DNA of 64,000 bases, taken from the NCBI GenBank assembly GCA_943332615.1, contig CALQQB010000004.1:1-64000 (forward strand), read 5' to 3'. The DNA is from Phenylobacterium deserti (lineage in GTDB: Bacteria > Pseudomonadota > Alphaproteobacteria > Caulobacterales > Caulobacteraceae). A program made the position numbers and the translations under genes. Below, in pieces: positions 1-64,000 of the stretch. Position 1 is the stretch's first letter. The number at the start of each line of letters is the position of its first letter. Below the pieces are notes generated by a model. It saw nothing but the letters and a program-made list of their open reading frames with translations, made no database searches and was not told the DNA's origin.

Positions 1-1
1 A

Positions 2-91
2 CGTGCGATTTTCACAGCTGCCAGCAAGGCCCAGGCCGCAGCCGACTGGATGCATGCCCAGCAGCCTCAGGCTGAGGAGATGGCGGCGTGA
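2..91 (+). CDS. 3' end of an ArdC-type antirestriction protein (partial)
   Basis: Only the last 29 codons are inside the window. The reading frame ends in a helix of the type RAIFTAASKAQAAADW, which is characteristic of the C-terminus of ArdC/DUF1738-type antirestriction proteins. These are plasmid-borne single-strand-DNA-binding proteins with a zincin metallopeptidase domain, and they protect incoming DNA during conjugation. The stop codon overlaps the GTG of the next frame (GTGA), so the two are translationally coupled. The next frame carries a second copy of the same type of tail. The assignment rests on this short C-terminal motif only. Confidence 0.55.
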   Translation, partial: RAIFTAASKAQAAADWMHAQQPQAEEMAA

Positions 92-384
92 AACAGGTTC
101 GCAAAAATGGCGCTGGAATTCACATTAGCGCTGGACTGTCAGGATATATTGCCGAACTTTCGAGCGCCATGCTTGGCGCTGAGCTCGGTCTGCCAGTCAC
201 CCACCTCGATAGCCATGCGAGCTATATCGAGCACTGGCTCAAGCTCCTGAAGCAGGATGACCGTGCCATTCTCACCGCTGCCGCAAAGGCGGAGGAAGCA
301 TCAAGGCTTCTGCTCAAACTCGGAGGACGGATCTCTGCCGAAGATACCGACGAGGCGTCTGCCGACGCTGCGTTGGCCGCCTGA
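88..384 (+). pseudogene. Truncated ArdC-like C-terminal domain (98 codons)
   Basis: The frame begins with GTG overlapping the stop of the preceding ArdC tail. It encodes only the C-terminal third of an ArdC-like protein. Residues 19-42 resemble the helix after the zincin active site (IAELSSAMLGAELGL). A segment then matches the last helix (LLKQDDRAILTAAAKA), closely resembling the end of the preceding gene. The single-strand DNA-binding N-terminus and the HExxH motif are absent. It is either a remnant left by duplication and deletion, or a small protein derived from ArdC. A ribosome-binding-like GAGGAGA precedes the GTG by about 7 nt, so it may still be translated. Confidence 0.5.
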
Positions 385-395
385 AGGAGGGTGTC

Positions 396-818
396 ATGGG
401 CCGATCGGTTAGCTCCCCCAGCGGGGCCATCGTGGCCTTCACGGTGCTCGAAGTCGAAAACGACGACGACTGGGACTTCGAATATGAATGGCTCCGCGAG
501 GATCTGCGTGAGCGCGCTGGGCGGGCTTTCCCTTCCCTGATCGCGCACGACGGTTGGCGGGGGTGCGAAGACCGCATCCTCATGCGCAATGCCTACGCGG
601 ATTTCGGCGTGTCGGTTTACGCCGGCCTGGTTGCGGTGTGGATCGTCGAGCGTGACGATGGCGCCTATTGGGATGCCGATTGGCGCACGGCCAGATCGCC
701 GAGGGCACAACGCTGGCTGTCCCAGATCGCCTCCCGCTTTGAAGCGTTGTTCGGCGACTACGTCTGCCTCGGTCACATGTCGAACGGTGAGGGCGTCTAC
801 GCAAAACGGGTAGCCTGA
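396..818 (+). CDS. Hypothetical protein (140 aa)
   Basis: The ATG follows a good GGAGG site (386-390) and lies 11 nt after the ArdC-like frame, so the two are probably cotranscribed. The protein is acidic at its N-terminus (a run of D/E/W residues around positions 26-36), with a central hydrophobic strand (VYAGLVAVWIVERDD) and no signal peptide or membrane segment. I do not recognise the family. Its place among antirestriction and DUF2493 genes suggests a conserved plasmid-backbone protein of unknown role. Confidence 0.65.
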   Translation: MGRSVSSPSGAIVAFTVLEVENDDDWDFEYEWLREDLRERAGRAFPSLIAHDGWRGCEDRILMRNAYADFGVSVYAGLVAVWIVERDDGAYWDADWRTARSPRAQRWLSQIASRFEALFGDYVCLGHMSNGEGVYAKRVA

Positions 819-1118
819 TGCGCCAGTCACTTTGGTCGTGGCGAAGTGCCTGTCCTCCCTGACGAAGCTTGCTTTTGCACTCATGGTCTGAAGCCATGCG
901 AGAGAGGCCCTGGGCCAGCCGCCAGTCTGCCGCAACCCGGCTTGCGCAGGCCCGAGTTGGCCCGGCCCTTTGGGCCGTTGGCCTGCCCGCGCCAGCCTGC
1001 CCAAGCGGGTTTCCCCCTGTCGGGTGCGGAGACTGCCTCAAGCTGGCCCTGACGGGCTCTCGCTGGCGCAGCCATGAGCGGGTGCGTCAGCCTCACGCCA
1101 GTCAGGAGGACAATACCC
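819..1118 (+). other. Non-coding stretch, GC-rich, no gene supported
   Basis: This 300-base spacer has open frames on both strands, but none with a recognisable protein or a good start. It contains repeated GGCC/GGGCC-rich runs around 945-1010. The ribosome-binding site of the next gene (AGGAGGA, 1104-1110) lies at its end. Confidence 0.4.
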
Positions 1119-2072
1119 ATGCACTCATCATTTTCCGAGCAACTTGCCGGCCTCGACCTTTCCGGTTTTTCGATTGGTCCTGCCCCGGTTTCCACCAATG
1201 ATTTTCCGGTCCACGAAGCGGTCGTCCAGACTCTCGAAGCGGTCTGGTCCGATCTATTTGCGATGGTCTCTGGGACTGCGCTGGAGGCCGATGCCGAGGA
1301 CCTCGGTTGGGCGTTCGTCAACATCTTCCATCGTTCCGCGACCCGCAAATCGGCCGCAGTCGACCGCGCAACCGACGAGGTCCGAGCACTCCTCGCCACT
1401 GCCGATGGATCCGAAATTCACACCCATGAACTCGAGACCCAGGTTGAGCGTGCGCAGTGTGCCGAAGGCGCCATGCTCGCTCTCGAAGAGATGCGTGAGG
1501 TGGCCGCTGCCCTCTATCTCAACGAGTTCGGATCTTCGTGGAAACCTGTGTCGAGCTCGCGCTTCAATCACAGTGCCATGCTGACTTCTGCGCTTGTCGA
1601 GGGCCGCGAGTTCGTCCGAGCTCGGTCCGAAGCGAAACGCCGCGCCGCCATGCCAGAAGGTACGCCGGTGATCTTTGCCGGTGGCCGCACACGCCATCCA
1701 AACGAGCAGGACGCTCTCACCTTTGCCAACAATGTCTGGGCTACTCTGGACAAGGTCCACGACCGGGTTCCTGACATGGTTCTTGTCCACGGCGGTGATA
1801 CCAAGGGTGTTGACCGTCTGGCATCCTCATGGGCGGAACGACGCAACATCCCGCAAATCAGCTTCTCCCTCGACATGCGCCTCGGGGCACGCGCAGGCTT
1901 CAAGCGCAACGAGCGTATGCTCTCGCTCGACCCCCGTTATGTCGTCGCCTTTCCCGGAAACGGAGTCCTGGAGCGCCTCGTCATCGAAGCCAAATCCCGT
2001 CGGATCACGGTTGTAGATCGCCGTGGTCCGCTGGGCACTTCCCCCAAGCGCGCGGCGCAGGATACCGACTGA
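1119..2072 (+). CDS. DUF2493 (SLOG-superfamily, YspA/YpsA-related) protein
   Basis: The 317-residue protein begins at the ATG that follows AGGAGGA by 8 nt; a longer upstream frame exists but lacks a ribosome-binding site. Residues 183-300 form a Rossmann-like DUF2493 domain. It has a glycine-rich first strand (VIFAGGR, 184-190), a central HGGDTKGVDRLASSWA motif (224-239) and a later VAFPGNG loop (277-283). This family belongs to the nucleotide-binding SLOG fold, which is thought to bind NAD/ADP-ribose-like ligands. The first 180 residues are mostly helical and not recognised. Such genes are common on sphingomonad plasmids; the biochemical role is unknown. Confidence 0.8.
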   Translation: MHSSFSEQLAGLDLSGFSIGPAPVSTNDFPVHEAVVQTLEAVWSDLFAMVSGTALEADAEDLGWAFVNIFHRSATRKSAAVDRATDEVRALLATADGSEIHTHELETQVERAQCAEGAMLALEEMREVAAALYLNEFGSSWKPVSSSRFNHSAMLTSALVEGREFVRARSEAKRRAAMPEGTPVIFAGGRTRHPNEQDALTFANNVWATLDKVHDRVPDMVLVHGGDTKGVDRLASSWAERRNIPQISFSLDMRLGARAGFKRNERMLSLDPRYVVAFPGNGVLERLVIEAKSRRITVVDRRGPLGTSPKRAAQDTD

Positions 2073-2189
2073 TGCGTCGGGCATCGCGCCAGCGCTATCG
2101 GCGCTGGCGCAGCCCGTCAGAGGAAAGAGATCGCTTGTTATCGTGGGCAAGACGATTGGTGCTTGCCCGCACATATCAGGAGATTTCTC

Positions 2190-2627
2190 ATGACTGATTT
2201 TCAGGCAATCATGGCGGACTTTGCTGTCCGCCAGGCCGAACGCGCGGCGCAGGCGCAAAGTGAAATCCAACGGCTCAAGGCAGCTATCATTGACCCGCTG
2301 CGCAATGCCGAAATTGCCCGCGTAGAAATCCGCTTCGATGGGTGCGGCGACAGCGGTGCGGTCGAAGAATGCGTCTTCTCTGATGCCGTCGGGGCGAGTG
2401 TTCCGTGTCCCGAAGTGACGATCGACTATGCTGGAGAAGGCGACGACCAGAGCCTCCATTCCGCCATCGAGCAACTGACGTACCTTGCTCTCGAACGCCA
2501 TCATCTCGGATGGGAAATCAATGATGGTGCCTGCGGCGAACTGATCATCGACGTGGCTACGCCGAGTTTCGTTCTGGACTGCCAGCTGCGTTACACGGCG
2601 ACCGACGACCATTCGACTGATCTCTAG
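2190..2627 (+). CDS. DUF6878-type small protein
   Basis: The 145-aa protein starts at the ATG 9 nt after AGGAG; an alternative upstream ATG (2163) lacks such a site. It has an N-terminal charged helix (about residues 8-30), then a beta-rich domain with a CGDSG motif and a conserved GWEINDGACGELIIDV segment near residue 110. These features match the DUF6878 family found on alphaproteobacterial plasmids. Its function is unknown. It sits 10 nt upstream of the DUF6915-type gene, so the two are likely one operon. Confidence 0.7.
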   Translation: MTDFQAIMADFAVRQAERAAQAQSEIQRLKAAIIDPLRNAEIARVEIRFDGCGDSGAVEECVFSDAVGASVPCPEVTIDYAGEGDDQSLHSAIEQLTYLALERHHLGWEINDGACGELIIDVATPSFVLDCQLRYTATDDHSTDL

Positions 2628-2637
2628 GAGAAGTGCG

Positions 2638-3066
2638 ATGGCTCATTGCTATTATCACGCCCTATCGTCGGTCCGGAAATGGGGAGGGGTGGTGGAAGAT
2701 TACCTGCCGCTCCACCAATGGTTTGACCAGTCGAAGGCGATCTTTGCTGATCCGCGGCACCGGGCCCTTCGGCACCATGCCGAAGGCATTTTCATGCTTG
2801 AAACGCTGTTCGGGCCTACCATCGTCAACGCCGACAGCCGTGTCGTGCCCGTTCGTCTTATAGGCGAGCAGCACGTCCGCGAGGACTTGGGTGCGATCCC
2901 TTCCTTTGCGGATTGGGGGCGCCTCATCACGCCCCAAGACTGGATGTTGCGGGGGCATCGCCTGGACGGGCCGATGCCGCTTGGCACTGTGGAGACTGGT
3001 GCTAGCGGTGCGTTTTCAGGTGGTCATTCGTCGGCTTCGGGAGGAGCTTTCGTCGTCGAGATATGA
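2638..3066 (+). CDS. DUF6915-type small protein
   Basis: The 142-aa protein has the family signature from its first residues: HYYHALSSVRKWGG-like N-terminus, HQWFDQSK, a histidine-rich RHRALRHHAEGIFMLE helix (residues 40-56), and GEQHVREDLG followed by PSFADW. These match DUF6915, a conserved family of plasmid and prophage neighbourhoods in sphingomonads with no known function. The regularly spaced His/Glu residues could bind metal, which is inference. The last 25 residues are glycine/serine-rich and less conserved. AGGAG lies 8 nt before the ATG. Confidence 0.75.
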   Translation: MAHCYYHALSSVRKWGGVVEDYLPLHQWFDQSKAIFADPRHRALRHHAEGIFMLETLFGPTIVNADSRVVPVRLIGEQHVREDLGAIPSFADWGRLITPQDWMLRGHRLDGPMPLGTVETGASGAFSGGHSSASGGAFVVEI

Positions 3067-3367
3067 TGTCGCCTTGAAGGCAGGCGAGGTCGGGGGGGGG
3101 CACGTCGCAGCCCGTCAATGCGAAAAGTCATGGCTTAGCCTGTGCAAGGCACTCGGGACCAACCCGGCCTGTAAGCAAACCTTTCCTGAAGCACCCCCGT
3201 CGAGACGCGCAACCCCGATCAGGTCCGGCCGAGTTGCCGGGCTGCGCCCGGCTGCCCGCACCACCCGAACCAAATCGAGGTTTCCCTTCGGTGCGCTTCG
3301 CCGGGGCCGCTTCCTAGTCGGGTTTGCAGCCGGGATGGACCCGGAATGCTCGATCAGGAGAAAGACC
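3067..3367 (+). other. Intergenic region upstream of ssb, no gene seen
   Basis: About 300 bases with a run of nine G residues near 3093 and GC-rich short repeats (GCCGGGCTGCGCCCGGC-like) around 3235-3255. No frame has a plausible protein. It ends in the AGGAG site of ssb and probably contains the ssb promoter, although no clear -35/-10 pair stands out. Confidence 0.4.
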
Positions 3368-3757
3368 ATGACCAATCTCGTTATCCTCGTTGGCCGCATT
3401 GCCCGCGATCCCGAAACCCGCACTACCCAGGGCGGCACCAACATCACCTCGATCTCGGTCGTCACCGACCGTCCCGCCCGCAAGGACGGCAAGACCTACA
3501 AGGACGAAAACGGCTACACCGCCAAGGACAGCGAATTCCACCGTGTGACCTGCTTCAACGGTCTCGGCCAGAACGTCGCCAAGTACTGCACCAAGGGCCA
3601 GCTCGTGACGGTCGAGGGGCGCATCCACTATACGCAGTGGGAAGACCAGGACGGCGCCAAGCGCTACGGCTGCGAGATCATCGCTGACAAGGTGGACTTC
3701 CTCACCAAGGGGCGGGCGTCGAACAATGAGGGTGCGCCCGACATCGATGAGGACTGA
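3368..3757 (+). CDS. ssb: Single-stranded DNA-binding protein
   Basis: The 129-aa protein opens with the canonical SSB strand MTNLVILVGRIARDPETR and continues through an OB-fold with HRVTCFNGLGQNVAKYC and KGQLVTVEGRIHYTQW (about residues 1-110). It binds single-stranded DNA, here probably during plasmid transfer or replication. Unlike chromosomal SSBs, which end in an acidic tip with a final Pro-Phe, this one ends in an acidic run (DIDED) without the phenylalanine. Partner recruitment through the tip may therefore be altered. AGGAGAAAGACC precedes the ATG and a strong terminator follows the stop. Confidence 0.93.
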   Translation: MTNLVILVGRIARDPETRTTQGGTNITSISVVTDRPARKDGKTYKDENGYTAKDSEFHRVTCFNGLGQNVAKYCTKGQLVTVEGRIHYTQWEDQDGAKRYGCEIIADKVDFLTKGRASNNEGAPDIDED

Positions 3758-3777
3758 GCGCCTTCCGCAAACAACAA

Positions 3778-3811
3778 GGCTCCGATGGTTCGCGCCATCG
3801 GGGCCTTTTTT
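3778..3811 (+). terminator. Rho-independent terminator after ssb
   Basis: An 11-bp stem with a single G-T pair (GGCTCCGATGG / CCATCGGGGCC), a 6-nt loop and a run of six T residues, starting 20 nt after the ssb stop codon. Confidence 0.9.
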
Positions 3812-3873
3812 GTGATCGCTGGCGTGAACGGCGGGGCGGGGCATCGAGCCCACACCCCGCCGCGGTTGAAGTG

Positions 3874-4104
3874 TCAGGCGGGGGAAAGCCGCTTGAGAGC
3901 ATCGCCGATCCCGATGGTAAGCGATGCGCGGATGAGCTGCTTCAGTTGCGCGGGTTCGATCGTCTCGGCTCCGCATTCAAGAAGAACCTTGCCCAGTTCG
4001 CCGGCTGCTTCATCACGGAGCCTGGCCTCCTGTGCATCGAGTTCTTCGCGCTGCTCGCGCAGCTTCTTGAGCGCATTACGCGCGCTCGGTTTGGACCTGG
4101 CCAT
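3874..4104 (-). CDS. DUF6437-type small helical protein (76 aa)
   Basis: Translation from the ATG at 4104 gives a highly charged coiled-coil N-terminus (residues 10-40, RNALKKLREQREELDAQE). A short C-terminal helical domain follows, containing LLECGAETIEPAQLKQLIRASLTIG-like sequence (split by no gaps). This matches a small conserved family on sphingomonad plasmids (DUF6437-type). A longer frame upstream to 4416 is an artefact of a GC-rich spacer. The function is unknown; the coiled coil suggests oligomerisation. It is convergent with ssb, with the terminator between them. Confidence 0.7.
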   Translation of the reverse strand: MARSKPSARNALKKLREQREELDAQEARLRDEAAGELGKVLLECGAETIEPAQLKQLIRASLTIGIGDALKRLSPA

Positions 4105-4430
4105 CAGATTGTCCTTTCGCTGGCCGTTGGTCCCCTCCACGCGCGACAGTGCCAGCATGGGGCCATGTAGGAAAACGGTTTTTGCCGCGATGCTAGTGCT
4201 TCTCACGCTGACGTTGGAGAGGTCTCTCTCGCAGAAAAACCAAGTGTGATGCGGGCTTTGGGGCCGCGTCAAGGACGACGGGGCCCCACCATTTTTACCG
4301 GGCAAGCCCGGCAAAAATCGTTTCCCCCATCGCCGCTTCGCGGCCGCGCTACGCGCGGTCCCTGACCCGGCCCGTCGCCCACATCCTCGCAGCTCCTGAT
4401 GCGACGCATCGAACATCAGGAGGAAAGATC
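4105..4430 (+). other. Intergenic spacer with a bidirectional hairpin
   Basis: No gene is supported. It contains the inverted repeat at 4292-4317, long GC-rich stretches (GCGGCCGCGCTACGCGCGG near 4341), and the AGGAGGAAAG ribosome-binding site for the next gene at its end. Promoters for both flanking divergent genes should be here. Confidence 0.4.
4292..4317. terminator. Bidirectional terminator-like inverted repeat
   Basis: The arms TTTTTACCGGGC and GCCCGGCAAAAA are separated by AA. A GC-rich stem is flanked by T/A tracts on both sides, the form expected of a two-way intrinsic terminator. No gene stop codon is immediately adjacent, so its use is uncertain. Confidence 0.5.
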
Positions 4431-4667
4431 ATGTACGCTTCACTGAATATCGCGCAGGGTTCATTCCAGGCAGATCAGGCAGCCTTCGTTGCCGCACTCG
4501 ACAAGGCTCATGCCCGGTCCCTTCACAGCTACTTCACCCAATATGTCCTGACCGATGGTGAGGCAGGTTACATCGCGGTCGATGAGGGCGATTACGGCGC
4601 ACTGCCCAAGGCCATGCTGGACCGGGTCATCGACACAGTGCCTGGAAAGCTGAGCGATGAATTCTGA
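4431..4667 (+). CDS. Small hypothetical protein (78 aa)
   Basis: The ATG follows AGGAGGAAAGATC, a very strong ribosome-binding site, and an intrinsic terminator comes directly after the stop. It is therefore a well-defined monocistronic gene. The product is acidic, with helices and an aromatic segment (HSYFTQYVLTDGEAGYIAVD, about residues 32-51). I recognise no domain. Genes of this kind recur beside ssb and DUF6437-type genes on sphingomonad plasmids, but no function can be assigned. Confidence 0.65.
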   Translation: MYASLNIAQGSFQADQAAFVAALDKAHARSLHSYFTQYVLTDGEAGYIAVDEGDYGALPKAMLDRVIDTVPGKLSDEF

Positions 4668-4676
4668 TGCCACACA

Positions 4677-4714
4677 AAAGGAGGAAGTCCGTCAGGGCTT
4701 CCTCCTTTCTTTTT
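4677..4714 (+). terminator. Rho-independent terminator
   Basis: A 14-bp perfect stem (AAAGGAGGAAGTCC) with the loop GTCA and its exact reverse complement, followed by CTTTTT, immediately downstream of the 78-aa gene. Confidence 0.9.
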
Positions 4715-4769
4715 GCTCGGGTCCCGTATTGTCGCTCCCGTAGGCATCGCGCGAGCATTCCCTGCAGCA

Positions 4770-4964
4770 TCAGCCCTCGGCGGTAGACGCATCGATTTCC
4801 TCCAGCCGATCGGGCAACTCGAGTACCTTCATGGCCGCTGCTGAAATGGCCTCGGCCTTCGTCGGAAAGGCTTCCGCCGAACTGATCGACACGCCGCTCG
4901 AATAGGTCACGGTTGCCTGGAATCCGTTGCCTTTGGGCGTCGCGCTCAGTGTTACATCCGCCAT
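4770..4964 (-). CDS. Small hypothetical protein (64 aa)
   Basis: Two in-frame ATGs are possible (4970 and 4964). The AGGAG site lies 1 nt from the first and 7 nt from the second, so the second is chosen. The product has a beta-strand-rich first half (MADVTLSATPKGNGFQATV) and a helix with SSAEAFPTKAEAISAAAMKV, consistent with a small alpha/beta domain. I recognise no family. It is convergent with the 78-aa gene across the terminator. Confidence 0.55.
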   Translation of the reverse strand: MADVTLSATPKGNGFQATVTYSSGVSISSAEAFPTKAEAISAAAMKVLELPDRLEEIDASTAEG

Positions 4965-4970
4965 AGCCAT

Positions 4971-5330
4971 GCTCCTGGTGGGGTGCCCGCGACACCATTC
5001 TTCCTGCCGGCGGACTCGATCGATCTTTAACACAATCGGCAATCGAGCGGCATGGTATTCATCCCCGGGTCTTGGGACGTCAAAACCGCCGATCCCGTGC
5101 AGGTCGTGACACTGGGACCTACCCTCTAAGTTGGGGACAGAGGTGCACACCGAACGCAGTAGCTGCTGCTGGTGAAGCTGAGTTAGATTAGCGAGTAACG
5201 GCCGATTTTGGCGAGTGGCAGTTTCTTGCTGCCTAATCTCAGCGCGACCTTGCCATGGCTCTGTCAATCGGAGACGAGCTGTAGCAAGTCTGACAGCACC
5301 CAATTGGGTCCAATTTTCAATCAGGTACAG
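4971..5330 (+). other. Block boundary, no gene seen
   Basis: About 360 bases in which base composition shifts from the GC-rich plasmid backbone to the lower-GC peg block. No frame resembles a protein. I saw no intact IS end or tRNA that would explain the junction; the change of composition begins around 5,010-5,150. Confidence 0.4.
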
Positions 5331-5522
5331 TTAGTCTGACAGCTCCGCAACGAGTTTTCCGGCGAACCCCCAATCTTCAAATTCAACTTCTTGAATCACG
5401 ACATGGACGTGCTCGGGCCTCTTACCGAGGTGCTCCACCATTAAATCTGTGACACCTTTTACGATCTCTCGCTTGGCTTCCTTGGTAGCGCCCTTGGTAA
5501 ACTGGACATTGATATAAGGCAT
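5331..5522 (-). CDS. 4-oxalocrotonate tautomerase family protein
   Basis: The 63-aa protein starts Met-Pro-Tyr-Ile-Asn-Val. Removal of Met would expose the catalytic Pro1 of the tautomerase superfamily, and the length is typical of the small hexameric 4-OT type. Arg residues at about 38 and 18 could serve the usual carboxylate-binding role. The family catalyses keto-enol tautomerisation of unsaturated keto acids and some dehalogenations. It is the most downstream gene of a minus-strand group with GST and the FAD oxidase, 168 nt after the GST stop. Its substrate in this cluster is not evident. Confidence 0.85.
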   Translation of the reverse strand: MPYINVQFTKGATKEAKREIVKGVTDLMVEHLGKRPEHVHVVIQEVEFEDWGFAGKLVAELSD

Positions 5523-5690
5523 CGCGGCAAATCCTGTTCAAAAATATGATGTGAAATCATGGGCTTCTGTCCGAATGCCGATGAATCATCAATGTCGCCG
5601 TGACCGGCAACTTTGCCTGCTTCACAATCCCGAACTCGTCGGTGGGGCGATTCTCGGGCAATTCATTGCAGGCATTGCAAGCCCGACCGA

Positions 5691-6386
5691 TCAATCTGAC
5701 TTTTTCTCCGAGCCGGAGAACATCGATTTCCATTCCTTGGAACCGGGCTTAGCTTGCCATTTCATCTTGTCGGACAGAACACTCAGGCCCTCAGAGACAG
5801 ACGGGCGAACCTTGATCTGGTCATACCAACGTTTCACATTTGGATAATCTTCAAGGTCCTGGCCCTGCATTTTTCGGGGCCTGACCCATGTGAACGTAGC
5901 TATATCGGCTATCGAAAATTCGTCCGCCAGATATTCATGATCCGCCAGCCGGTTATCGAGCACTTTGTAAAGGCGAGCGGCCTCTTGTGTGTAGCGGTCT
6001 ACCGCATATTCGATCTTCTCGGGCGCGTATGTTCTAAAATGGTGTGCCTGCCCGAGCATCGGCCCCATGCTACTCACCTGGAAGAAAAGCCATTGCAGGG
6101 CTTCCAGCCTTTTCACTTCAGACTTGGGAAGAAGCTTTCCGGTCTTTTCAGCCAGGTAGAGCAATATGGCGCCAGATTCGAATATCGCAACCGGCTCGCC
6201 ATTTGGACCATCGTGATCGATGATGGCGGGAACCTTGTTGTTTGGACTGATCTTAAGAAATGCCGGATCGAACTGTTCACCGGCCAGAATATTGATTGGC
6301 GTAACTTTGCCAAGCAATCCCAATTCCGCCAAAGCAATCGTCGCCTTGTATCCGTTGGGAGTAGGCCAGAAAAACAGTTCGATCAT
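5691..6386 (-). CDS. Glutathione S-transferase family protein
   Basis: The 231-aa protein has an N-terminal thioredoxin-like GSH domain (residues 1-85) with NKVPAI (50-55, cis-proline) and FESGAILLYLAEK (Glu70-Ser71 bind the GSH gamma-glutamyl group). The helical C-terminal domain ends in SIADIATFTWV. It resembles the bacterial YfcG/Ure2p-like group, in which Asn near residue 11 can replace the usual Ser/Cys. GST genes beside the flavin-dependent PEG-carboxylate dehydrogenase have been described next to the peg operon of Sphingopyxis. A role in processing PEG-carboxylate intermediates is therefore plausible here. It lies 19 nt downstream of the FAD oxidase and is likely cotranscribed. Confidence 0.88.
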   Translation of the reverse strand: MIELFFWPTPNGYKATIALAELGLLGKVTPINILAGEQFDPAFLKISPNNKVPAIIDHDGPNGEPVAIFESGAILLYLAEKTGKLLPKSEVKRLEALQWLFFQVSSMGPMLGQAHHFRTYAPEKIEYAVDRYTQEAARLYKVLDNRLADHEYLADEFSIADIATFTWVRPRKMQGQDLEDYPNVKRWYDQIKVRPSVSEGLSVLSDKMKWQAKPGSKEWKSMFSGSEKKSD

Positions 6387-6405
6387 AGCGTGCGACCTGC
6401 TCCCC

Positions 6406-8049
6406 TTATCCGACGATCTTGAGATGATTCGAACGGTCGAGAAGCATTCCCGGGTTCATAATCCAATCTGGATCAACAGCATTCTTTGCGCCAGCCAACA
6501 TATCCCGGAAAAGCGGGTCCACTTCCTTGTCGTACCACGGACGGAAGCTGCGTCCGACCGCATGGTGGTGCGTGATTGTCGCGCCAAGCTCCGATATCGC
6601 ATCAGAAGCCACGTCGGAAAGCGCCTGGTAATGTTCAAGGCTCGTCTCGTGCGTGGAAGGCGCAACGACGGAATAATAGGGCGCCGGCCCATCGGGATAG
6701 AGGAAGGAGAATCTGCGGCAAACAATGCCACCGCCGGTCAGCGCTTTTTGCGCCTCGCTGACCCGGCGAATAATTTCCGTGTCCACGGCTTCGAATTTGT
6801 CCCAGGTATAGGCCGTTTCAAAGGTAAAGCTGACCACGCCCATCGCAGCGCGCGTATGCATCAATCGCGGCAGGTAACGGAATTGCTCGCGCCAATTCCC
6901 CTGCGCGCCGCTGCGGCTTGACTTCAAGGCATCGCCGCCCGATCCGGTCTTGGTCACGACTTCACCGCCGTGGTCCTGGCAAATTTCAACGCCGCGCTCC
7001 AGCCAGACATCCACGGGATGATCCGCAGATTCAAAGCCAAGCAGCAGCACAGATTTTGTGCCATCACCAGCGCCATAAAACTGGGCATCTTGCGCGTCCA
7101 GATAACGACAATTCGCAGGAAACAGGCCTGCCTGTGTGATCTGCCGAATGGCTGCGGCACCTTGATAGAACGTGTCAAAGGTGATGGTCGCATTCGCCCG
7201 GAAGACCACTCGCCCCTGAAGCTTCATCCATGCCTGTGTGATAATCCCGAGCGAGCCTTCAGAACCGATAAAGAGGCGGTCGGGATCCGGGCCGGCACCT
7301 GATCCCGGCAATCTGCGATTTTCTATCGTTCCGCGCGGCGTTACGACCCTGAGGCTCTGCACCATATCGTCAATATGGGTAAGGTGGGTAGCATAGTGGC
7401 CCGAAGAACGCGTCGCAATCCAGCCGCCAAGCGATGAAAACTCCCAGGATTGCGGAATATGTCTCAATGTGAGGCCGTGCGGCTTTAGCTGATCTTCAAG
7501 CGAAGGCCCAAGCGTACCTGCCTGGATAAGTGCGCAGCGGGAGACCGGGTCAACCTCCAGCACCTGGTTCATGTTCCCCAAATCGATAATTACCGAACCG
7601 TCGCAATCCTCCGGGGCAGTAAAGCCGTCCGTGACACTTGATCCGCCGCCATATGGAATTGCCGCATAGCCATTATCACCGCACCAATCCAAAACTGCGG
7701 CAACCTCGGCCTCGTTGCGAGGATAGGCAATCACATCAGGCGGATTGGTAAAATCTCGCCGAAAAATGCGCGTCAGGTCCTTGAAGCTCTTGCCGTAGGA
7801 ATGAGAAACGCGATCCCATTTGTCTGAATTACAAAAAGACGACAAGGAAGCAGGGATGGAGATCCGCGATTCCCTCAACTCGATTTCCTCGAGCGTTGGA
7901 TCAGACAAGACCACCGGCTCATCAATGCCCAGGCGTTTGCCAACGCGAACGGCCATTTCCTTGACCTCAGCCTGGGAAATGACCTCGTCTTCGTATCCCC
8001 AGCTATGCCATTTGCGCCTCTTACCATAGTAGCCAGCTTGCTCAGTCAT
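6406..8049 (-). CDS. VAO-type FAD-binding oxidoreductase, candidate PEG-carboxylate dehydrogenase
   Basis: The 547-aa flavoprotein is of the alkyl-dihydroxyacetonephosphate synthase-like branch of the vanillyl-alcohol oxidase family. It shows the FAD-binding PCMH segment (YGGGSSVT, 133-140), RHIPQSWEFSSLGGWIATR, the pyrophosphate-binding LPGSGAGPDPDRLFIGSEGS stretch, and a C-terminal histidine triad (THHHAVGRSFRPWY) with NPGML at the end. Family members oxidise or form ether-linked substrates with FAD. In the peg system of Sphingopyxis, a flavin PEG-carboxylate dehydrogenase cleaves the terminal ether bond and lies beside a GST gene. That synteny is present here, so the role is inferred. The product is soluble, with no signal peptide. 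The start is the ATG at 8049. Confidence 0.75.
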   Translation of the reverse strand: MTEQAGYYGKRRKWHSWGYEDEVISQAEVKEMAVRVGKRLGIDEPVVLSDPTLEEIELRESRISIPASLSSFCNSDKWDRVSHSYGKSFKDLTRIFRRDFTNPPDVIAYPRNEAEVAAVLDWCGDNGYAAIPYGGGSSVTDGFTAPEDCDGSVIIDLGNMNQVLEVDPVSRCALIQAGTLGPSLEDQLKPHGLTLRHIPQSWEFSSLGGWIATRSSGHYATHLTHIDDMVQSLRVVTPRGTIENRRLPGSGAGPDPDRLFIGSEGSLGIITQAWMKLQGRVVFRANATITFDTFYQGAAAIRQITQAGLFPANCRYLDAQDAQFYGAGDGTKSVLLLGFESADHPVDVWLERGVEICQDHGGEVVTKTGSGGDALKSSRSGAQGNWREQFRYLPRLMHTRAAMGVVSFTFETAYTWDKFEAVDTEIIRRVSEAQKALTGGGIVCRRFSFLYPDGPAPYYSVVAPSTHETSLEHYQALSDVASDAISELGATITHHHAVGRSFRPWYDKEVDPLFRDMLAGAKNAVDPDWIMNPGMLLDRSNHLKIVG

Positions 8050-8309
8050 GATTCAATGCCCTCAGAAATCAGTTTGAGCACCAGAAGTTAACGGGTCGAC
8101 GAACCTATTCTATTGCCATTGAAGTCAGTTTTTTGACAGATTCATTCAACTTCGTGCGCGGCCGGGATCTCCCTTGGATTGGAAAATTCAGACAAGAACC
8201 TCGGCTATTGCGGGCTGCTACAGGCCTCATGTTCAGGCGCGAGAAGCCCATCAGCCAATTCAACTGCTCGCGGTCGCTGCCTGCGAAGTGATTCGTTGTT
8301 AGGAACCGT

Positions 8310-9131
8310 TGCATGTCTGGCTCCAGCGTCGATCCCGAGACACTTCCCAGCCAGGGTCAGGTCTCATAAGTTGATTCAGAGGGCGCAGGAAGATGCCCGA
8401 CAGACCAAGCTCATCCACGAGGCACGGGAAGAGTGGCAGGGTGTACGGCAACCGCATCTGCATGATGTTCTGCTTGATCAGGGTGAGCAGAGCTGTCCCA
8501 ACCGTGTGGCTCGCCTTGCATGGCAAGCCGGGATCAAAGCTCAAGTTGGCTATAAGCGGCGTCCAGACAGCTATTGTGGCACGCCATCAGTTGTGATCGA
8601 CAATACGTTGGATCGCCAGTTTGCAGTGTCAGCGTCCGACGCAGCATGGGTAACAGACACCACCTTCATCAGAACGCATGAGGGCTTCGCTTACCTCTCA
8701 GTGGTGATCGATCTCTATTCACGGCGGTGGTTGGTTGGCAGATACAAAGTCGGCAGACCGCTGATCTGGTCTGCCAGGCACTGCTGATAGCGGTGTGGCG
8801 CAGAAAGCCGAAGAACGTAGTTCTGATCCACTCCATCAGGGCTCACAGTTTATCTCCCGCGAATGAACCTGGCTCCTCCATGCCCACAATCTCAAGCACT
8901 CAATGGGCAGGCGCGGGAACTGCCATGATAATGCGTTCGCTGAGAGCTTCCTTAACCTGCTCAAACGCGAACGGATCCGAAGGCGGACATAAAAAACCCG
9001 CGCAGAAGCTCGGCAGGATGAGTTCGACTACATCGAAATTCTATAACCCCGTGCGAAAGCACGCCACAAACCCCATGTTGTCACCTGTGAACTTCGAACG
9101 ACAGCAAAAAACAAACAATGAAGGCGTCTAG
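8310..9131 (+). mobile_element. Decayed IS3-family transposase (orfB remnant)
   Basis: Parts of an IS3 OrfB integrase can be read across at least three frames. They are an N-terminal segment near 8340-8530 (LIQRAQEDARQTKLIHEARE), a DDE-core piece (TLDRQFAVSASDAAWVTDTT with DLYSRR, 8600-8730), then QSRQTADLVCQALLIAVWRR in another frame, and a C-terminal YNPVRKHATNPMLSPVNFER (about 9040-9100). Frame shifts and missing bases show it is inactive. The upstream orfA is not recognisable. It separates the FAD oxidase from pegR and probably marks an old insertion or rearrangement inside the peg region. Confidence 0.8.
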
Positions 9132-9188
9132 ATCACTAGGCGCTATTCACTTCAATGTCTTCAATCTCAATGTTCCCCGTCAGCGCCT

Positions 9189-10307
9189 ATGGCCCAGTTC
9201 ATCGATCCGAAGTCAGGTGAAGTCTTGTCATTGCCGCTCCAATCGGAGACAAGTGGTCTCAACTTTGGTGACGCGAAAATGACCCACATCTCATACAAAA
9301 AAGAATTTTCAGATATTCGACAAGTTACATCGTTGAGACTCCTTGTTGATTTCGCGCGCGAACACGACATTCCAGCCCTCGAAATCCTGAAAGGAACGGA
9401 ATTAGATCTGGATGATATTGAAGACCCATATTGCGAAATTCAGGTCTGGCAAGAACTCCGAGCAATTCAAAACTTGCTGGAGATAGACGATGATCCTGCC
9501 AACGGCGTGATTTTGGGAATGCGCCAACACCTGACCTGTTATGGAACACTAGGTTTCGCCATGATGGCTAGCCGCACGCTGGAACAAGCGCTAACGATTG
9601 GCGCCAAATTCTACAAGATATCTTTGTGGATCAACGAAGTTTCCGTTGTCCGAGATCCTGACACCATCAAATTCGTGATTCTTGGGCACAAGCTGCCACC
9701 ATTCAGTCAACACTTTCTAGCTACAAGAGGCATGGCTGCCCTGGTTACCTGGGTCCAAGAGTTAACCAATTCCGAAGTATATCCATGCCAAACTTCATTC
9801 AAGAACGATAGACCGGACAATATGGATGAGGTTGGAAAGGCGTTTGGAACAGAAACGCTATTTGGGCAGAAAAACTATTCAATTTCATTCAATCGCAGCT
9901 TGTTTCGTATGCAATTGAAATTCGATGACCGTTGGTCACGCATGAGATTAGAGGACGAGCTGAGCAACACCCTTGAAAGGCGCCACTCAAGTACAAAAAA
10001 CAGAGTCAAGGAAATGCTTCTGCAGATGTCAAATGAAAAGCTGTCCACTGAGCCAGAAATTTGTCGAGCTTTAGGGTGCTCAATGAGTACTCTGAGGCGT
10101 CGTTTGCATACAGAAGAAACAAATTTTCGACAAATCCAGTCCGAAGTTATTTTTGAACGTGCTTGCCAGCTCTTATTATCATCAACCATGACATTAGAGC
10201 AGATCGCTTACACGCTTGGATACTCTGAAGCAGGTAGTTTTTGTCGAGCTTTTAAACGGGTCGGTGGAATGGCACCCGGTCGTTGGCGCAAAGCGAATAC
10301 ATCCTAG
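9189..10307 (+). CDS. pegR: AraC-family regulator of the peg cluster
   Basis: The N-terminal effector domain is of the Arabinose_bd/OruR type (IQVWQELRAIQNLL, then THRG-like SQHFLATRGMAALV). A C-terminal AraC DNA-binding domain of two helix-turn-helices (about 265-372) includes LGCSMSTLRRRL and LEQIAYTLGYSEAGSFCRAF. The ORF start at 9189 has no ribosome-binding site. An internal ATG at 9279 would give a 342-aa protein beginning close to the family's usual start, and is as likely. The gene is convergent with pegE. In the sphingomonad peg operon the AraC-type pegR controls pegBCDAE in response to PEG, which matches this position and orientation. Confidence 0.8.
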   Translation: MAQFIDPKSGEVLSLPLQSETSGLNFGDAKMTHISYKKEFSDIRQVTSLRLLVDFAREHDIPALEILKGTELDLDDIEDPYCEIQVWQELRAIQNLLEIDDDPANGVILGMRQHLTCYGTLGFAMMASRTLEQALTIGAKFYKISLWINEVSVVRDPDTIKFVILGHKLPPFSQHFLATRGMAALVTWVQELTNSEVYPCQTSFKNDRPDNMDEVGKAFGTETLFGQKNYSISFNRSLFRMQLKFDDRWSRMRLEDELSNTLERRHSSTKNRVKEMLLQMSNEKLSTEPEICRALGCSMSTLRRRLHTEETNFRQIQSEVIFERACQLLLSSTMTLEQIAYTLGYSEAGSFCRAFKRVGGMAPGRWRKANTS

Positions 10308-10359
10308 CGATTCCACTGCTCAAGCTACAACCTACTCGGCAGGGCGCTTCGACCTCGAC

Positions 10360-10406
10360 TTTTGGTTCTCATGTTCGTTCCTTCGTCACTACGACGAGAA
10401 CCAAAA
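10360..10406. terminator. Inverted repeat between converging genes
   Basis: Perfect 11-bp arms TTTTGGTTCTC and GAGAACCAAAA are separated by 25 nt, located between the end of pegR and the converging lldD fragment. A bidirectional terminator is likely, though the loop is long. Confidence 0.5.
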
Positions 10407-10418
10407 CCCTCCTAAACT

Positions 10419-10613
10419 TCAACCGCTAATCTGTCTCATGAACGCTGACGGGGAACAGTCGCAGCTCTCATAAGCCTCTCTGTTGCGCCATCGCGTGATT
10501 TCATACTCGGCCGCGCCGTCAAAATAATCGAACACTGGAAATGGAATTCGACGCTGGGCGAGACGATGAAAATCAGTCACATTGTGACAGCCTGGAATAT
10601 TCATCTGCGTCAC
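10419..10613 (-). pseudogene. N-terminal fragment of an FMN-dependent alpha-hydroxy-acid dehydrogenase
   Basis: The first 45 codons read like the start of LldD/glycolate-oxidase-type flavoproteins (NVTDFHRLAQRRIPFPVFDY, then a DGAAE-like motif and RNREAYESC). The frame then leaves the family and stops, where intact enzymes run to about 380 aa. A GTG overlaps the pegE stop (GTGA). An ATG at 10604 lies 8 nt after GGAG, so the gene was translationally coupled to pegE. Oxidation of glycolate-type products of PEG cleavage would have fitted a role, but the enzyme is lost here. Confidence 0.65.
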
Positions 10614-12331
10614 TCCAAATCTAGGAGTTTTTGATGATCTTTTTGGATCGTCTTCTTATCAATCTTACCGGACGCGATACGAACCAATGGCTCGGTTGTG
10701 ACCCGGATGTGCTTTGGGATTTTGAAACCGGCAATCTTGAGCTTCAGATTTGATCTTATGGCGTCGACGTCTACTTCCCGATCAACATATATTGTCGCCG
10801 CAACATCCTCGCCCAGCCTTTGGTCGGCTACGCCGTAAACGCTGACCTCAATAATTGCCGGATCGTCTAACATTGCCGATTCCACCTCGGCGCAACCGAT
10901 ATTTTCACCACCCCGAATGATGATCTGTTTCAACCGATCTACGATGTAGAGATATCCATCTTCGTCGAGATAAGCGATATCTCCCGTCCTGAACCAACCA
11001 CCTTCCAGAAAATCGCCGCTCGAATCTGGTCGGTCCCAATATTTGTGAATCACCGAGGTTCCTCGAACAAGCAATTCTCCGCGCTCTCCGGCCTTTACAA
11101 AGTTATCGTCGCTGTCAACAATTCCGAGCTCAAGAACCGCGCTCACCCTGCCCGAACTGGATGGTCGCATTAGATATTCTTCGCCACCGATCGACGTGCC
11201 GATCGAGTTGGTTTCAGTCATCCCCCATCCGGTGTACGGCTTTGCATTCTTGAATGTCTCGTCAATGCCCTTCACTTGAGATTCAGCGCGCGCCGATCCG
11301 CCGCCACCCACGGCGAGCAAGCTGCTCACATCTTTATCCTGCTTTTGCGCCGCCAGCATAATGTCTCCCGTCATTGCGGGCGTTCCAACAAAGCTGACAA
11401 TTTTTTCTGCCTCAACCAACTCGACAGCGACATTCGGGTCCCATTTGTACATCGCAACAGTCTTCCGCTTTCTGCGGAAACTGGTCAGCAATACAGCAAG
11501 AAGTCCGTTGACGTGAAAAAGCGGCATGCCAAGCAAGACTGCGTCCGGATAATGCGGCTTCGATTGCCCTTTGGGCGCGCCACCGTGGATTGTTGCCAAA
11601 ACTGCCAGATCAAGCTCCCAGGACAAGAGCGCCGCAATGATGTTGCGGTGCGTCGAGACGGACCCTTTGGGGTGGCCAGTCGATCCCGATGTAAACAAGA
11701 TGACCGCATCATCATCGGGTTCGATTTGGATATCGGGAAGCTCGCCGTGCTGACGCAGAAGCTGATCGATGGGTGTGGCACGGTCACATGGCTCTGAACG
11801 GACCGAAATAAGAGTCAGAAAATCAAGACCACTTTGGAGTTTGACTCTGTCAAGCCGTTCCTGGTCGACTATGGCCACCTTTGCCCCGATATGCCTAATG
11901 CCATACTCAAGCTCGTCCGATTCCCACCATGCATTGAGCCCCGCGACGATCCCTCCGATAGAAGTTATCGCCGCAAATGCGAGCGCCCATTCAGGGTAGT
12001 TGCGAAGGCCAATTGCGACCCGGTCGCCAGGTTTGACTCCATAGTCATCGATCAGGCGTCTGCCCAGATTTGACGCACGCTGATAGAATTCCTCAAACGT
12101 GTAGCGCTCATCATTATAGACAAAAAATGTCTTCTCGCAGCGCGCTTCGCTAATCAGCTGTCTGAGCGAGGTGGGTGCGTTTACGAACCACTTTACCTCG
12201 TTTCCATTCACACAGACATTTTGCAGTTCATACTTTCTTCCGGGTGCCGTAAGTTTTGCAATAGCTCTTGCCCTATCCACGATCCCAACCTTTCTAATCC
12301 TTCGCTGCAACTTTTGCTCAAATCGGCACAA
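10610..12331 (-). CDS. pegE: AMP-dependent acyl-CoA ligase of the peg operon
   Basis: The protein has all adenylate-forming-enzyme motifs: the P-loop LFTSGSTGHPKGSVS, the aromatic/threonine motif GWGMTETNS, GWFRTGDIAYLDEDGY, the hinge DRLKQIIIRGGENI, and the C-terminal catalytic lysine in ASGKIDKK. It would activate PEG-carboxylic acids to CoA esters with ATP in the cytoplasm, as proposed for PegE. The longest frame gives 573 aa. A GTG at 12280, preceded by AAGG, would give about 556 aa, closer to the family. It lies downstream of pegA (179 nt) and is followed by the coupled lldD fragment. The gene order supports pegE over a generic fatty-acyl ligase. Confidence 0.82.
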   Translation of the reverse strand: MCRFEQKLQRRIRKVGIVDRARAIAKLTAPGRKYELQNVCVNGNEVKWFVNAPTSLRQLISEARCEKTFFVYNDERYTFEEFYQRASNLGRRLIDDYGVKPGDRVAIGLRNYPEWALAFAAITSIGGIVAGLNAWWESDELEYGIRHIGAKVAIVDQERLDRVKLQSGLDFLTLISVRSEPCDRATPIDQLLRQHGELPDIQIEPDDDAVILFTSGSTGHPKGSVSTHRNIIAALLSWELDLAVLATIHGGAPKGQSKPHYPDAVLLGMPLFHVNGLLAVLLTSFRRKRKTVAMYKWDPNVAVELVEAEKIVSFVGTPAMTGDIMLAAQKQDKDVSSLLAVGGGGSARAESQVKGIDETFKNAKPYTGWGMTETNSIGTSIGGEEYLMRPSSSGRVSAVLELGIVDSDDNFVKAGERGELLVRGTSVIHKYWDRPDSSGDFLEGGWFRTGDIAYLDEDGYLYIVDRLKQIIIRGGENIGCAEVESAMLDDPAIIEVSVYGVADQRLGEDVAATIYVDREVDVDAIRSNLKLKIAGFKIPKHIRVTTEPLVRIASGKIDKKTIQKDHQKLLDLE

Positions 12332-12510
12332 GACTAATACGCTAACCTGGTGTCTGTGATTGCGCCCACACGATCACGACCTTCCAGCGTTGAACTCCAC
12401 ACCCGGCGTCTGCACATTGTCCTCAAGCCTGATCTGCGGCGCGCATTGCACACCGGGGCGTTCCTTCAGCTTGCATCAATTCTGGATGGACGCCTGGTTG
12501 ATCGATTGCG

Positions 12511-14118
12511 CTAGGTGTAAGATTCGGCTTCATCGAGTATCATTTGCGCCCCTTTTTCGCCGATCATGATGGTAGGCGCATTTGTGTTTCCCGATACAAT
12601 AGAAGGCATGATCGAGGCATCGATAACGCGTAGGTTCCTGATGCCCCTCACCCTAAGTGATGAATCGACAACCGCCATCGGATCACTGTCCGGACCCATC
12701 TTGCAGGTGCCAACCGGATGATAGATCGTATCGGCACGGTTTCGAATGTCCTCGATCAATTCATCATCATTATTGCTGGCGGTCGCATATACCGGCTTGC
12801 CTCTAATCTCATCGAATGCAGGAGCCTGTAAGATTTGTTGCGCGCGTTTGACTCCGGCAAGCAACGTTGCGACGTCACGCTCATCCTTTAGAAATGCTGG
12901 ATCGATGAGCGGCGGCGTTGCCGGGTTTGCGTCGGCTAAAGTCAAATTACCATGACTCTTGGGTCTGAGGACACAAACGTGGCAGCTAAATCCGCCGCGG
13001 CCGTGCCGTTTTAGTCCGTGTTGATCGACCAATGTGAAGGCAAAATGCAGCTGAATATCCGGCGAACGCTCATCCGGATTGGTGAAATAGAAGGCACCAG
13101 ATTCATTGAAGTTCGTCGTCAAAATACCGCGCCTTCCGGCAAAATATTTGAATTGGTTCCACGCAACACGAAACACCGAGCGCGCATTTTTGCCCAGAAC
13201 ATGCTCGCTGTCAGATTGGTACATTAAGCAGAAATCTACATGGTCGTAGAGGTTCTCTCCGACACCAGGAAGTTCATGAACCACCTTGATTTTATGCGGA
13301 TCCAACTTGTCCTTGGCGCCAATGCCCGAAAGCAACAGCAACTGTGGGCTTTGGAACGCGCCGCAAGAAAGAATGACCTCCCGCCTGGCTTTGATTAGCT
13401 GCAAGTTGCCGTTTAACTTGACCATCACGCCGGTCGCCTGACCGTTTTCAACCAGAACCTTCTCGACAAATGCTTGTTTGAAGATGGTTAGATTCTTGCG
13501 CTTTTCAGCTGGCGTAACATAGGCGAGCGCGGCTGAGCAGCGCTTGCCGCGATCCTGCGTCAACTCATAATAGCCAATGCCTTCCTGAGTTTCGCCGTTG
13601 AAATCCTCATTGTAAGGCAGCTGGCAATCCATGCCAGCCTTAATGAACATGTCGTTGAGCGGGTTGGGGCTGCGCGGAGGGGACACGGTTAGGGGGCCGC
13701 CCTGCGCGTGATATTCGTTCGCACCCTTAACCCTGTTTTGCGCCTTCTTAAAGAATGGCAGCACCTCTTCGTATGACCAACCCTCATTCCCCAATGCCGC
13801 CCAGTGCTCATAATCTTCCTTGGCGCCGCGTATGTATACCATCGCATTTATTGAAGAAGAACCACCCAACACCTTGCCGCGCGGTTGATATCCGCGCCGA
13901 CCATTCAGCCCCTCCTGTGGCACGGTTTCGAAGCTCCAGTTATGCGGGCCTTTGGGGACCGTGAAGGCGAAGTTGAATGGAATCGAAATCAGCGGATTAT
14001 TATGAGATCCTCCAGCTTCGAGGAGAGCAACTTGATACTTTCCATTCTCTGACAATCTACTGGCAACTGTGCATCCCGCAGATCCAGCTCCCACCACGAC
14101 AAAGTCGAATTTGTGCAT
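12511..14118 (-). CDS. pegA: GMC-family alcohol dehydrogenase, PEG dehydrogenase
   Basis: From the ATG at 14118 the protein is 535 aa, the length reported for sphingomonad PEG dehydrogenases; an upstream ATG at 14196 adds 26 unlikely residues. It has the ADP-binding GAGSAG loop (about residues 9-14), the GMC signature 1 around GKVLGGSSSINAMVYIRG, signature 2 (GAFQSPQLLLLSGIG), and the C-terminal catalytic pair in YHPVGTCKMG and SGNTNAP. PegA oxidises the terminal alcohols of PEG to aldehydes using FAD and a quinone or artificial acceptor, probably at the inner membrane or periplasm. No signal peptide is seen. It is the central enzyme of the peg operon. Confidence 0.85.
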   Translation of the reverse strand: MHKFDFVVVGAGSAGCTVASRLSENGKYQVALLEAGGSHNNPLISIPFNFAFTVPKGPHNWSFETVPQEGLNGRRGYQPRGKVLGGSSSINAMVYIRGAKEDYEHWAALGNEGWSYEEVLPFFKKAQNRVKGANEYHAQGGPLTVSPPRSPNPLNDMFIKAGMDCQLPYNEDFNGETQEGIGYYELTQDRGKRCSAALAYVTPAEKRKNLTIFKQAFVEKVLVENGQATGVMVKLNGNLQLIKARREVILSCGAFQSPQLLLLSGIGAKDKLDPHKIKVVHELPGVGENLYDHVDFCLMYQSDSEHVLGKNARSVFRVAWNQFKYFAGRRGILTTNFNESGAFYFTNPDERSPDIQLHFAFTLVDQHGLKRHGRGGFSCHVCVLRPKSHGNLTLADANPATPPLIDPAFLKDERDVATLLAGVKRAQQILQAPAFDEIRGKPVYATASNNDDELIEDIRNRADTIYHPVGTCKMGPDSDPMAVVDSSLRVRGIRNLRVIDASIMPSIVSGNTNAPTIMIGEKGAQMILDEAESYT

Positions 14119-14583
14119 CCCTCGGTTCCTTACCCATATTGGTGTGCAGCGATACAAAGTCACTAGGCACACTTGCGCAGCAGTCCAAAATCCCAATGTT
14201 GGGGCTAATCTGGCACTTCATTTTGACAACTCAAAATAGTCGCAGGTGAGCTAGATGGTCACTGACATTCTTTTTCGAATTATGTGCAATTTCGCTCAAG
14301 CGCGATGAAATGATTGAGAAGTGCACGGATCAGTGTTGCCACTTTCCCGGCACCTCGACAGCCGGTAGGTAAACGGATCCACCACGGTTACACACTTGCT
14401 ATTGCGGACGTTGGGCGGCAGTTCACAAGGACTGTAACTGATATAAATCCAGCCCTCGTCTCGTATCACGCTTCGCAACGCCTGGGCTTGAGAAACGACC
14501 CGTCGAACCTGCCAATCAAGTTGCGGCCAGTTCGCTAGTCTTGGCAGAACCGTGTGGTCATAACTTGGCCGCTCAAGCGCCAG
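14119..14583 (-). other. 465-nt spacer inside the peg operon
   Basis: No coding frame resembles a protein on either strand. The stretch separates pegD from pegA, which is long for an operon. It may hold an internal promoter for pegA or be the scar of a lost small gene. An AT-rich patch (TTTTTCGAATTATGTGCAATTT, near 14270) is the only notable element. Confidence 0.4.
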
Positions 14584-16155
14584 TCACTTTCCTGCGGCTG
14601 CACCCTTGCCATCACTGCCAGCATCTGGATGAGCGTCGTACTTCGGCGATTCAGGGCTACTTGCAGCGGCTCTCATTTTCAGTTCTCGCAAATTTTCCTC
14701 GTGGGATTCCCTACTGATATTGTAGTTCATCAGCACAGCAAGCATGACGAGATAAATACCCGTCACTATGGGCACATAATACGCACCCAAACTCCAGATG
14801 GCTTCGTCGGGGACTGCGCTCGCGTCGACCTGTCTTGGAAAGCTCGCCAGATAGAGCACAAAAGACGCGATCAAGATCCCAAGCCCCTGAACACTCTTTT
14901 TTGCAAAGGTGATGGACGCAGCCAAAACCCCTTCTGACCGACGCCCAGTTTCCAGCTCGCTTTGTTCAGCGAGATCGGCAAGCATTGAAGCGACAAGGAT
15001 GTTGAAGCAGATGATGAGGCCGAGATCGACAATTCCAAATATCAGGTTGAGCCAGAAAATGAACGGATCGCCATTTGGCGGCAATAGATCAAGCAGCCTG
15101 AGACAGATGGGTATCGGGTGCGCCAGAAACGCCACCATACCCAAGATGATGGCAGCCCTCTTCTTGCCAAGATGTCTTGTCGCTACGGGGGCAAGCGCAG
15201 AACCAATCGCTGCCGATACAAATATTCCCAGGGACAGATAGCCTGTCTCGGACGCTGTGAATTCCCAGAAATAGGAAACGAAATAGAGGTGCAAGGAAGC
15301 CTTCAGCCCCAATGCAACCGCTCCCAAAATCGCCGCCAGAAACACTGCAAGGAAGGCGCGGTTGGACAGGGTTTCGAAAATCTCCTTGAATATCAATCGC
15401 AGCGTGATGTTGCGCTTCGGCGGCGCCTGATTGAGGTAGGGAATTCGCGATTGAGTGCCGAACGCGGCTATCAAGATGGCAACCAGAATCAGTGCCGAAG
15501 CGAGCATCCCATAGATCTCATAAGGTTTTCGCAGGCTAACAGCCTCGGACATGGCTGCTGATGCAAACATCGGAAATACGACAAAGAACATTGCGACATT
15601 CATGAGATTGCCGCCCGACCAGGCGAAGAAGTGCCCTAGGCTAATGAGCTTGCTTCTTTCTGTGTAGTCTTCTGTCAGTTCCGGAGCCAAGGCGACGTTC
15701 GGCGTTTCAAAAAAGGATATTGCAGTGCGGATAATGATTGACAGGACCAACAAGTAACCGACCATTGCCAATTCCGACCAACCTTCTGGGGGCGACCAGA
15801 CCAAAAGAAAGCTCAATGAGACAGGGATTGCAGAGGCAAAAAGAAATGGGTGGCGCCGCCCCCAGCGAGATTCGGTGTTATCTGACCAATAACCCACGAT
15901 CGGATCGCTGACGGCATCAAACACTAGTGAGATTAGCAAGGCCATGCCGACCAGCCTTGCATCCAGACCTAGAACTTGACTGTAATACGCAAGCAAATAG
16001 TAATCAAAGCCATTGGATTTGATCCCAAATGCCATGTGCCCGATACCGTAAGAGATACGGGTGCCAAACGGTAATTTTGGTTTGCCTACAACGCTGCCCC
16101 CAAGCGAGGGATTGTCATTTCTCGATGGCAATTCCTGCGCCCCAGCTTCAGGCAC
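14584..16155 (-). CDS. pegD: GPH-family (MelB-like) permease of the peg operon
   Basis: The protein is an integral membrane transporter of the glycoside-pentoside-hexuronide:cation symporter type, with about 12 hydrophobic segments. Signatures are FDAVSDPIVGYWSDNTESRWGRRHP-like sequence around the first cytoplasmic loop (DPIVGYWSDNTESRWGRRHP) and TPNVALAPELTEDYTERSKL. PegD is the putative inner-membrane permease for PEG or its oxidised forms. The raw frame extends back to 16377 within pegC; a GTG at 16155 overlapping the pegC stop by 8 nt gives about 523 aa and a normal N-terminus. A TTG slightly downstream is also possible. The C-terminal tail is charged and probably cytoplasmic. Confidence 0.8.
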   Translation of the reverse strand: MPEAGAQELPSRNDNPSLGGSVVGKPKLPFGTRISYGIGHMAFGIKSNGFDYYLLAYYSQVLGLDARLVGMALLISLVFDAVSDPIVGYWSDNTESRWGRRHPFLFASAIPVSLSFLLVWSPPEGWSELAMVGYLLVLSIIIRTAISFFETPNVALAPELTEDYTERSKLISLGHFFAWSGGNLMNVAMFFVVFPMFASAAMSEAVSLRKPYEIYGMLASALILVAILIAAFGTQSRIPYLNQAPPKRNITLRLIFKEIFETLSNRAFLAVFLAAILGAVALGLKASLHLYFVSYFWEFTASETGYLSLGIFVSAAIGSALAPVATRHLGKKRAAIILGMVAFLAHPIPICLRLLDLLPPNGDPFIFWLNLIFGIVDLGLIICFNILVASMLADLAEQSELETGRRSEGVLAASITFAKKSVQGLGILIASFVLYLASFPRQVDASAVPDEAIWSLGAYYVPIVTGIYLVMLAVLMNYNISRESHEENLRELKMRAAASSPESPKYDAHPDAGSDGKGAAAGK

Positions 16156-17581
16156 CAACTTCTGCACCCAGAACTGCCTTGTACTCCAAGAATTCGTCAA
16201 AACCAACTTCGCCCCATTCTCGCCCGTTGCCCGACTGCTTGAAGCCGCCAAATGGAGCATTGAAATCAGCGTGTGCGTTGTTGATGAAAACCTGCCCCGT
16301 TCTGATCCTGGATGCGACCTCAACCGCCTGCTCATGCGGCCCCTGGACGTAGCCGGAAAGACCATATGGTGAGTCATTTGCTATCTGAACAGCTTGATCG
16401 ACATCTTCATAGGCGATGATGACTAGAACCGGGCCAAAGATCTCCTCTTGAGCGATAGCCATAGCATTGTTTACATTGGCAAAGATTGTAGGCTTAACAA
16501 AAAAGCCCTTGGTTGCGCCCGAAGGGCTCTCGACGCCGCCAGTTACGAGCGTCGCTCCTTCGTCAATGCCAACGCCAATAAGCTTCTTGACTTGCTCATA
16601 TTGCCGCTGAGTGGAAATAGGCCCAATTGCCGGAGCGTCTGCATCAGCAGATAATGCGACCGGTATTGACTCTGCCGTTTGCTTGGCGATCGCAATCGCT
16701 TCTTCTTGCCTGTCTGCTGGCACAAGCAACCTTGATCCGGCACTGCAGGTCTGCCCAGCATTTGACATCAAACTGCGCACTGCCCGCACGACTGATTCTT
16801 GCAAGTCAGCGTCGGGCAAGACCAGATTGACTGATTTTCCGCCGAGCTCTTGCGAAACGCGCTTGATCGAATCTGCGGCTGCCTTGGCGACCATTGCCCC
16901 AGCCCGCGTCGATCCGGTGAAGCTGACCATGTCGACTTCGGGATGGTCCGAAAGCGCCGAACCAACGACTGATCCTGAACCCGTGACAAGATTGAAAACG
17001 CCGGGGGGGGCACCAGCGGCATCAATGACCTCAGCCAGCAAAATAGAATCGAGCGGTGTTTGCTCGGCAGGCTTAAGTACAACCGTGCATCCCACTGCCA
17101 ATGCCGCGGCAATCTTGCATGCGACCTGGTTGAGCGGCCAGTTCCAAGGTGTAATCATGCCGCAAACACCGATGGCCTCACGTCTGAGGTGAGTGGTGCC
17201 CTTCGCTTCCACAAATTTGAATTTTTCCAGAACATCAGCCGCTGTGGCGAAATGGGCAATTCCAGCTGGAACCTGAGCCTGCTGCGCCCACCATAAGGGT
17301 GCGCCCATCTCCTGATTGATTGCCTCAGCAAATTCGTCAGCGCGGCTCTGAATCCCCGCTACAACATCTCGCAACAGCTTGACGCGCGATTCCCTGCTTG
17401 ATTGCGAAAATGAATCGAATGCCTCCCGCGCAGCCCTAACCGCAGCATCTACATCGGCTTTATCACCGCTGGCGATCTTCGCACAAACTTCTTCCGTCGA
17501 CGGATTTATGACAGTCGACATATTGTCGGAATGCGGCGACACCCATTGTCCACCAATGTAGAGGTTTGGATACTCTTTCAC
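16148..17581 (-). CDS. pegC: NAD(P)-dependent aldehyde dehydrogenase, PEG-aldehyde dehydrogenase
   Basis: The 477-aa enzyme carries the full ALDH set: GMITPWNWPLNQ with Asn147, KPAEQTPL, the cofactor-binding FTGSTRAGAM (221-230), the general-base Glu245 in SQELGGKS, and the nucleophile Cys279 in NAGQTCSAGSR. It would oxidise PEG-aldehyde from PegA to PEG-carboxylate in the cytoplasm. It is followed with an 8-nt overlap by pegD, so the two are coupled. In intact peg operons pegB lies upstream; here only the receptor's last codons remain 118 nt upstream. Confidence 0.88.
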   Translation of the reverse strand: MKEYPNLYIGGQWVSPHSDNMSTVINPSTEEVCAKIASGDKADVDAAVRAAREAFDSFSQSSRESRVKLLRDVVAGIQSRADEFAEAINQEMGAPLWWAQQAQVPAGIAHFATAADVLEKFKFVEAKGTTHLRREAIGVCGMITPWNWPLNQVACKIAAALAVGCTVVLKPAEQTPLDSILLAEVIDAAGAPPGVFNLVTGSGSVVGSALSDHPEVDMVSFTGSTRAGAMVAKAAADSIKRVSQELGGKSVNLVLPDADLQESVVRAVRSLMSNAGQTCSAGSRLLVPADRQEEAIAIAKQTAESIPVALSADADAPAIGPISTQRQYEQVKKLIGVGIDEGATLVTGGVESPSGATKGFFVKPTIFANVNNAMAIAQEEIFGPVLVIIAYEDVDQAVQIANDSPYGLSGYVQGPHEQAVEVASRIRTGQVFINNAHADFNAPFGGFKQSGNGREWGEVGFDEFLEYKAVLGAEVGA

Positions 17582-17699
17582 GTAATATTCCAGTTGTTCT
17601 TGAGCAAACTCGATTGAGCCAGCAGTTGTAATAAAGCGAGAGCCAGACAGATATTGCCCAATATCAACTGGCTCTCGTTCCTCTTCATTAATGGATCGG

Positions 17700-17803
17700 C
17701 TAGAATTTCGCGCGGGCCGTTACGCCATAGGTGCGCGGTTCTTGAACAAACGCACCACGAGCTCGCGAGCCGCCAAATCCTCTTAGCGGGATATTGAAAC
17801 TGC
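17700..17803 (-). pseudogene. C-terminal stub of a TonB-dependent receptor (pegB remnant)
   Basis: Reading leftward from about 17803, the minus strand encodes the end of an outer-membrane TonB receptor: FNIPLRGFGGSRARG, then FVQEPRTYGVTARAKF and a stop. The alternating pattern and C-terminal phenylalanine are typical of the last beta-strands. About 34 codons remain of a normal ~700-800. Position directly upstream of pegC identifies it as the expected pegB, the PEG receptor. The break point at 17,795-17,806 joins it to an unrelated helix-turn-helix gene, so most of the receptor was deleted at this junction. Confidence 0.75.
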
Positions 17804-18333
17804 TCGGTCGGGAAGGCGTGTTTGCGCACGCCCACGAGCAGGCCGATCACCGCACCCTGCTTTTGCCAATTGTGCAGGGTGGAGCGCGCGACGCCAAAGT
17901 CGCGCTCAAGTTCCGTCGGCCCCGCAAGCGGGCCCGCCCAGTCTTCGACCTTGGCGGGCGTCGCATACGCCGCGATCCGCGCCCTGCCTGCGTCTGCCGA
18001 GAGCACCTGGCCCAGACCGGCGCCTTGGCTGACCTCGGCCGGCGACTTGGCGACCAGCTTCAGCGTTTGCGGCGCGGCTTCCGGCTCGGCGGCGATTTCG
18101 GCGATGAACTTCTTGAACTGGGCCTTGCGCGCGATCAGGCGCTTGCGCGCGGTTGGTGACAGTTTCGTCGCCGTGGCGCTGAACTCTGCGACCAGCTTGA
18201 CGACCTCGCTCAGCTCGCCCCGGCTGGACTTTGGATTGCGCTGGACGAACATGCCGATCAGGTCCGCGGCGACGGGACTGGCCATCTTGCCAGGGCCTTG
18301 AGAAGTCGAGCGGCGAGCGTGTGCGGCGATCAT
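17804..18333 (-). pseudogene. Helix-turn-helix DNA-binding protein, 3' end lost at block junction
   Basis: The frame starts at the ATG at 18333 (or at 18285) and encodes a basic, helical protein. A HTH-like segment near the C-terminus reads TELERDFGVARSTLHNWQKQ. Related small regulators continue after a KHAFPTEQF-like motif for another 40-60 residues, but here the sequence switches to the peg block. The open frame continues through the junction to 17578 only by chance. The high-GC codon use matches the mobilization region to the right, so this gene marks the left end of that block. Its regulatory target is unknown. Confidence 0.6.
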
Positions 18334-18495
18334 GGGACGATCCTCTTCGATCACGACGTCAGAGATAAGCCACAACGTCCCAATTGTCCAGTATGTCCCA
18401 TACGTTCCTTCGCCAGTCCTCTGCGAGCTGTCCGAAGGTAGCGCCAATGACCGTCTTGGCGCACCTGACTGCGGCCAGGCTCCGCGACGAAGGAC

Positions 18496-18639
18496 ATGAT
18501 GCCCGCGCAGGATCTGGCCATGAGCGAAACGCGCCTCGAGGCGAAGATCGACAAGGCCGTCAGCGAGCTCACCTGGCGCATGCTGGGGGGCAAGGCGGGG
18601 CTGGGCGCCATCGTCGTGGCGATCGTGAAGCCGGCCTGA
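18496..18639 (+). CDS. Small putative membrane-anchored peptide (47 aa)
   Basis: The frame encodes a charged helix (MSETRLEAKIDKAVSELTWR) followed by a glycine-rich hydrophobic segment (GLGAIVVAIVKPA), a layout seen in small inner-membrane proteins of phages and mobile elements. Three possible ATGs exist (18496, 18499, 18520). There is no homology I can name; AAGGA precedes the first ATG too closely. A GC-rich hairpin (18665-18695) follows. Confidence 0.3.
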   Translation: MMPAQDLAMSETRLEAKIDKAVSELTWRMLGGKAGLGAIVVAIVKPA

Positions 18640-19160
18640 CGGCCAGCGGTTCGAGCGAATTGCCAAGCCCCGCTGGCCCCCGGCCGGCGGGGCTTCCTCG
18701 TGTCTGGCGGAACGGCCGCGGACGCCCCATATGAGCCTGAGCGGTCATCGAACCCCCCTTCCATGACCGCTCGAGCGAGGCCCTGCGGCCATACCGCCCA
18801 GGGCCTCGCCACTTCGCCAGCCAGGCCCGTCTTCACCTTCTGCAGCGGCCATCACGCCGGAGATCCGGGTGGCTTTGAAGAACGAGCCCTACCGCTACCG
18901 TGCGGCAGCGCAGCTCGCGGCCTCGGCCCCGTCGAAGCCGAGCCTCGGGCGCTGAGACGGGCGGCCTCCATCTCGCCGCAGGAGGAGCGGCGCGCCCTCT
19001 TTCGCGGCCGTCGCGGCGGTCCGTTTGCGCCGCCGTGGCTCGCGGCCACCTCACGGTCTTGGCGCCGGCTTCGCCGGGCTTTCAAAGCTCAACCGGAGGG
19101 GTTCTCAGATCGCGAAAGCTCTGCCAATGTGCAACCCTCGGTCGCGAGGGAGAGTGCCAC
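18640..19160 (+). other. GC-rich stretch without a supported gene
   Basis: Several long frames exist on both strands because the sequence is very GC-rich, but none has a recognisable product. A 9-bp stem hairpin (AAGCCCCGC / GCGGGGCTT, 18665-18695) may end transcription of the preceding small frame. A 28-codon frame from a GTG at 18869, preceded by GGAG, is the only one with a plausible ribosome-binding site. Confidence 0.4.
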
Positions 19161-19739
19161 TTGTCCACGTACCAGCTTCCGCATTGGGTCTACCCTACGG
19201 TCGTGCTCGCGACCACGGTCCTGGTCTGCACCCGGGGCGGCCGCGACGAGAAGATCGCCCACGGCGCCTGGACCGTGGGCTGGATCCTCTCGATGATGAA
19301 CTACCGCTATGGCAACGATCCGCAGTGGGCAATCATGCCGATCGACTGCGCGATCCTCGTCGTCACCACCTTCGTGGCGCTGCGTTCGGAGCGGTACTGG
19401 CCGCTGTTCACCGCCGGCTTTTCGCTTCTTCTCGTCGGCACCCATGTCGCCAAGATTGTTGACCCCACCATCAGTGGCTGGGCGTACCTGAGCTGCGGGA
19501 TTCTCTGGAGTTACCTTGCTGTGTTCAGCATCGCCTATGGAGCCTGGTCGGCGACCTCGCGCGAGGTGGATGCGCCCGACCAAGCTCCCGAGACGGCGCC
19601 TGCCTTCGCGCTTACGCCGGCGGCTGCGGCGGCCATGCGTACGGCGCCGCGGCCCGCCGAGGTCGCGGCGCCGACCCGTGCTCCGCGACCGGTGCGCCGC
19701 CGCGCGCCCGCGCAAAAGCCGGCGCACGAGCCGGCCTGA
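19161..19739 (+). CDS. Integral membrane protein of unknown function (192 aa)
   Basis: A TTG start at 19161 follows CGAGGGAGAG and gives a protein beginning with an amphipathic PHWVYPTVVLATTVLV segment. There are about four to five membrane helices in residues 10-125 (including AIMPIDCAILVVTTFVAL and YLSCGILWSYLAVFSIAYG). A Pro/Ala/Arg-rich cytoplasmic tail follows (130-192). Similar short polytopic proteins are frequent in Caulobacterales and Sphingomonadales accessory regions, with no known role. The tail is low-complexity and probably poorly conserved. Confidence 0.6.
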   Translation: MSTYQLPHWVYPTVVLATTVLVCTRGGRDEKIAHGAWTVGWILSMMNYRYGNDPQWAIMPIDCAILVVTTFVALRSERYWPLFTAGFSLLLVGTHVAKIVDPTISGWAYLSCGILWSYLAVFSIAYGAWSATSREVDAPDQAPETAPAFALTPAAAAAMRTAPRPAEVAAPTRAPRPVRRRAPAQKPAHEPA

Positions 19740-20084
19740 CCGCCGAGCGAAACGCCGCGGCCGAGCTCGCTCCCAAGCTCCCCTCGCACGCCGCCCTTCG
19801 GGGCTGGCGCGCGCCGGTCGCCGTCGCGCCCGGGCCCAGTCGAGGGCCCGCCGCCCTCGCTTCGCGCAGGCCGCCGGAGGCGTCCTGACGGGTGGCTACT
19901 GAGGGGCCTACCCCGCGCACGGCTTGCCCCGATCGTGTCGCGTCAGCCCGTAAGTCAACGGCTTCGCCGTTCCCCTCCACGATCGTCCTTCGGCCGCTCG
20001 CTCCGGTGACTGACGGGCGCCCAGACGCGGCCCGTCGGGGCCGTCGCCGCTCACGGGGAGCGGCGCGAAAACGGAGACCTGGAC
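19740..20084 (+). other. Spacer, no gene seen
   Basis: About 345 bases of high-GC sequence. The frames read as arginine/alanine-rich strings without domain character. The last part (20,020-20,080) leads into a small gene with a GGAGA-like ribosome-binding site. Confidence 0.4.
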
Positions 20085-20363
20085 ATGCGCTCGATCGAAG
20101 CCCTCACCGCCGACTGGAACGCTCTCTCGCAAGACGAGCAGTTCGCGCAGTGGCGCTCCTTCCTTCTCGACCTGGACTGCGGGGAGGGGGCCTTCCACCG
20201 CTACTACCTGGTGCTGATGCCGCTCTGGGATCGGGGCGACGTCCCCGAGCTGATCAACGACGAGGCGATGGAGAAGTATGCGGCCGAGATGCGGGCGGAG
20301 CTCGCCTGGGAGCGCCAGCAATTCCCCACGGCCGACTTTGACATCGCCGACTTGCCCTACTGA
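20085..20363 (+). CDS. Small acidic hypothetical protein (92 aa)
   Basis: The protein is helical and acidic, rich in Trp/Glu (IEALTADWNALSQDEQF, then EGAFHRYYLVLMPLWDRGD), with a C-terminal acidic tail. GGAGA lies about 8 nt before the ATG, and codon use matches neighbouring mobilization genes. No family is recognised. Acidic small proteins next to transfer origins sometimes act as antirestriction or DNA-mimic factors, but nothing specific supports that here. Confidence 0.55.
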   Translation: MRSIEALTADWNALSQDEQFAQWRSFLLDLDCGEGAFHRYYLVLMPLWDRGDVPELINDEAMEKYAAEMRAELAWERQQFPTADFDIADLPY

Positions 20364-20620
20364 TCCGGGGAGCTTCGGCTCCCCCTTTTTGCTTGGGTCC
20401 GGCCACCTCACCGGGGACTTGTCCTACCTTCGAACATCGTCACCGCCTTGGCGGAGGGGGTCGCTGGCGGCCTTGCTGGCGCGCGGCCGGGACGGCGATG
20501 GCGAGGCCGGCATCCTCTCTCGGCTCCCGCTCGGACCTGGCCTGCGGCCTGCGGTCCATCGTTGGTCGCGGGTCGCGTCGGGCCTCGTCCATTGCGGACG
20601 GCCGTTCCGGCCGAAGACCT

Positions 20621-20695
20621 GTGCCCTCTCCTTTTCCCCAACCCGACACCTCGCGAGCGCGGTCATTCCCCGTGGTGGGGAAAAGGAGAGGGCAC
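20621..20695. repeat. Perfect 20-bp inverted repeat, candidate part of oriT
   Basis: The arms 20621-20640 and 20676-20695 are exact reverse complements (left arm GTGCCCTCTCCTTTTCCCCA) separated by 35 nt. The repeat lies just upstream of the accessory gene, coupling protein and MobF relaxase. Transfer origins normally contain such repeats beside the nick site. No terminator-like T run follows, so a transfer or regulatory role is more likely than termination. Confidence 0.55.
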
Positions 20696-20757
20696 GTCAC
20701 GCACACCTGCGGTTTTCTAAGTCGCGGATATTGCGCCGCTTTTTGTCGGGATTTGTG

Positions 20758-20835
20758 GTGCACGTTTGTGCACGTTTTCCGCTTGCGCGTCGGATGCCTT
20801 GAATTACAGTGGGTTGGGCCCGCACAAACGTGCAC
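20758..20835. repeat. 13-bp inverted repeat upstream of mobilization genes (operator/oriT element)
   Basis: GTGCACGTTTGTG (20758-20770) and its exact reverse complement CACAAACGTGCAC (20823-20835) flank 52 nt containing an AT-richer patch (TTGAATTACAG). The left arm runs directly into a partial second copy, GTGCACGTTTT (20769-20779). The start codon of the accessory gene is 14 nt after the right arm, so a DNA-binding protein sitting on these repeats would control that promoter or assemble a relaxosome. Confidence 0.6.
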
Positions 20836-20848
20836 AAGGAGACCGGTG

Positions 20849-21241
20849 ATGCCCACACGTCGCTCGCAACCCCGTGCCCGACCGACCCGGGGCTGGCGGC
20901 TATCGACGGTCGCTCTGGACAAACTCGAACGGGACGCCGCGGTGCTTGCCATCACGCCGACCCAGCACCTCGAAAACCTGATCCTTGAGACCGGGCCGGT
21001 GCATACCGACTACTTCGCCCAGCAGGCGGCGGTGGAGGCCTTCATCGCCGCGGGCCTCATCACAGCCCTAGCCGCCAAGACCCTTCCGGCGCAGGAGGTC
21101 CGCGAGATTCGCGATCAGGGCGCCAAACTGGCCGCCCAACTTTACGGAGAGCCGAGGCGGCGCCCTGGTGAGGTCGGCAGCCCGCCCGACGATGGTGATC
21201 CGCGCGTGCGCGCCCTTTTCGAGGTCTTCGGGGCGGGGTAG
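20849..21241 (+). CDS. Putative relaxosome accessory / DNA-binding protein (130 aa)
   Basis: The basic N-terminus (RRSQPRARPTRGWRLSTV) is followed by a short strand and helices (LDKLERDAAVLAITPTQHLE), which is the order seen in small ribbon-helix-helix plasmid proteins such as MobC/TraJ-like factors. It ends in a Pro/Gly-rich tail. It is the first gene after the inverted repeats and lies 65 nt upstream of the coupling protein. A role in binding the transfer origin and autoregulation is inferred from position and size; homology is not certain. AAGGAGA precedes the ATG. Confidence 0.55.
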   Translation: MPTRRSQPRARPTRGWRLSTVALDKLERDAAVLAITPTQHLENLILETGPVHTDYFAQQAAVEAFIAAGLITALAAKTLPAQEVREIRDQGAKLAAQLYGEPRRRPGEVGSPPDDGDPRVRALFEVFGAG

Positions 21242-21305
21242 AACAAGGCCGGCTCGGGACGCCTCAATAGTCAGCCTTTCTCCATCGAGCGGGAAGGGCA
21301 CTTTC

Positions 21306-23585
21306 ATGGCGCGTAGAATTCGGGGCACAGGCGAGGCCTGGCTACGGGGCGGCCAGACATTCAATCACACGCTGGACATGATCCTCGAGGTCATCGGCCG
21401 GCTCGCGATCCCGGCGGTGATCTGGGGCGCGATCTGCCTCTGGCTGGGCAATGCAAAGTCGTCCGAGCTGCAGCAGACCTATGGCCTGCAATATGCCCTG
21501 GCCCGCTGCTTCAATTGGTGGGGCTGGCCTTGGCCGCAGAAGATGACGTTGAAGGGCCTCGACGGGTTCGAGCGCGTCTACACCAACGACCAGGTGCTTC
21601 ACCTGCGATGGATGACGCCCTACGCAGACGTCTATTTCCACAACCTGCGGCTCGCCGGCTGGATCTGGATCGCCGGCGTGGTGATCATCCTCTGCATCGC
21701 CACCAACTGGTTCATCCAAAGCGGCGAGGACAAGCTCAAAAGCCGCTTCATCCGCGGCCAGCGCGCCGTGCCGCTCAGCGCCCTCGTGGCCGAGGTCGAG
21801 GCCTTCAACAAAGCCGAGACGAAGCGCCGAAAGGACCGGTCCTTCCGAGCGGTCAAACTCATCGGCGTCGCGTACCCTTACGCCACCGAGCGCGAGCACA
21901 CGCTGACCGTTGGATCGCCGGGATCCGGCAAGAGCCAGGCTATCCACAAACTGCTGGAATCGATCCGCGCGCGCGGCGATCGGGCGATCATCTACGACCC
22001 GGAGCTTGAGTACACGACCTACCATTTCAATCCCGACACCGACCTGATCCTGAACCCCTACGACGCGCGCTCGGTGGGCTGGTCGCCGTACAATGACGCC
22101 CACGAGCTGCCCGAGTTCGAAAAGCTCGCGGTGTGCATCTTCAAGGAGCCGAAGTCGGGCGATCCCTATTGGACGCGGGCGACGCGCCAGGTGTTCGTCT
22201 ACGCCGCCTACCAGCTGAAGCGGCAGTACCCCGACGCCACCTTGGAAGACCTGCTGAAGGTGTTCTTCGGCCCGATGAATGTGCTGGTGAAACTGGTGGA
22301 GAACACCCCTGCGGCCACCCATCTGGCCGGCGGGTCAAACGGGCGGACGGACTCGCTTCGAAGCGTCCTGTCGGAAGGCATCAACAGCCTCGTCCACCTG
22401 GCCGGAAGCCGAGCGGATTTCTCGCTCCGCGCCTGGGTCAATCGGCCGGAGCGCAGCCCCGGCTTCCTGTTCATGTCCGCGCCTGAAACGCACATGGAGT
22501 CGCTGCGTCCGCTGCTCAGCTTCTGGTCGGAGCTGGTGGTCAGCGCCCTGCTCGGCCGGGTCGACGAACACTCGCGGCACACGACCTGGATCATCCTCGA
22601 CGAGTTCCCGAGCCTCGGCAAAGTCACCAGCCTGGCCAGCGGGCCCGAGCGTCTGCGGAAGTACGGCGGTTGCGTCGTGCTGGGGATGCAGCAGGTCTCC
22701 CAGATCCAGGAGATCTACGGCCACGAGATCGCTCAGACGATCATCGGCCAGTGCGCCACAAAGCTGATCCTGCGATGCCAGGATCCCGAGACCGCCAAGC
22801 ACATGGCCGAACAGCTCGGGCGGCGGCAGACCCGGCGCGTCGATGAGACCGTCTCGTACGGGGCCAACACGCTGCGCGACGGTGTGGGGCTGACGCCGCG
22901 CGAGGAGCTGGAACTCGTGGCGCTCCCGGACGAGGTGATGAACCTGCCCAAGTTCCACGGGTTCATCCGCCTCTCCAACGCGCGGGAGGGCGAACCCTTC
23001 CCGATCTCAACGCTGCGCTTCGGCTACACCGCCCGCCGCAAGCGCGCGGAGGGTTTGATCCTCCCCGTCGGTGTCGGTCCGGTGGATGCCTTCTTCCAGT
23101 CGCTGAAACAGCCCGCCGCACCCGCGGCGTCGGCCGCCGCGGCCTCGCCAGCGCAAGCCCCGGCCATGGCGGCTGCGGGCCGAGCCGCGGACGGTTCGCT
23201 GTTCGATGCCGACGGCGTGGTGGTGGAGGGCGAGGGCGCAGCGGCTGAGGGCGCGCGCGCCGTGCGTCCCGACCCGCCGGCGACGGGCGAGGCCCGGGGC
23301 GAGGGCGCGGCGGCTGGCGGCCCGGAACACAGCGCCTGGCGCAGCAGCGAGGACGCCATGCAGGCCGAGGCCAAGCGCCTTGCCGAGGCCGGCCCCAAAC
23401 CCGCCAGCGCCTACGCCCAACTGCACGACAAAGTCCGGCGAGACGACCAGGCGGACGTCCCGCTGGTCGGTGTCGCTTCGTGGCGGAAACGGCCGGGGGA
23501 GGAGGGGCGAGAGAGCCCCGACAAGGACGCGCCACCGGACGCCGGAATGCCGGCGCCCAGCCTCGACGTCTTCCGCCAGTCCTAA
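21306..23585 (+). CDS. traD: Type IV coupling protein TraD
   Basis: The 759-aa ATPase has two N-terminal membrane helices (about 24-47 and 116-137). A cytoplasmic motor domain follows, with Walker A VGSPGSGKSQA (near residue 202) and Walker B TTWIILDEFPSLGK (near 427), and further FtsK/TraD motifs (MQQVSQIQEIYG, ATKLILRCQDPETA). It hands the relaxase-DNA complex to the type IV secretion channel. The last 110 residues are Ala/Pro/Glu-rich and probably disordered. The ATG at 21306 is chosen because it puts the first membrane helix at a normal distance; the longer frame lacks a ribosome-binding site. traA follows 51 nt downstream. Confidence 0.92.
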   Translation: MARRIRGTGEAWLRGGQTFNHTLDMILEVIGRLAIPAVIWGAICLWLGNAKSSELQQTYGLQYALARCFNWWGWPWPQKMTLKGLDGFERVYTNDQVLHLRWMTPYADVYFHNLRLAGWIWIAGVVIILCIATNWFIQSGEDKLKSRFIRGQRAVPLSALVAEVEAFNKAETKRRKDRSFRAVKLIGVAYPYATEREHTLTVGSPGSGKSQAIHKLLESIRARGDRAIIYDPELEYTTYHFNPDTDLILNPYDARSVGWSPYNDAHELPEFEKLAVCIFKEPKSGDPYWTRATRQVFVYAAYQLKRQYPDATLEDLLKVFFGPMNVLVKLVENTPAATHLAGGSNGRTDSLRSVLSEGINSLVHLAGSRADFSLRAWVNRPERSPGFLFMSAPETHMESLRPLLSFWSELVVSALLGRVDEHSRHTTWIILDEFPSLGKVTSLASGPERLRKYGGCVVLGMQQVSQIQEIYGHEIAQTIIGQCATKLILRCQDPETAKHMAEQLGRRQTRRVDETVSYGANTLRDGVGLTPREELELVALPDEVMNLPKFHGFIRLSNAREGEPFPISTLRFGYTARRKRAEGLILPVGVGPVDAFFQSLKQPAAPAASAAAASPAQAPAMAAAGRAADGSLFDADGVVVEGEGAAAEGARAVRPDPPATGEARGEGAAAGGPEHSAWRSSEDAMQAEAKRLAEAGPKPASAYAQLHDKVRRDDQADVPLVGVASWRKRPGEEGRESPDKDAPPDAGMPAPSLDVFRQS

Positions 23586-23636
23586 CCCCCGACGCGCGCG
23601 GCGGACCTTGCTCGCCGCGCCAGTGGACCCCTCGCC

Positions 23637-26600
23637 ATGATGACACCCTCCCGCATCCGCAGCGCGGCCGGCGCCGCCAACTACTACGGTAAGGACGATT
23701 ACTACGTGACCGGCGAGGCCGGCGCGCCCGGCATCGAATGGGGCGGCAAGGGGGCGGCGTCCCTGGGGCTGTCCGGTCTGGCGACCACGGACGAATTCCA
23801 CGCGGTCCTTGCCGGAAAGAACCCCGATCCGGAGGGCCCGGCCTTGAGCGGGGCCTCCACGAAGGAGAAGCATCACCCCGGCTGGGACTTCACCTTCACG
23901 GTGCCGAAGAGCGTGAGCTTGGCGATCGTCGCGGCGGAGCAATCCGATCCCGGCCTCGCCGCCCGCCTGCAGGACCATGTGCTCGCGGCCAACAAGGCCA
24001 TGATGCAGTACCTGGAGGAGAACCATGCCGTCACCCGCGTTCGCGGCGAGGATGGAACCATCCGTGAGGTCCATACCGGGAACCTGGTCTACGGGTCGGT
24101 CCTGCACCGAACGACGCGGGCCGGCGACCCGCATTTTCACGTCCACAATCCGACCGCGAACACCACGCAAAACCCGGAGACCGGCGCCTGGGGGGCGCTC
24201 GAAACCCGCCAGATCTACAAGTGGCAGCAGGTGGCGTCACAGGTCGGCGCCCGCGAGCTGCAGGCCCGGCTCATGGCGGATGGCTTCAACCTCGAGCGCC
24301 ATGGCGAGCTGAAGTGGGAGCTGGCCGGGGCGGATCCCCGCCTGCTCGACGAGTTCAGCACGCGCGCCTCGGAGATCGAGCGCGCCAGCCAGCAGCTCGC
24401 CGCCGAGCGCGGCGTGCAAAAGGTCACGCACCACCAGCGGAACATGCTCCAGAAGCAGACTCGCAAGAACAAGGAGGCGCACGATCGCGAGGCGCTCCTC
24501 GACGGCTGGCTGGCGCGTGCGGCCAAGGTTGAAGGGGCTTCCCTGGAGGGATTGCTCAGCCGCGAGGCGGGCGGCGGCCGCGACGTGACGCCCACGTTGA
24601 AGGGGCGGATGAGCGACACCCTGCAGCGCTGGAACAGCGCTTTCCGCGACTTCCTGAAGCTCAACACCAAGCCGGATGCCTTTGGACCGTCCGCCCCGCG
24701 ATCGGACCCCGATCTCGAGGCCCGCCGGCTGATGTCGTTCGGGGTCAAGGTTGTCGAAGAGCAGAGCGCGGTGAACAGCCGCCACCTCGCCTACCTCCAC
24801 GCGCTCCGCGCAGCGCCCGCCGGCGTGACGTTCGACCGGATCAAGTCGGCCATGGGACGACTTGAGACCGATGGGCATGTGGTCGCCGCCGACAAGCAGG
24901 ACCACCACGGCTTCACGACGCGGCGCACCGTCGAGGTTGAGCGGTTCATCGTCCGCGCCGTCGATGCTGGGAAGGGCGCGGCGCGTCCCATCCTGGCGTC
25001 CGAACAGGTCGATGCGGCGCTGGCGGCGACGGCGGGCGCCGATCGCCTCAATGCAGATCAACGTAACGCCGTGGCCGGGTTCCTGGTCTCGCAGGACCGC
25101 TTCAGAGCCGTTCCGGGGTTCGCCGGCGTGGGCAAGACCTTCGCGTTCGACACCGTGCGGCAGATCGCCGAGCGCGAGGGCCAGAACGTGCTTGGCCTCG
25201 CCAGCTTCAACACGCACGCTAGAGAGCTGCAGCGTGGCGCCGGCATCAAGTCCCAGACCGTGGCGTCGTGGCTGCAAAGCGTCGAGCGCGATATCGCCGC
25301 CGGGGGCGAGCGCCTGGCTGCGCGCCGCGCGTCCCTGCAGAAGACGCACCTGATCGTCGACGAAGCCTCCACCCTCACAAATGAGGCGGGCTATCGCCTC
25401 GCGCGCGCGGTGAAGATCCTGCAGATCGACTCCGTGACGATCGCCGGCGACGCCCGCCAAACCGGGGGCCCGGGGGCGGGGAACGTGTTCAAGGCGGTGC
25501 TCGACCGGGAGATCCAGCAATTCCCGATCAAGACGATCCTGCGTCAACGGAACGCCGCCACGAACCTCCGTGACGGGGTGAAGGACCTGGCCGAGGGCCG
25601 CCTGCGCGCCGGCATGGCCAAGCTCGCGCCCCACGTCCATGCCCTGGGACCAGACGCCTCGGATGTGGATCTTGCGCGAAAGGCGGTCGACCTCTGGACC
25701 GAGAGCCGCAAGGCCGGACTGGAGTCCGTGCTGATCACCGCCACCAACCGGATGCGGGCCCTACAGTCCGCCCTCGCGCGCGGCGAGCTCCGGCAGGAGG
25801 GGCGACTGGGCAGGGAGGATGAGACCCGAGAGCGCCTGTCGCACCGCCACCTGACCCGGCCCGAGCAGTTCAGCGCCGCGTCCTATGAGCTCGGCAACAT
25901 CCTGGTGTTCAACGCCGCGTTCAGTGGCCGCGGCGCGACGAAGTCGGACCGGGCCACGGTTGTCGGCATCGACCTGCGCAACAACCTGCTCAAGGTCCAG
26001 CCCGACCGCGGGCTGCCGAGAACCCTCGACCTCAGCGCCGAACATGGGCGCGGCTACGCGAGCTTCTCAAGCTACGCCCTGGGCACGCACGAAATCGCCA
26101 GGGGCGAGCGCCTCGTCTGGGAAGCCCGCTTCAAGGATCGCGGGTATGAGCGCGGCGCGGAGTTCACTGTGGTCGAGAAGGGCAGGAAGACCTGGACCAT
26201 CGTGCACGAGGATGGTCGGCGCGAGAAGATCTCCGCCAAGGATCCGGCCCTCAGCTTCACCAGCTACGCCTATGCGATGACGACGGAACGGGCCCAGGGC
26301 AGATCGATCGAGGCGCCGATCGCCACACTGGAATCCAGCGCGGGCCGGGCGGTCGCCGAGACCAAGAACTACGTGAACTGGTCGCGCCTGACCCGCATCG
26401 GCCAGATGGTGACCGATGACGCTCCCAGGGTGTTGCGAATGCTCGCCGAGAACGACGGTCAGAAGCCAGTGGCGCTGGACCACATCCGCGAGCTTTGGAA
26501 CGCGGCTCGCGGGGCGGCCGCGAACGACGCCATGGCGCCTGTACCCATCAAGGACCGCGAGCTCGAGCTTCAGAAGGAGCGGGCGTTCGGCGGGGGTCCG

Positions 26601-26678
26601 GATGGGGCAGGGGAGCGACAGCGCACGCGCGCGCCCTCGATCGAGGTCTCGCGCGGGCGCTCGGGCCTCAACCTCTAA
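23637..26678 (+). CDS. traA: MobF-family conjugative relaxase-helicase
   Basis: The 1,013-aa protein has an N-terminal TrwC/TraI relaxase domain. Candidate nicking tyrosines occur in two pairs (Tyr16-17 and Tyr22-23), and the metal-binding histidine triad is DPHFHVHN (His166, 168, 170). The central and C-terminal parts are an SF1B helicase with Walker A GFAGVGKTF (near 495-503) and Walker B LIVDEAST, and an ERAQGRS motif near residue 883. It nicks oriT, stays covalently bound and unwinds the transferred strand. The C-terminal tail is short compared with F TraI. Two consecutive ATGs are possible starts. No mating-pore genes follow in the window. Confidence 0.92.
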   Translation: MMTPSRIRSAAGAANYYGKDDYYVTGEAGAPGIEWGGKGAASLGLSGLATTDEFHAVLAGKNPDPEGPALSGASTKEKHHPGWDFTFTVPKSVSLAIVAAEQSDPGLAARLQDHVLAANKAMMQYLEENHAVTRVRGEDGTIREVHTGNLVYGSVLHRTTRAGDPHFHVHNPTANTTQNPETGAWGALETRQIYKWQQVASQVGARELQARLMADGFNLERHGELKWELAGADPRLLDEFSTRASEIERASQQLAAERGVQKVTHHQRNMLQKQTRKNKEAHDREALLDGWLARAAKVEGASLEGLLSREAGGGRDVTPTLKGRMSDTLQRWNSAFRDFLKLNTKPDAFGPSAPRSDPDLEARRLMSFGVKVVEEQSAVNSRHLAYLHALRAAPAGVTFDRIKSAMGRLETDGHVVAADKQDHHGFTTRRTVEVERFIVRAVDAGKGAARPILASEQVDAALAATAGADRLNADQRNAVAGFLVSQDRFRAVPGFAGVGKTFAFDTVRQIAEREGQNVLGLASFNTHARELQRGAGIKSQTVASWLQSVERDIAAGGERLAARRASLQKTHLIVDEASTLTNEAGYRLARAVKILQIDSVTIAGDARQTGGPGAGNVFKAVLDREIQQFPIKTILRQRNAATNLRDGVKDLAEGRLRAGMAKLAPHVHALGPDASDVDLARKAVDLWTESRKAGLESVLITATNRMRALQSALARGELRQEGRLGREDETRERLSHRHLTRPEQFSAASYELGNILVFNAAFSGRGATKSDRATVVGIDLRNNLLKVQPDRGLPRTLDLSAEHGRGYASFSSYALGTHEIARGERLVWEARFKDRGYERGAEFTVVEKGRKTWTIVHEDGRREKISAKDPALSFTSYAYAMTTERAQGRSIEAPIATLESSAGRAVAETKNYVNWSRLTRIGQMVTDDAPRVLRMLAENDGQKPVALDHIRELWNAARGAAANDAMAPVPIKDRELELQKERAFGGGPDGAGERQRTRAPSIEVSRGRSGLNL

Positions 26679-26763
26679 CGCCCATTTTACTGAACCTGTT
26701 GACCCTTTCGCGGTTCATTCTGGCCTATAGGCTTAGGTGACGGGCAGGAGCCGAAGAGACCGA

Positions 26764-27018
26764 ATGCACGGGTTGCAAGAGAGCGGGCTTCCGGAGTGGA
26801 AGCAGACCGTGCTGGTCACGATCACCCTGATCGTCATCGCCGCCGCGCACGTGCACAGTGCTCGGCAGGCCTGGTCGGAGATGCGGCAACGGGAGCTGCC
26901 GACCCGCTGGCGTCGCGCCCTCAGCTATGTTGCCCGACACGAGCTGCACTACGCCAAGCGCGTCCCCCTGCTGATCTTCTTCGTGGTCGTCGCGGTGATC
27001 GTCATCGTGACGCTGTGA
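26764..27018 (+). CDS. Small membrane protein (84 aa)
   Basis: Two hydrophobic segments (TVLVTITLIVIAAAHVH near residues 15-31 and VPLLIFFVVVAVIVIVTL at the C-terminus) flank a basic, helical loop. The topology suggests an inner-membrane hairpin. A GTG 27 nt upstream could also start it. It lies 85 nt after traA and may be part of the transfer operon; no family is recognised. Its end overlaps the convergent WGR gene by 17 nt. Confidence 0.55.
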   Translation: MHGLQESGLPEWKQTVLVTITLIVIAAAHVHSARQAWSEMRQRELPTRWRRALSYVARHELHYAKRVPLLIFFVVVAVIVIVTL

Positions 27019-27259
27019 GGGCGGGGGCCGCTCCGCCCACCAGCAGGTAGCCCCGCCTCACTTTCCGGCCCACCAGGCGGCCCAGCGCGGCCGCCGCGTC
27101 GTCGCGGGCGTGATACCAATCCTCTCGGCGCTGCCCGTGGGTGCCGATCCGCCCCCAGCGGCGAATTAGGATGACCTCCCCGAACAGCGAGCGCTCGATG
27201 GAGAGCGCGTAGAACCGAGCCATGTTGCAGCTGTTGTCGATCCGCCGGAGCACAATCAT
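27002..27259 (-). CDS. WGR-domain protein
   Basis: The 85-aa protein is essentially a single WGR domain: N-terminal MIVLRRIDNSCNMARFYAL strands, then RRWGRIGTHGQ with the diagnostic Trp-Gly-Arg, and a C-terminal helix with KVRRGYLL. WGR domains bind DNA ends or nucleic acid in PARP proteins. In bacteria they occur as stand-alone proteins on plasmids and in conflict-related loci. The full domain is present and nothing is fused to it. GGAG lies close to the ATG. Confidence 0.85.
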   Translation of the reverse strand: MIVLRRIDNSCNMARFYALSIERSLFGEVILIRRWGRIGTHGQRREDWYHARDDAAAALGRLVGRKVRRGYLLVGGAAPALTASR

Positions 27260-27487
27260 GGGCGCCTCCTGCTCGAAGAAGGCGATGCGTCGGCGTCAAA
27301 AGCGGTCGTAGGGCTTCACCCCTCCGATTTTGACCCGGACACACGCCGCGCTTCTTGCCCTGCTCGCCCAGGTTGGGTAAGACCCCCTTGGCGAGGGGCT
27401 TTACCAAGCTCTACTTTCGCGACATTCTTCCGCAAGTACAGATTGCATCAGAGGCATCCCGCTACCTCGGGGTGAAGTCGCTGAGCC

Positions 27488-27850
27488 ATGTCCTTGATGC
27501 CGCCCCTTCCCCCGCATGCGCGCGACGCGCTGGCGCTCATCGCGATCAACGCGGTTCCCGCCGACGGTGACGCGGTGAAGTTGGTCGCTCTTCTGCAGCC
27601 CCGGAACCGACCAGGCCCGAACGAACCGGACTGGCGGCTTTTCGTCGCTCACCGAGACATAGAGTTCACCTACGCCGGCGATCTGGCCTGCGACGCGATC
27701 GAACCACTCCGCCATGCCGCCATCCTCGAGGAGGGCGAGGCGGCCGGCCGGGTCATTCTACAGCTCAGCGAAATTGGTCTCGATCTCTGTCGCGTCGTCG
27801 CGGACACGATCGTCCCCGCACAGCCGACCGCGACCGCCGTCCTCTCGTGA
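27488..27850 (+). CDS. Hypothetical protein (120 aa)
   Basis: The frame has protein-like composition with amphipathic helices (ARDALALIAINAVPADGDAV, EEGEAAGRVILQLSEIG) and no low complexity. Overlapping opposite frames look worse. No domain is recognised and no strong ribosome-binding site is visible (TCGCTGAGCC upstream), so support is moderate. Confidence 0.4.
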   Translation: MSLMPPLPPHARDALALIAINAVPADGDAVKLVALLQPRNRPGPNEPDWRLFVAHRDIEFTYAGDLACDAIEPLRHAAILEEGEAAGRVILQLSEIGLDLCRVVADTIVPAQPTATAVLS

Positions 27851-28029
27851 TTGATGAGTGTTCTAATCGATTCAACTGGCGCGGGTGCGTTAAAGGGTTG
27901 CCGGAACGCTCCGGGCACAAACCGATCAACTCGACTTGTGCGGAAAGCGCCACACGCAAAGGTTGACGAGAACGCCGGACCCCGTGACACCTCATATCCG
28001 GCAGTTCAATTGATCGCGGAGGCGCCCAG

Positions 28030-28494
28030 TTGGTCATGTTGGAGATGAGCGAGACCGAGCGAGGGCCTCGGGATCTGGACTGCCAGATCGGAATCCGCAT
28101 GCGCACGCGGAGGCGTGAGCTCGGCGTGAGCCAAGACGCCCTCGCCGCCGGCGTTGGGCTGACGTTCCAGCAGATCCAGAAGTATGAGCGCGGCGCCAAT
28201 CGCGTCAGTGCATCCAAGCTTTGGGAGATCGCCGCGCAGCTCCGGACGCCTATCTCCTATTTCTACGAGGGGCTCGAGGGCATTGAGGTCTATGACCCCG
28301 AGTCCTTGGCCCAGGCTGAAGCGCTCCAGGAATTTCTACTGTCCCCCGATGGCGTCGATCTCGCGGTCGCGTTCCAGGCCCTGAGCGCGCCAGCCGTGCG
28401 GCGCCAGTTCCTAGACCTGATCCGAGCTTGCGCGGTCGAGCCCCAACCGTCGACTGGAGATGAACGCGACGACAAGCCGGCCAATGAGGACTAG
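28030..28494 (+). CDS. XRE-family transcriptional regulator
   Basis: The first third is a classic lambda-repressor-type helix-turn-helix: IGIRMRTRRRELGVSQDALA, GVGLTFQQIQKYERGANRVS and ASKLWEIAAQL (about residues 20-75). A C-terminal acidic region (80-154) has no recognised domain. The TTG at 28030 is chosen because GGAGG lies exactly 7 nt before it; an ATG at 28036 is also possible. This protein type is common in alphaproteobacterial mobile elements, controlling transfer or toxin genes. Its target is not evident here. Confidence 0.85.
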   Translation: MVMLEMSETERGPRDLDCQIGIRMRTRRRELGVSQDALAAGVGLTFQQIQKYERGANRVSASKLWEIAAQLRTPISYFYEGLEGIEVYDPESLAQAEALQEFLLSPDGVDLAVAFQALSAPAVRRQFLDLIRACAVEPQPSTGDERDDKPANED

Positions 28495-28809
28495 CTGCAG
28501 CTCCTGGCAGCGGTGAGGTTTTTCGGGCCCGACAGCCAGCGCCGCTCTAAAACCCGCTCAGCGGGCGTCCGGCCTGGGGCCCCCGCGACAGGCCGGACCA
28601 GGGAAGGCGCGACTAACGGTGCAAAGCGCGTCCACATCCTGGGGGACCGAATCGGCAACCCCGCTAGCGCTTGTTTTTCGCCTCATTTTGTTCTCGTCGC
28701 CGGAAAGCGTGTTGAGCGCGCAACACTGGGTTCGAAACGGCGGCCCTCACGAGAACTTCACGGCTGGCCGGAGCCCCGATCCCCTATGCTGCGCGCATGG
28801 GGTGGGCAC
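28495..28809 (+). other. Intergenic stretch, no gene seen
   Basis: About 315 bases with a GC-rich hairpin (TCCGGCCTG...CAGGCCGGA, about 28579-28602) that could terminate the XRE gene. No frame resembles a protein; the longer open frame running into the next small gene has no family character in this part. Confidence 0.4.
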
Positions 28810-29022
28810 ATGGTTGAAGCGACATTCGTTGTCTACGCGCCGAAGGCGCAGCTCGCGAAGGTGAGGGGGCTGGTGCGGTCCCAGTCGTCGGAGGCGGTGA
28901 CCTGGCGGGAACGCCGGTCGTTCTTCGGCAGCGAGTTCTATGTCACCGGCCCGGCGACCCTGGCCCGGGAGGCCCACGAGCTTGCCGCACGGCTGCTCTC
29001 CTGGCCCGACCGGCCAATTTAA
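28810..29022 (+). CDS. Small hypothetical protein (70 aa)
   Basis: Translation from the ATG at 28810 gives an alpha/beta product (MVEATFVVYAPKAQLAKVRG, then WRERRSFFGSEFYVTGP and a C-terminal helix). GGGGTGGG lies just before it. It resembles no family I can name. It is convergent with the ubiquitin-like operon, whose last gene ends 45 nt away. It may be the last gene of the mobilization block. Confidence 0.5.
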   Translation: MVEATFVVYAPKAQLAKVRGLVRSQSSEAVTWRERRSFFGSEFYVTGPATLAREAHELAARLLSWPDRPI

Positions 29023-29067
29023 CCGCCGTCGCAGCGCGAGGCGATGCGGAGTGACGTGGTTTGACTC

Positions 29068-29628
29068 CTAGCGGGCCTTGGACAGGTCTGGTTTCGAGCT
29101 GAGACCTCGAGCGTCGCGGAACCAGTTGATCTTCGGGCCCCGCCCTTCCTCCGCGAGGGCTTGGCGAACGAGACGCCGCGCGACGCGTGAGACTTCCCAG
29201 GGAATTTCGTCCAGCTCCCACGCGATCTCTTCGGCGCTGCGGAAGATCCGGGGCGTCAATGCCTTCAGGACCCGGGCCTCCAGGCCCGCATCATAGTCCG
29301 GCTCGACGTTGCCGGCTTCGTAGCGATCGCACCACAGGATCCGGCCCCGCCAGACGATGAAGTGGCTTCCGCAGCCCCCGTCACGCCAGACGGATGGGTA
29401 GAGCGTCGGCGTCCCGCCGCGCATGTCCAGGCGCCATGCCTTGCCTGCACGCGGATCGAGGTTGATGACGAGGGTCTGGCCGCAGCCATCCGGGCATTGG
29501 ATCAGCAGCGAGCGCGCCTGACCCCGGAAGATCAGGGCTGCGTCGCCGGGCTGGTGAAGGTGCGGCTCCGCCTGATCCCGATACTCGGCTTGTCCGCACA
29601 GGCGTAGGGTTCTGGTGAGGCGGGTCAT
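29068..29628 (-). CDS. DUF6527-type cysteine/histidine protein of a ubiquitin-like operon
   Basis: The 186-aa protein (ATG at 29628, overlapping the kinase stop as ATGA) has a first domain with the family pattern: LLIQCPDGCGQTLVINL (Cys45, Cys49), then LYPSVWRDGGCGSHFIVWRG (Cys86, His89) and ILWC (Cys100). This order is that of DUF6527, a family repeatedly found at the end of bacterial Ubl-E2-E1 operons. Its members have been discussed as metal-binding or protease-like. Residues 115-170 look like an added winged-helix (RVLKALTPRIFRSAEEIAWE). A deconjugating or regulatory role is inference; metal binding versus a Cys-His hydrolase site cannot be decided from sequence. Confidence 0.7.
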   Translation of the reverse strand: MTRLTRTLRLCGQAEYRDQAEPHLHQPGDAALIFRGQARSLLIQCPDGCGQTLVINLDPRAGKAWRLDMRGGTPTLYPSVWRDGGCGSHFIVWRGRILWCDRYEAGNVEPDYDAGLEARVLKALTPRIFRSAEEIAWELDEIPWEVSRVARRLVRQALAEEGRGPKINWFRDARGLSSKPDLSKAR

Positions 29629-31106
29629 GTGGAAGGGCTCCGGCGCTGGGCGTCTTCGGCGAGGGCGGCGGCCACGACGTAGCCGACGCCCCGGCGGTAG
29701 CGGTCTGCGGGCGGGCCATCGTCCCATTGGCAGCGGCGCAAGAGCTGGACCGCTACCGCTGTCTGGTACTCGGTCGGGCAGGACTGTGCGGCGATCCCCA
29801 TGTGCCGGATCTGCCGCACGATCGTCGACATCCAGCCGAGATCGGAGGTCGGATCGCAGGGTCCGGGCGGGTGCTGGAAGGCCGCTGGCGCGTAGAGGCG
29901 GCGGATCTCCTCACGCCAGGCGCAGTCTTCGTATTGATCCTCCGGTCGCTCCGGCGGCAACTCGAAGGCCAGCCAGGTCTCGAGCGCCGCGAGGTCGGCT
30001 GTGAGCGGACCCCGTGCGACCGACGCGAGATCTATCAGGATCGCCTGGCCGTTCCGGACCCGCACATTCTCGCCGTGTAGGTCGCCGTGCACCGGCGCGA
30101 CCCGGTACCGCTGCTGGAGGCCCAGGAGCTTGTCCCAAAGGGCGTCGGGCGTGATCGTGACGCCCTGCTCGCGCGCCACCTCGGCAAAGCGTGGCCGAAT
30201 CAGGTCGGGCTTGCAAAGGCCCGCACCGATCATCGCGCGTGCGACGGAGCCGTGCGCGGGATCCGACGCATAGGCCTGATCCCGCCACCCGCCGAGGGTC
30301 TCGTCGATGAGGGCGGTGACGGCGGTGGCGGCCAGCTTGCGGCGGGCGAGGTCCCAGAGGGATTCGGAGCGGTCCACGAAGTTGCCGACGAGGAGGCTGC
30401 GCTCACCGCCGACGACGACATCCTGGACGTTCGGGCGCAGACCGAAAGGGATGAACTTGTCGGCGAAGTCCCGATAGTTCTGGAATTCCCGCGCGATTTT
30501 GTCGTTGCGGTCGAGCTTGGCGAACGCCGGCTGGGGCCAGACGCCCGCGTCGGACCGGTCCACCGTCATGTGCACCGCGAACACGCGGGCGTCCGAGCGG
30601 CCGCCGGTGAGCTCGACGAGCGCAATGCGGCGGCAGTGTTGGAAGGCGCGCTGGAACAGCGGCTCGTCGACCTTGCGGATCGGCTCGCGGTTGGCCGCCA
30701 CCACGATCTCCAGATCGGTCCGCGGCTTGTAGCCCGCATCGTGGCGCGCCGCGGCCTCGGCGACTTCGAACCCGCAAGGCGTGGTCCTCACGCTGACGTT
30801 GGGCAGGGCAATGGCCGCCCCGAGGCGGGCCTGCACGCGGCCGGTTGTGGCGTCGTCGGGCGCGATCAGCTCGACGCGGACGCCATAGTCGACAAGCGTA
30901 CGGGCGTGCGCCGCGGCGACGGCGAACAGGCCCTCGCGGTCGCGCTTGGGGAAGGCGAAGACGGCGGCGGCCACGCCGGCCAAGGGCGGCAGCGGGGCGT
31001 CGTCGCCGATCGAGGCGATCGTCAGGCGGCGGTTGGCGAATTCCCGCGCCCCTTGGGCGCTCGGGGCTTCGCCGAACCAGAGGACTTCGTGGCGCAGCTC
31101 ATCCAT
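29625..31106 (-). CDS. APH-fold (aminoglycoside phosphotransferase-like) kinase in the ubiquitin-like operon
   Basis: The 493-aa protein has a C-terminal kinase with the Brenner motif VHGDLHGENV (His340, Asp342, Asn347), a metal-binding Asp359 in ILIDLASV, and a candidate ATP lysine in FAKLDR (Lys197). Residues 1-135 resemble a flavodoxin/receiver-like alpha/beta domain (AAAVFAFPKRDREGLF, VDYGVRVELIAP) without clear receiver aspartates. The gene overlaps the E1-JAB gene by 8 nt and the DUF6527 gene by 4 nt, so it is an integral part of the cassette. It could phosphorylate the Ubl, a target, or a nucleotide or small molecule. Such kinases are not a standard part of the bacterial Ubl operons I know. 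Confidence 0.75.
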   Translation of the reverse strand: MDELRHEVLWFGEAPSAQGAREFANRRLTIASIGDDAPLPPLAGVAAAVFAFPKRDREGLFAVAAAHARTLVDYGVRVELIAPDDATTGRVQARLGAAIALPNVSVRTTPCGFEVAEAAARHDAGYKPRTDLEIVVAANREPIRKVDEPLFQRAFQHCRRIALVELTGGRSDARVFAVHMTVDRSDAGVWPQPAFAKLDRNDKIAREFQNYRDFADKFIPFGLRPNVQDVVVGGERSLLVGNFVDRSESLWDLARRKLAATAVTALIDETLGGWRDQAYASDPAHGSVARAMIGAGLCKPDLIRPRFAEVAREQGVTITPDALWDKLLGLQQRYRVAPVHGDLHGENVRVRNGQAILIDLASVARGPLTADLAALETWLAFELPPERPEDQYEDCAWREEIRRLYAPAAFQHPPGPCDPTSDLGWMSTIVRQIRHMGIAAQSCPTEYQTAVAVQLLRRCQWDDGPPADRYRRGVGYVVAAALAEDAQRRSPST

Positions 31107-32454
31107 GGCGCGCCTCAGTCGGCCGGACCGGCAGGGGCCAAGCGCTGCCGCGGGCTAGCGCCCCTGACGCCGAGCACACGATGCAGGTCTCCACTTGGCT
31201 CGCGCGCGCCGGCCGGACAGTCCCCCGCACGCCATCGTAATATTGGAACCGGGCCGTCGCGGGCGCCGGAGTCACGGCGCCCAGGAACATGGTGACAGCG
31301 AGCGACGCCATCGTCGAATTGATCGAGATCACCGCCGGTTGCGGCTCGTGCGCGCCCTGGACGTAGGGGTCAGCGCGACGCTGGTCGGGCGTCAGCAGTT
31401 CGCGGCGGATTTGTTCGCTGTCGAGCGCCCCTGTGCATGTGAGGCACGAAAGCCCTGGGGCGAGCATCTGGACCCGCCCGGTGACATGGGACACCACGCC
31501 GTCCCGCGCGGTGAGGCTGACCCCCATGTCGAAGGTCGGCACGAGGTACTGATAAGCCAGCTGGCCGACGACGGCGCGGCTCGCGTGCGAGTCGGTGCAG
31601 AGGAATATCGCATCTAGGCCGGCGAGTTGCGGCGCGACTTCCGCGTCGACCACGTCGGCCATCAACCCGCGGATCATGGCGTCGGGATGGATCGCGCGGA
31701 TCAGCCGTTCGGCGACCTCCACCTTGGGGCGTCCGACGTCACCGCGCCCCGAACCCACGAGGCGGTTCAGGTTCGTGGGTTCGACCCGGTCGGGGTCGAT
31801 GATTGTGTAGTCCGCGACGCCCAGGTGGGCGAGCTGCTGCAGGGTGACCGAGCCCGTGCCGCCGGCGCCCACGACGCCCACACGGAGGCGCCGCAAGAGG
31901 TCCTGCCCGGCAGAGCCGAAGGCGCGGATCTGGCGGTCATGCCGCCCATCCTCGAGTCCCTCCTCCAGCCCGTCTCTGGGGGCGGGAGAGCGCAGCACGA
32001 GGCGTTCGCCCACCTCCCAGACTGGGACGTTCGGCCCGCCGCCGAGATGGCGTGCTCGGCAGCCATCGGGCCCAACCACCAGCGCAAGGTGTGCGCCCTC
32101 AGGCGCCCTCCGATCGAGGTAGGCTTTCAGTTCCGCCTCCCCCGCGTCGTCGACTGCGGAGAACGCCGGCGCGCCAGAGGCCCAGGGGTGCGTGTGCGTG
32201 ACTATCACGCTGAGGCCTTCGGCACGGGCCCGGTTGGCGACCTCCACCAGGAAGGCGGGCTTCAGGGTCGCATGGGTGCGGTCGCGGCGCTCGTAGGCGG
32301 CCTCCGGCGCCAGCTCGGCCGTCGTCACCACCCAGCTCTCGGCCGCGGCGTCGTGGCGGGCATAGGCGATCCCGCAGCTCTCCCGCATGCGGGCGGCCAG
32401 GAGCCTATCGCGGTACGCGGCGAACCGGGGAGACGCGAAGCGGACGCCGCTCAT
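31099..32454 (-). CDS. JAB/JAMM peptidase fused to an E1-like (ThiF-fold) activating enzyme
   Basis: The 451-aa fusion has an N-terminal JAB deubiquitinase-like domain with a plausible complete zinc set: Glu25, His87-x-His89 in THTHPW, and Ser99...Asp102. Residues 185-430 are a ThiF/MoeB/E1 domain: GVVGAGGTGSVTLQQLAHLG (ATP loop 196-201), IIDPDRVEPTNLNR, an aspartate in FLCTDS, and two CxxC pairs (337/340 and 424/427) for a structural zinc. It should adenylate the C-terminal glycine of the neighbouring Ubl, and its JAB part would remove or process it. No extra conserved cysteine is obvious for a thioester besides Cys286. The ATG at 32454 overlaps the E2 stop (ATGA); 87 nt of longer frame was discarded. 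Confidence 0.88.
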   Translation of the reverse strand: MSGVRFASPRFAAYRDRLLAARMRESCGIAYARHDAAAESWVVTTAELAPEAAYERRDRTHATLKPAFLVEVANRARAEGLSVIVTHTHPWASGAPAFSAVDDAGEAELKAYLDRRAPEGAHLALVVGPDGCRARHLGGGPNVPVWEVGERLVLRSPAPRDGLEEGLEDGRHDRQIRAFGSAGQDLLRRLRVGVVGAGGTGSVTLQQLAHLGVADYTIIDPDRVEPTNLNRLVGSGRGDVGRPKVEVAERLIRAIHPDAMIRGLMADVVDAEVAPQLAGLDAIFLCTDSHASRAVVGQLAYQYLVPTFDMGVSLTARDGVVSHVTGRVQMLAPGLSCLTCTGALDSEQIRRELLTPDQRRADPYVQGAHEPQPAVISINSTMASLAVTMFLGAVTPAPATARFQYYDGVRGTVRPARASQVETCIVCSASGALARGSAWPLPVRPTEARHG

Positions 32455-32834
32455 TGGAGCCTCCGCAGGCGGTCGATGATGGTGTTCATCCAGCTCGACA
32501 GGGTGTCGCGGTTGGGGTTCCAGGGCTGGGCCAGGTGCCAAGAGAACCAGAGGCCCGGCGCGCCGGTCTCGGGCGGGATGTTCCCCGCGGCGGCGTTCTG
32601 CGGAAGCCGGTCGCCCGCCAGCCGCAGATCATTGTCCGCCCAGAAGCAGTCCAAGGCCGCGAACGGATAAGCCGCCGGGACGAGGAACCGGATGGCGCTC
32701 GCCGGTTTCGTCCACCCCTGGGGCAGCGGCACGGCCTGGACGGTGACCAGGTGCGTACCGCTGCCCAGGCGCGTCACCTCGACCGCCGCGTAGCGCTCGC
32801 GCAGCTGCTGGAGCTGGAGTTCGAGGACGCTCAT
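32451..32834 (-). CDS. Prokaryotic E2-like protein (Prok-E2 family E type)
   Basis: The 127-aa protein is compact, with the layout of bacterial E2-like domains: an N-terminal helix (VLELQLQQLRERYAAVEVTR), beta-strands, a conserved AAYPFAALDCFW loop, and a C-terminal FSWHLAQPWNPNRDTLSSWM segment followed by a helix. Only one cysteine exists (Cys63, in ALDCFW), at the position after the YP motif. It would accept activated Ubl from the E1 and pass it to a target. It starts within the Ubl stop codon (TGATG) and overlaps E1-JAB by ATGA, so stoichiometric translation is likely. Whether Cys63 or another residue carries the Ubl is unknown. Confidence 0.75.
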   Translation of the reverse strand: MSVLELQLQQLRERYAAVEVTRLGSGTHLVTVQAVPLPQGWTKPASAIRFLVPAAYPFAALDCFWADNDLRLAGDRLPQNAAAGNIPPETGAPGLWFSWHLAQPWNPNRDTLSSWMNTIIDRLRRLQ

Positions 32835-33109
32835 CAGCCGAAGTTCGCCTTCGGGACCGACGAGAAGCGGCGCGGGCCGCCCTGGACGTCGAGCTGCACG
32901 AGCTCGTCGTCGCGAATCACTTGGTCCGGGTCGTGGCCGTGACCTTCGAGGACGAGGTCGTGGCTCGGGTCCCAGTCGGGCACGCGCGCCTTGATCTGCA
33001 GGCCGGTGAGGGCCGGTTGATCGGTGACGTACTTCACGCCGTTGACGAAAAAGTTGAAGCGGGGAGGCGGGTGTGGGGCCGCGCTCGGAGGGGTGGGATG
33101 GTCAGCCAT
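32834..33109 (-). CDS. Ubiquitin-like protein (multi-ubiquitin family, single beta-grasp domain)
   Basis: The 91-aa product has a Pro/His-rich N-terminal tail (residues 1-16) and one beta-grasp-like domain: FNFFVNGVKYVTDQPALTG, the short helix region LQIKARVPDWDPSHDLVLEG and DELVQLDVQGGPRRF. This is the signature of the Multi_ubiq family, the modifiers of bacterial Ubl conjugation operons. It ends FSSVPKANFG, so the polypeptide stops at a single C-terminal glycine. No residues follow that would need to be trimmed. It is the first of five overlapping genes. A longer homologous copy, as in tandem multi-ubiquitins, is absent. Confidence 0.85.
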   Translation of the reverse strand: MADHPTPPSAAPHPPPRFNFFVNGVKYVTDQPALTGLQIKARVPDWDPSHDLVLEGHGHDPDQVIRDDELVQLDVQGGPRRFSSVPKANFG

Positions 33110-33189
33110 GTCGGAAGCTCCAGTTTGCCGCCGGATGGGGCGGTCTCACTGGGGTGATCGGAGCCTGGGCGACGGACCGGTAAGCCCGG

Positions 33190-36100
33190 TCAGAACTTTT
33201 TTTCGAAGGCACCTTCCACGACCGGGCCGCAGATGAAGAAGGCCGGGCAGCGCGGACAGGTGAAGGGCGACTCCTTCATCGGGAACCGGCCGGCCGCGAT
33301 GTCAGCCATGGCCGCTTCGACCTTGGCCCGCCGCGTCGTCAGCTTCCTGGGCGTGAGGTCCAGCACGGTCTGGGTGTTGTCGGCCAGGTGCACCAGTTCG
33401 ACCCGACATCCTGGGAACGCATCCTGCGCCGCGAGCTGGAATGCGGCCGCGCCGAGGTTGTCGCGTTGCGACGCACTGAGGTGCCCGCTGCGGATGCTGC
33501 GCACGGCATGTCCGGTCTCGTCCACGAGGATCTCGTCGGGCGTCACCACGATCTCGCCGCCGGCGACGACCAGGCGCAGCGGTTCGGGCACGATCGATCG
33601 ACGGCCGCGCCGCTGATCGGCGAAATACCCGACGAGCGTCGTCCCGATCGCGCGGAAGTCGGCGGCGTAGCCATGTCCCGCGACGTCGTGACTGTCGAAG
33701 AGGGTAGTGAAGACCTCGGCGACGACTGCGTCGTCTGCCTCCTCCGGCGGCCGGGCGGCTAGGATTTTGACCGTGGCCTGGACGACGTCGTGCAGGCCCA
33801 TAAAGGCGGTTGTGGTCCGACGGCCGCCCACCTCGAGGATGTGGGTGTAGAAGAACCGCCTAGGGCACCTCTCGTAGAGGGCGATCTGGGCCTCAGTAAA
33901 GCTCAAGGGGCCGGCGAAGCGGACCGGAATCGGCGTCGCGTCGTCGTCGGGCGCGCTGGCGGCGGACGCCACGCGCCGTAGCTGCAGGCGGCCGAGGCGG
34001 GCGAGGAATGGTGAGGGGTCGCGGCGGGCCCCGTTCGCGGTTGCCTGGGCCGAGTAGAGGAACAGGCGATCGCGCGCCCGCGACAAGGCGACGTAAAGCA
34101 GGCACTCCTGTTCCTCGGTCTCGCTGGCGCTGACGACGTCGCGGCCGGACCCGGCGGCCCCCTCGATCAGGCCGACCGGCGGCGGACAGGGCGGCGGCGG
34201 GCCGCCGGTCCGGGGGAAGGCATTGTTGTTGAGCCCGAGCAGGTGGACGACGGGGAACTCCAGCCCCTTGCTGCCGTGGACCGTCATCAGGCGGACGGCG
34301 TCGATCTCCTGGGCGGCCAGCGGCAGCTGGCGGAGATCGCGCTCGTCGGCCAGTAGCACCAGCCGGCGGATGCGTTCCAAGAGGCGTTGGATGGGCAGCC
34401 CGGCGGCGGCCTTCTGCACGCGGACGAAGTTCATGAACTGCCAGATGGCCAGGCCGCGCCCGCGGCTCGCGACATCGTCGGCCGCGGCGATGTGCGCGGC
34501 GATCCGCGTGCGGTCGAGCAGCAGCCGCGCCAGCACGTCCCACGGCGCCGCGTTGCTGGCGAAGCCGTCCAGCAGCGCGGCCATCCGAGTCACCGCCGCG
34601 GCGCCGTCTGGGCTCAGGTCCGGACCGCTGGTCGGGTCGAGCCACCTGAGGCTGCTCTCCGCCGACTTCAGGTGCGCGAGTAGGGCGGCGACGTCGGATA
34701 GCGGCGCGTCCAGCCCAGCTGCCTTGCGCCGGGCCAAGCCCATGGCGCGCCTGTCGATGAGAAGCGAGAGCCAGGCGAGCAGGTCCTTGATCTCCGGCCG
34801 CTCGAACAGGCTGCCGAGGAACAGGACAGGGATGTCGGCCCGCTCGAGGGCTTCACCCAACCGCGCCAGCCGCTCGTTGCCCTTGCAGAGCACCGCCTGG
34901 TCGCGCCAGGCGCGTCGGTCGACCTGCACCTCGCGCACGACCGCGGCGAGCGCTCCGGCTTCGTCGTCTCCCGTCGGGAACTGCACGTGGCTCGGCGTCT
35001 GGCCGCAGGCGCCGCGCTCAGCGTGCAGGTCCGCAGGCCCGGTCCCCGCGACCATGGCGCGCCCGAAGCCGGAGTAGGCGTCGACGATCTCCTTGGCGGA
35101 CCGGTAATTGATCTCCAGGCGGCTGCCGGCCGCGCCGGGGAAGTCCACGGTCTTGAAGCTCGCCATGTTGAAGGAGGAGGCACCGCGGAAGCGGTAGATG
35201 GACTGGCGGGCGTCGCCTACGGCCCAGAGGTTCTGCCCCTTGTTGGTCAGCAGCTGCAGTAGCCGGACGCTCGCCCGATTGACGTCCTGGTACTCGTCGA
35301 CCAGCACGTGCCGGTAAGTGTCGCGAAGCTGCGCAGCGATGTCGGAGCGCCCGCCGAGGAGCTTGACCGGAAGGGTCACGAGGTCGCCGAAGTCGATCGC
35401 GCCGGCCTTGGCCTTGATGGCCTCGTAGGCGGCGTAGACCTTCGCCACTTCCGCGGCCCTCGCCGCCGCCTCGTGCTCCGCCGCGTTTGTCGCCGTTCGC
35501 GCCATCGCCTCGGCGAGATCAGCGTAGCGCTGCGGGGCGACCAATTCGTCCTGCGCGCGGGACATGGCCCCCAAGAGGTCGCGCAGCAGCTGGCTCGGGT
35601 CCCAGAGATTCCGGTAATGGACGAGGCCGAGCCGCGTGAACTCGGCCTCCAGCAGCTCGATGGCCTCCGGCCGGTCCATCATGCGCGGCGGCTGAGCGAA
35701 CCCGAGCTCCGCATGGAACCGCCGGACTAGGTCGAGGCCGAAGGCGTGGAAGGTGCCGATGAACATCGCCGCGGCCGCGTCCGGCCGTTGCGCTGCAATG
35801 CGATCCGACAGTTCCCCCGCCGCTTTGTTGGAATAGGTCAGGACGAGGATGCTGCGCGGATCGACGGCCTTTTCTTCTAAGAGGAACCGGGTGCGGCCGA
35901 CCAGCGTCTGGGTCTTCCCCGTACCGGGGCCGGCTTCGAGCAGGTAAACGTCACCGAAATGACAGGCGGCCTTCAGCTGCGCGGCGTTCAGCGGCTTCTC
36001 GGGCTTGGGCTCGGCCTCGGTTCGCGCGACGACCGGGAGCAGCAGCGCATCGAGCATCTGCTGGGCGACCGCCTCATAGGGCGCGCCCACGCGCTGGGCG

Positions 36101-36576
36101 ACGGCGCTCGCGGTCATGCCGTCCCGATGGAGGTCCCGGAGCCACGACCGCGGCATTAGGAGTTCGCGGCCGAACAGATCCATCAGCACTTCGCGACGCT
36201 GACGGCGGTTATAATCGACGACGCGCTCTTCGCCGACCGGGGCGGCTTCGGCCGGCCGGGCAGGATCGACTGCGTCAACGATGTCCTCCACCTGGTCGTC
36301 CCCTAGGCTCGCGTGACCGAGCTCGTGGCCGACCAGGAATGCATCGTGAAAGCGGTCGCCAGTCGCCTCGTGCTGGATGGCTCGGGCCTTCGGGTCGAAG
36401 ACCGCCCGACCGCCCTTCAAGCCGACACTGCCGGGCTTCACCGGCTCCACGTCGAGCTTTAGCCCGCGCGCCACGGAGCAGGCGATGTCATAGGGCTGCC
36501 AGGGGTCGATGCCCTTGGCGACCGCCGCAGCGTGCAGCGACGCCGCGTGCTGGCGGGCGACCTCGATCGCGTCCAT
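33190..36576 (-). CDS. ImmA/IrrE-like metallopeptidase - UvrD helicase - FeS nuclease-like fusion
   Basis: The 1,128-aa protein combines three parts. Residues 1-175 are an ImmA/IrrE-type zincin with HELGH (84-88) and a downstream Glu in REVLMDLFGRELLMP. Residues 195-870 are a UvrD/Rep SF1A helicase with Walker A EAGPGTGKTQT (214-224), DEYQD and SKGLEFPVVHLLGLNN. The C-terminus resembles the AddB/Cas4 nuclease domain, with four cysteines of a likely iron-sulfur cluster (RCPRRFFYTH near 905; TCPRCPAFFIC near 1107-1117). The nuclease core is degenerate (VTPDEILVDETGHAVRS), as no clear D...ExK triad is seen. It likely senses or processes DNA in phage defence. It sits 5 nt downstream of the 195-aa gene and 80 nt upstream of the Ubl gene. 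Confidence 0.85.
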   Translation of the reverse strand: MDAIEVARQHAASLHAAAVAKGIDPWQPYDIACSVARGLKLDVEPVKPGSVGLKGGRAVFDPKARAIQHEATGDRFHDAFLVGHELGHASLGDDQVEDIVDAVDPARPAEAAPVGEERVVDYNRRQRREVLMDLFGRELLMPRSWLRDLHRDGMTASAVAQRVGAPYEAVAQQMLDALLLPVVARTEAEPKPEKPLNAAQLKAACHFGDVYLLEAGPGTGKTQTLVGRTRFLLEEKAVDPRSILVLTYSNKAAGELSDRIAAQRPDAAAAMFIGTFHAFGLDLVRRFHAELGFAQPPRMMDRPEAIELLEAEFTRLGLVHYRNLWDPSQLLRDLLGAMSRAQDELVAPQRYADLAEAMARTATNAAEHEAAARAAEVAKVYAAYEAIKAKAGAIDFGDLVTLPVKLLGGRSDIAAQLRDTYRHVLVDEYQDVNRASVRLLQLLTNKGQNLWAVGDARQSIYRFRGASSFNMASFKTVDFPGAAGSRLEINYRSAKEIVDAYSGFGRAMVAGTGPADLHAERGACGQTPSHVQFPTGDDEAGALAAVVREVQVDRRAWRDQAVLCKGNERLARLGEALERADIPVLFLGSLFERPEIKDLLAWLSLLIDRRAMGLARRKAAGLDAPLSDVAALLAHLKSAESSLRWLDPTSGPDLSPDGAAAVTRMAALLDGFASNAAPWDVLARLLLDRTRIAAHIAAADDVASRGRGLAIWQFMNFVRVQKAAAGLPIQRLLERIRRLVLLADERDLRQLPLAAQEIDAVRLMTVHGSKGLEFPVVHLLGLNNNAFPRTGGPPPPCPPPVGLIEGAAGSGRDVVSASETEEQECLLYVALSRARDRLFLYSAQATANGARRDPSPFLARLGRLQLRRVASAASAPDDDATPIPVRFAGPLSFTEAQIALYERCPRRFFYTHILEVGGRRTTTAFMGLHDVVQATVKILAARPPEEADDAVVAEVFTTLFDSHDVAGHGYAADFRAIGTTLVGYFADQRRGRRSIVPEPLRLVVAGGEIVVTPDEILVDETGHAVRSIRSGHLSASQRDNLGAAAFQLAAQDAFPGCRVELVHLADNTQTVLDLTPRKLTTRRAKVEAAMADIAAGRFPMKESPFTCPRCPAFFICGPVVEGAFEKKF

Positions 36577-36581
36577 GAGCC

Positions 36582-37169
36582 TTAGGCCTCGTCGCGCAGT
36601 AGTGCCGCGCGGCGATCCGCCGGGACCATCGCCTGATCGAGGAGATCGGCGAACGCCACCTTATCGGCCGCGGCTGCAGGCTTGCCGTCCGCCTTGTACT
36701 GCATAGCGGGATCGAGGCGCGCGGGGGCGGTCAGGGCCGCGCGCAGCTCCTGGGAAGCGATGCTCAGCAATTGCGCGAACCTCGCGAGGAAGGGCTCCGG
36801 CACAGTGCCGGGATCGACCTGCCGGTCGCGGAAGGCATTGAACACCATGGAGGGGACGTCCAGCGTCTGGCGAATCTCCACTTGGCGGGCGCTGTTCAGC
36901 GTGGCGAACGGATCCGCTACGGACGCGTGTCCTCGGGCGACGCCGGCGGCCTTGGCGAAGCGGGCCCACGACTCGGTCTCCCAAGCGGTGTCCGGGGTGT
37001 AGGGTGCCGCGTCATCGGCCTCGACCGCGCGAAGTTCTTGCGCGAAGTCGATCAGCTCGCCGGCGAATTGCGGATAGCGGCGGACATAGTCCGCCAGGGT
37101 CGCGTCGTCGGCGCCGGCCTCGGCGAAGGCCTCCAGAGTGGCGTCCAAGTCGGGGATGGCGGATGTCAT
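36582..37169 (-). CDS. Unknown protein of a sigma-like / ImmA-UvrD module (195 aa)
   Basis: The protein is acidic and helical, with an N-terminal LDATLEAFAEAGADDATLADYVRRYP segment, a middle part rich in Asp/Ala, and no membrane segment or known motif. It starts inside the end of the sigma-like gene (ATGA overlap) and ends 5 nt before the helicase, so it works with them. By analogy with ECF sigma/anti-sigma pairs it could be a regulator of the sigma-like protein that the ImmA peptidase cleaves. That is inference only. Confidence 0.7.
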   Translation of the reverse strand: MTSAIPDLDATLEAFAEAGADDATLADYVRRYPQFAGELIDFAQELRAVEADDAAPYTPDTAWETESWARFAKAAGVARGHASVADPFATLNSARQVEIRQTLDVPSMVFNAFRDRQVDPGTVPEPFLARFAQLLSIASQELRAALTAPARLDPAMQYKADGKPAAAADKVAFADLLDQAMVPADRRAALLRDEA

Positions 37170-38020
37170 GCGCCCCCCTCGAGGTCCAGCGCCCGCTGTA
37201 GGGCGGCGATCGCCTTCTTAGCCCGGTTCCGCACCGTCTTTTCCACGCAGCCCATCAGCTTGCTGATGGTCACCACGTCGGGGTCGTTCGAGTCTATCGG
37301 CATCCCGATCCTGAGCATTGCGATGATCCTGCTTTGTTCGCTTGGCAGGCTCCTGATCGCCGCATCCAGGCGCGACCGGTAAGCGGGATCGTCCCATTCT
37401 TCCGGGTTCGGCAGCGCGAGGCTTCCGGCTGCGGTCTCGACCTCGAGGCTCAGTTCGCCGTCTTCCCCGTCGGCCTCGAGCGGAGTCTGGCGTGCCGCCT
37501 CCCGCCAGGCTCTCTCTCGTGCGGTGGCGCGAAGGCGCGCGAGGCTGAAGTTGAATCGGGCCTCGAAGATGTCGAGTTGGTCCTCCCCGCCCTGACGGTC
37601 GCGGACCAGGAGTTCCTCGAACCGGTCGCGGACCTGGTTGCGGATCTGGCTGCGCGTGACATCCACGCCGACATTGTCGCCCATTCGGTGCTCGGCGCGG
37701 GGCAGGGCGCGATCCACGCGGCGCATCAGGGCCACGTACAGCCGCTCGAAATAGCGCTCGTTGTTGTCGCTCGCGGTCTTTCGCACGAGGTGCAGAAGGC
37801 ATTCGGACGGTACGTAGTCCGGGTGGTTGCGGTCCTGGCCCGCGACCGCCGCAAGGATTTCTTCGCGCCCAAGGGTCAGGATGCGCTCCAGGGCACCCTC
37901 GATCTCTAAGGGTCGCCGATAGAGGTTTCCATCCTCCGTGCGCTTGGTCAGCGGCGGCGGCGACAAAGGCGTGCTCCTAGGGGCGGCCGCGATGAGCCGG
38001 ACGCGTGGCTCTTTGAACAA
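37166..38020 (-). CDS. Sigma-70-like regulatory protein (284 aa)
   Basis: Residues about 90-195 form a charged helical region comparable to sigma region 2 (LYVALMRRVDRALPRAEHR, ARLRATARERAWREAARQ). Residues 218-280 look like sigma region 4, with a helix-turn-helix (AAIRSLPSEQSRIIAMLRIG, VTISKLMGCVEKTVRNRAKKAI). The N-terminal 60 residues are low-complexity. It is the first gene of the minus-strand run toward the ubiquitin-like genes. It may direct RNA polymerase to the promoter of this same operon or to other defence genes. It is longer and more divergent than ordinary ECF sigma factors, so DNA-binding specificity cannot be predicted. Confidence 0.7.
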   Translation of the reverse strand: MFKEPRVRLIAAAPRSTPLSPPPLTKRTEDGNLYRRPLEIEGALERILTLGREEILAAVAGQDRNHPDYVPSECLLHLVRKTASDNNERYFERLYVALMRRVDRALPRAEHRMGDNVGVDVTRSQIRNQVRDRFEELLVRDRQGGEDQLDIFEARFNFSLARLRATARERAWREAARQTPLEADGEDGELSLEVETAAGSLALPNPEEWDDPAYRSRLDAAIRSLPSEQSRIIAMLRIGMPIDSNDPDVVTISKLMGCVEKTVRNRAKKAIAALQRALDLEGGA

Positions 38021-38137
38021 GTGGCGGAGGTAAGCTTAGCTATGCGCGAAGAATTTTGAACGAGCATTCTCAGGTTGTTCGCTTCAACCTTTAGACGCGT
38101 GACACGAGAGTTGGCCTGTCCAATGTCGCGACCTCAC
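38021..38137 (-). promoter_or_regulatory. Promoter region of the sigma-like/helicase/ubiquitin-like operon
   Basis: This 117-nt gap is the only sizeable non-coding stretch upstream of the nine-kilobase minus-strand run. It is distinctly AT-richer than its surroundings. On the minus strand it holds an imperfect inverted repeat around TTGAAGCGAAC...GCTCGTTCAA (38056-38087), a plausible operator. Promoter elements for an alternative sigma cannot be identified by eye. Confidence 0.45.
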
Positions 38138-38863
38138 CTAGGTCTCCTCGCCTTCGCTTTCGATTGCCACTGACGCCGCGCCGCCGAGCGCTTCGTATCG
38201 GCGAGCCGATAGCCACTGAAGCCGCTTGGCCTGCGTCAGCAACACCCGCCGAAGGCCGCCCTGGACCTTCCTCTCGGAAATCACCTGCGCGAGGCGCGAG
38301 ATGATCAGAGAGCGGCGCGCGATGCGAAAGTCGGGGTGCGACCTCAGCTCGTGGACCCGCTCGGAGATGATACGCCCCCGAAAGGATGGCGGTGCCTCGA
38401 CGGTGAGGTCCCCCGGCGGCGGGTCCTTCTCGTTAAGGATGGCCTTGAACTGTGACCCCGCCACGGCCCGGTCGGTGATCAGCCGCTCAAGCGCATCGAG
38501 GTGCTGGCGGGCCGCTAGGTCGGACCGACTGGACTCCTGGAACTGGGGGAGGGGCCAGACCTCGATCTCGAATACCTCGAAAGGATCCAGGACCGACATC
38601 GCGACCGCGTCGGTGCGCTGATTGGTCAGGTGGCGGCGGATGCGGGTCCGCAACCGCTCGTTGGTCTGGCCGACATAGATCGGCTCGCCGTCGTAGTCGA
38701 AGAAGGCGTAGACGCCCCAGCGGTAGTTGCCGACGAAGGGCCTCGCGCCCGACGGATCATCGAACGGGCTGTCGAGGAAGGTGGTCAGGTTCTGGCGAAG
38801 GTCCTCGGTTTCGAACGGCGGGAAGTTGATCGCGTCCGGATCGCGCTTGAAGAGGTCGCTCAC
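38138..38863 (-). CDS. GIY-YIG nuclease, candidate restriction endonuclease
   Basis: The 241-aa protein has a GIY-YIG fold: GVY (50-52), then IYVGQ (62-66) with Arg73/Arg76 in the following helix (ERLRTRIRRHLTNQ) and a metal-binding Glu in LDALERLIT. The first 45 residues and the last 80 (Arg-rich helices) are target-recognition or dimerisation parts. The gene overlaps the C5-methyltransferase stop-start by 4 nt, an arrangement typical of a type II restriction-modification pair such as the Eco29kI-type systems. A role in cleaving DNA unmethylated at the methyltransferase's site is inferred. The recognition sequence is unknown. Confidence 0.8.
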   Translation of the reverse strand: MSDLFKRDPDAINFPPFETEDLRQNLTTFLDSPFDDPSGARPFVGNYRWGVYAFFDYDGEPIYVGQTNERLRTRIRRHLTNQRTDAVAMSVLDPFEVFEIEVWPLPQFQESSRSDLAARQHLDALERLITDRAVAGSQFKAILNEKDPPPGDLTVEAPPSFRGRIISERVHELRSHPDFRIARRSLIISRLAQVISERKVQGGLRRVLLTQAKRLQWLSARRYEALGGAASVAIESEGEET

Positions 38864-40002
38864 GCGACCTCGCGCGCCTCCAGCGCCTCGGCCAGGAGCG
38901 GTTCAAAGATATGCTGGCCGAGATGACGCACCACATCCACCACCACACCGTCGCCGGTCAGGTGATAGGCCTCGTTGTAGTTCTTCGGCAGCTTGTAGTC
39001 ATCCGGCAGGCCCATGAGGCGGGCGGTCTCTCGTGCTGAGATCAGGCGCGAGCGGACCTTCTTCCCGTCGATCACCAGGATGACCTGGCGGCTGGAGCCA
39101 CCCGCCGGCGTCCGCAGACAGCCCGCGACGTCGTCGAACCGAACCTCGGCGCGCTGGACCTTCACGCCCTTCTCGTTGAGCCGCGTGCGCTTGTAGACGC
39201 CGCCGACCATCCGGCGTCCGGCCCGCATCGCGGCCGTCACCTTGGCCTTGTTCAGCGGGGACATCTTGGCCAGCAGGTGTTCGGTCTCGGCCGGGGTGTG
39301 CCAGGCGACGCTTGTCGGATTCTCCTCGATCTCATCGGCGAAGGTGCTGACCCGGTGGCCAGGCGTGGGCACGTTCCACCACAGCATCTTGGCCTGCAGA
39401 GCCTTGGGCAGCGCCTCGACGGCGCGGCAGAGGCCCCGGGTGTGGAAGGGCGCGAGGGGTTCTGGTGACAGCAGCGCCGGGTCGATTGCGACATCGGCCC
39501 GGACCCCGATCACGAAGAGCCGGGGCCGCGACTGGGGAACGAACAGGTCGGCGTTGATGACCAAGGCGCCGCACCGGTAGCCGACATCGGCGAAGGTTCG
39601 GCAGATCGCCTCGAAGTCCTTGCCGCCGTGCGAGGTGAGGGTGCCGCAGACGTTTTCCAGGGCGATGAGCTTGGGGGCGCGCCCCTCGGTCTTGAGCGCC
39701 CTGACCACATCCCAGAACGGATAGAAGGTCCCGGACCGCTCGCCCTTCAGGCCGGCGCCGACGCCGGCCAGGGAGAGGTCCTGGCAGGGAAAAGAGCCCC
39801 ACATCAGGTCGGCGACGCACGGGAGGTCGGCCGGTGTGATCGCGCGGATGTCGGCGACCTTCAGCTCCCCCGAACCGAAGTTGGCCTGGTAGGTAAGGCC
39901 CTTTTTGAAGTCGAAATCGTTGGCGAACAGGCAGGTCCAACCCTGACCCAGCCCTTTGCGCGCCATGCCGCCGCCGGAGAAGAACTCGTAGAACCTAGCC
40001 AT
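38860..40002 (-). CDS. DNA (cytosine-5) methyltransferase
   Basis: The 380-aa enzyme (ATG at 40002, within the RHH gene end) shows the C5-MTase motifs in order: FFSGGGMARKGL (motif I, residues 7-18), the catalytic Pro-Cys of motif IV in WGSFPCQDLSLAG (Cys73), ALENV (motif VI, 114-118), RPRLFVIG (motif VIII), and LTGDGVVVDVVRHL near the end (motifs IX-X). The region between VIII and IX is the target-recognition domain. It methylates cytosines and protects against the GIY-YIG partner. The long N-terminal frame upstream of 40002 is not part of it. Confidence 0.88.
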   Translation of the reverse strand: MARFYEFFSGGGMARKGLGQGWTCLFANDFDFKKGLTYQANFGSGELKVADIRAITPADLPCVADLMWGSFPCQDLSLAGVGAGLKGERSGTFYPFWDVVRALKTEGRAPKLIALENVCGTLTSHGGKDFEAICRTFADVGYRCGALVINADLFVPQSRPRLFVIGVRADVAIDPALLSPEPLAPFHTRGLCRAVEALPKALQAKMLWWNVPTPGHRVSTFADEIEENPTSVAWHTPAETEHLLAKMSPLNKAKVTAAMRAGRRMVGGVYKRTRLNEKGVKVQRAEVRFDDVAGCLRTPAGGSSRQVILVIDGKKVRSRLISARETARLMGLPDDYKLPKNYNEAYHLTGDGVVVDVVRHLGQHIFEPLLAEALEAREVA

Positions 40003-40210
40003 GCGCGCGGCGCTCGCTGCTTTGCGACTCGGGGAGGGCGCGCTCGCGGGAGAGTTTTTCCTCGATCGCCTCGGCGATCCAGGTGTTGCGCGAGACGTTG
40101 CCCGGGCGCGCGGCGCAGGCCGCGTCGATCTCAGCAAACGTGTCGCCGGCCAGACGAAGGTTGATGCGGTCCAGGCTGCGCACCGTCGCGGTCTTCGAAT
40201 CGGAATCCAT
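39995..40210 (-). CDS. Ribbon-helix-helix protein of the restriction-modification operon
   Basis: The 71-aa protein starts at the ATG at 40210. It has a short N-terminal strand (TATVRSLDRINLRL) and two helices (AEIDAACAARPGNVSRNTWI, AEAIEEKL), the pattern of small RHH/CopG-like regulators. It overlaps the methyltransferase by 8 nt and heads the operon. It could regulate the modification and restriction genes, like C-proteins in other systems, which is inferred from position. Confidence 0.6.
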   Translation of the reverse strand: MDSDSKTATVRSLDRINLRLAGDTFAEIDAACAARPGNVSRNTWIAEAIEEKLSRERALPESQSSERRAHG

Positions 40211-40291
40211 GGAGCCAAGGTGGCGCCTGCGTGGCGCCACGTCGAGCAATGTTTCTCGTTTTGTTCGCAACGCGCCGGCAAGCTGCCGTTG

Positions 40292-40345
40292 ATGACCGAC
40301 GAACGAATCCGCAAGATCATCCGCGTCGACATGGATGCCTTCTAA
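40292..40345 (+). pseudogene. N-terminal remnant of DNA polymerase IV (dinB)
   Basis: The plus strand reads MTDERIRKIIRVDMDAF and then a stop. This matches the invariant start of DinB-type Y-family polymerases, whose next residues carry the active-site D-x-D and steric gate. Only 17 codons remain. Because the frame ends exactly at the last homologous residue and unrelated sequence follows, it marks a recombination point between the restriction module and the AbiE module. Confidence 0.6.
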
Positions 40346-40435
40346 CCGACCCGGCCGCTTGCGCTGAGCGTCAGACGAATGAAGGCGAACAGGGGCCTCG
40401 CGATTGCCCTCATGGCGTACATCACCGGAGAACGG

Positions 40436-41902
40436 CTAGTACTTCGTGCGCACGTAGCTGCCGTATGTGCCGTAGCACTCGCGCTTGGAACGCGGATTGT
40501 TGTGAGTTCCGAGCGTCCCATCCATGGACTTCTTGTTGAAGGTCTTGCCGCACGTAGTGCACTTGAAAACGTAGGTCGGGCCGGATGAAGCGCCGAAGTT
40601 GGAGCGACTTGACACCCGCCGGGCCGGTGAACGCCGGATGGTTCGCGACCCCGTCAGGCCGAGCCCGCCGGAAGATGACGAGCCCGAGCTGCTGGCGCGC
40701 GGGATACTCTGTGCCCCAGAGGGCGTGAGTTCAATCGGATAGCGGGGCGAGAACGGCGTCTGGGTCGGCCGCACGCCAAGGATGCTGTTGACGAGGTAAC
40801 TACGCGGCTGACCGTTGTCGGCGCGCACGGCCATGAGCAGCACCTCGCCCGCCTGGGAGCGGCGGAGGGAGTAAGCCTCGATGGCGCGCGTCGAGCGGCT
40901 CCCTTGCTTGTCGCGATAGTCGATTTCGATGAGCAGCCGGTTCGCCGCGGCGAAGCGGACCATCTCGATGAAGCTCTGGCCCATGCCGCCGGCGGGCAGC
41001 GTGATGAGGCGCTCGCGGATGAGCGTGTCGCCAGCGCCGAGTTGCATTGGCGCGAGGATCGGCGCTACCGCGCCTTCCAGCCAGGCAAAGATTTCAGGAA
41101 GCGCGGCCCAGAACTGATCGACCGGCAGCAGCGCGGGAAGCTGGTGGGCGAGCATGTTGGCCCAGCCCGCCTCGAGTTCGACGCGATGCGGCTCGAGGTC
41201 GACAATGCGCGGAAGCCCGATGCCCTTGAACTCGCACTTGGCGCGCAGCACTTCGATGAAGTGAGCCGGTTCCGGGCGCATTTCGACATTCCGGAAGAGG
41301 TGCACGACGTCGTAGAGGTCGCGCGGCCGCGTGCGTTCAGCGAGCGCCCTGAACTTCTCGGCGAAGGCCTCCACATAATCGTAGGCCAACACCTCCACAC
41401 CTTCTTCGGGCGCATCGGTATAGGGGTGGAATATCGGCACCCGCATCGGCGGCAGGACGATCCGCTCGTCCGTCGTCAGATCGAGTTTGATAACAGGCGG
41501 CGGTCGCGTTGGGGAGACGGGCCCGATGTAGCTGATCTTGCCTTGACATGAGAGCTGGCCACGCGGGTTTTCGTAAACCTCGAACCGAATCCGCTCGGCC
41601 GGAATCTGGATGCCGGCCTCTTCGTAAATCCACTCACCGATTTCGCCGAACACGCCGCGCAGGAACTCCTCGTTGAGGTGCGCGGGATCGCGGAGCGTGA
41701 AGTCGAGGTCTTCTGAGAAACGATAGGTCTCGAAAAAGCATTTCTTGAGGCAGGTGCCGCCCTTGAAAACCCAGCTATCGGCGAGCGCTTCGTGCCCGAA
41801 GATGCCGGCCAGCATCCATCCGAGAACGTAGTCCTTCTCGACGACGTGGGGCGTGAGTGACGTCTGCTGCGCGAGGGCGAGGATTTCGCGCTTATCGATC
41901 AT
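40436..41902 (-). CDS. abiEii: AbiEii-type nucleotidyltransferase toxin with WYL-like and zinc-finger extension
   Basis: The first 270 residues are the AbiEii/AbiGii nucleotidyltransferase: VFKGGTCLKKCF (45-56) and RFSEDLDFTL (61-70) hold the GG/GS and metal-binding aspartates, and FAEKFRALAERTRPRDLYD is the typical later helix. The family inhibits growth by nucleotidylating tRNA or related targets and causes abortive infection. Residues ~300-400 resemble a WYL ligand-binding domain (RLLIEIDYRDKQGSRSTRAI, EVLLMAVRADNGQPRSYLV). A Ser/Arg-rich linker leads to a C-terminal CxxC-H-C finger (FKCTTCGKTF...). Ordinary AbiEii proteins are about 300 aa, so the extra 190 residues are unusual. The ATG overlaps the antitoxin stop (ATGA). 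Confidence 0.82.
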   Translation of the reverse strand: MIDKREILALAQQTSLTPHVVEKDYVLGWMLAGIFGHEALADSWVFKGGTCLKKCFFETYRFSEDLDFTLRDPAHLNEEFLRGVFGEIGEWIYEEAGIQIPAERIRFEVYENPRGQLSCQGKISYIGPVSPTRPPPVIKLDLTTDERIVLPPMRVPIFHPYTDAPEEGVEVLAYDYVEAFAEKFRALAERTRPRDLYDVVHLFRNVEMRPEPAHFIEVLRAKCEFKGIGLPRIVDLEPHRVELEAGWANMLAHQLPALLPVDQFWAALPEIFAWLEGAVAPILAPMQLGAGDTLIRERLITLPAGGMGQSFIEMVRFAAANRLLIEIDYRDKQGSRSTRAIEAYSLRRSQAGEVLLMAVRADNGQPRSYLVNSILGVRPTQTPFSPRYPIELTPSGAQSIPRASSSGSSSSGGLGLTGSRTIRRSPARRVSSRSNFGASSGPTYVFKCTTCGKTFNKKSMDGTLGTHNNPRSKRECYGTYGSYVRTKY

Positions 41903-42708
41903 GCCCGCACCTGGTGGGACCAGCGATCAGGAACCAGCAGCCGCCATTTCGAGACGATGCGTGAGCCGGGCTGCGCCGGGTCGAGATCGGCGTGCCCGCC
42001 GCTGAGATTCCGCAGACAGAGCTGCACGAGCTTGTCGGTGCCACGCTGACTTTCCGCGAGAAAGCCGAGACGCTTGAACACCGCGCCGTTGCCGAGTTGC
42101 GCGGCGTAGTCGATCAGCTTGCCGTCGTTGCGGTCATCGCGGCGCAGATAGGCGTTCAGGCACTCGGCAACGTGCTGGATGCCGCCGCCGAGCGCTGGGT
42201 CGTCGAGAATATCGATAATGGTGCGATGCACGTCCGAGACCGGTACGCGCGTCTGATGGCGCCAGACGGATTTCGTGCCGAAGAGCTTGCGCGCATCGAT
42301 GTGTTTGAGGGTGAACGGCACGCCCTGGCGCTGCTGCTGACGCTCGCGCACCGCCTGCGTGGTCAGGACGACGACGTCTTTGAAAATCTGCTCGGTGAGG
42401 TCCCAATGTTCTGCCGCCGTGCGGCCGCCGATATAGGCGGGCGCAAATAGCGCGGGCACGAGAACCCAAGGGTCATCAAGCGTCCGCTCTGAACCAAGCG
42501 TGTCGATCGCAGCGGCGACATAGGCACCGCGACCGACGCGGTTGATCCAGCCTTGTTCCATCCAGCGTGAGAGGCGTTGCGCGGCGGCGGTCCTGCTGAG
42601 ATCGAGGGTCTTCACGACGTCATGCACGTGGATGACATCCCCCGCCGAAGCCAGCACGCGGACAAGCTGGGCGCGGCCTTGGGGGAGTCGTGAGTGCGTT
42701 TGTTCCAT
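41899..42708 (-). CDS. abiEi: AbiEi-type antitoxin
   Basis: The 269-aa protein has an N-terminal winged helix (HVHDVVKTLDLSRTAAAQRL, EQGWINRVGRGAYVAA, residues 27-65) and the AbiEi central motif (LVPALFAPAYIGGRTAAEHW, then VVVLTTQ and GVPFTLKHI). AbiEi proteins bind the promoter of their own operon and block the toxin's effect, a type IV-like arrangement. It precedes and overlaps the toxin by 4 nt. The start ATG at 42708 is followed on the outside by the inverted repeats at 42718-42775. Confidence 0.85.
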   Translation of the reverse strand: MEQTHSRLPQGRAQLVRVLASAGDVIHVHDVVKTLDLSRTAAAQRLSRWMEQGWINRVGRGAYVAAAIDTLGSERTLDDPWVLVPALFAPAYIGGRTAAEHWDLTEQIFKDVVVLTTQAVRERQQQRQGVPFTLKHIDARKLFGTKSVWRHQTRVPVSDVHRTIIDILDDPALGGGIQHVAECLNAYLRRDDRNDGKLIDYAAQLGNGAVFKRLGFLAESQRGTDKLVQLCLRNLSGGHADLDPAQPGSRIVSKWRLLVPDRWSHQVRA

Positions 42709-42717
42709 ATGAGAAAC

Positions 42718-42775
42718 TTATCAGAAAGTGCGAATTACCGCATCTATGATAACACAACGAACAGCGATCTGATAA
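42718..42775. promoter_or_regulatory. Inverted repeats upstream of abiEi, likely AbiEi operator
   Basis: TTATCAG (42718-42724) and its exact reverse complement CTGATAA (42769-42775) flank an AT-rich stretch. A further TGATAA-containing copy lies at 42747-42753. AbiEi proteins are known to bind inverted repeats in their own promoter, and these lie 10-67 nt upstream of the start codon on the outer side. Confidence 0.5.
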
Positions 42776-43023
42776 CGACTCTCTAAGCTGAAATTCGCTA
42801 AAACTGAGAATTCCTACATACGTAGTAACGGCCCTCTCCACGCTAGGCCACGATGATCGGCTCCGCGAGGCTGGCGTCCGGCAGGGTCAGGGAGAAGCCG
42901 CGGTCCCCCGGCTCCTTGTCGCTCATGATATGTAACGTCACTTGGAGGCTTCCCGCGCAAACGAGGGAGGTTGCCATCTCTAACTGGCACGGTGCGACAT
43001 TACCAAATGGCGGCTACAGCCAG

Positions 43024-43051
43024 AATGCGCCCAATTTATGTTATACGAAAT
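43024..43051. other. Candidate XerC/XerD recombination site (dif/pdif-like)
   Basis: The 28-nt stretch reads as an 11-nt arm AATGCGCCCAA, a 6-nt spacer TTTATG and an 11-nt arm TTATACGAAAT. These share the TGCGC..AA and TTAT...AAAT positions of dif/pdif sites. It lies beside an AbiE toxin-antitoxin module, a common neighbour of pdif sites. The match is partial, so this is a weak call. Confidence 0.25.
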
Positions 43052-43506
43052 TATCTAAACATATTCAATAAGTTGAATACCATCAAAACGCGAAAATGTC
43101 CAGGGACCTGGACTGACGCCTGTTCGGACAGCATCGTTTGCGCCGGCCGAAGTGGCCGCAGGTGAGAATGCCTTCGACGGCGTCCACGCCGACCAGCGAT
43201 CAATCGGTTTAGGCGTCAAATCTAGCCGCCGTGGTGCGGTCGTCATACGCCACAGCGGTTTGCGGTCGGTCACAGCGCCCACCGCAGCTTGCCTGCCGCG
43301 ACGAAGCTGCCCGGCCACGCCCCAGAGTAGCGCCGCCTGCAGCCGCACCTGGCGGACATGTTCCGCGCTCCAATCGCTCGGGCGTCCGAGAAGCCACGCC
43401 TCCAGCAGGGGACCAACGTCCGCGAGCGCCGTCGCGGTGATCGAGTTGAGTAACGCGAGCTGGCTGATCGCCGGCACGCTGCCCCGGGGTCGCGCGGTAC
43501 GCCCGG

Positions 43507-43716
43507 GTGCGCCGCGGCCTGATACAGTTGGCTTGGCGGTTCCTGATCTTCCAGAAGGCCAGCGGCTTGGCGCAGTGGTACCGCTGCCGAACCGAGGCGG
43601 CTCCGACCCGGCGCAAGACGATGATCGTCGCCCTGGTCCGCAAACTGTTGATCGTCTTCTTGCGGCTGGTGACTACCGGCGCCGTGCCCGACGGCCTGGT
43701 CCTGCGGGCGGCTTGA
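43507..43716 (+). mobile_element. C-terminal remnant of an IS110/IS1111-type transposase
   Basis: The frame encodes a basic segment ending the way IS110-family transposases do: RRGLIQLAWRFLIFQKASGL, AQWYRCRTEAAPTRRKTMIV, then LVRKLLIVFLRLVTTGAVPD and a final LRAA. The DEDD catalytic N-terminus is missing, and no IS ends are seen. It is an inactive scar between the AbiE module and the catabolic island and was probably involved in joining these blocks. Confidence 0.7.
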
Positions 43717-43839
43717 GGGAGGCGCTGACCAGTAGGGACGATAGAGCTTAGACGGCGATCGCGATGGGACCTGGGCGCACCCCGCGTGGCGTTCACCGCG
43801 AAGGAGCCGCAGCGGGGCCTGGTCTCGATGAGCCAGGCT

Positions 43840-45042
43840 TCATATCGCGCCTTCAGCCCGCAGCGCCTCGACCTCTTGGGGGCCAAGTCCGAGCAGTTCG
43901 CCGTAGACCTCCACGTTGTCCTGGCCGACGGCCGGGCTTGGCGTCGCCGGGGTCTGCGGGGTGCCGTGGTAGCGCAGGGGGCTGCCTGGCACGGTGATCC
44001 GCCCCAGTTGAGGATGATCGATTTCCTCGAGCATGCCGCGCACCCTCATGTGCGCGTTGTTCAGCACTTCGTAGAGATCGCGCACCGGCGCCGAAGGTAC
44101 GCGGTGCGCGCCGGTGGCGGCGAAGATTTCGTCGCGGCTGAGCGCCGCCGCCCAGGCTTCTACCACCGCGTCGGTTTCCTCCATGTGCGTCACGCGCGCG
44201 GCGTTGGTGGCGAAGCGCGGATCGTCCGCGAGTTCGGGGCGGCCCATCGCCGAGCAGAGGCTGCGCCAGTGCTCCTCATTGGTGCAGATGATGGCGAACC
44301 AGCCGTCCTTGCAGGCGTAGACGTTATAGGGCGAGACGGCCAAGCCGCCGTGGCGGTTGCCAGTGCGGCCGAGCGACCTGTCCGGGTTGTTATGGATCAT
44401 GCCCAGGTTGGAGGCGAGAGTCGGGAACATGGTCTCGATCATCGCAACTTCGATCATCCGGCCGCGGCCGGTTCGCTCGCGCTCATAGAGGGCGGTGACG
44501 ATGGCGCCGTAGAGGTGGGTTCCGGACAGGAAGTCGGCGATCGCCGGACCCGCCTTGACTGGAGGCCCGTCGGCGAAGCCGGTAACGCTTATGGCTCCAG
44601 ACGCCGCCTGAATGGTGATGTCCATGGCAAGGTTGTCGCGCTCCGGCCCTGAGAGGCCGTAGCCCGTGGCCGAGGCATAGATCAGGCGCGGATTGTGGGC
44701 CATGAGCACCGAGGCGCCGACGCCGAGCTTGTCCATCACGCCGGGTGCGAAATTCTCCAGCAGCACATCGGCCTTTCGCGCCAGGGCCCGCAGCAGCTCG
44801 ACCCCGCGAGGGCTCTTCAGGTTGAGAGTGACGGCGCGCTTGTTGGAATTGAGCATGGCGAGCGGCAGAGAGGCGCCGCCGCCGACGGCTTCGCGGGCGC
44901 GCAGCGGTTCGCCGTGGCGCGGCTCGACCTTGATGACGTTCGCGCCCGCCTTGGCCATCAGCAGGCCGGCGTAAGGTCCCTGGTAGACTTGGCCTAGATC
45001 GATGACGGTCAGGCCCTTGAGCGGCGGCGGTCGGTTTTCCAT
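43840..45042 (-). CDS. CaiB/BaiF family CoA transferase
   Basis: The 400-aa enzyme has the class III CoA-transferase hallmarks: LKGLTVIDLGQVYQGPYAGLLMA, GANVIKVEPRHGEPLR, the nucleotide-binding SNKRAVTLNLK, and a catalytic aspartate in NLAMDITIQAASG (Asp141). It moves CoA from one acyl-CoA to a free acid (formyl/carnitine/racemase-like types). It is 4 nt downstream of an acyl-CoA dehydrogenase and in operon with a DUF7508-like protein and enoyl-CoA hydratase. The probable job is activating an organic acid entering beta-oxidation. The substrate is unknown. Confidence 0.88.
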   Translation of the reverse strand: MENRPPPLKGLTVIDLGQVYQGPYAGLLMAKAGANVIKVEPRHGEPLRAREAVGGGASLPLAMLNSNKRAVTLNLKSPRGVELLRALARKADVLLENFAPGVMDKLGVGASVLMAHNPRLIYASATGYGLSGPERDNLAMDITIQAASGAISVTGFADGPPVKAGPAIADFLSGTHLYGAIVTALYERERTGRGRMIEVAMIETMFPTLASNLGMIHNNPDRSLGRTGNRHGGLAVSPYNVYACKDGWFAIICTNEEHWRSLCSAMGRPELADDPRFATNAARVTHMEETDAVVEAWAAALSRDEIFAATGAHRVPSAPVRDLYEVLNNAHMRVRGMLEEIDHPQLGRITVPGSPLRYHGTPQTPATPSPAVGQDNVEVYGELLGLGPQEVEALRAEGAI

Positions 45043-45045
45043 CGT

Positions 45046-46212
45046 CTAGTACAAGGCCTGGTCGAAGAGTTCGCGGGCCATGACGATGCGCTGGACCTCG
45101 CTGGGTCCTTCGCCGATCCGGCGGATGCGCATCTCGCGGTACCAGCGCTCGAAGGGAAAGTCCTTGGTCACACCGTACCCGCCATGGATCTGGATCGCCC
45201 GGTCGACCACCCGGCTGGCGCCTTCCGAGGCGAGCAGCTTGGCCATCGCCGCCTCGGCGCGGAACGGCTCGCCGCGCTGGGCCTTGCAGGCTGCGGCCAG
45301 GGTGGCCCAGCGTGCGGTCCGGATGTCGATTTCGTTGTCTACCACCATCCACTGGATCGCCTGGCGGCTGGAAAGGGCGGCGCCGAAGGTCTCGCGCTGC
45401 TTGGCGTATTCGATGCTCATCGCCTGGGCGGCTATCGCCACGCCCAGGCATCCGGCGGCATAAGGGATCCGCTGGCGCGTCAGCCGGTCATTGGCGATTG
45501 CGAAGCCCTTGTTGACTTCGCCGAGCACATTGGCCTGCGGCACCCGAACATCCTCGAATTGCAGCTCGGTGCCGTAGTGGCCGGAGCGCAGCGTGTGCAC
45601 CACGCGGCGCACATGAAAGCCCGGCATGTCCGCGTCGATGATGAAACAGGTGACGCCGCCGCGGCCCTTGGAGGCATCGGTGCGGGCAAACACGATGCCG
45701 AAGTCGGCGACGTCAGCGCCGGAGATGAAGATCTTTGAGCCGTTGATGATCCAGTCGTCTCCGTCGCGGACCGCGCTTGTGCGGATCGCCCGCGCCGGGT
45801 CCGAGCCGCCGGAGGGTTCAGTAAGACCGAAGAAGCCCCGCTTTTCGCCGCGCAGGGTCGGGAACAGATAACGCTGCTTCTGGTCGTCGTTGGCCTCATA
45901 GAGTTGGGCGAGGCCGGCGCCGCCGAACGCCCCGAAGCACGGGGAGTAGAGGCCGGCACGATGCTGCGAGGTCTCGATGGCGACCAGGGTCTGCGTCACG
46001 ATATCGACGTCCGGACCGCCGAACTCCGGCGGAATCCCCAGCCCGTAGAGCCCCATCTCGCGGGTCATGGCCACCAGCCGCGCATGGTCCTCCGGCTCCG
46101 GGCGCGAGGCGTCGGGATCGAGCTTGGCCTCGAGAGGCACAACTTCGTCGCGGACGAACCGGCGCACCTGATCGACGATCACGGTCTGCTCGTGGGTCAT
46201 CTCGAAGTCCAT
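45046..46212 (-). CDS. Acyl-CoA dehydrogenase
   Basis: The 388-aa flavoprotein has the three ACAD domains: N-terminal helices with EMGLYGLGIPPEFGGP, a middle beta-domain (FFGLTEPSGGSDPARAIRTS, IINGSKIFISGA), and a C-terminal helical domain with IQHGG-like IHGGYGVTKDFPFERWYRE and IGEGPSEVQRIV. The last segment is where a catalytic glutamate and acyl-CoA contacts occur. It would introduce the 2,3-double bond in an acyl-CoA, with electrons going to ETF. It is cotranscribed with the CoA transferase (4-nt gap) and separated by 10 nt from the small gene upstream. Which glutamate is the base is not clear from the motif alone. Confidence 0.9.
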   Translation of the reverse strand: MDFEMTHEQTVIVDQVRRFVRDEVVPLEAKLDPDASRPEPEDHARLVAMTREMGLYGLGIPPEFGGPDVDIVTQTLVAIETSQHRAGLYSPCFGAFGGAGLAQLYEANDDQKQRYLFPTLRGEKRGFFGLTEPSGGSDPARAIRTSAVRDGDDWIINGSKIFISGADVADFGIVFARTDASKGRGGVTCFIIDADMPGFHVRRVVHTLRSGHYGTELQFEDVRVPQANVLGEVNKGFAIANDRLTRQRIPYAAGCLGVAIAAQAMSIEYAKQRETFGAALSSRQAIQWMVVDNEIDIRTARWATLAAACKAQRGEPFRAEAAMAKLLASEGASRVVDRAIQIHGGYGVTKDFPFERWYREMRIRRIGEGPSEVQRIVMARELFDQALY

Positions 46213-46222
46213 CGTGGCCTCC

Positions 46223-46558
46223 TCAGCCGGGGCTCAGCCGGCCGATCCGGCGGCGGCTTTCCGCGGCATTGCCGGTCGGCAGCCCGCCGTGGTCGGCGAC
46301 GTGGATCATCAGCAGTTCCTCGTACCGGCTGAGGTACTGGGCGGTGACCTCGGTGCGGAACCGCGCGCCCTCCCCGGCCGCCAGAGCCGCTTGCAACTCG
46401 CCGCGCAATCCGAATAGCGAGCGGCCGCCGGCGTGGCCGATGCGAACAACGCGGCCCTCCGCGTCGGCAAGGTGATAGACGCCCAACTCTCCGGCCAGGC
46501 GCGCCACATTCTCCGCGGTGAGGTCCACCCACGGCTTGTCGAGGCGCACGCCCGTCAC
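46223..46558 (-). CDS. Small GIY-YIG-like (DUF7508-type) protein
   Basis: The 111-aa protein reads ELGVYHLADAEGRVVRIGHA, then GGRSLFGLRGELQAALAAG and TAQYLSRYEELLMIHV with GGLPTGN at the end. The GVY...IGxAG beginning suggests a GIY-YIG-like fold, but the canonical arginine and catalytic glutamate are not evident. Similar short genes are found inside bacterial acyl-CoA gene clusters (DUF7508-type). It sits between enoyl-CoA hydratase and acyl-CoA dehydrogenase with near-zero spacing, so it is probably functional there. Its role is unknown. Confidence 0.6.
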   Translation of the reverse strand: MTGVRLDKPWVDLTAENVARLAGELGVYHLADAEGRVVRIGHAGGRSLFGLRGELQAALAAGEGARFRTEVTAQYLSRYEELLMIHVADHGGLPTGNAAESRRRIGRLSPG

Positions 46559-47314
46559 CTAGCGCCCCTCGAAGCGCGGCGCGCGCTTCTCGAGCATGGC
46601 CGCGATGCCTTCGCGGGCATCCGCGCTGCTCGCGGCGGCGGCCACGAGGGCATCTACGTCAGCGTGGTCGATGCCGCTCCGGAACGCCATGGCCCGGACC
46701 AGGAGGGCCTTCATCGCACGCAGCGAGAGCGGCGCATTGGCGGCGAGCCGGCCGATCACGGCTTGAGCGGCGGTTTCAAGGTCTGCGGCGGCTACGGCGC
46801 GGTGGATCAGGCCCATGTCGGCCATGCGCCGCGCGGGTAGCAGGTCGCCCAGCAGCAGCATTTCTCGCGCGCCGACCGGGCCGGCGACCTCAAGCAGCTT
46901 CTTGGCCAGGAACCAGCTGGGAGCAAGCCCGATCCTGGCCAGGGACATACCGAAACGGGAGGCCTCGCTCGCCACCACGAAGTCGCAGTGCAAGGCCAGT
47001 TCGTTGCCTCCGGCAATGGCGTCGCCTTGGACGACGGCGACCACGGGCAGGGGGTGAAGTTCGATCGCATGGAGCATGGTCTCTATTGCCGACGAGCCGA
47101 TCGCGCCGCTGCCACGCTCGCGCAGATCGAGCCCCGCGCAAAAAGCCGGTCCCTCGGCGCGGATCACCGTGACACGTTCCCCGGCGACAGGTGGTCTGGT
47201 GAAGGCTTCGGTCAGCGACGCCAACATGCCTGCGTCGAGCGCATTGCGCTTTTCCCCACGCGCCAGCGTCACCTCACGAACCGTGCCTTCGCTGGCCACC
47301 TTGACTGTCACCAC
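46559..47314 (-). CDS. Enoyl-CoA hydratase/isomerase
   Basis: The crotonase-fold protein has PAFCAGLDL (oxyanion-hole strand), VVQGDAIAGGNELALHCDF (second oxyanion hole and catalytic region), SRFGMSLARIGLAPSW and a later LPARRMADMGLIHR segment. A GTG at 47314 following GGAAGGAAGCG is preferred as start (251 aa). The longest frame uses another GTG at 47362 without a ribosome-binding site. It hydrates or isomerises an enoyl-CoA and belongs with the acyl-CoA dehydrogenase and CoA transferase downstream. The GNELA glutamate is conserved, which fits hydratase activity. Confidence 0.85.
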   Translation of the reverse strand: MVTVKVASEGTVREVTLARGEKRNALDAGMLASLTEAFTRPPVAGERVTVIRAEGPAFCAGLDLRERGSGAIGSSAIETMLHAIELHPLPVVAVVQGDAIAGGNELALHCDFVVASEASRFGMSLARIGLAPSWFLAKKLLEVAGPVGAREMLLLGDLLPARRMADMGLIHRAVAAADLETAAQAVIGRLAANAPLSLRAMKALLVRAMAFRSGIDHADVDALVAAAASSADAREGIAAMLEKRAPRFEGR

Positions 47315-47459
47315 CGCTTCCTTCCGATCGTTGGCCCGAGCCTTCACGACCACGAACCCCACATAGGTGTTTCACGCTAACATATATCTGCTACTCCTTG
47401 AGACGCACTAGGTGATCGCCATCACGTCACCATTCCGAATCGACGCGGGGTCGAAAGAG
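47315..47459. promoter_or_regulatory. Divergent promoter region between hydratase and amidohydrolase genes
   Basis: The 145-nt gap separates two divergent genes. It contains ATATCTGCTA (47384-47393), almost identical to ATATCTGTTA (62311-62320) in the other divergent promoter near the alcohol dehydrogenase. It also holds an AT-rich stretch (CATATATC). The shared word suggests a common regulator, possibly the IclR protein at 63,863. Confidence 0.4.
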
Positions 47460-48563
47460 ATGATCAAGAAGCCGATATCCGCGGACTCGCACATCACGGA
47501 GCCGCCGCATTGCTACGTGGACTACATCGACCCTAAGTTCCGCGACCGCGCGCCGCGAATGGAGCGGCTCGACAAGATTGGCGACGTATTCGTCATCGAA
47601 GGCTTGGCCTCGCCGATTCCGATGGGTCTGGTCGCCGCCGCCGGCAAGGACCCGTCGCAGATCACGACGCACGGCGTGGCTTTCGAGGATCTGTGGCGAA
47701 GCGGTTGGGACGCCAAATTCCGTGTTGCGGACCAGGAGATAGACGGGATCGCCGCCGAGTTCATCTACCCCACGGTCGGAATGATGCTCTGCAATCATCC
47801 CGACTTCGATTTCAAGAAGGCCTGCTTCGAGGCCTACAATCGATGGCTGCAGGAATATTGCGGTGAAGCTCCGGACCGCCTTTACGGTCTGGCGCAGGTT
47901 TCCATGCGGACACCGCAGGACGGCGTCGCGGAAATCCTTCGCGCGAAGGAGATGGGCTTCAAAGGCGTGATGATGCCCGGCAACCCCGCCGTCGAAGACT
48001 ACGACTCCACCGTCTACGACAAGGTCTGGGCGACCGCCGTCGAGTGCGACATGCCGCTGTCGTTCCATATCCTGACCGGCAAGTCGGACAGCCTCGCAGG
48101 CCAGACGCGCGGTCCGCGGATCAACGGCTTCCTGTCGATCATCCGCGGCTGCCAGGATGTGATGGGCACGTTCATATTCGGCGGCGTCTTCGATCGTTTC
48201 CCAGGCCTCAAGCTCGTTTGCGTCGAGGCCGACGCGGGCTGGGTCCCGCACTACATGTATCGCATGGACCACGCCTACAAGCGCCATCGCTACTGGATGA
48301 AGGCCCCTCCGCTCAAGCGCATGCCGAGTGAGTATTTCAGGGACAACATCTATGTGACCTTCCAGGACGACTGGGTGGCGTTCAGGATGAAGGACATGTG
48401 CAATGTCCGCCGATTGATGTGGGCGAACGATTTCCCGCATTCGGATTCGACCTGGCCCCTGTCGCAGACCATGCTCGAAGAGCATACCAAAGACTTGAGC
48501 GAGCAGGAGCGGAACTGGATCTGCCACGACAACGTGGCGGAACTGTACAGGCTTGCCGTCTGA
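47460..48563 (+). CDS. Amidohydrolase-2 family metal-dependent hydrolase/decarboxylase
   Basis: The 367-aa TIM-barrel protein starts with the metal-binding loop SADSHITEP (D-x-H type), then has EAYNRWLQEYCGEAPDRLYG, the strand KGVMMPGN, PLSFHILTG with a ligand histidine, LVCVEADAGWVPHYMYRMD, and a C-terminal active aspartate in LMWANDFPHSDSTWP. These are hallmarks of the PF04909 group, which includes aminocarboxymuconate and other decarboxylases and 6-oxo-type hydrolases. It is the only gene of this part on the plus strand and is divergent from the hydratase operon. A role in cleaving a side-chain or ring-cleavage product is likely but unspecified. Confidence 0.85.
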   Translation: MIKKPISADSHITEPPHCYVDYIDPKFRDRAPRMERLDKIGDVFVIEGLASPIPMGLVAAAGKDPSQITTHGVAFEDLWRSGWDAKFRVADQEIDGIAAEFIYPTVGMMLCNHPDFDFKKACFEAYNRWLQEYCGEAPDRLYGLAQVSMRTPQDGVAEILRAKEMGFKGVMMPGNPAVEDYDSTVYDKVWATAVECDMPLSFHILTGKSDSLAGQTRGPRINGFLSIIRGCQDVMGTFIFGGVFDRFPGLKLVCVEADAGWVPHYMYRMDHAYKRHRYWMKAPPLKRMPSEYFRDNIYVTFQDDWVAFRMKDMCNVRRLMWANDFPHSDSTWPLSQTMLEEHTKDLSEQERNWICHDNVAELYRLAV

Positions 48564-48730
48564 CGATTTCGCCGGCAGCGCGTCACCCTCTTCGGAGCGC
48601 TGGCAGAACGGCCTGTACACCAGCCTAAATTGGTTCGTGGCTCTTCACCGCGCGCCTGCGTCAGCCAGGCCAGAGATCATAACGATCACGTCCTGAGGCC
48701 CGCCCACCCTTGCCCGCTGGTCGGCGCACC

Positions 48731-49999
48731 TCAGTGGCGAGCCGGGATCGCCACCGGCATGGACGAGTATCCGCGGATCAAGACCGAGGCGACACGGAGG
48801 GGCTCTTCCAAGACCCGGATATCAGGGAACCGGGGCAGAATCTCTTCCCAGAGAATCCTCAGCTGCAACTCGGCCAGGCGGTTGCCCACACAGCGATGGA
48901 TGCCGAACCCGAACGACAGGTGGTTTCTCGGACGCTCCCGGTCGATGATGTAGGCGTCCGGGTTCTCGATCGCGGTCTCGTCGCGGTTGCCCGAGGCGTA
49001 CCAGATCAGCACCTTGTCGCCCTTCCTGATGAGCTTGCCGCCAAGTTCGAAGTCCTGGGTGGCGGTGCGCCGCATGTTGGAGAGGGGCGTCTGCCAGCGG
49101 ATGGTCTCGGAGACCATTGAGGGGATCAGGCGCGGGTCCGCCTGCAGCTTGCGAAGCTGCTCGGGGTTCTGGTGCATCGCCAGGATCGAGCCGGTCATGG
49201 TGTTGCGGGTGGTGTCGTTGCCGCCGACGATCAGCAGGAGCAGGTTCCCGAGGTATTCCATGCGGTCCATGTTGCGGGTGGCCTCGCCGTGGGCCAGCAG
49301 GGAGATCAGATCGCCTTTCGGCTCGGCGTTGACCCGCTCGTTCCAGAGCCGCGTGAAGTAGTCGACGCAGCCGAACAGTTCCGCCCTGCGTTCCGCCTCG
49401 GGGTCGTCGGTGACGAACAGGTCCGAGTCGAGACCCGCGGTGGCGATGTCCGACCAGCGCGTCAGCTTGCGCCGGTCATCCCACGGAAAATCGAACAAGG
49501 TGGCCAGCATCTGGGTGGTGAGCTCGATCGAAACTCGATCGACCCAATCGAACGGCTCGCCGATCGGCAGGCTGTCCAGGGTCTTGCAGATACGTTCGCG
49601 GATCAGCGGCTCCAGCAGGTGCAGATTGGCCGGAGAGACCACCGGACTGACCGTCTTGCGCTGCACATCGTGCTTGGGCGGATCCATCGCGATGAACATC
49701 GGAAGCGTGAAGTCTTCCTTGGGATCGAAGATGGTGATCGACGGCTCGGACGAGAACACCTGGTGATTGGTGTCGACCGCCATGATGTCGGCGTAGCGGG
49801 TGACCGACCAGAAGGCGCCATCCGGGTGGTGATGGGCTGGGTGCAGATGCACCGGGTCTTCTTTGCGCAGCCGCTCCAGGTAAGGCCACGCCGTATCGGT
49901 GCGCCACAACTCGGTGTCGGCCAGGTTGATGTCTTCCAGAGGCATCGCGTAGGCTTTCGCGCGGGCCTCCGCCCTCAGATCGATCACGCCATCGCTCAT
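48731..49999 (-). CDS. Cytochrome P450
   Basis: The 422-aa soluble bacterial P450 has the I-helix oxygen-activation motif GGNDTTRN, ETIRW of the K helix, and the heme-binding loop FGFGIHRCVGNRLAELQ with the axial cysteine. FIAMDPPKHDVQRKTV-type sequence is typical of bacterial terpene/steroid/alkane P450s. It would hydroxylate a hydrophobic substrate using ferredoxin electrons; no ferredoxin gene is nearby. The ATG at 49999 is preceded by GGAGAATCTCC. It lies 49 nt downstream of the BVMO in the same direction. Confidence 0.92.
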   Translation of the reverse strand: MSDGVIDLRAEARAKAYAMPLEDINLADTELWRTDTAWPYLERLRKEDPVHLHPAHHHPDGAFWSVTRYADIMAVDTNHQVFSSEPSITIFDPKEDFTLPMFIAMDPPKHDVQRKTVSPVVSPANLHLLEPLIRERICKTLDSLPIGEPFDWVDRVSIELTTQMLATLFDFPWDDRRKLTRWSDIATAGLDSDLFVTDDPEAERRAELFGCVDYFTRLWNERVNAEPKGDLISLLAHGEATRNMDRMEYLGNLLLLIVGGNDTTRNTMTGSILAMHQNPEQLRKLQADPRLIPSMVSETIRWQTPLSNMRRTATQDFELGGKLIRKGDKVLIWYASGNRDETAIENPDAYIIDRERPRNHLSFGFGIHRCVGNRLAELQLRILWEEILPRFPDIRVLEEPLRVASVLIRGYSSMPVAIPARH

Positions 50000-50048
50000 G
50001 GAGATTCTCCATCCCGCCTCCGCCCGCCATGCAGGGGGGCGGGCGTCG

Positions 50049-53299
<3,251 letters not shown>

Positions 53300-53310
53300 G
53301 GAAATTTCCC

Positions 53311-53442
53311 TTAGGCCACCACTTCTGGGGACGGGCGCTGCGCGGCCCCGCGCCCCTTGGGCGCCGCGTCGCGATGCGCGTCCAGAAAGTCGAGAACCTC
53401 CTGTCGGAAGGCCTGGTGCTCGGGACTGTAGGTCAGGTCCAT
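53311..53442 (-). pseudogene. N-terminal stub of an acyl-CoA dehydrogenase
   Basis: The 43-codon frame begins MDLTYSPEHQAFRQEVLDFL and continues DAHRDAAPKGRG, the normal N-terminal helix of a 370-400-aa acyl-CoA dehydrogenase. It stops soon after (RPSPEVVA). All later domains are gone and the next gene follows within 11 nt, so an internal deletion removed the rest. It once preceded the acyl-CoA synthetase, in the order dehydrogenase-ligase-BVMO-P450. Confidence 0.65.
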
Positions 53443-53476
53443 CGGCGGGTCCTCATGCTGGGGCTACGGGTGGGCA

Positions 53477-53926
53477 TCAGGCCGCCTGGCTCGCCGCGAG
53501 CGTCCCCAGGGGCTGGAAACAAGGCAGCCGGAAGCCATCCCCGAGCACTTGAAAGACCAGTTCGAGACGAAGGCCGAGCTGGAGCGCGCTGCGGTCGCAG
53601 TTCAGCAATCGGGTCGCCATCCTCACGCCTTCGTCGAGCTCCACCAGGGCGGCGATGTAGGGGATGTCCGCGGCGAAGGCGGGATGCAGCGCCTGGTGGG
53701 TGATGGTCCAGGAATAGAGGCTTCCAGTCCCCCGAACCGGGGCCCAGGCAAAATCGGGCGACGCGCATTGCGCGCACATGTAGCGCGGAAGGAACCGCCA
53801 CGCGCCGCAATGGTCGCACCGCTGGAAGCGCAGACGGCCGTCCTGGCATTGCGCCCAGAAGGCCTCGTCCATCGGATCCTGGGTGCGGGGGAGCGGCGCG
53901 GGAACGGTGGGGGGCTGCATCGACAT
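53477..53926 (-). CDS. DUF35 OB-fold / zinc-ribbon acyl-CoA-associated protein
   Basis: The 149-aa protein has a rubredoxin-like zinc ribbon (CDHCGAWRFLPRYMCAQC, residues ~37-54) followed by the DUF35 OB-fold (GTGSLYSWTITHQALHP, IPYIAALVELDEG). These proteins partner with thiolases, often encoded next door, and are needed for thiolase or acyl-transferase activity. The ATG overlaps the end of the thiolase C-half by 1 nt (TGATG-like), which supports the partnership with the thiolase that is now split. Confidence 0.85.
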   Translation of the reverse strand: MSMQPPTVPAPLPRTQDPMDEAFWAQCQDGRLRFQRCDHCGAWRFLPRYMCAQCASPDFAWAPVRGTGSLYSWTITHQALHPAFAADIPYIAALVELDEGVRMATRLLNCDRSALQLGLRLELVFQVLGDGFRLPCFQPLGTLAASQAA

Positions 53927-54703
53927 CAGGTCCTCAAGATCGCCAGGCTGCCATCACCAAGATCGCCCCAGCCGGTGACCAGGCCGATCTTGGCGCCCGG
54001 CACCTGCCGCGCGCCGGCGTCGCCACGCAGCTGGCGCACCGCCTCGAGCACGTGGTTGAGGCCCCAGACGTGCGCCTCGCTGAGCAGGCCACCGTGGGTG
54101 TTCAACGGATAGCGGCCGCCCAGCTGGATCTGGCCGTCTTTTACGAAGTCGTAGATGCCGCCGGGCTCGCTGAACCCCAGCGCTTCCAACTGCAGCAGGA
54201 CCACATAGGTGAAGCAGTCGTAGACTTGCAGGAAATCCATCTCCAGGGCCGTGACGCCCGCCATCTCGAACGCCCTCGGCGCGGCGTAGGAGAGCCCGAT
54301 CCTGAGCATGTCGGGACGGGAGGGAATGTCGTCGGCCGGATAGGGGTGGCCCTCGGCCGCGCCGGCGATCAGCACCGGTCGGTGCGGCATATCGCGGGCC
54401 CGCTCGGCGCTGGTGACGACGACCGCGCAGGCGCCGTCGGTCTCCAGGCAACAGTCGTACAGGCGGAACGGCTCGGAGATCCATCGCGCGCTTAGGTACT
54501 CTTCCATGTCCAGCGGCCTGCCATAGGTCATGGCGTTCGGGTTCAGCTGGGCATGGGCGCGGCAGGCCAGGGCGACTTCCCCCGTAGCCTCGTCGGGCAC
54601 GCCGTAGAGGTGCTTGTGGCGCATGGCGATCCAGGAATACATCTGGGCCGGCATCATGACGCCGTAGGGCATGTAGAAGCCCTGGATCGTGCGGGTCAGG
54701 GTA
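53926..54703 (-). pseudogene. C-terminal half of a thiolase (SCP2/Ltp2-type), separated by an insertion
   Basis: The segment continues a thiolase from inside the protein: [58 protein letters not shown] and the catalytic-loop region [18 protein letters not shown], ending [14 protein letters not shown]. The active-site Cys region typical of the N-terminal half lies in the other piece (60,715-61,103). Joined at the ATGAA repeat the two halves are in frame and give 388 residues, the normal size. A shorter frame from ATG 54708 may make a 260-aa protein, but it would lack the substrate-binding half. It was paired with the adjacent DUF35 gene. Confidence 0.8.
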
Positions 54704-54708
54704 TTCAT
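54704..54708. repeat. ATGAA direct repeat, left copy
   Basis: On the minus strand this reads ATGAA and abuts the IS3 remnant. The same five bases occur at 60715-60719 at the other end of the 6-kb segment. The pair is either a target-site duplication or the join point of the split thiolase. Confidence 0.6.
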
Positions 54709-55080
54709 TGCAGATACGCCGCCGCCTCCCGATGCGCGGCGGGCGTCACCACTTTTTTCCCAGCAGATCCTTCAGCGCGGCGTTGTCGAGCATCGAGTCC
54801 GCCAGCATCCGCTTCAGCCGGGCGTTCTCGTCCTCCAGCGCCTTCAGCCGCTTGGCCTCCGACACATCCAGCCCGCCGAACTTCGCCTTCCACTTGTAGA
54901 ACGTCGCCGAGCTGACCCCGTGCTTGCGACATACATCCGCCGTCGGCACGCCCGCCTCCTGCTCGCGCAGGATCGCGATGATCTGCTCTTCCGTGAACCT
55001 CGATCGCTTCATCTGTCCGTCCTTCTTCGGGGCGGACTCTAGCTATCTCTGGAGGAGTTTCAGGGGGTCACGTCACGCCC
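54709..55080 (-). mobile_element. Truncated IS3-family (IS407-like) element
   Basis: One end is visible: TGACCCCCTGAAACTCCTCC on the minus strand near 55,071, like the left terminus of IS407-group elements. The intact orfA (54746-55012) follows, and then the first ~14 codons of orfB ([13 protein letters not shown]), after which the element is cut at the ATGAA repeat. The rest of orfB and the right end are missing, so it is immobile. Confidence 0.75.
54746..55012 (-). CDS. IS3-family transposase OrfA
   Basis: The 88-aa protein has the Orf A helix-turn-helix ([39 protein letters not shown]) and a leucine-zipper-like helix ([19 protein letters not shown]) ending LKDLLGKKW. OrfA binds IS ends and works only with OrfB, which is truncated here. 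On its own it cannot transpose but might repress promoters resembling its ends. Confidence 0.9.
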
Positions 55081-55128
55081 ATAGCGCCACGGCGGCAATG
55101 TTCGAGGAATCCTACTCCGACTTTGGTC

Positions 55129-55143
55129 CTACCAGTTTGGTAG
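55129..55143. promoter_or_regulatory. Palindrome CTACCA-GTT-TGGTAG
   Basis: A 6-bp-arm palindrome lies between the IS3 remnant and the 3' end of the glutathione reductase gene. Its core ACCAGTTTGGTA recurs at 56748-56759, upstream of that gene. GntR/FadR-type regulators bind TGGT-N-ACCA sites, which fits. The two copies flank the reductase gene. Confidence 0.4.
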
Positions 55144-55162
55144 GCCCACCATGAGGGCGGTG

Positions 55163-56626
55163 TCAAGCTGATTTGGGACTGGCTGCGATATGTCCACTCT
55201 GCGAGAGGGCGCAGTCGGGCTGCTCACAAGAGCGGAAGGACTTCTCTTCACCCTGTCGGACGTGGCGTGCGAAGGGTTCACGCATGGTGACGAGTTCTTC
55301 CGCCGACGTTGGATGCAGGGCCATCGTGGAATCAAAGTCTTCCTTGGTCGCCTTCATTCTGATTGCGACCGCAGCCATCTGCACAATCTCCGCGGCATCA
55401 GGCGACACCACGTGACATCCGAGTATGCGGCCGGTTGAGGCGTCGACCACCAGCTTCATCAATGTCCGGCTGGCGCTTCCCGAAAGAGTCGCCTTGAGCG
55501 GCTTGAAAGTCGTCTTGTAAATATCGACCAGCGGGAACCGATCCCGCGCTTGGGCCTCCGTGAGACCGACTGCGCCGATCTGAGGTTGGGAAAAGACAGC
55601 CGTCGGAACATCGCCGTAATCGACTTCAACCGAGCGTGCGCCAAACACGCGGTCCGCAAAGGCTTGCCCCTCTCGGACGGCGACCGGGGTCAAGTTGATG
55701 CGATCGGTGACATCGCCTATGGCAAAGATGTGCGGGACGGACGTCTGGGCCATATTGTTGACCAAAACCGCGCCGCTCACTGGATTCAGCGCGACACCCG
55801 CTTTCTCCAGCCCCAGTCCCTGGATATTCGGGCGCCGTCCGATGGCGAACAACACTTCATCCACGAGGACGCGAGATCCGCCTGACAGACAAACAATGCG
55901 CTGATCGGCGCATCGCTCGACTTTGGCCACCGTCGACCTCATCAGCAGTTTGATTCCGGACTTCTCGAGTTCGCCCCGGACATGCAAACGTACATCCTCG
56001 TCGAAACCGCGCAGGATGTTGTCGCCACGATAGGCGAGCGTCACTTCAGATCCGAGGCCCGCGAAGATACAGGCGAACTCCACTGCAATGTAGCCACCGC
56101 CCTGGACAAGGACTCGCCTTGGAAGGTTGGGAAGATCGAAGACGTCGTTCGACGATATCACATGCTCAATTCCGGGAAACGCCGCGCCTTTGTCCGGCGC
56201 GCCTCCCGTGGCGATAAGGATATATTTCGCCCGCACGATCTCCCCCGACGAGAGCCGCAGGCAATGGGCATCTTCGAATTGCGCGCGCGCCTTCACGACT
56301 CTCACACCTGATTTCTCCAGGTTCGTCGTGTAAGCGGCCTCAAGACGAGCAATCTCGCTGTTCTTGTTTGCGATCAGCGTCGCCCAATCGAATTCCGTCG
56401 AAGAAATAGTCCATCCGAAGCCTACCGCATCCCGCATTTCGTCAGGAATATGCGAAGCGTAGACCATGAGCTTCTTGGGCACGCAGCCGCGAATGACGCA
56501 TGTCCCCCCGACGCGATATTCCTCCGCAATCAGGACCCGGGCGCCATAGCTGGCCGCGATCCGTGCCGCCCGGACGCCGCCCGAACCTCCGCCAATGATG
56601 AACAAATCAACTTCCGACCAAGACAT
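55163..56626 (-). CDS. gor: Glutathione-disulfide reductase
   Basis: The 487-aa class I pyridine nucleotide-disulfide oxidoreductase has the FAD loop IIGGGSGGVRAARIAASYG, the redox pair in GGTCVIRGCVPKKL, an NADPH loop GGGYIAVEFACIFAGLG, the FAD site FAIGDVTDRINLTP and the catalytic HPTSAEELVTM near the C-terminus. The CVIRGCVPKKL form is that of bacterial glutathione reductases. It reduces glutathione disulfide. The peg block in the same window contains a GST that would use glutathione, though the two are far apart. It lies inside the 6-kb insertion and is flanked by TGGT..ACCA-type palindromes. Confidence 0.9.
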   Translation of the reverse strand: MSWSEVDLFIIGGGSGGVRAARIAASYGARVLIAEEYRVGGTCVIRGCVPKKLMVYASHIPDEMRDAVGFGWTISSTEFDWATLIANKNSEIARLEAAYTTNLEKSGVRVVKARAQFEDAHCLRLSSGEIVRAKYILIATGGAPDKGAAFPGIEHVISSNDVFDLPNLPRRVLVQGGGYIAVEFACIFAGLGSEVTLAYRGDNILRGFDEDVRLHVRGELEKSGIKLLMRSTVAKVERCADQRIVCLSGGSRVLVDEVLFAIGRRPNIQGLGLEKAGVALNPVSGAVLVNNMAQTSVPHIFAIGDVTDRINLTPVAVREGQAFADRVFGARSVEVDYGDVPTAVFSQPQIGAVGLTEAQARDRFPLVDIYKTTFKPLKATLSGSASRTLMKLVVDASTGRILGCHVVSPDAAEIVQMAAVAIRMKATKEDFDSTMALHPTSAEELVTMREPFARHVRQGEEKSFRSCEQPDCALSQSGHIAASPKSA

Positions 56627-56753
56627 CCTCGACGCCCAATATGCAAAACTTCACCGAAGGCCATGATCTCGTGTGCCGCCCAAAACCGCCGCTGCACCGA
56701 AGGCCGGCGCGCCCTCGACCGACCTCTACAGGCCCTTACCATGGTCGACCAGT

Positions 56754-56765
56754 TTGGTATACCAA
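56754..56765. promoter_or_regulatory. Perfect palindrome TTGGTATACCAA upstream of gor
   Basis: A 12-bp perfect palindrome with TGGT...ACCA half-sites, about 130 nt upstream of the reductase start. An adjacent ACCAGTTTGGTA (56748-56759) overlaps it. It is a good candidate for a GntR/FadR-family operator. A similar word lies at 55129-55143. Confidence 0.5.
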
Positions 56766-56859
56766 TGTATTGAGCTAAGCCTGGATTGGGGCCCTGCGAC
56801 CGGCCTTGTCGCGCCTGGAAAGTGGTGGCATTTGAAGCGCTCCCTTGGTTTGATAGCGG

Positions 56860-57288
56860 AAGGCCCAGCTCGGCCGCGAACACCTCTGCGCAGAGGGTCT
56901 TGCCGCAGCCTGGCGGCCCGCAGAATAGCAGCTTCGAGCGGACGGTGAGACCGCGCCGACGGATTTCGTCGCCGCGCCGGAACTCATGCATCAGGTCGAC
57001 GAAGACGCGCACGTTCTCGTCGCTGAGCACGATGTCATTCTTGTTGTGCTCAGGCTCGATCCGCTCGACGAAATCGCTGGCCGCGTCGGGAAACGGAATG
57101 AGCGGCGCGAGCGCCTTGGGCCGCGCCGGCGCGGCCTGAGCGTTGTCCAGCGTCTTGCGGAGCGTGCGCGCCAGCACGCGGTTGTTCTTTTGTTCCTCCT
57201 CGAGGATGATCTGCTCGGCGACGGCGCGGAACTCGTCGTCCCGGCCGTAGCTCGCCAGCAGTTTCTTCATCAGCTCGCCGCGCGCCAT
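56860..57288 (-). pseudogene. N-terminal fragment of an AAA ATPase
   Basis: The frame starts ARGELMKKLLASYGRDDEF and continues through a helical N-terminal domain to LFCGPPGCGKTLCAEVFAAE, the Walker A of an AAA ATPase of the plasmid/prophage type (usually ~320 aa). Homology ends right after, near 56,860, where sequence of the gor upstream region begins. Walker B, sensor and arginine-finger parts are gone, so it is inactive. The ATG at 57288 follows no strong ribosome-binding site. Confidence 0.75.
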
Positions 57289-57383
57289 GACGATTCGTCT
57301 AAATGCAGAAAAACACCTTGGATGATGCATAGTTGGGGCGGACCATGCCTCGTCCGGCCCCAACTACGCTCATTACTTTTTCG

Positions 57384-59021
57384 TTAGGTCGCCGGCGCGG
57401 CCAGCGCCTTCAGCGCCATCTCCTTCACGGACCGATAGTCGAGCTTGCCATTCGGGGCCCGCTCCACCTTGGCCAGCACCAGCTCGCGGGGCGCCTTGTA
57501 GTCGGCCAGGATCGACTTCACGTGGCCGGCCATGTCCTGCAGCGTCGGGGCCCGGTCGCCGACGAAGTCCACCACGGCGCAGATCCGCTCGCCGAAGCGG
57601 GCGTCCGGCACGCCGACCACGGCGGCGTCGCGCACGCCCGGGAAGCGCTTCAGGGCCTCCTCGACCTCTTCCGGGAAGACCTTCTCGCCGCCGGTGTTGA
57701 TCACCTGCGACCCGCGGCCGAGCAGGGTGATGGTCCCGTCGGCCTCGACCGTGGCCCAGTCTCCAGGCACGGAATAGCGCTGGCCCTCGAAGACCCGGAA
57801 GGTCTTCGCCGACTTCTCCTCGTCCTTGTAGTAGCCCAGGGGCACATGGCCGCCGACCGCCAGCAGGCCGCGCTCGCCCGAGCCCGGCTGCACCCGCCGG
57901 CCGTCTTCGGTGAACACCGCCGCGTTCGCGCCCACCGCGAACTTGGCGGTCTGGGCCGGGGCGGCGGCGTTGGCCATCGAGCCGGCCAGGCCCGGCGCTT
58001 CCGACGAGCCGAGCGAGTCGATCAGCGTCACCTGCGGCATGTGCTTGAGCAGGCCCTGCTTGTTCTCGGCGCTCCACATGGTGCCGGAGGAGACGATGAG
58101 CTGCAGGCAGGTCAGCTTCCAGCGGCCGGGGTTGGCGTCGAGCGTCTCGAGCATCGGCGCGGCGAACGCCAGGCCCACGATGATCAGGCCCGAGACGCCA
58201 AGCCGGTCGACCTCGTCGAACAGCTCGACGGGATCGAACTTGCGCGACGGCAGCACGGCCACCGCGGTCCCGGTGTTGAGCGCGCCCAGGGAGATGTATT
58301 GCGCGGTGGCGTGCATCAGCGGGGCCACCGCCATCGCCACCGCCTGCGGCGCGCCGCTGGCGACGACCGCCTTCACCCGCTCGCCAGCCTCGGCGACGGT
58401 TTCGAGCGGGCCCAGGCCCAGCAGCAGGTTGGCCCCGCCGCCCAGGCTCTTGAACAGGTCCTCCTGGCGCCACATCACGCCCTTGGGCATGCCGGTGGTG
58501 CCGCCGGTGTACATCATGATGATGTCGTCGCCCGAGCGGCCCCAGGGGGCGACGACGCGGTCGGCGCCGGCTGCGGCGACGGCCTCGTAGTCCTCGGCCC
58601 AGTCGGGAATGGCGACGCCCGGCTCTGGGACCGCCAGCCACAGCTTCACCTTCGGCAGGTTCGGGCGGACCTTGTTTGCGGTCTCGGCGAACGAGGCGTG
58701 GAACACCACCACCTCGGCGTCGGCGTTGTCGAGCAGGTAGGTCAGCTCCTCGCCGCCGTACCGATAGTTGATGTTGAACGGCGCCAGGCCGGCCTTGAAG
58801 GCGGCGAAGTAGCTCTCGAGGTATTCCGGGGCGTTGTAGAGGTAGGCGCCGACCTTGGACTGGTGCGAGACGCCCGCCTCCAGCATACGGCGGGCGAGCG
58901 CGTTGGCGCGGCGGTCGAAGTCTCGGTAGCTGACCACCCGCGGCCCCTGGATCAGGGCGGGCCGGTCCGGCGCGGCCGCCGCCACGCTCTCCCAAAGGTT
59001 GGCGTAATTCCAGGCCTCCAT
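57384..59021 (-). CDS. Acyl-CoA synthetase (AMP-forming), second copy
   Basis: The 545-aa protein begins at the ATG 59021, which follows GGAGGCGCCG; upstream frame extension is not credible. It has MYTGGTTGMPKGVMWR, LIDSLGSSEAPGL, GDWATVEADGTITLLGRGSQ and INTGGEKVFPEEVEE, with a C-terminal lysine in PNGKLDYRSV. It is clearly related to the synthetase at 51,689-53,299 (same motif wording and gene length) but not identical, so the two may act on different acids. It lies inside the 6-kb segment in the split thiolase, and its upstream side has been replaced by an IS1380 element about 23 nt before the start codon. Confidence 0.9.
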   Translation of the reverse strand: MEAWNYANLWESVAAAAPDRPALIQGPRVVSYRDFDRRANALARRMLEAGVSHQSKVGAYLYNAPEYLESYFAAFKAGLAPFNINYRYGGEELTYLLDNADAEVVVFHASFAETANKVRPNLPKVKLWLAVPEPGVAIPDWAEDYEAVAAAGADRVVAPWGRSGDDIIMMYTGGTTGMPKGVMWRQEDLFKSLGGGANLLLGLGPLETVAEAGERVKAVVASGAPQAVAMAVAPLMHATAQYISLGALNTGTAVAVLPSRKFDPVELFDEVDRLGVSGLIIVGLAFAAPMLETLDANPGRWKLTCLQLIVSSGTMWSAENKQGLLKHMPQVTLIDSLGSSEAPGLAGSMANAAAPAQTAKFAVGANAAVFTEDGRRVQPGSGERGLLAVGGHVPLGYYKDEEKSAKTFRVFEGQRYSVPGDWATVEADGTITLLGRGSQVINTGGEKVFPEEVEEALKRFPGVRDAAVVGVPDARFGERICAVVDFVGDRAPTLQDMAGHVKSILADYKAPRELVLAKVERAPNGKLDYRSVKEMALKALAAPAT

Positions 59022-59043
59022 CGGCGCCTCCAATACATAAAAG

Positions 59044-60714
59044 CCTGCATTCCCCAAGTGGCGTGGCGTTTGAGGTGAAGATCGCCTGTATCCGAGCGCT
59101 AGACAAGGATTTTCTGCCGCAAGCGGCACCTGCGGTCGCGCAGACTGCTGGATCTGGACGGATCAGACCGCGAAGCCGCTGTTTCCTTGCCCAGGGGCGG
59201 CGTTTTTCAGCGCAGCGGACAGATCTGTCCAGCCGCTTTCGTTCAGTTTGAGCGTGGATCGCGATCATGCGCATAGCGGTGGCGCTCGCAATCGGCGGAT
59301 AGCGGCGAGGATGGCGCGTACCATCGTGCCGGTGACAGCGACCTCGGCCAGCTGGAAGGTGATGGTGCGGGCGTGACGGACCACACGTGCCCCGATCTTG
59401 ATCAGCTTCAGTTGCAGGCTGGTCAACGACCAGTCGGCCATGGCCTCGGGCAGCTCGATGCAGCGCAAGAAGGTGGCCAGGTTGTACGCCAGGGCGTGCA
59501 GTTGCAGCCGCACCTCATTGTCGCGGAACTTCCGGCACGACAGCCGCGTCCAGCGAAAGGCGTATTTGCCCTCTTTGATGTGCTGCTCGGCGGTGCCGCG
59601 CTGGTTGTAGAACCGCACCACCCAGTCCGGCTCCATCGGCAGGTTGGTGACGATGAAGCCGACACGCGGGAACAGTTCGCCCGGATGCCATTCGATCTTG
59701 GCGATCACCCGGCGTTCCTTGTCCCAGGACGCCGCCTGATACTCGAATTCCTCGAAGAACCGCTTGACCTTGGTCAGTGACGGCCGCCCGACAGGGCGCG
59801 TTAGCCGATGCGCGATCTTGTCCTTGAGGACCGCGTTTGCGGGCAGCCGGATGGCGTAGAAGAACCGCGCTTCTTCCAATCGCTCATAGATCGCCGGGAT
59901 CGCGTAGGCAGCATCGGCCCGGAAGAACCTGCCACCAAGGTCGCGCTCCGCGTAGCGCGCAATGACGGGGTCGAGAACATCACGCCAGCCATCGGCGCTG
60001 TGGACGTTGCCATGGCGCAGGGCGCAGCGTTCCAGCATCCCGAACTGGTTGAACAGAAAGTTGGGGTGATAGCAGCTACAGTCGAAATGGCCATTCCAGG
60101 CGGACCCTTCCTGGTCGCCATGGGTCGGGCTGACCGAGCTGTCCATGTCCAGAACGATGTACTTCAGCCCGTTACGGTCATGGAACCGGTCGATCCATTG
60201 CCCGTTCAGGTCGGCCAGCGCGGCACGGTTCCCGGCCAGAGCCAGCGTCTCGGTCTCGAACCGTCCCATCTGCGATGCCGAGGCCGCTTGTGCATCGACC
60301 GCTCTGCCGCCGACAACTTGGCGCATGACCGGATCGCAGGCGAGACGGTTGGCGTCGTTGACATCCTCGTATCCGGCCAGCCGCCCAAAGACTGATTGCC
60401 GGAACAGGCCGTCGAGCCGATGGACCGTGTTCTTGCCAGAGCGAGTATCGCGCAGCGCCGCTGACGCCAAATCGGACAACCCGAGCGCGTCATCAAGCTC
60501 GCGCATCACCAGAAGGCCGCCGTCGGAACTGAGCTGCGTGCCGCGAAATTCCAGCCGCACGCGAGGGTCGAAATCCACCCGATCTGCCCGTTGCAAGCCC
60601 GCACCCTCTGGGTGATCCATGAAACGCGCCCCTCGCAGCCTTCAACACCATGTTTTATATAGGAAATATAATGGTCAGGACAGCGAAATCAGCGCCTTAC
60701 TTGGGAAATGTGGG
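59044..60714 (-). mobile_element. IS1380-family insertion sequence
   Basis: About 1.67 kb containing a full-length IS1380 transposase gene. The left end shows CCTGCATTCCCCAAGTGGCG (59044-59063) and the right end, read inward on the other strand, shows CCCACATTTCCCAAGTAAGG. CATT(C/T)CCCAAGT is the shared inverted-repeat core. No immediate target-site duplication is found at both ends of this IS itself; the flanking repeat belongs to the larger segment. Confidence 0.75.
59265..60620 (-). CDS. IS1380-family transposase
   Basis: The 451-aa DDE transposase shows the IS1380 pattern: LEFRGTQLSSDGGLLVMREL at the start, YIVLDMDSSVSPTHGDQEGS (first catalytic Asp), FFRADAAYAIPAIYERLEE (second Asp), and the C-terminal NQRGTAEQHIKEGKYAF with the catalytic Glu, followed by LQLHALAYNLATFLR. 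All three catalytic acids are present and the frame is intact, so it is potentially active. Confidence 0.92.
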   Translation of the reverse strand: MDHPEGAGLQRADRVDFDPRVRLEFRGTQLSSDGGLLVMRELDDALGLSDLASAALRDTRSGKNTVHRLDGLFRQSVFGRLAGYEDVNDANRLACDPVMRQVVGGRAVDAQAASASQMGRFETETLALAGNRAALADLNGQWIDRFHDRNGLKYIVLDMDSSVSPTHGDQEGSAWNGHFDCSCYHPNFLFNQFGMLERCALRHGNVHSADGWRDVLDPVIARYAERDLGGRFFRADAAYAIPAIYERLEEARFFYAIRLPANAVLKDKIAHRLTRPVGRPSLTKVKRFFEEFEYQAASWDKERRVIAKIEWHPGELFPRVGFIVTNLPMEPDWVVRFYNQRGTAEQHIKEGKYAFRWTRLSCRKFRDNEVRLQLHALAYNLATFLRCIELPEAMADWSLTSLQLKLIKIGARVVRHARTITFQLAEVAVTGTMVRAILAAIRRLRAPPLCA

Positions 60715-60719
60715 TTCAT
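60715..60719. repeat. ATGAA direct repeat, right copy
   Basis: Minus-strand ATGAA directly beside the end of IS1380, matching 54704-54708. Taking one copy as original target restores the thiolase codons ATG-AAC-ATG-AAT-ACC. Confidence 0.6.
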
Positions 60720-61103
60720 GTTCATGGTCCGCTGCTGCGGCCGGCCCGGTTTCGGACGCAGGGCCGAGTAGCCATTCCACCCCAGCACCACGAGCACATT
60801 GTCGGCGATGCCGGCGGCGACGGCCATGGCGGCGTTCTGTAGCGCCGTCGTGGGGCTCGCCCCGCCCATGTGGACGGTCGAGGCGTAGCGCAACACCTCG
60901 ACGCCGAGGTTGGCGGCCAGTTCCTCGGAGGTGGTGTAGATCGGCGGCGGGACCATGCCGTCGATCTGCGACGGCTTGAGCCCGGCGTCGGCGATGGCCT
61001 TGCGGGCGGCTTCCAGCATCAGGTCTACGGCGGTCCGCTCCGAGCCCTTGACGTACTCCGTCTCGCCGATGCCGACGATCGCTGCCTTGTCGCTGAAGCT
61101 CAC
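60715..61103 (-). pseudogene. N-terminal half of the split thiolase
   Basis: The frame starts with GTG at 61103 after GGAGGAACC and reads [60 protein letters not shown] and [20 protein letters not shown], ending at the ATGAA repeat. It belongs to the thiolase-like SCP2/lipid-transfer type. The frame continues exactly into the C-half at 54,703 if the 6-kb segment is removed. It now ends within the IS1380 end and cannot work alone. Confidence 0.8.
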
Positions 61104-61153
61104 GGTTCCTCCGTTTCTCGGGCGCCAGGCGGCGTCCCGGCGGTGCGATGCGG

Positions 61154-62248
61154 CTAGCTTGGCGGGATCAGGCAGGAATGGATGGACTCGTCCCCGTCCA
61201 CCTGGCGCGCGAGCGTCCGGATGGCCAGTTCGGCGTCCTTCAGTTCGAAGTCGTGGGTGTGCATCAGCTCCAGCGGCAGGGTGCGCCCCTCGATCAGGTC
61301 TATGGCCTTGCGATAGCCCGACGAGGTCACGCCGATCGCCCCCTTGATGGTGATCTCCTTGAAGACGATCAGGTCGGAGACGAAATCGGGGATCGGCTTG
61401 AACCCCTTGACCCCCGCGAGCACGATCGTGCCGCCGGCCCGCACATAGCTGAGGGCTTCCCGTACCGGGTCGGTGGCGTAGGACGTCACCTCCACCACCA
61501 CGTCGGCGCCCCGTCCGCCCGTCAGCTCCTTGATGCGATCGATGGCGTTCTCGTTCTGGACGTCGATGGTGTGGTGCGCTCCGAAGGTCCTGGCCAGTTC
61601 GAGCTTCCTGGCGTCCGCCGCCATCCCTGTGACGATGATCTTGCCCGCCCCGGCCTGGCGGGCGGCGATGACGCTGGCGAGGCCCCGCTGGCCCGGCCCG
61701 AGGATGACGATCGTATCGCCCACCTGGGTCTGGGGAATCTCCACCGCCCAGCGGAACCCAGCGCCCAGCGGGTTGAACATGACCGCGAGTTCCGGCGGCA
61801 AGCTCTTGTCCATCCTGTGCACGATCGTGTTGGGCGCGAGGTACATGTACTGGGCGTAGGCGCCCCACAGGCCAGGCTGGTTCGCGAGCGGGATGTAGGA
61901 GTAGATCTGCCGGTCGGCGCACAGGTGGTAGCGGCCCCTGAGGCAGGTGTCGCAGCTGTGGCAGGACAGCATGGTCTCCACGGCGACGCGGTCTCCGACG
62001 TCCACGCCCCAGCGGCGGGCGGCCTTGTCGCCGATCGCCGCGATGATCCCCACCGGCTCGTGTCCGGGGATGACCGGCATCGGCGTCCTCAGCACGCCCT
62101 CGAACTGCTCGTAGTCGCTGCCGCAAATGCCGCAGGCCTCGATCCGCAGGATCGCGGTGTCGTCCTCGATGTCGGGGATCGGCAGATCGCGCATTTCCAG
62201 CCTGCGCGGCGCCGTCTGAACCATCGCGAAGGTCTTGGCGGGAATCAC
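61154..62248 (-). CDS. Zinc-dependent alcohol dehydrogenase (MDR family)
   Basis: The 364-aa enzyme shows the catalytic-zinc site [27 protein letters not shown], the structural zinc cysteines in [15 protein letters not shown], and the NAD-binding loop [20 protein letters not shown]. It would oxidise a secondary or primary alcohol to ketone or aldehyde, supplying, for example, a ketone for the BVMO. It starts with GTG at 62248 after CTGGAG; an ATG at 62224 is an alternative. It ends 50 nt before the split thiolase and is divergent from the AhpD-like gene. Confidence 0.88.
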
Positions 62249-62390
62249 CGGGTGGGCGCTCCAGGGTGCGCGAACGGACGATCGTCACACGTATATGTCG
62301 TGGTCAACGCATATCTGTTATGACAAGGAACATGCAAGCGCCTCCGAGCAGCGGCCAGCGGATTTCCGCCTCGGCGTCCTCGGACCTGGG
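62249..62390. promoter_or_regulatory. Divergent promoter between alcohol dehydrogenase and AhpD-like gene
   Basis: The gap contains ATATCTGTTA (62311-62320), nearly the same word as ATATCTGCTA at 47384-47393 in the other divergent promoter of the island. It also holds a CACGTATATGTCGTGG stretch (62288-62303). A shared regulator, such as the IclR protein near the right edge, is plausible. Confidence 0.4.
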
Positions 62391-62975
62391 ATGCACGCCA
62401 TGGCCGACGCCGGACCAAGAGTTGCTCCACTCAGCCTGGACGAGGCGACGCGCGCGGCCAAGGCCGCGGGCCTCTCCGAACAGATGGCGCCGCTCAACGT
62501 GTTCCGCGTTCTCCTGCATCATCCGGCGGTCGCGGAGGAACTGGTCTCCACGCTCACCACCCTTCTCTTCCGCGGCAACAGGCTGGACGCGCGACTGCGC
62601 GAACTGATCATCATGCGGATCGGCTGGCGGACCGGCTCGGTCTATGAATGGACGCAGCACTGGCGGGTGGCGCGCGGGCTCGACATCCCCGAGGCGGACC
62701 TGACAGCGACGCGCGACTGGCGGGGCGCAGCGAACCTTTCCGACGCCGACAGGGCGGTGCTGCAGGCCACCGACGACACCCTTGACGCCGGCATGATCGG
62801 GGACGCCGCATGGCAGGCCTGCTGCCGCCACCTGCCGACCGAGGTCGAACGGATCGAGTTGGTGGTGGCCATCGGCAACTGGACCATGTTCTCCCAGCTC
62901 CTCCGGAGCCTGCGCATTCCCCTGGAGGACGGCGTCGCGGCGTGGCCGCCGGATGGCAAGGCGCCGCAGCGCTGA
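62391..62975 (+). CDS. AhpD/carboxymuconolactone-decarboxylase-like protein
   Basis: The protein of about 194 aa belongs to the carboxymuconolactone decarboxylase-like fold: LNVFRVLLHHPAVAEELVST, LDARLRELIIMRIGWRTGSV, YEWTQHWRVARGLDIPEADL, and DRAVLQATDD. The usual CxxC of AhpD peroxidase proteins is missing: the expected position reads GSVYEWTQH. So it is a non-redox member or a decarboxylase/binding type. Such genes are common in aromatic and steroid catabolic clusters. The ATG at 62391 or 62400 could be the start. Confidence 0.75.
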   Translation: MHAMADAGPRVAPLSLDEATRAAKAAGLSEQMAPLNVFRVLLHHPAVAEELVSTLTTLLFRGNRLDARLRELIIMRIGWRTGSVYEWTQHWRVARGLDIPEADLTATRDWRGAANLSDADRAVLQATDDTLDAGMIGDAAWQACCRHLPTEVERIELVVAIGNWTMFSQLLRSLRIPLEDGVAAWPPDGKAPQR

Positions 62976-63003
62976 GTTCCCAGCCCCAAACCGGCGAGGC
63001 CCC

Positions 63004-63852
63004 ATGACACGCAAGCCGATCTCATCCGATCTCGTCGGACTCGAGTTTCCCGTCACGACCCAGACCTGGTCCTCCAAGGACACGATGCTCTACGCTCTGG
63101 GGGTCGGGGCGAGGCCAGCCGGGGATCTGGACTTCATCTATGAAGGCCGCGGCCCGAAGGTTCTCCCCACCTATGCGGTCATTCCGGGCGGCACAGCGCT
63201 GAGCGGGATGATGCGCGCCGTCGAGATGCGCCTTGAAATGCTGCTGCACGGAGAACAGTCCATCGAACTGTTCAAACCTCTTCCGCCCGAGGCCAGCGTT
63301 GAGGTGACCGGCAGGATCACCGAGGTCTGGGACAAGGGAAAGGCCGCGGTGCTGGGCGTGGAGAGTGTCGCGCGAGATGCCGACGGCGAGCTCTTCCGGA
63401 CCCACGCGACGCTGTTCGTGCGCGGCGCCGGCGGCTTTGGCGGCGAGCGCGGACCGTCGGGTGGGGATGGCGACACCGTTCCCGACCGCGCCCCGGACAT
63501 TGTGGCCCGCTTCAATACTCGCCCTGAACAAGGCGCGATCTACCGGCTCTCCGGCGACCGCAATCCCATCCACATCGATCCGGAGTTCGCCAAGATGGGC
63601 GGTTTCGACGCGCCATTCATGCATGGGCTTTGCACATACGGCATCGTGGGTCGGGCTATCCTGCTCGAACTGTGCGCCGACGATCCCGCCGCTTTCCGGT
63701 CGTTCCGGGGCCGCTTCGCTGACCGAGTGCAATACGGCGACACGATCGTCACCAAGTTCTGGCGCACGGGCGATGGTGAGGCGATCATTCAGGGTGAAAC
63801 CGAGGACGGCCGGATTGTCCTGTCGCAAGCCAAGGCCACGTTCCTGAGCTAG
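63004..63852 (+). CDS. MaoC-like (R)-specific enoyl-CoA hydratase, double hot-dog
   Basis: The 282-aa protein has two hot-dog halves. The second holds the hydratase-2 active-site motif YRLSGDRNPIHIDPEFAKMG with the catalytic Asp and His, then GFDAPFMHGLCTYGIVGRAI. The first half (residues 1-140) is the substrate-binding part without the dyad. It hydrates trans-2-enoyl-CoA esters to (R)-3-hydroxyacyl-CoA, complementing the crotonase-type hydratase of the other operon. It starts at the ATG 63004 after GGCGAGGCCCC and lies 29 nt downstream of the AhpD-like gene. Confidence 0.9.
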   Translation: MTRKPISSDLVGLEFPVTTQTWSSKDTMLYALGVGARPAGDLDFIYEGRGPKVLPTYAVIPGGTALSGMMRAVEMRLEMLLHGEQSIELFKPLPPEASVEVTGRITEVWDKGKAAVLGVESVARDADGELFRTHATLFVRGAGGFGGERGPSGGDGDTVPDRAPDIVARFNTRPEQGAIYRLSGDRNPIHIDPEFAKMGGFDAPFMHGLCTYGIVGRAILLELCADDPAAFRSFRGRFADRVQYGDTIVTKFWRTGDGEAIIQGETEDGRIVLSQAKATFLS

Positions 63853-63862
63853 AAACGACGCC

Positions 63863-64000
63863 ATGCAGAAGCCCGACCCGTCCATCGTCAAATCCGCGGC
63901 CAGGACGCTGGAGATTTTCGAATACTTCGACGAAGTGCGCCGGCCCGCGCATATCCAGGATGTGGCGGTGGCGCTGGGGTATCCACATTCGAGCACAGGC
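63863..64000 (+). CDS. IclR-family transcriptional regulator (partial, runs off the window)
   Basis: The first 46 codons read SIVKSAARTLEIFEYFDEVR and HIQDVAVALGYPHSSTG, the N-terminal winged helix of IclR repressors/activators. The effector domain lies beyond the window. Position after the MaoC gene, 10 nt from its stop, suggests an autoregulated cluster controller, perhaps acting on the divergent promoters at 47.4 and 62.3 kb. Confidence 0.85.
   Translation, partial: MQKPDPSIVKSAARTLEIFEYFDEVRRPAHIQDVAVALGYPHSSTG

What the first reader, a model, noticed from the sequence alone, without database searches (positions are those of the whole stretch)
29068..33109. Five-gene ubiquitin-like conjugation operon with an embedded APH-fold kinase
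Seen directly: Ubl, E2-like, JAB-E1 fusion, APH-like kinase and DUF6527-type genes follow each other with overlaps of 1, 4, 8 and 4 nt. Established knowledge: bacterial Ubl-E2-E1-JAB operons act in antiviral protection, and DUF6527 proteins recur at their ends. The kinase (HGDLHGENV, with an extra N-terminal alpha/beta domain) is not one of the standard parts I know, and its place inside the overlaps means it is made together with the conjugation enzymes. Inference: phosphorylation of the Ubl, of a target or of a small signal may gate conjugation.
Basis: partly seen in the sequence, partly recalled or inferred. Interest (0 to 1): 0.9.

Follow-up and report, generated by a model that had tools for sequence, protein, structure and literature searches.

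The report
Bacterial ubiquitin-like operon with built-in kinase
A mobile bacterial gene set that resembles the ubiquitin tagging machinery carries a kinase-like enzyme as a regular part, which suggests that some bacteria couple phosphorylation to ubiquitin-like tagging.

Summary
In detail: five overlapping genes (Ubl, E2-like, JAB-E1, APH-fold kinase, DUF6527) lie at 29068-33109. The base four-gene operon is known: Iyer 2006 type 6e, evidently today's Bub pathway (best PDB matches Citrobacter BubB and BubCD).

The kinase is a stable part. All 27 loci examined that hold this kinase family and an E1 also hold Ubl, E2-like and DUF6527 genes; 25 keep the order Ubl-E2-E1-kinase-DUF6527. In two, the kinase sits beside a second Ubl. 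On an E1 tree the kinase-bearing loci group together (support 84, unstarred). They share a Ubl tail P[KP]xx[FY]G and E2 WFSWH (27 of 27) and E2 Cys63 (26 of 27, once Ser). Two relatives lack the kinase. Its catalytic residues are conserved; its N-terminal domain is receiver-like without phosphoacceptor Asp.

The operon is larger than reported: sigma-like, 195-aa and ImmA-UvrD-PDDEXK genes (33190-38020) precede it. In at least 52 of 60 plasmid records that helicase has such an E1 nearby.

The substrate is unknown. Best guess: the kinase gates a noncanonical Ubl transfer, E2 Ser98 being one candidate.

The parts
29068..29628 (-). DUF6527 protein, 186 aa; zinc-type residues C45, C49, C86, H89; C-terminal extension of about 70 aa usual in the kinase-bearing class
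   Evidence: Pfam DUF6527 67 bits, cut-off 23.6. In A3 of 60: C45 60, C49 59, C86 59, H89 60. Extension matched in 24 of 26 kinase+ loci (not L047, L055); also in kinase-less L046 and L115, partly in L056, L058, L059
29625..31106 (-). APH-fold kinase, 493 aa: receiver-like N-terminal domain (about 1-125) and kinase domain (about 140-490; K197, E207, H340-G-D342-L-H-x-x-N347, D359)
31099..32454 (-). JAB-E1 (ThiF) fusion, 451 aa; best solved relative Citrobacter BubCD
   Evidence: ThiF 8e-40. A5 of 18: H87, H89, S99, D102 invariant (JAMM); G196/198/199/201, D220, R231, K244, D288 invariant. Single-sequence match to 9ea4 5e-32; profile 3.9e-67
32451..32834 (-). E2-like protein, 127 aa, no canonical active-site Cys; class-specific C63 and W96-F97-S98-W99-H100
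   Evidence: Prok-E2_E 2e-9; profile hits Citrobacter BubB 9eae/9eav 1.5e-15; class-specific residues
32834..33109 (-). Ubl (Multi_ubiq), 91 aa, ends VPKANFG
   Evidence: Multi_ubiq 30.2 bits, cut-off 24.5; tail P[KP]xx[FY]G in 27 of 27 kinase+ operons and in 0 of 32 kinase- loci with a Ubl
33190..36576 (-). ImmA/IrrE (M78, HELGH) + UvrD helicase + PDDEXK nuclease (Cys motif near the C-terminus), 1128 aa
   Evidence: Pfam; motifs; directly before the Ubl in 9 of 27 kinase+ loci; E1 of such an operon nearby in at least 52 of 60 plasmid records
36582..37169 (-). 195-aa protein of unknown family between sigma-like gene and helicase
   Evidence: No Pfam family; profile hits in the same place in kinase+ and kinase- helicase cassettes
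37166..38020 (-). Sigma-70 region-4-like regulator, 284 aa (TTG start as listed; start uncertain)
   Evidence: Sigma70_r4_2 0.0025, below cut-off; an Acinetobacter homologue is annotated as sigma factor; cassette position conserved

Best explanation
The window holds a kinase-bearing class of the Iyer type-6e / Bub ubiquitin-like operon, inside an eight-gene cassette (sigma-like, 195-aa, ImmA-UvrD-PDDEXK, Ubl, E2-like, JAB-E1, kinase, DUF6527) that probably rides on a conjugative element. Shown by sequence: the kinase is a conserved part of one E1 group, has its catalytic residues, and goes together with a particular Ubl tail and E2-like core. Inferred steps: JAB trims the Ubl tail behind Phe-Gly; the E1 adenylates it; the E2-like protein without canonical Cys serves as adaptor or acceptor by a non-thioester route; the kinase, docked by its receiver-like domain, phosphorylates a pathway component and so gates transfer (one candidate: E2 Ser98 at the former active site); DUF6527 helps pick targets; the helicase-protease and sigma-like genes tie expression to DNA damage.
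Against: No substrate, interaction or activity was tested. APH-fold neighbours mostly phosphorylate small molecules. L046 and L115 have E1 of this type directly abutting DUF6527 and no kinase, so it is dispensable in some (both E1 genes are truncated). Class-specific residues may only reflect common descent: one gain on the E1 tree is one independent event. With a profile built from both classes the E1 scores hardly part them (intact kinase+ E1s from 492 bits; kinase- up to 490, and L046 543). The link to DNA damage is analogy, and the helicase trio precedes only 9 of 27 kinase+ operons. The DUF6527 extension is not exclusive to the class.
Confidence: 0.4

Rival explanations
1. The kinase acts on a small molecule (nucleotide, polyamine, lipid head group or a phage-made compound) and makes or removes a signal that turns the Ubl pathway on.
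For: Nearest folds are choline, aminoglycoside and methylthioribose kinases. The kinase part is more conserved than the N-terminal domain (mean top-residue frequency 0.68 versus 0.46), as expected for one fixed substrate.
Against: A class-specific Ubl tail and E2 core go with the kinase, and in two loci it stands with a second Ubl; a free metabolite kinase need not do so.
Confidence: 0.3
2. The kinase is the effector: it phosphorylates host or phage proteins, and the Ubl system localises, activates or restrains it.
For: The fast-evolving receiver-like N-terminal domain could be a target or Ubl-binding module. Every one of the 27 complete loci pairs it with a Ubl.
Against: Kinase-less relatives with the same E1 type exist (L046, L115). 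No direct evidence of an effect on cells.
Confidence: 0.2
3. The kinase is a passenger: an APH gene captured once and inherited with a rarely recombining operon, with no role in the Ubl pathway.
For: Two changes in all, such as one gain and one loss, explain its spread on the E1 tree; two relatives lack it.
Against: Catalytic residues conserved over rows down to 24 percent identity, translational overlaps, and presence together in several phyla.
Confidence: 0.1

Closest known systems
Iyer, Burroughs and Aravind 2006 operon type 6e (PMC1779556; section 14 read in full, rest by term search)
   Same: One to three Ubl repeats, E2/RWD-like protein without the conserved Cys, JAB fused before E1, zinc-type protein with a CxxxC signature (here taken to be DUF6527)
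   Different: No kinase, helicase-protease or sigma-like partner is described in section 14; 'phosphotransferase' and 'aminoglycoside' occur 0 times in the paper
Bub (bacterial ubiquitination-like) pathway; Citrobacter BubB and BubCD structures 9ea4, 9ea5, 9eae, 9eav
   Same: Best solved relatives of the JAB-E1 and E2-like proteins
   Different: No kinase is named among these structures; the key paper (Ye 2026) is not held, so it may mention this class
CapK+CapS (PMC13373217, passages read)
   Same: A kinase tied to Bub operons
   Different: CapK is HTH-STAS-GHKL, encoded upstream, and phosphorylates a repressor; ours is APH-fold, inside the operon, with no GHKL or STAS match
TCAD9 / APH kinases of vWA-MoxR-VMAP conflict systems (Pfam TCAD9; PMC7159879, passages read)
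   Same: Pfam assigns the kinase to TCAD9; a few APH kinases are told of in those systems
   Different: No vWA, MoxR or VMAP match among the window proteins scanned; other partners
LxmK lanthipeptide kinase (9dk1-9dk3)
   Different: Works with a partner on a precursor peptide (recalled); no such partner identified here

Membership tests
Iyer type 6e / Bub operon | Multi_ubiq Ubl that ends in or is processed to a C-terminal Gly | tested here: met
   30.2 bits, cut-off 24.5; ends ...KANFG
Iyer type 6e / Bub operon | E2-like protein without the canonical catalytic Cys | tested here: met
   Only Cys is C63, in the strand before the active-site loop; WFSWH stands near the former site. BubB profile match 1.5e-15. 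Site assigned by alignment; no E2 model was made
Iyer type 6e / Bub operon | JAB fused N-terminal to E1 | tested here: met
   ThiF above cut-off; Prok-JAB 21 bits is below its cut-off of 25, but JAMM residues are invariant in 18 rows and BubCD matches residues 68-396
Iyer type 6e / Bub operon | CxxxC zinc-type protein (DUF6527) | tested here: met
   67 bits, cut-off 23.6. In this class the second half is C-x2-H (C86, H89), not H-x2-C as printed in 2006
Iyer type 6e / Bub operon | Covalent protein conjugation | not testable with these tools
   needs biochemistry
Bil (BilABCD) | E2 with canonical catalytic Cys (definition recalled) | tested here: not met
APH-like kinase superfamily | Fold and catalytic residues (Lys, Glu, HGDLHxxN, Asp) | tested here: met
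Pfam TCAD9 | Score over the curated cut-off | tested here: met
   52.9 bits, cut-off 40; the genome search scored one stretch only, 35.4 bits, not over the cut-off
Response-regulator receiver (kinase N-terminal domain) | CheY-like fold | tested here: inconclusive
Response-regulator receiver (kinase N-terminal domain) | Phosphoacceptor Asp at the end of strand 3 | tested here: not met
   Strand 45-51 is followed by F-P-K; no conserved Asp there in A4
CapK | HTH-STAS-GHKL architecture | tested here: not met
   Pfam finds TCAD9 and APH, plus a weak acVLRF1 hit
Known anti-phage system | Phage protection | not testable with these tools
   PADLOC has no model that matches Ubl, E2-like, kinase or DUF6527

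The most novel reading that the evidence does not exclude
Phosphorylation is part of the transfer chemistry itself: in this class a kinase plus a cysteine-less E2 with an invariant Ser near the old active site replaces the E2 thioester step, so that Ubl attachment proceeds through a phospho- or oxyester-linked route not known in eukaryotes.
Probability: 0.1. Interest if true: 0.95.

Novelty: new variant of a known kind. Interest (0 to 1): 0.66.

Why it matters
Eukaryotic ubiquitin signalling is tightly wired to kinases (established knowledge). In the papers that I could read, bacterial ubiquitin-like operons are described without a kinase inside the conjugation gene set. A class that carries one, together with its own Ubl tail and E2-like core, would give a compact genetic system in which cross-talk between phosphorylation and ubiquitin-like transfer can be tested, with a concrete candidate site (E2 Ser98) and a catalytic mutant (D342A). 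The wider cassette also links these operons to a protease-helicase-nuclease, which points to a DNA-triggered stress or defence response.

Tried and rejected
acVLRF1 (release-factor-like) hit of the kinase, residues 179-262, E 0.0038: rejected, below its cut-off and on the kinase N-lobe of the model. Four generic APH loci from the contig scan (L019-L022): matches of 114 to 726 bases, no other operon gene found; not counted as family. Kinase fragments L080 (223 aa), L094, L095, and L016 (kinase frame breaks off, contig end): left out of the 27. L011 (kinase) and L060 (E1) are split over two frames; counted as kinase+, not mended. L126 gave DUF6527 only, so it is in neither class; three viral loci (L096-L098) gave DUF6527 only. 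Corrected on rechecking: a first count said that no Ubl position is Ser/Thr/Tyr in all kinase+ loci, but it had used a second-cassette Ubl for L018; with the right Ubls (29 rows) one Thr/Ser column of the TG motif holds 26, with 2 gaps and 1 Glu, and kinase- Ubls show the same motif (for example L051, L052, L053), so it is a family trait and no argument either way. DUF6527 extension as helix-turn-helix: suggested by eye; Pfam gave such families in single members of 60 at best 0.0077; not claimed. Viral contigs: no kinase relative, three weak DUF6527 relatives. The DUF6527 count (569) against the kinase count (138) cannot be used to count kinase-less operons, because the kinase search scored only the 7996 candidates sharing most words. 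Literature: DUF6527 0 papers; multiubiquitin domain, ubiquitin-like, aminoglycoside phosphotransferase, JAB, defense system (4 of 5 needed) 0 papers; searches showed no such kinase in the titles and abstract starts listed. Ye 2026, Gong 2025, Chambers 2024 and Burroughs 2011 are not held, so the novelty of the kinase class is not proven. No AU test of the E1 clade was run; L116, L133 and the loci are not on the tree.
Full report
WHAT IS THERE. Pfam gives Multi_ubiq, Prok-E2_E, ThiF, a sub-threshold Prok-JAB, TCAD9/APH and DUF6527. PADLOC has no model for Ubl, E2-like, kinase or DUF6527; the E1 matches generic E1-E2 models. No NCBIfam model is matched by Ubl, E2-like or DUF6527, and the matches of E1 and kinase that I saw stay under their cut-offs.

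THE UNIT IS LARGER. Upstream on the same strand lie a 1128-aa protein (ImmA/IrrE M78 peptidase with HELGH, UvrD helicase, PDDEXK nuclease), a 195-aa protein with no Pfam family, and a weak sigma-70 region-4 protein. With profiles for each, this trio, or as much as the contig holds, sits directly before the Ubl in 9 of 27 kinase-bearing loci (window, L001, L002, L006-L009, L011, L060) and in 10 of 35 kinase-less loci (L056-L059, L061, L086, L087, L117, L118, L122); five of these ten (L056-L059, L061) were chosen for their helicase hit and are no independent sample. In plasmids, 60 records match the helicase at E <= 1e-150; for 52 of the 60 an E1 of one of two types is listed about 0.8-1.7 kb away on the downstream side (counted by hand). 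The other 8 are not among the E1 rows shown. The sample is redundant: 33 of the 60 are Acinetobacter. Other operons have an HTH plus ImmA pair instead (L049, L051, L052); an HTH plus peptidase pair (CapH+CapP) is described as a DNA-damage regulator of Bub operons (PMC13373217, passages). That the two pairs are the same was not tested.

THE KINASE BELONGS TO THE OPERON. A protein search found 138 relatives at E <= 1e-3, a lower bound. The contig scan gave 22 loci: 18 of the family and 4 generic APH matches. Of 14 plasmid records with a kinase hit, 12 have an E1 hit beside it and 2 (L094, L095) are fragments. In all, 27 loci with kinase and E1 were examined (L001-L015, L017, L018, L047-L050, L054, L055, L060, L116, L133, window); all 27 also have Ubl, E2-like and DUF6527. 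Twenty-five keep Ubl-E2-E1-kinase-DUF6527; L054 and L116 read Ubl-E2-E1-DUF6527-Ubl2-kinase, so the kinase has a second Ubl at its side. Outside the 27: fragments L080, L094, L095, and L016, where a kinase frame that breaks off follows a Ubl near a contig end and no further operon gene is found in the 8 kb held downstream.

CONTROLS. In 198 genomes of one family, 13 have an E1 at E <= 1e-40 (14 places) and 3 a kinase hit. The two E1 places above 490 bits have the kinase beside them; the 12 others (264 bits or less) do not; the third kinase hit is a fragment about 100 kb from an E1 of another type. In 397 genomes of the order, 15 have DUF6527; three (G730, G984, G479) have the kinase operon. 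For each of the other twelve a region was fetched: eleven show E1 and DUF6527 without kinase, one (L126) DUF6527 alone. The kinase is rare: 1 of 385 genomes of the class, the window's own, and 2 of 101 of the genus, both in such operons.

TREE AND CLASS FEATURES. On a quick E1 tree of 45 loci (25 kinase+, 20 kinase-) all kinase+ rows fall in one group of 26 with L046 (SH-aLRT 84, not starred). Two changes explain the label; shuffles need 15 on average and 0 of 500 are as low. Plain profile scores are a poor guide: with a profile built from both classes, intact kinase+ E1s start at 492 bits and kinase- ones reach 490, with L046 at 543. L046 (Roseomonas plasmid) and L115 (Ochrobactrum plasmid, not on the tree) have E1 and DUF6527 of this type abutting without a kinase; both E1 genes are truncated at the front and transposases lie in the regions fetched. 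Shared by kinase+ loci: Ubl tail P[KP]xx[FY]G in 27 of 27, against 0 of 32 kinase- loci with a Ubl; E2 WFSWH in 27 of 27; E2 Cys63 in 26 of 27, Ser in L133, against 0 of 28 kinase- E2 domains; E2 Ser98 in 27 of 27 against 1 of 28; E1 Ser292 in 27 of 27 against 2 of 35. The DUF6527 extension is matched in 24 of 26 kinase+ loci, but also in L046 and L115 and partly in L056, L058 and L059. The Ubl has no class-specific hydroxyl. Because the class may go back to one ancestor, these features fit co-specialisation but do not prove it.

CHEMISTRY. JAMM and adenylation residues of the JAB-E1 are invariant in 18 sequences. The Cys common to all 15 kinase+ rows are C286, C337, C340, C424 and C427; the last four look like zinc ligands. 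The E2-like protein lacks the canonical Cys, as Iyer 2006 said of this type. A normal E1-E2 thioester relay is therefore unlikely; what replaces it is open. PDB relatives by sequence are Citrobacter BubB and BubCD and multi-ubiquitin proteins for a Synechocystis Ubl; DUF6527 has no credible one.

MECHANISM. Shown: membership, catalytic residues, class-specific residues. Inferred: that the kinase acts on a pathway protein. Ser98 of the E2-like protein is a hydroxyl found in all of the class and in 1 of 28 outside it, near the former active site; E1 Ser292 (27 of 27 against 2 of 35) is a second candidate. DUF6527 as target adaptor and the helicase trio as a DNA-damage switch are analogies.

SETTING. 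The operon lies near a TrwB-type coupling protein and a TrwC relaxase, AbiEi/AbiEii, a C5 methylase and a GIY-YIG protein, in a Phenylobacterium-like genome (best kinase relative 95 percent, a Phenylobacterium MAG). That is suggestive of a mobile defence island, no more.

NOVELTY. The base operon is known. The kinase-bearing class and its helicase cassette were not found in the papers that I could search and read, but the main Bub paper is not held. Hence: new variant of a known kind.

Noticed in passing
window 33110-36576: Helicase-linked kinase+ relatives (L001, L002, L006-L009, L011, L060) have three Ubl domains; the window has the helicase but only one Ubl, with an 80-nt gap before it.
   Followed up: partly
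window 21168-26678 (+): TrwB-type coupling protein and TrwC relaxase: the operon probably rides on a conjugative element.
   Followed up: partly
window 38138-42708 (-): GIY-YIG protein, C5 cytosine methylase, AbiEii and AbiEi toxin-antitoxin genes lie upstream of the cassette; an AbiEii-type gene also sits beside the cassette in L056.
   Followed up: no
window 27002-27259 (-): Small WGR-domain gene downstream of DUF6527; a WGR gene also follows the kinase+ operon in L048.
   Followed up: no
L054 8987-10730 and L116 5573-7377: A second, separate Ubl gene directly before the kinase, downstream of DUF6527.
   Followed up: partly
L015 9559-10703 and L018 8944-10200: Two DUF6527 genes in tandem after the kinase.
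   Followed up: no
L093: Haloarchaeal plasmid with an E1 and two E2-like genes of this family next to MoxR and vWA genes.
   Followed up: no
L018 10352-16951: A second Ubl-E1 set led by the sigma-like/195-aa/helicase trio follows a kinase+ operon.
   Followed up: no
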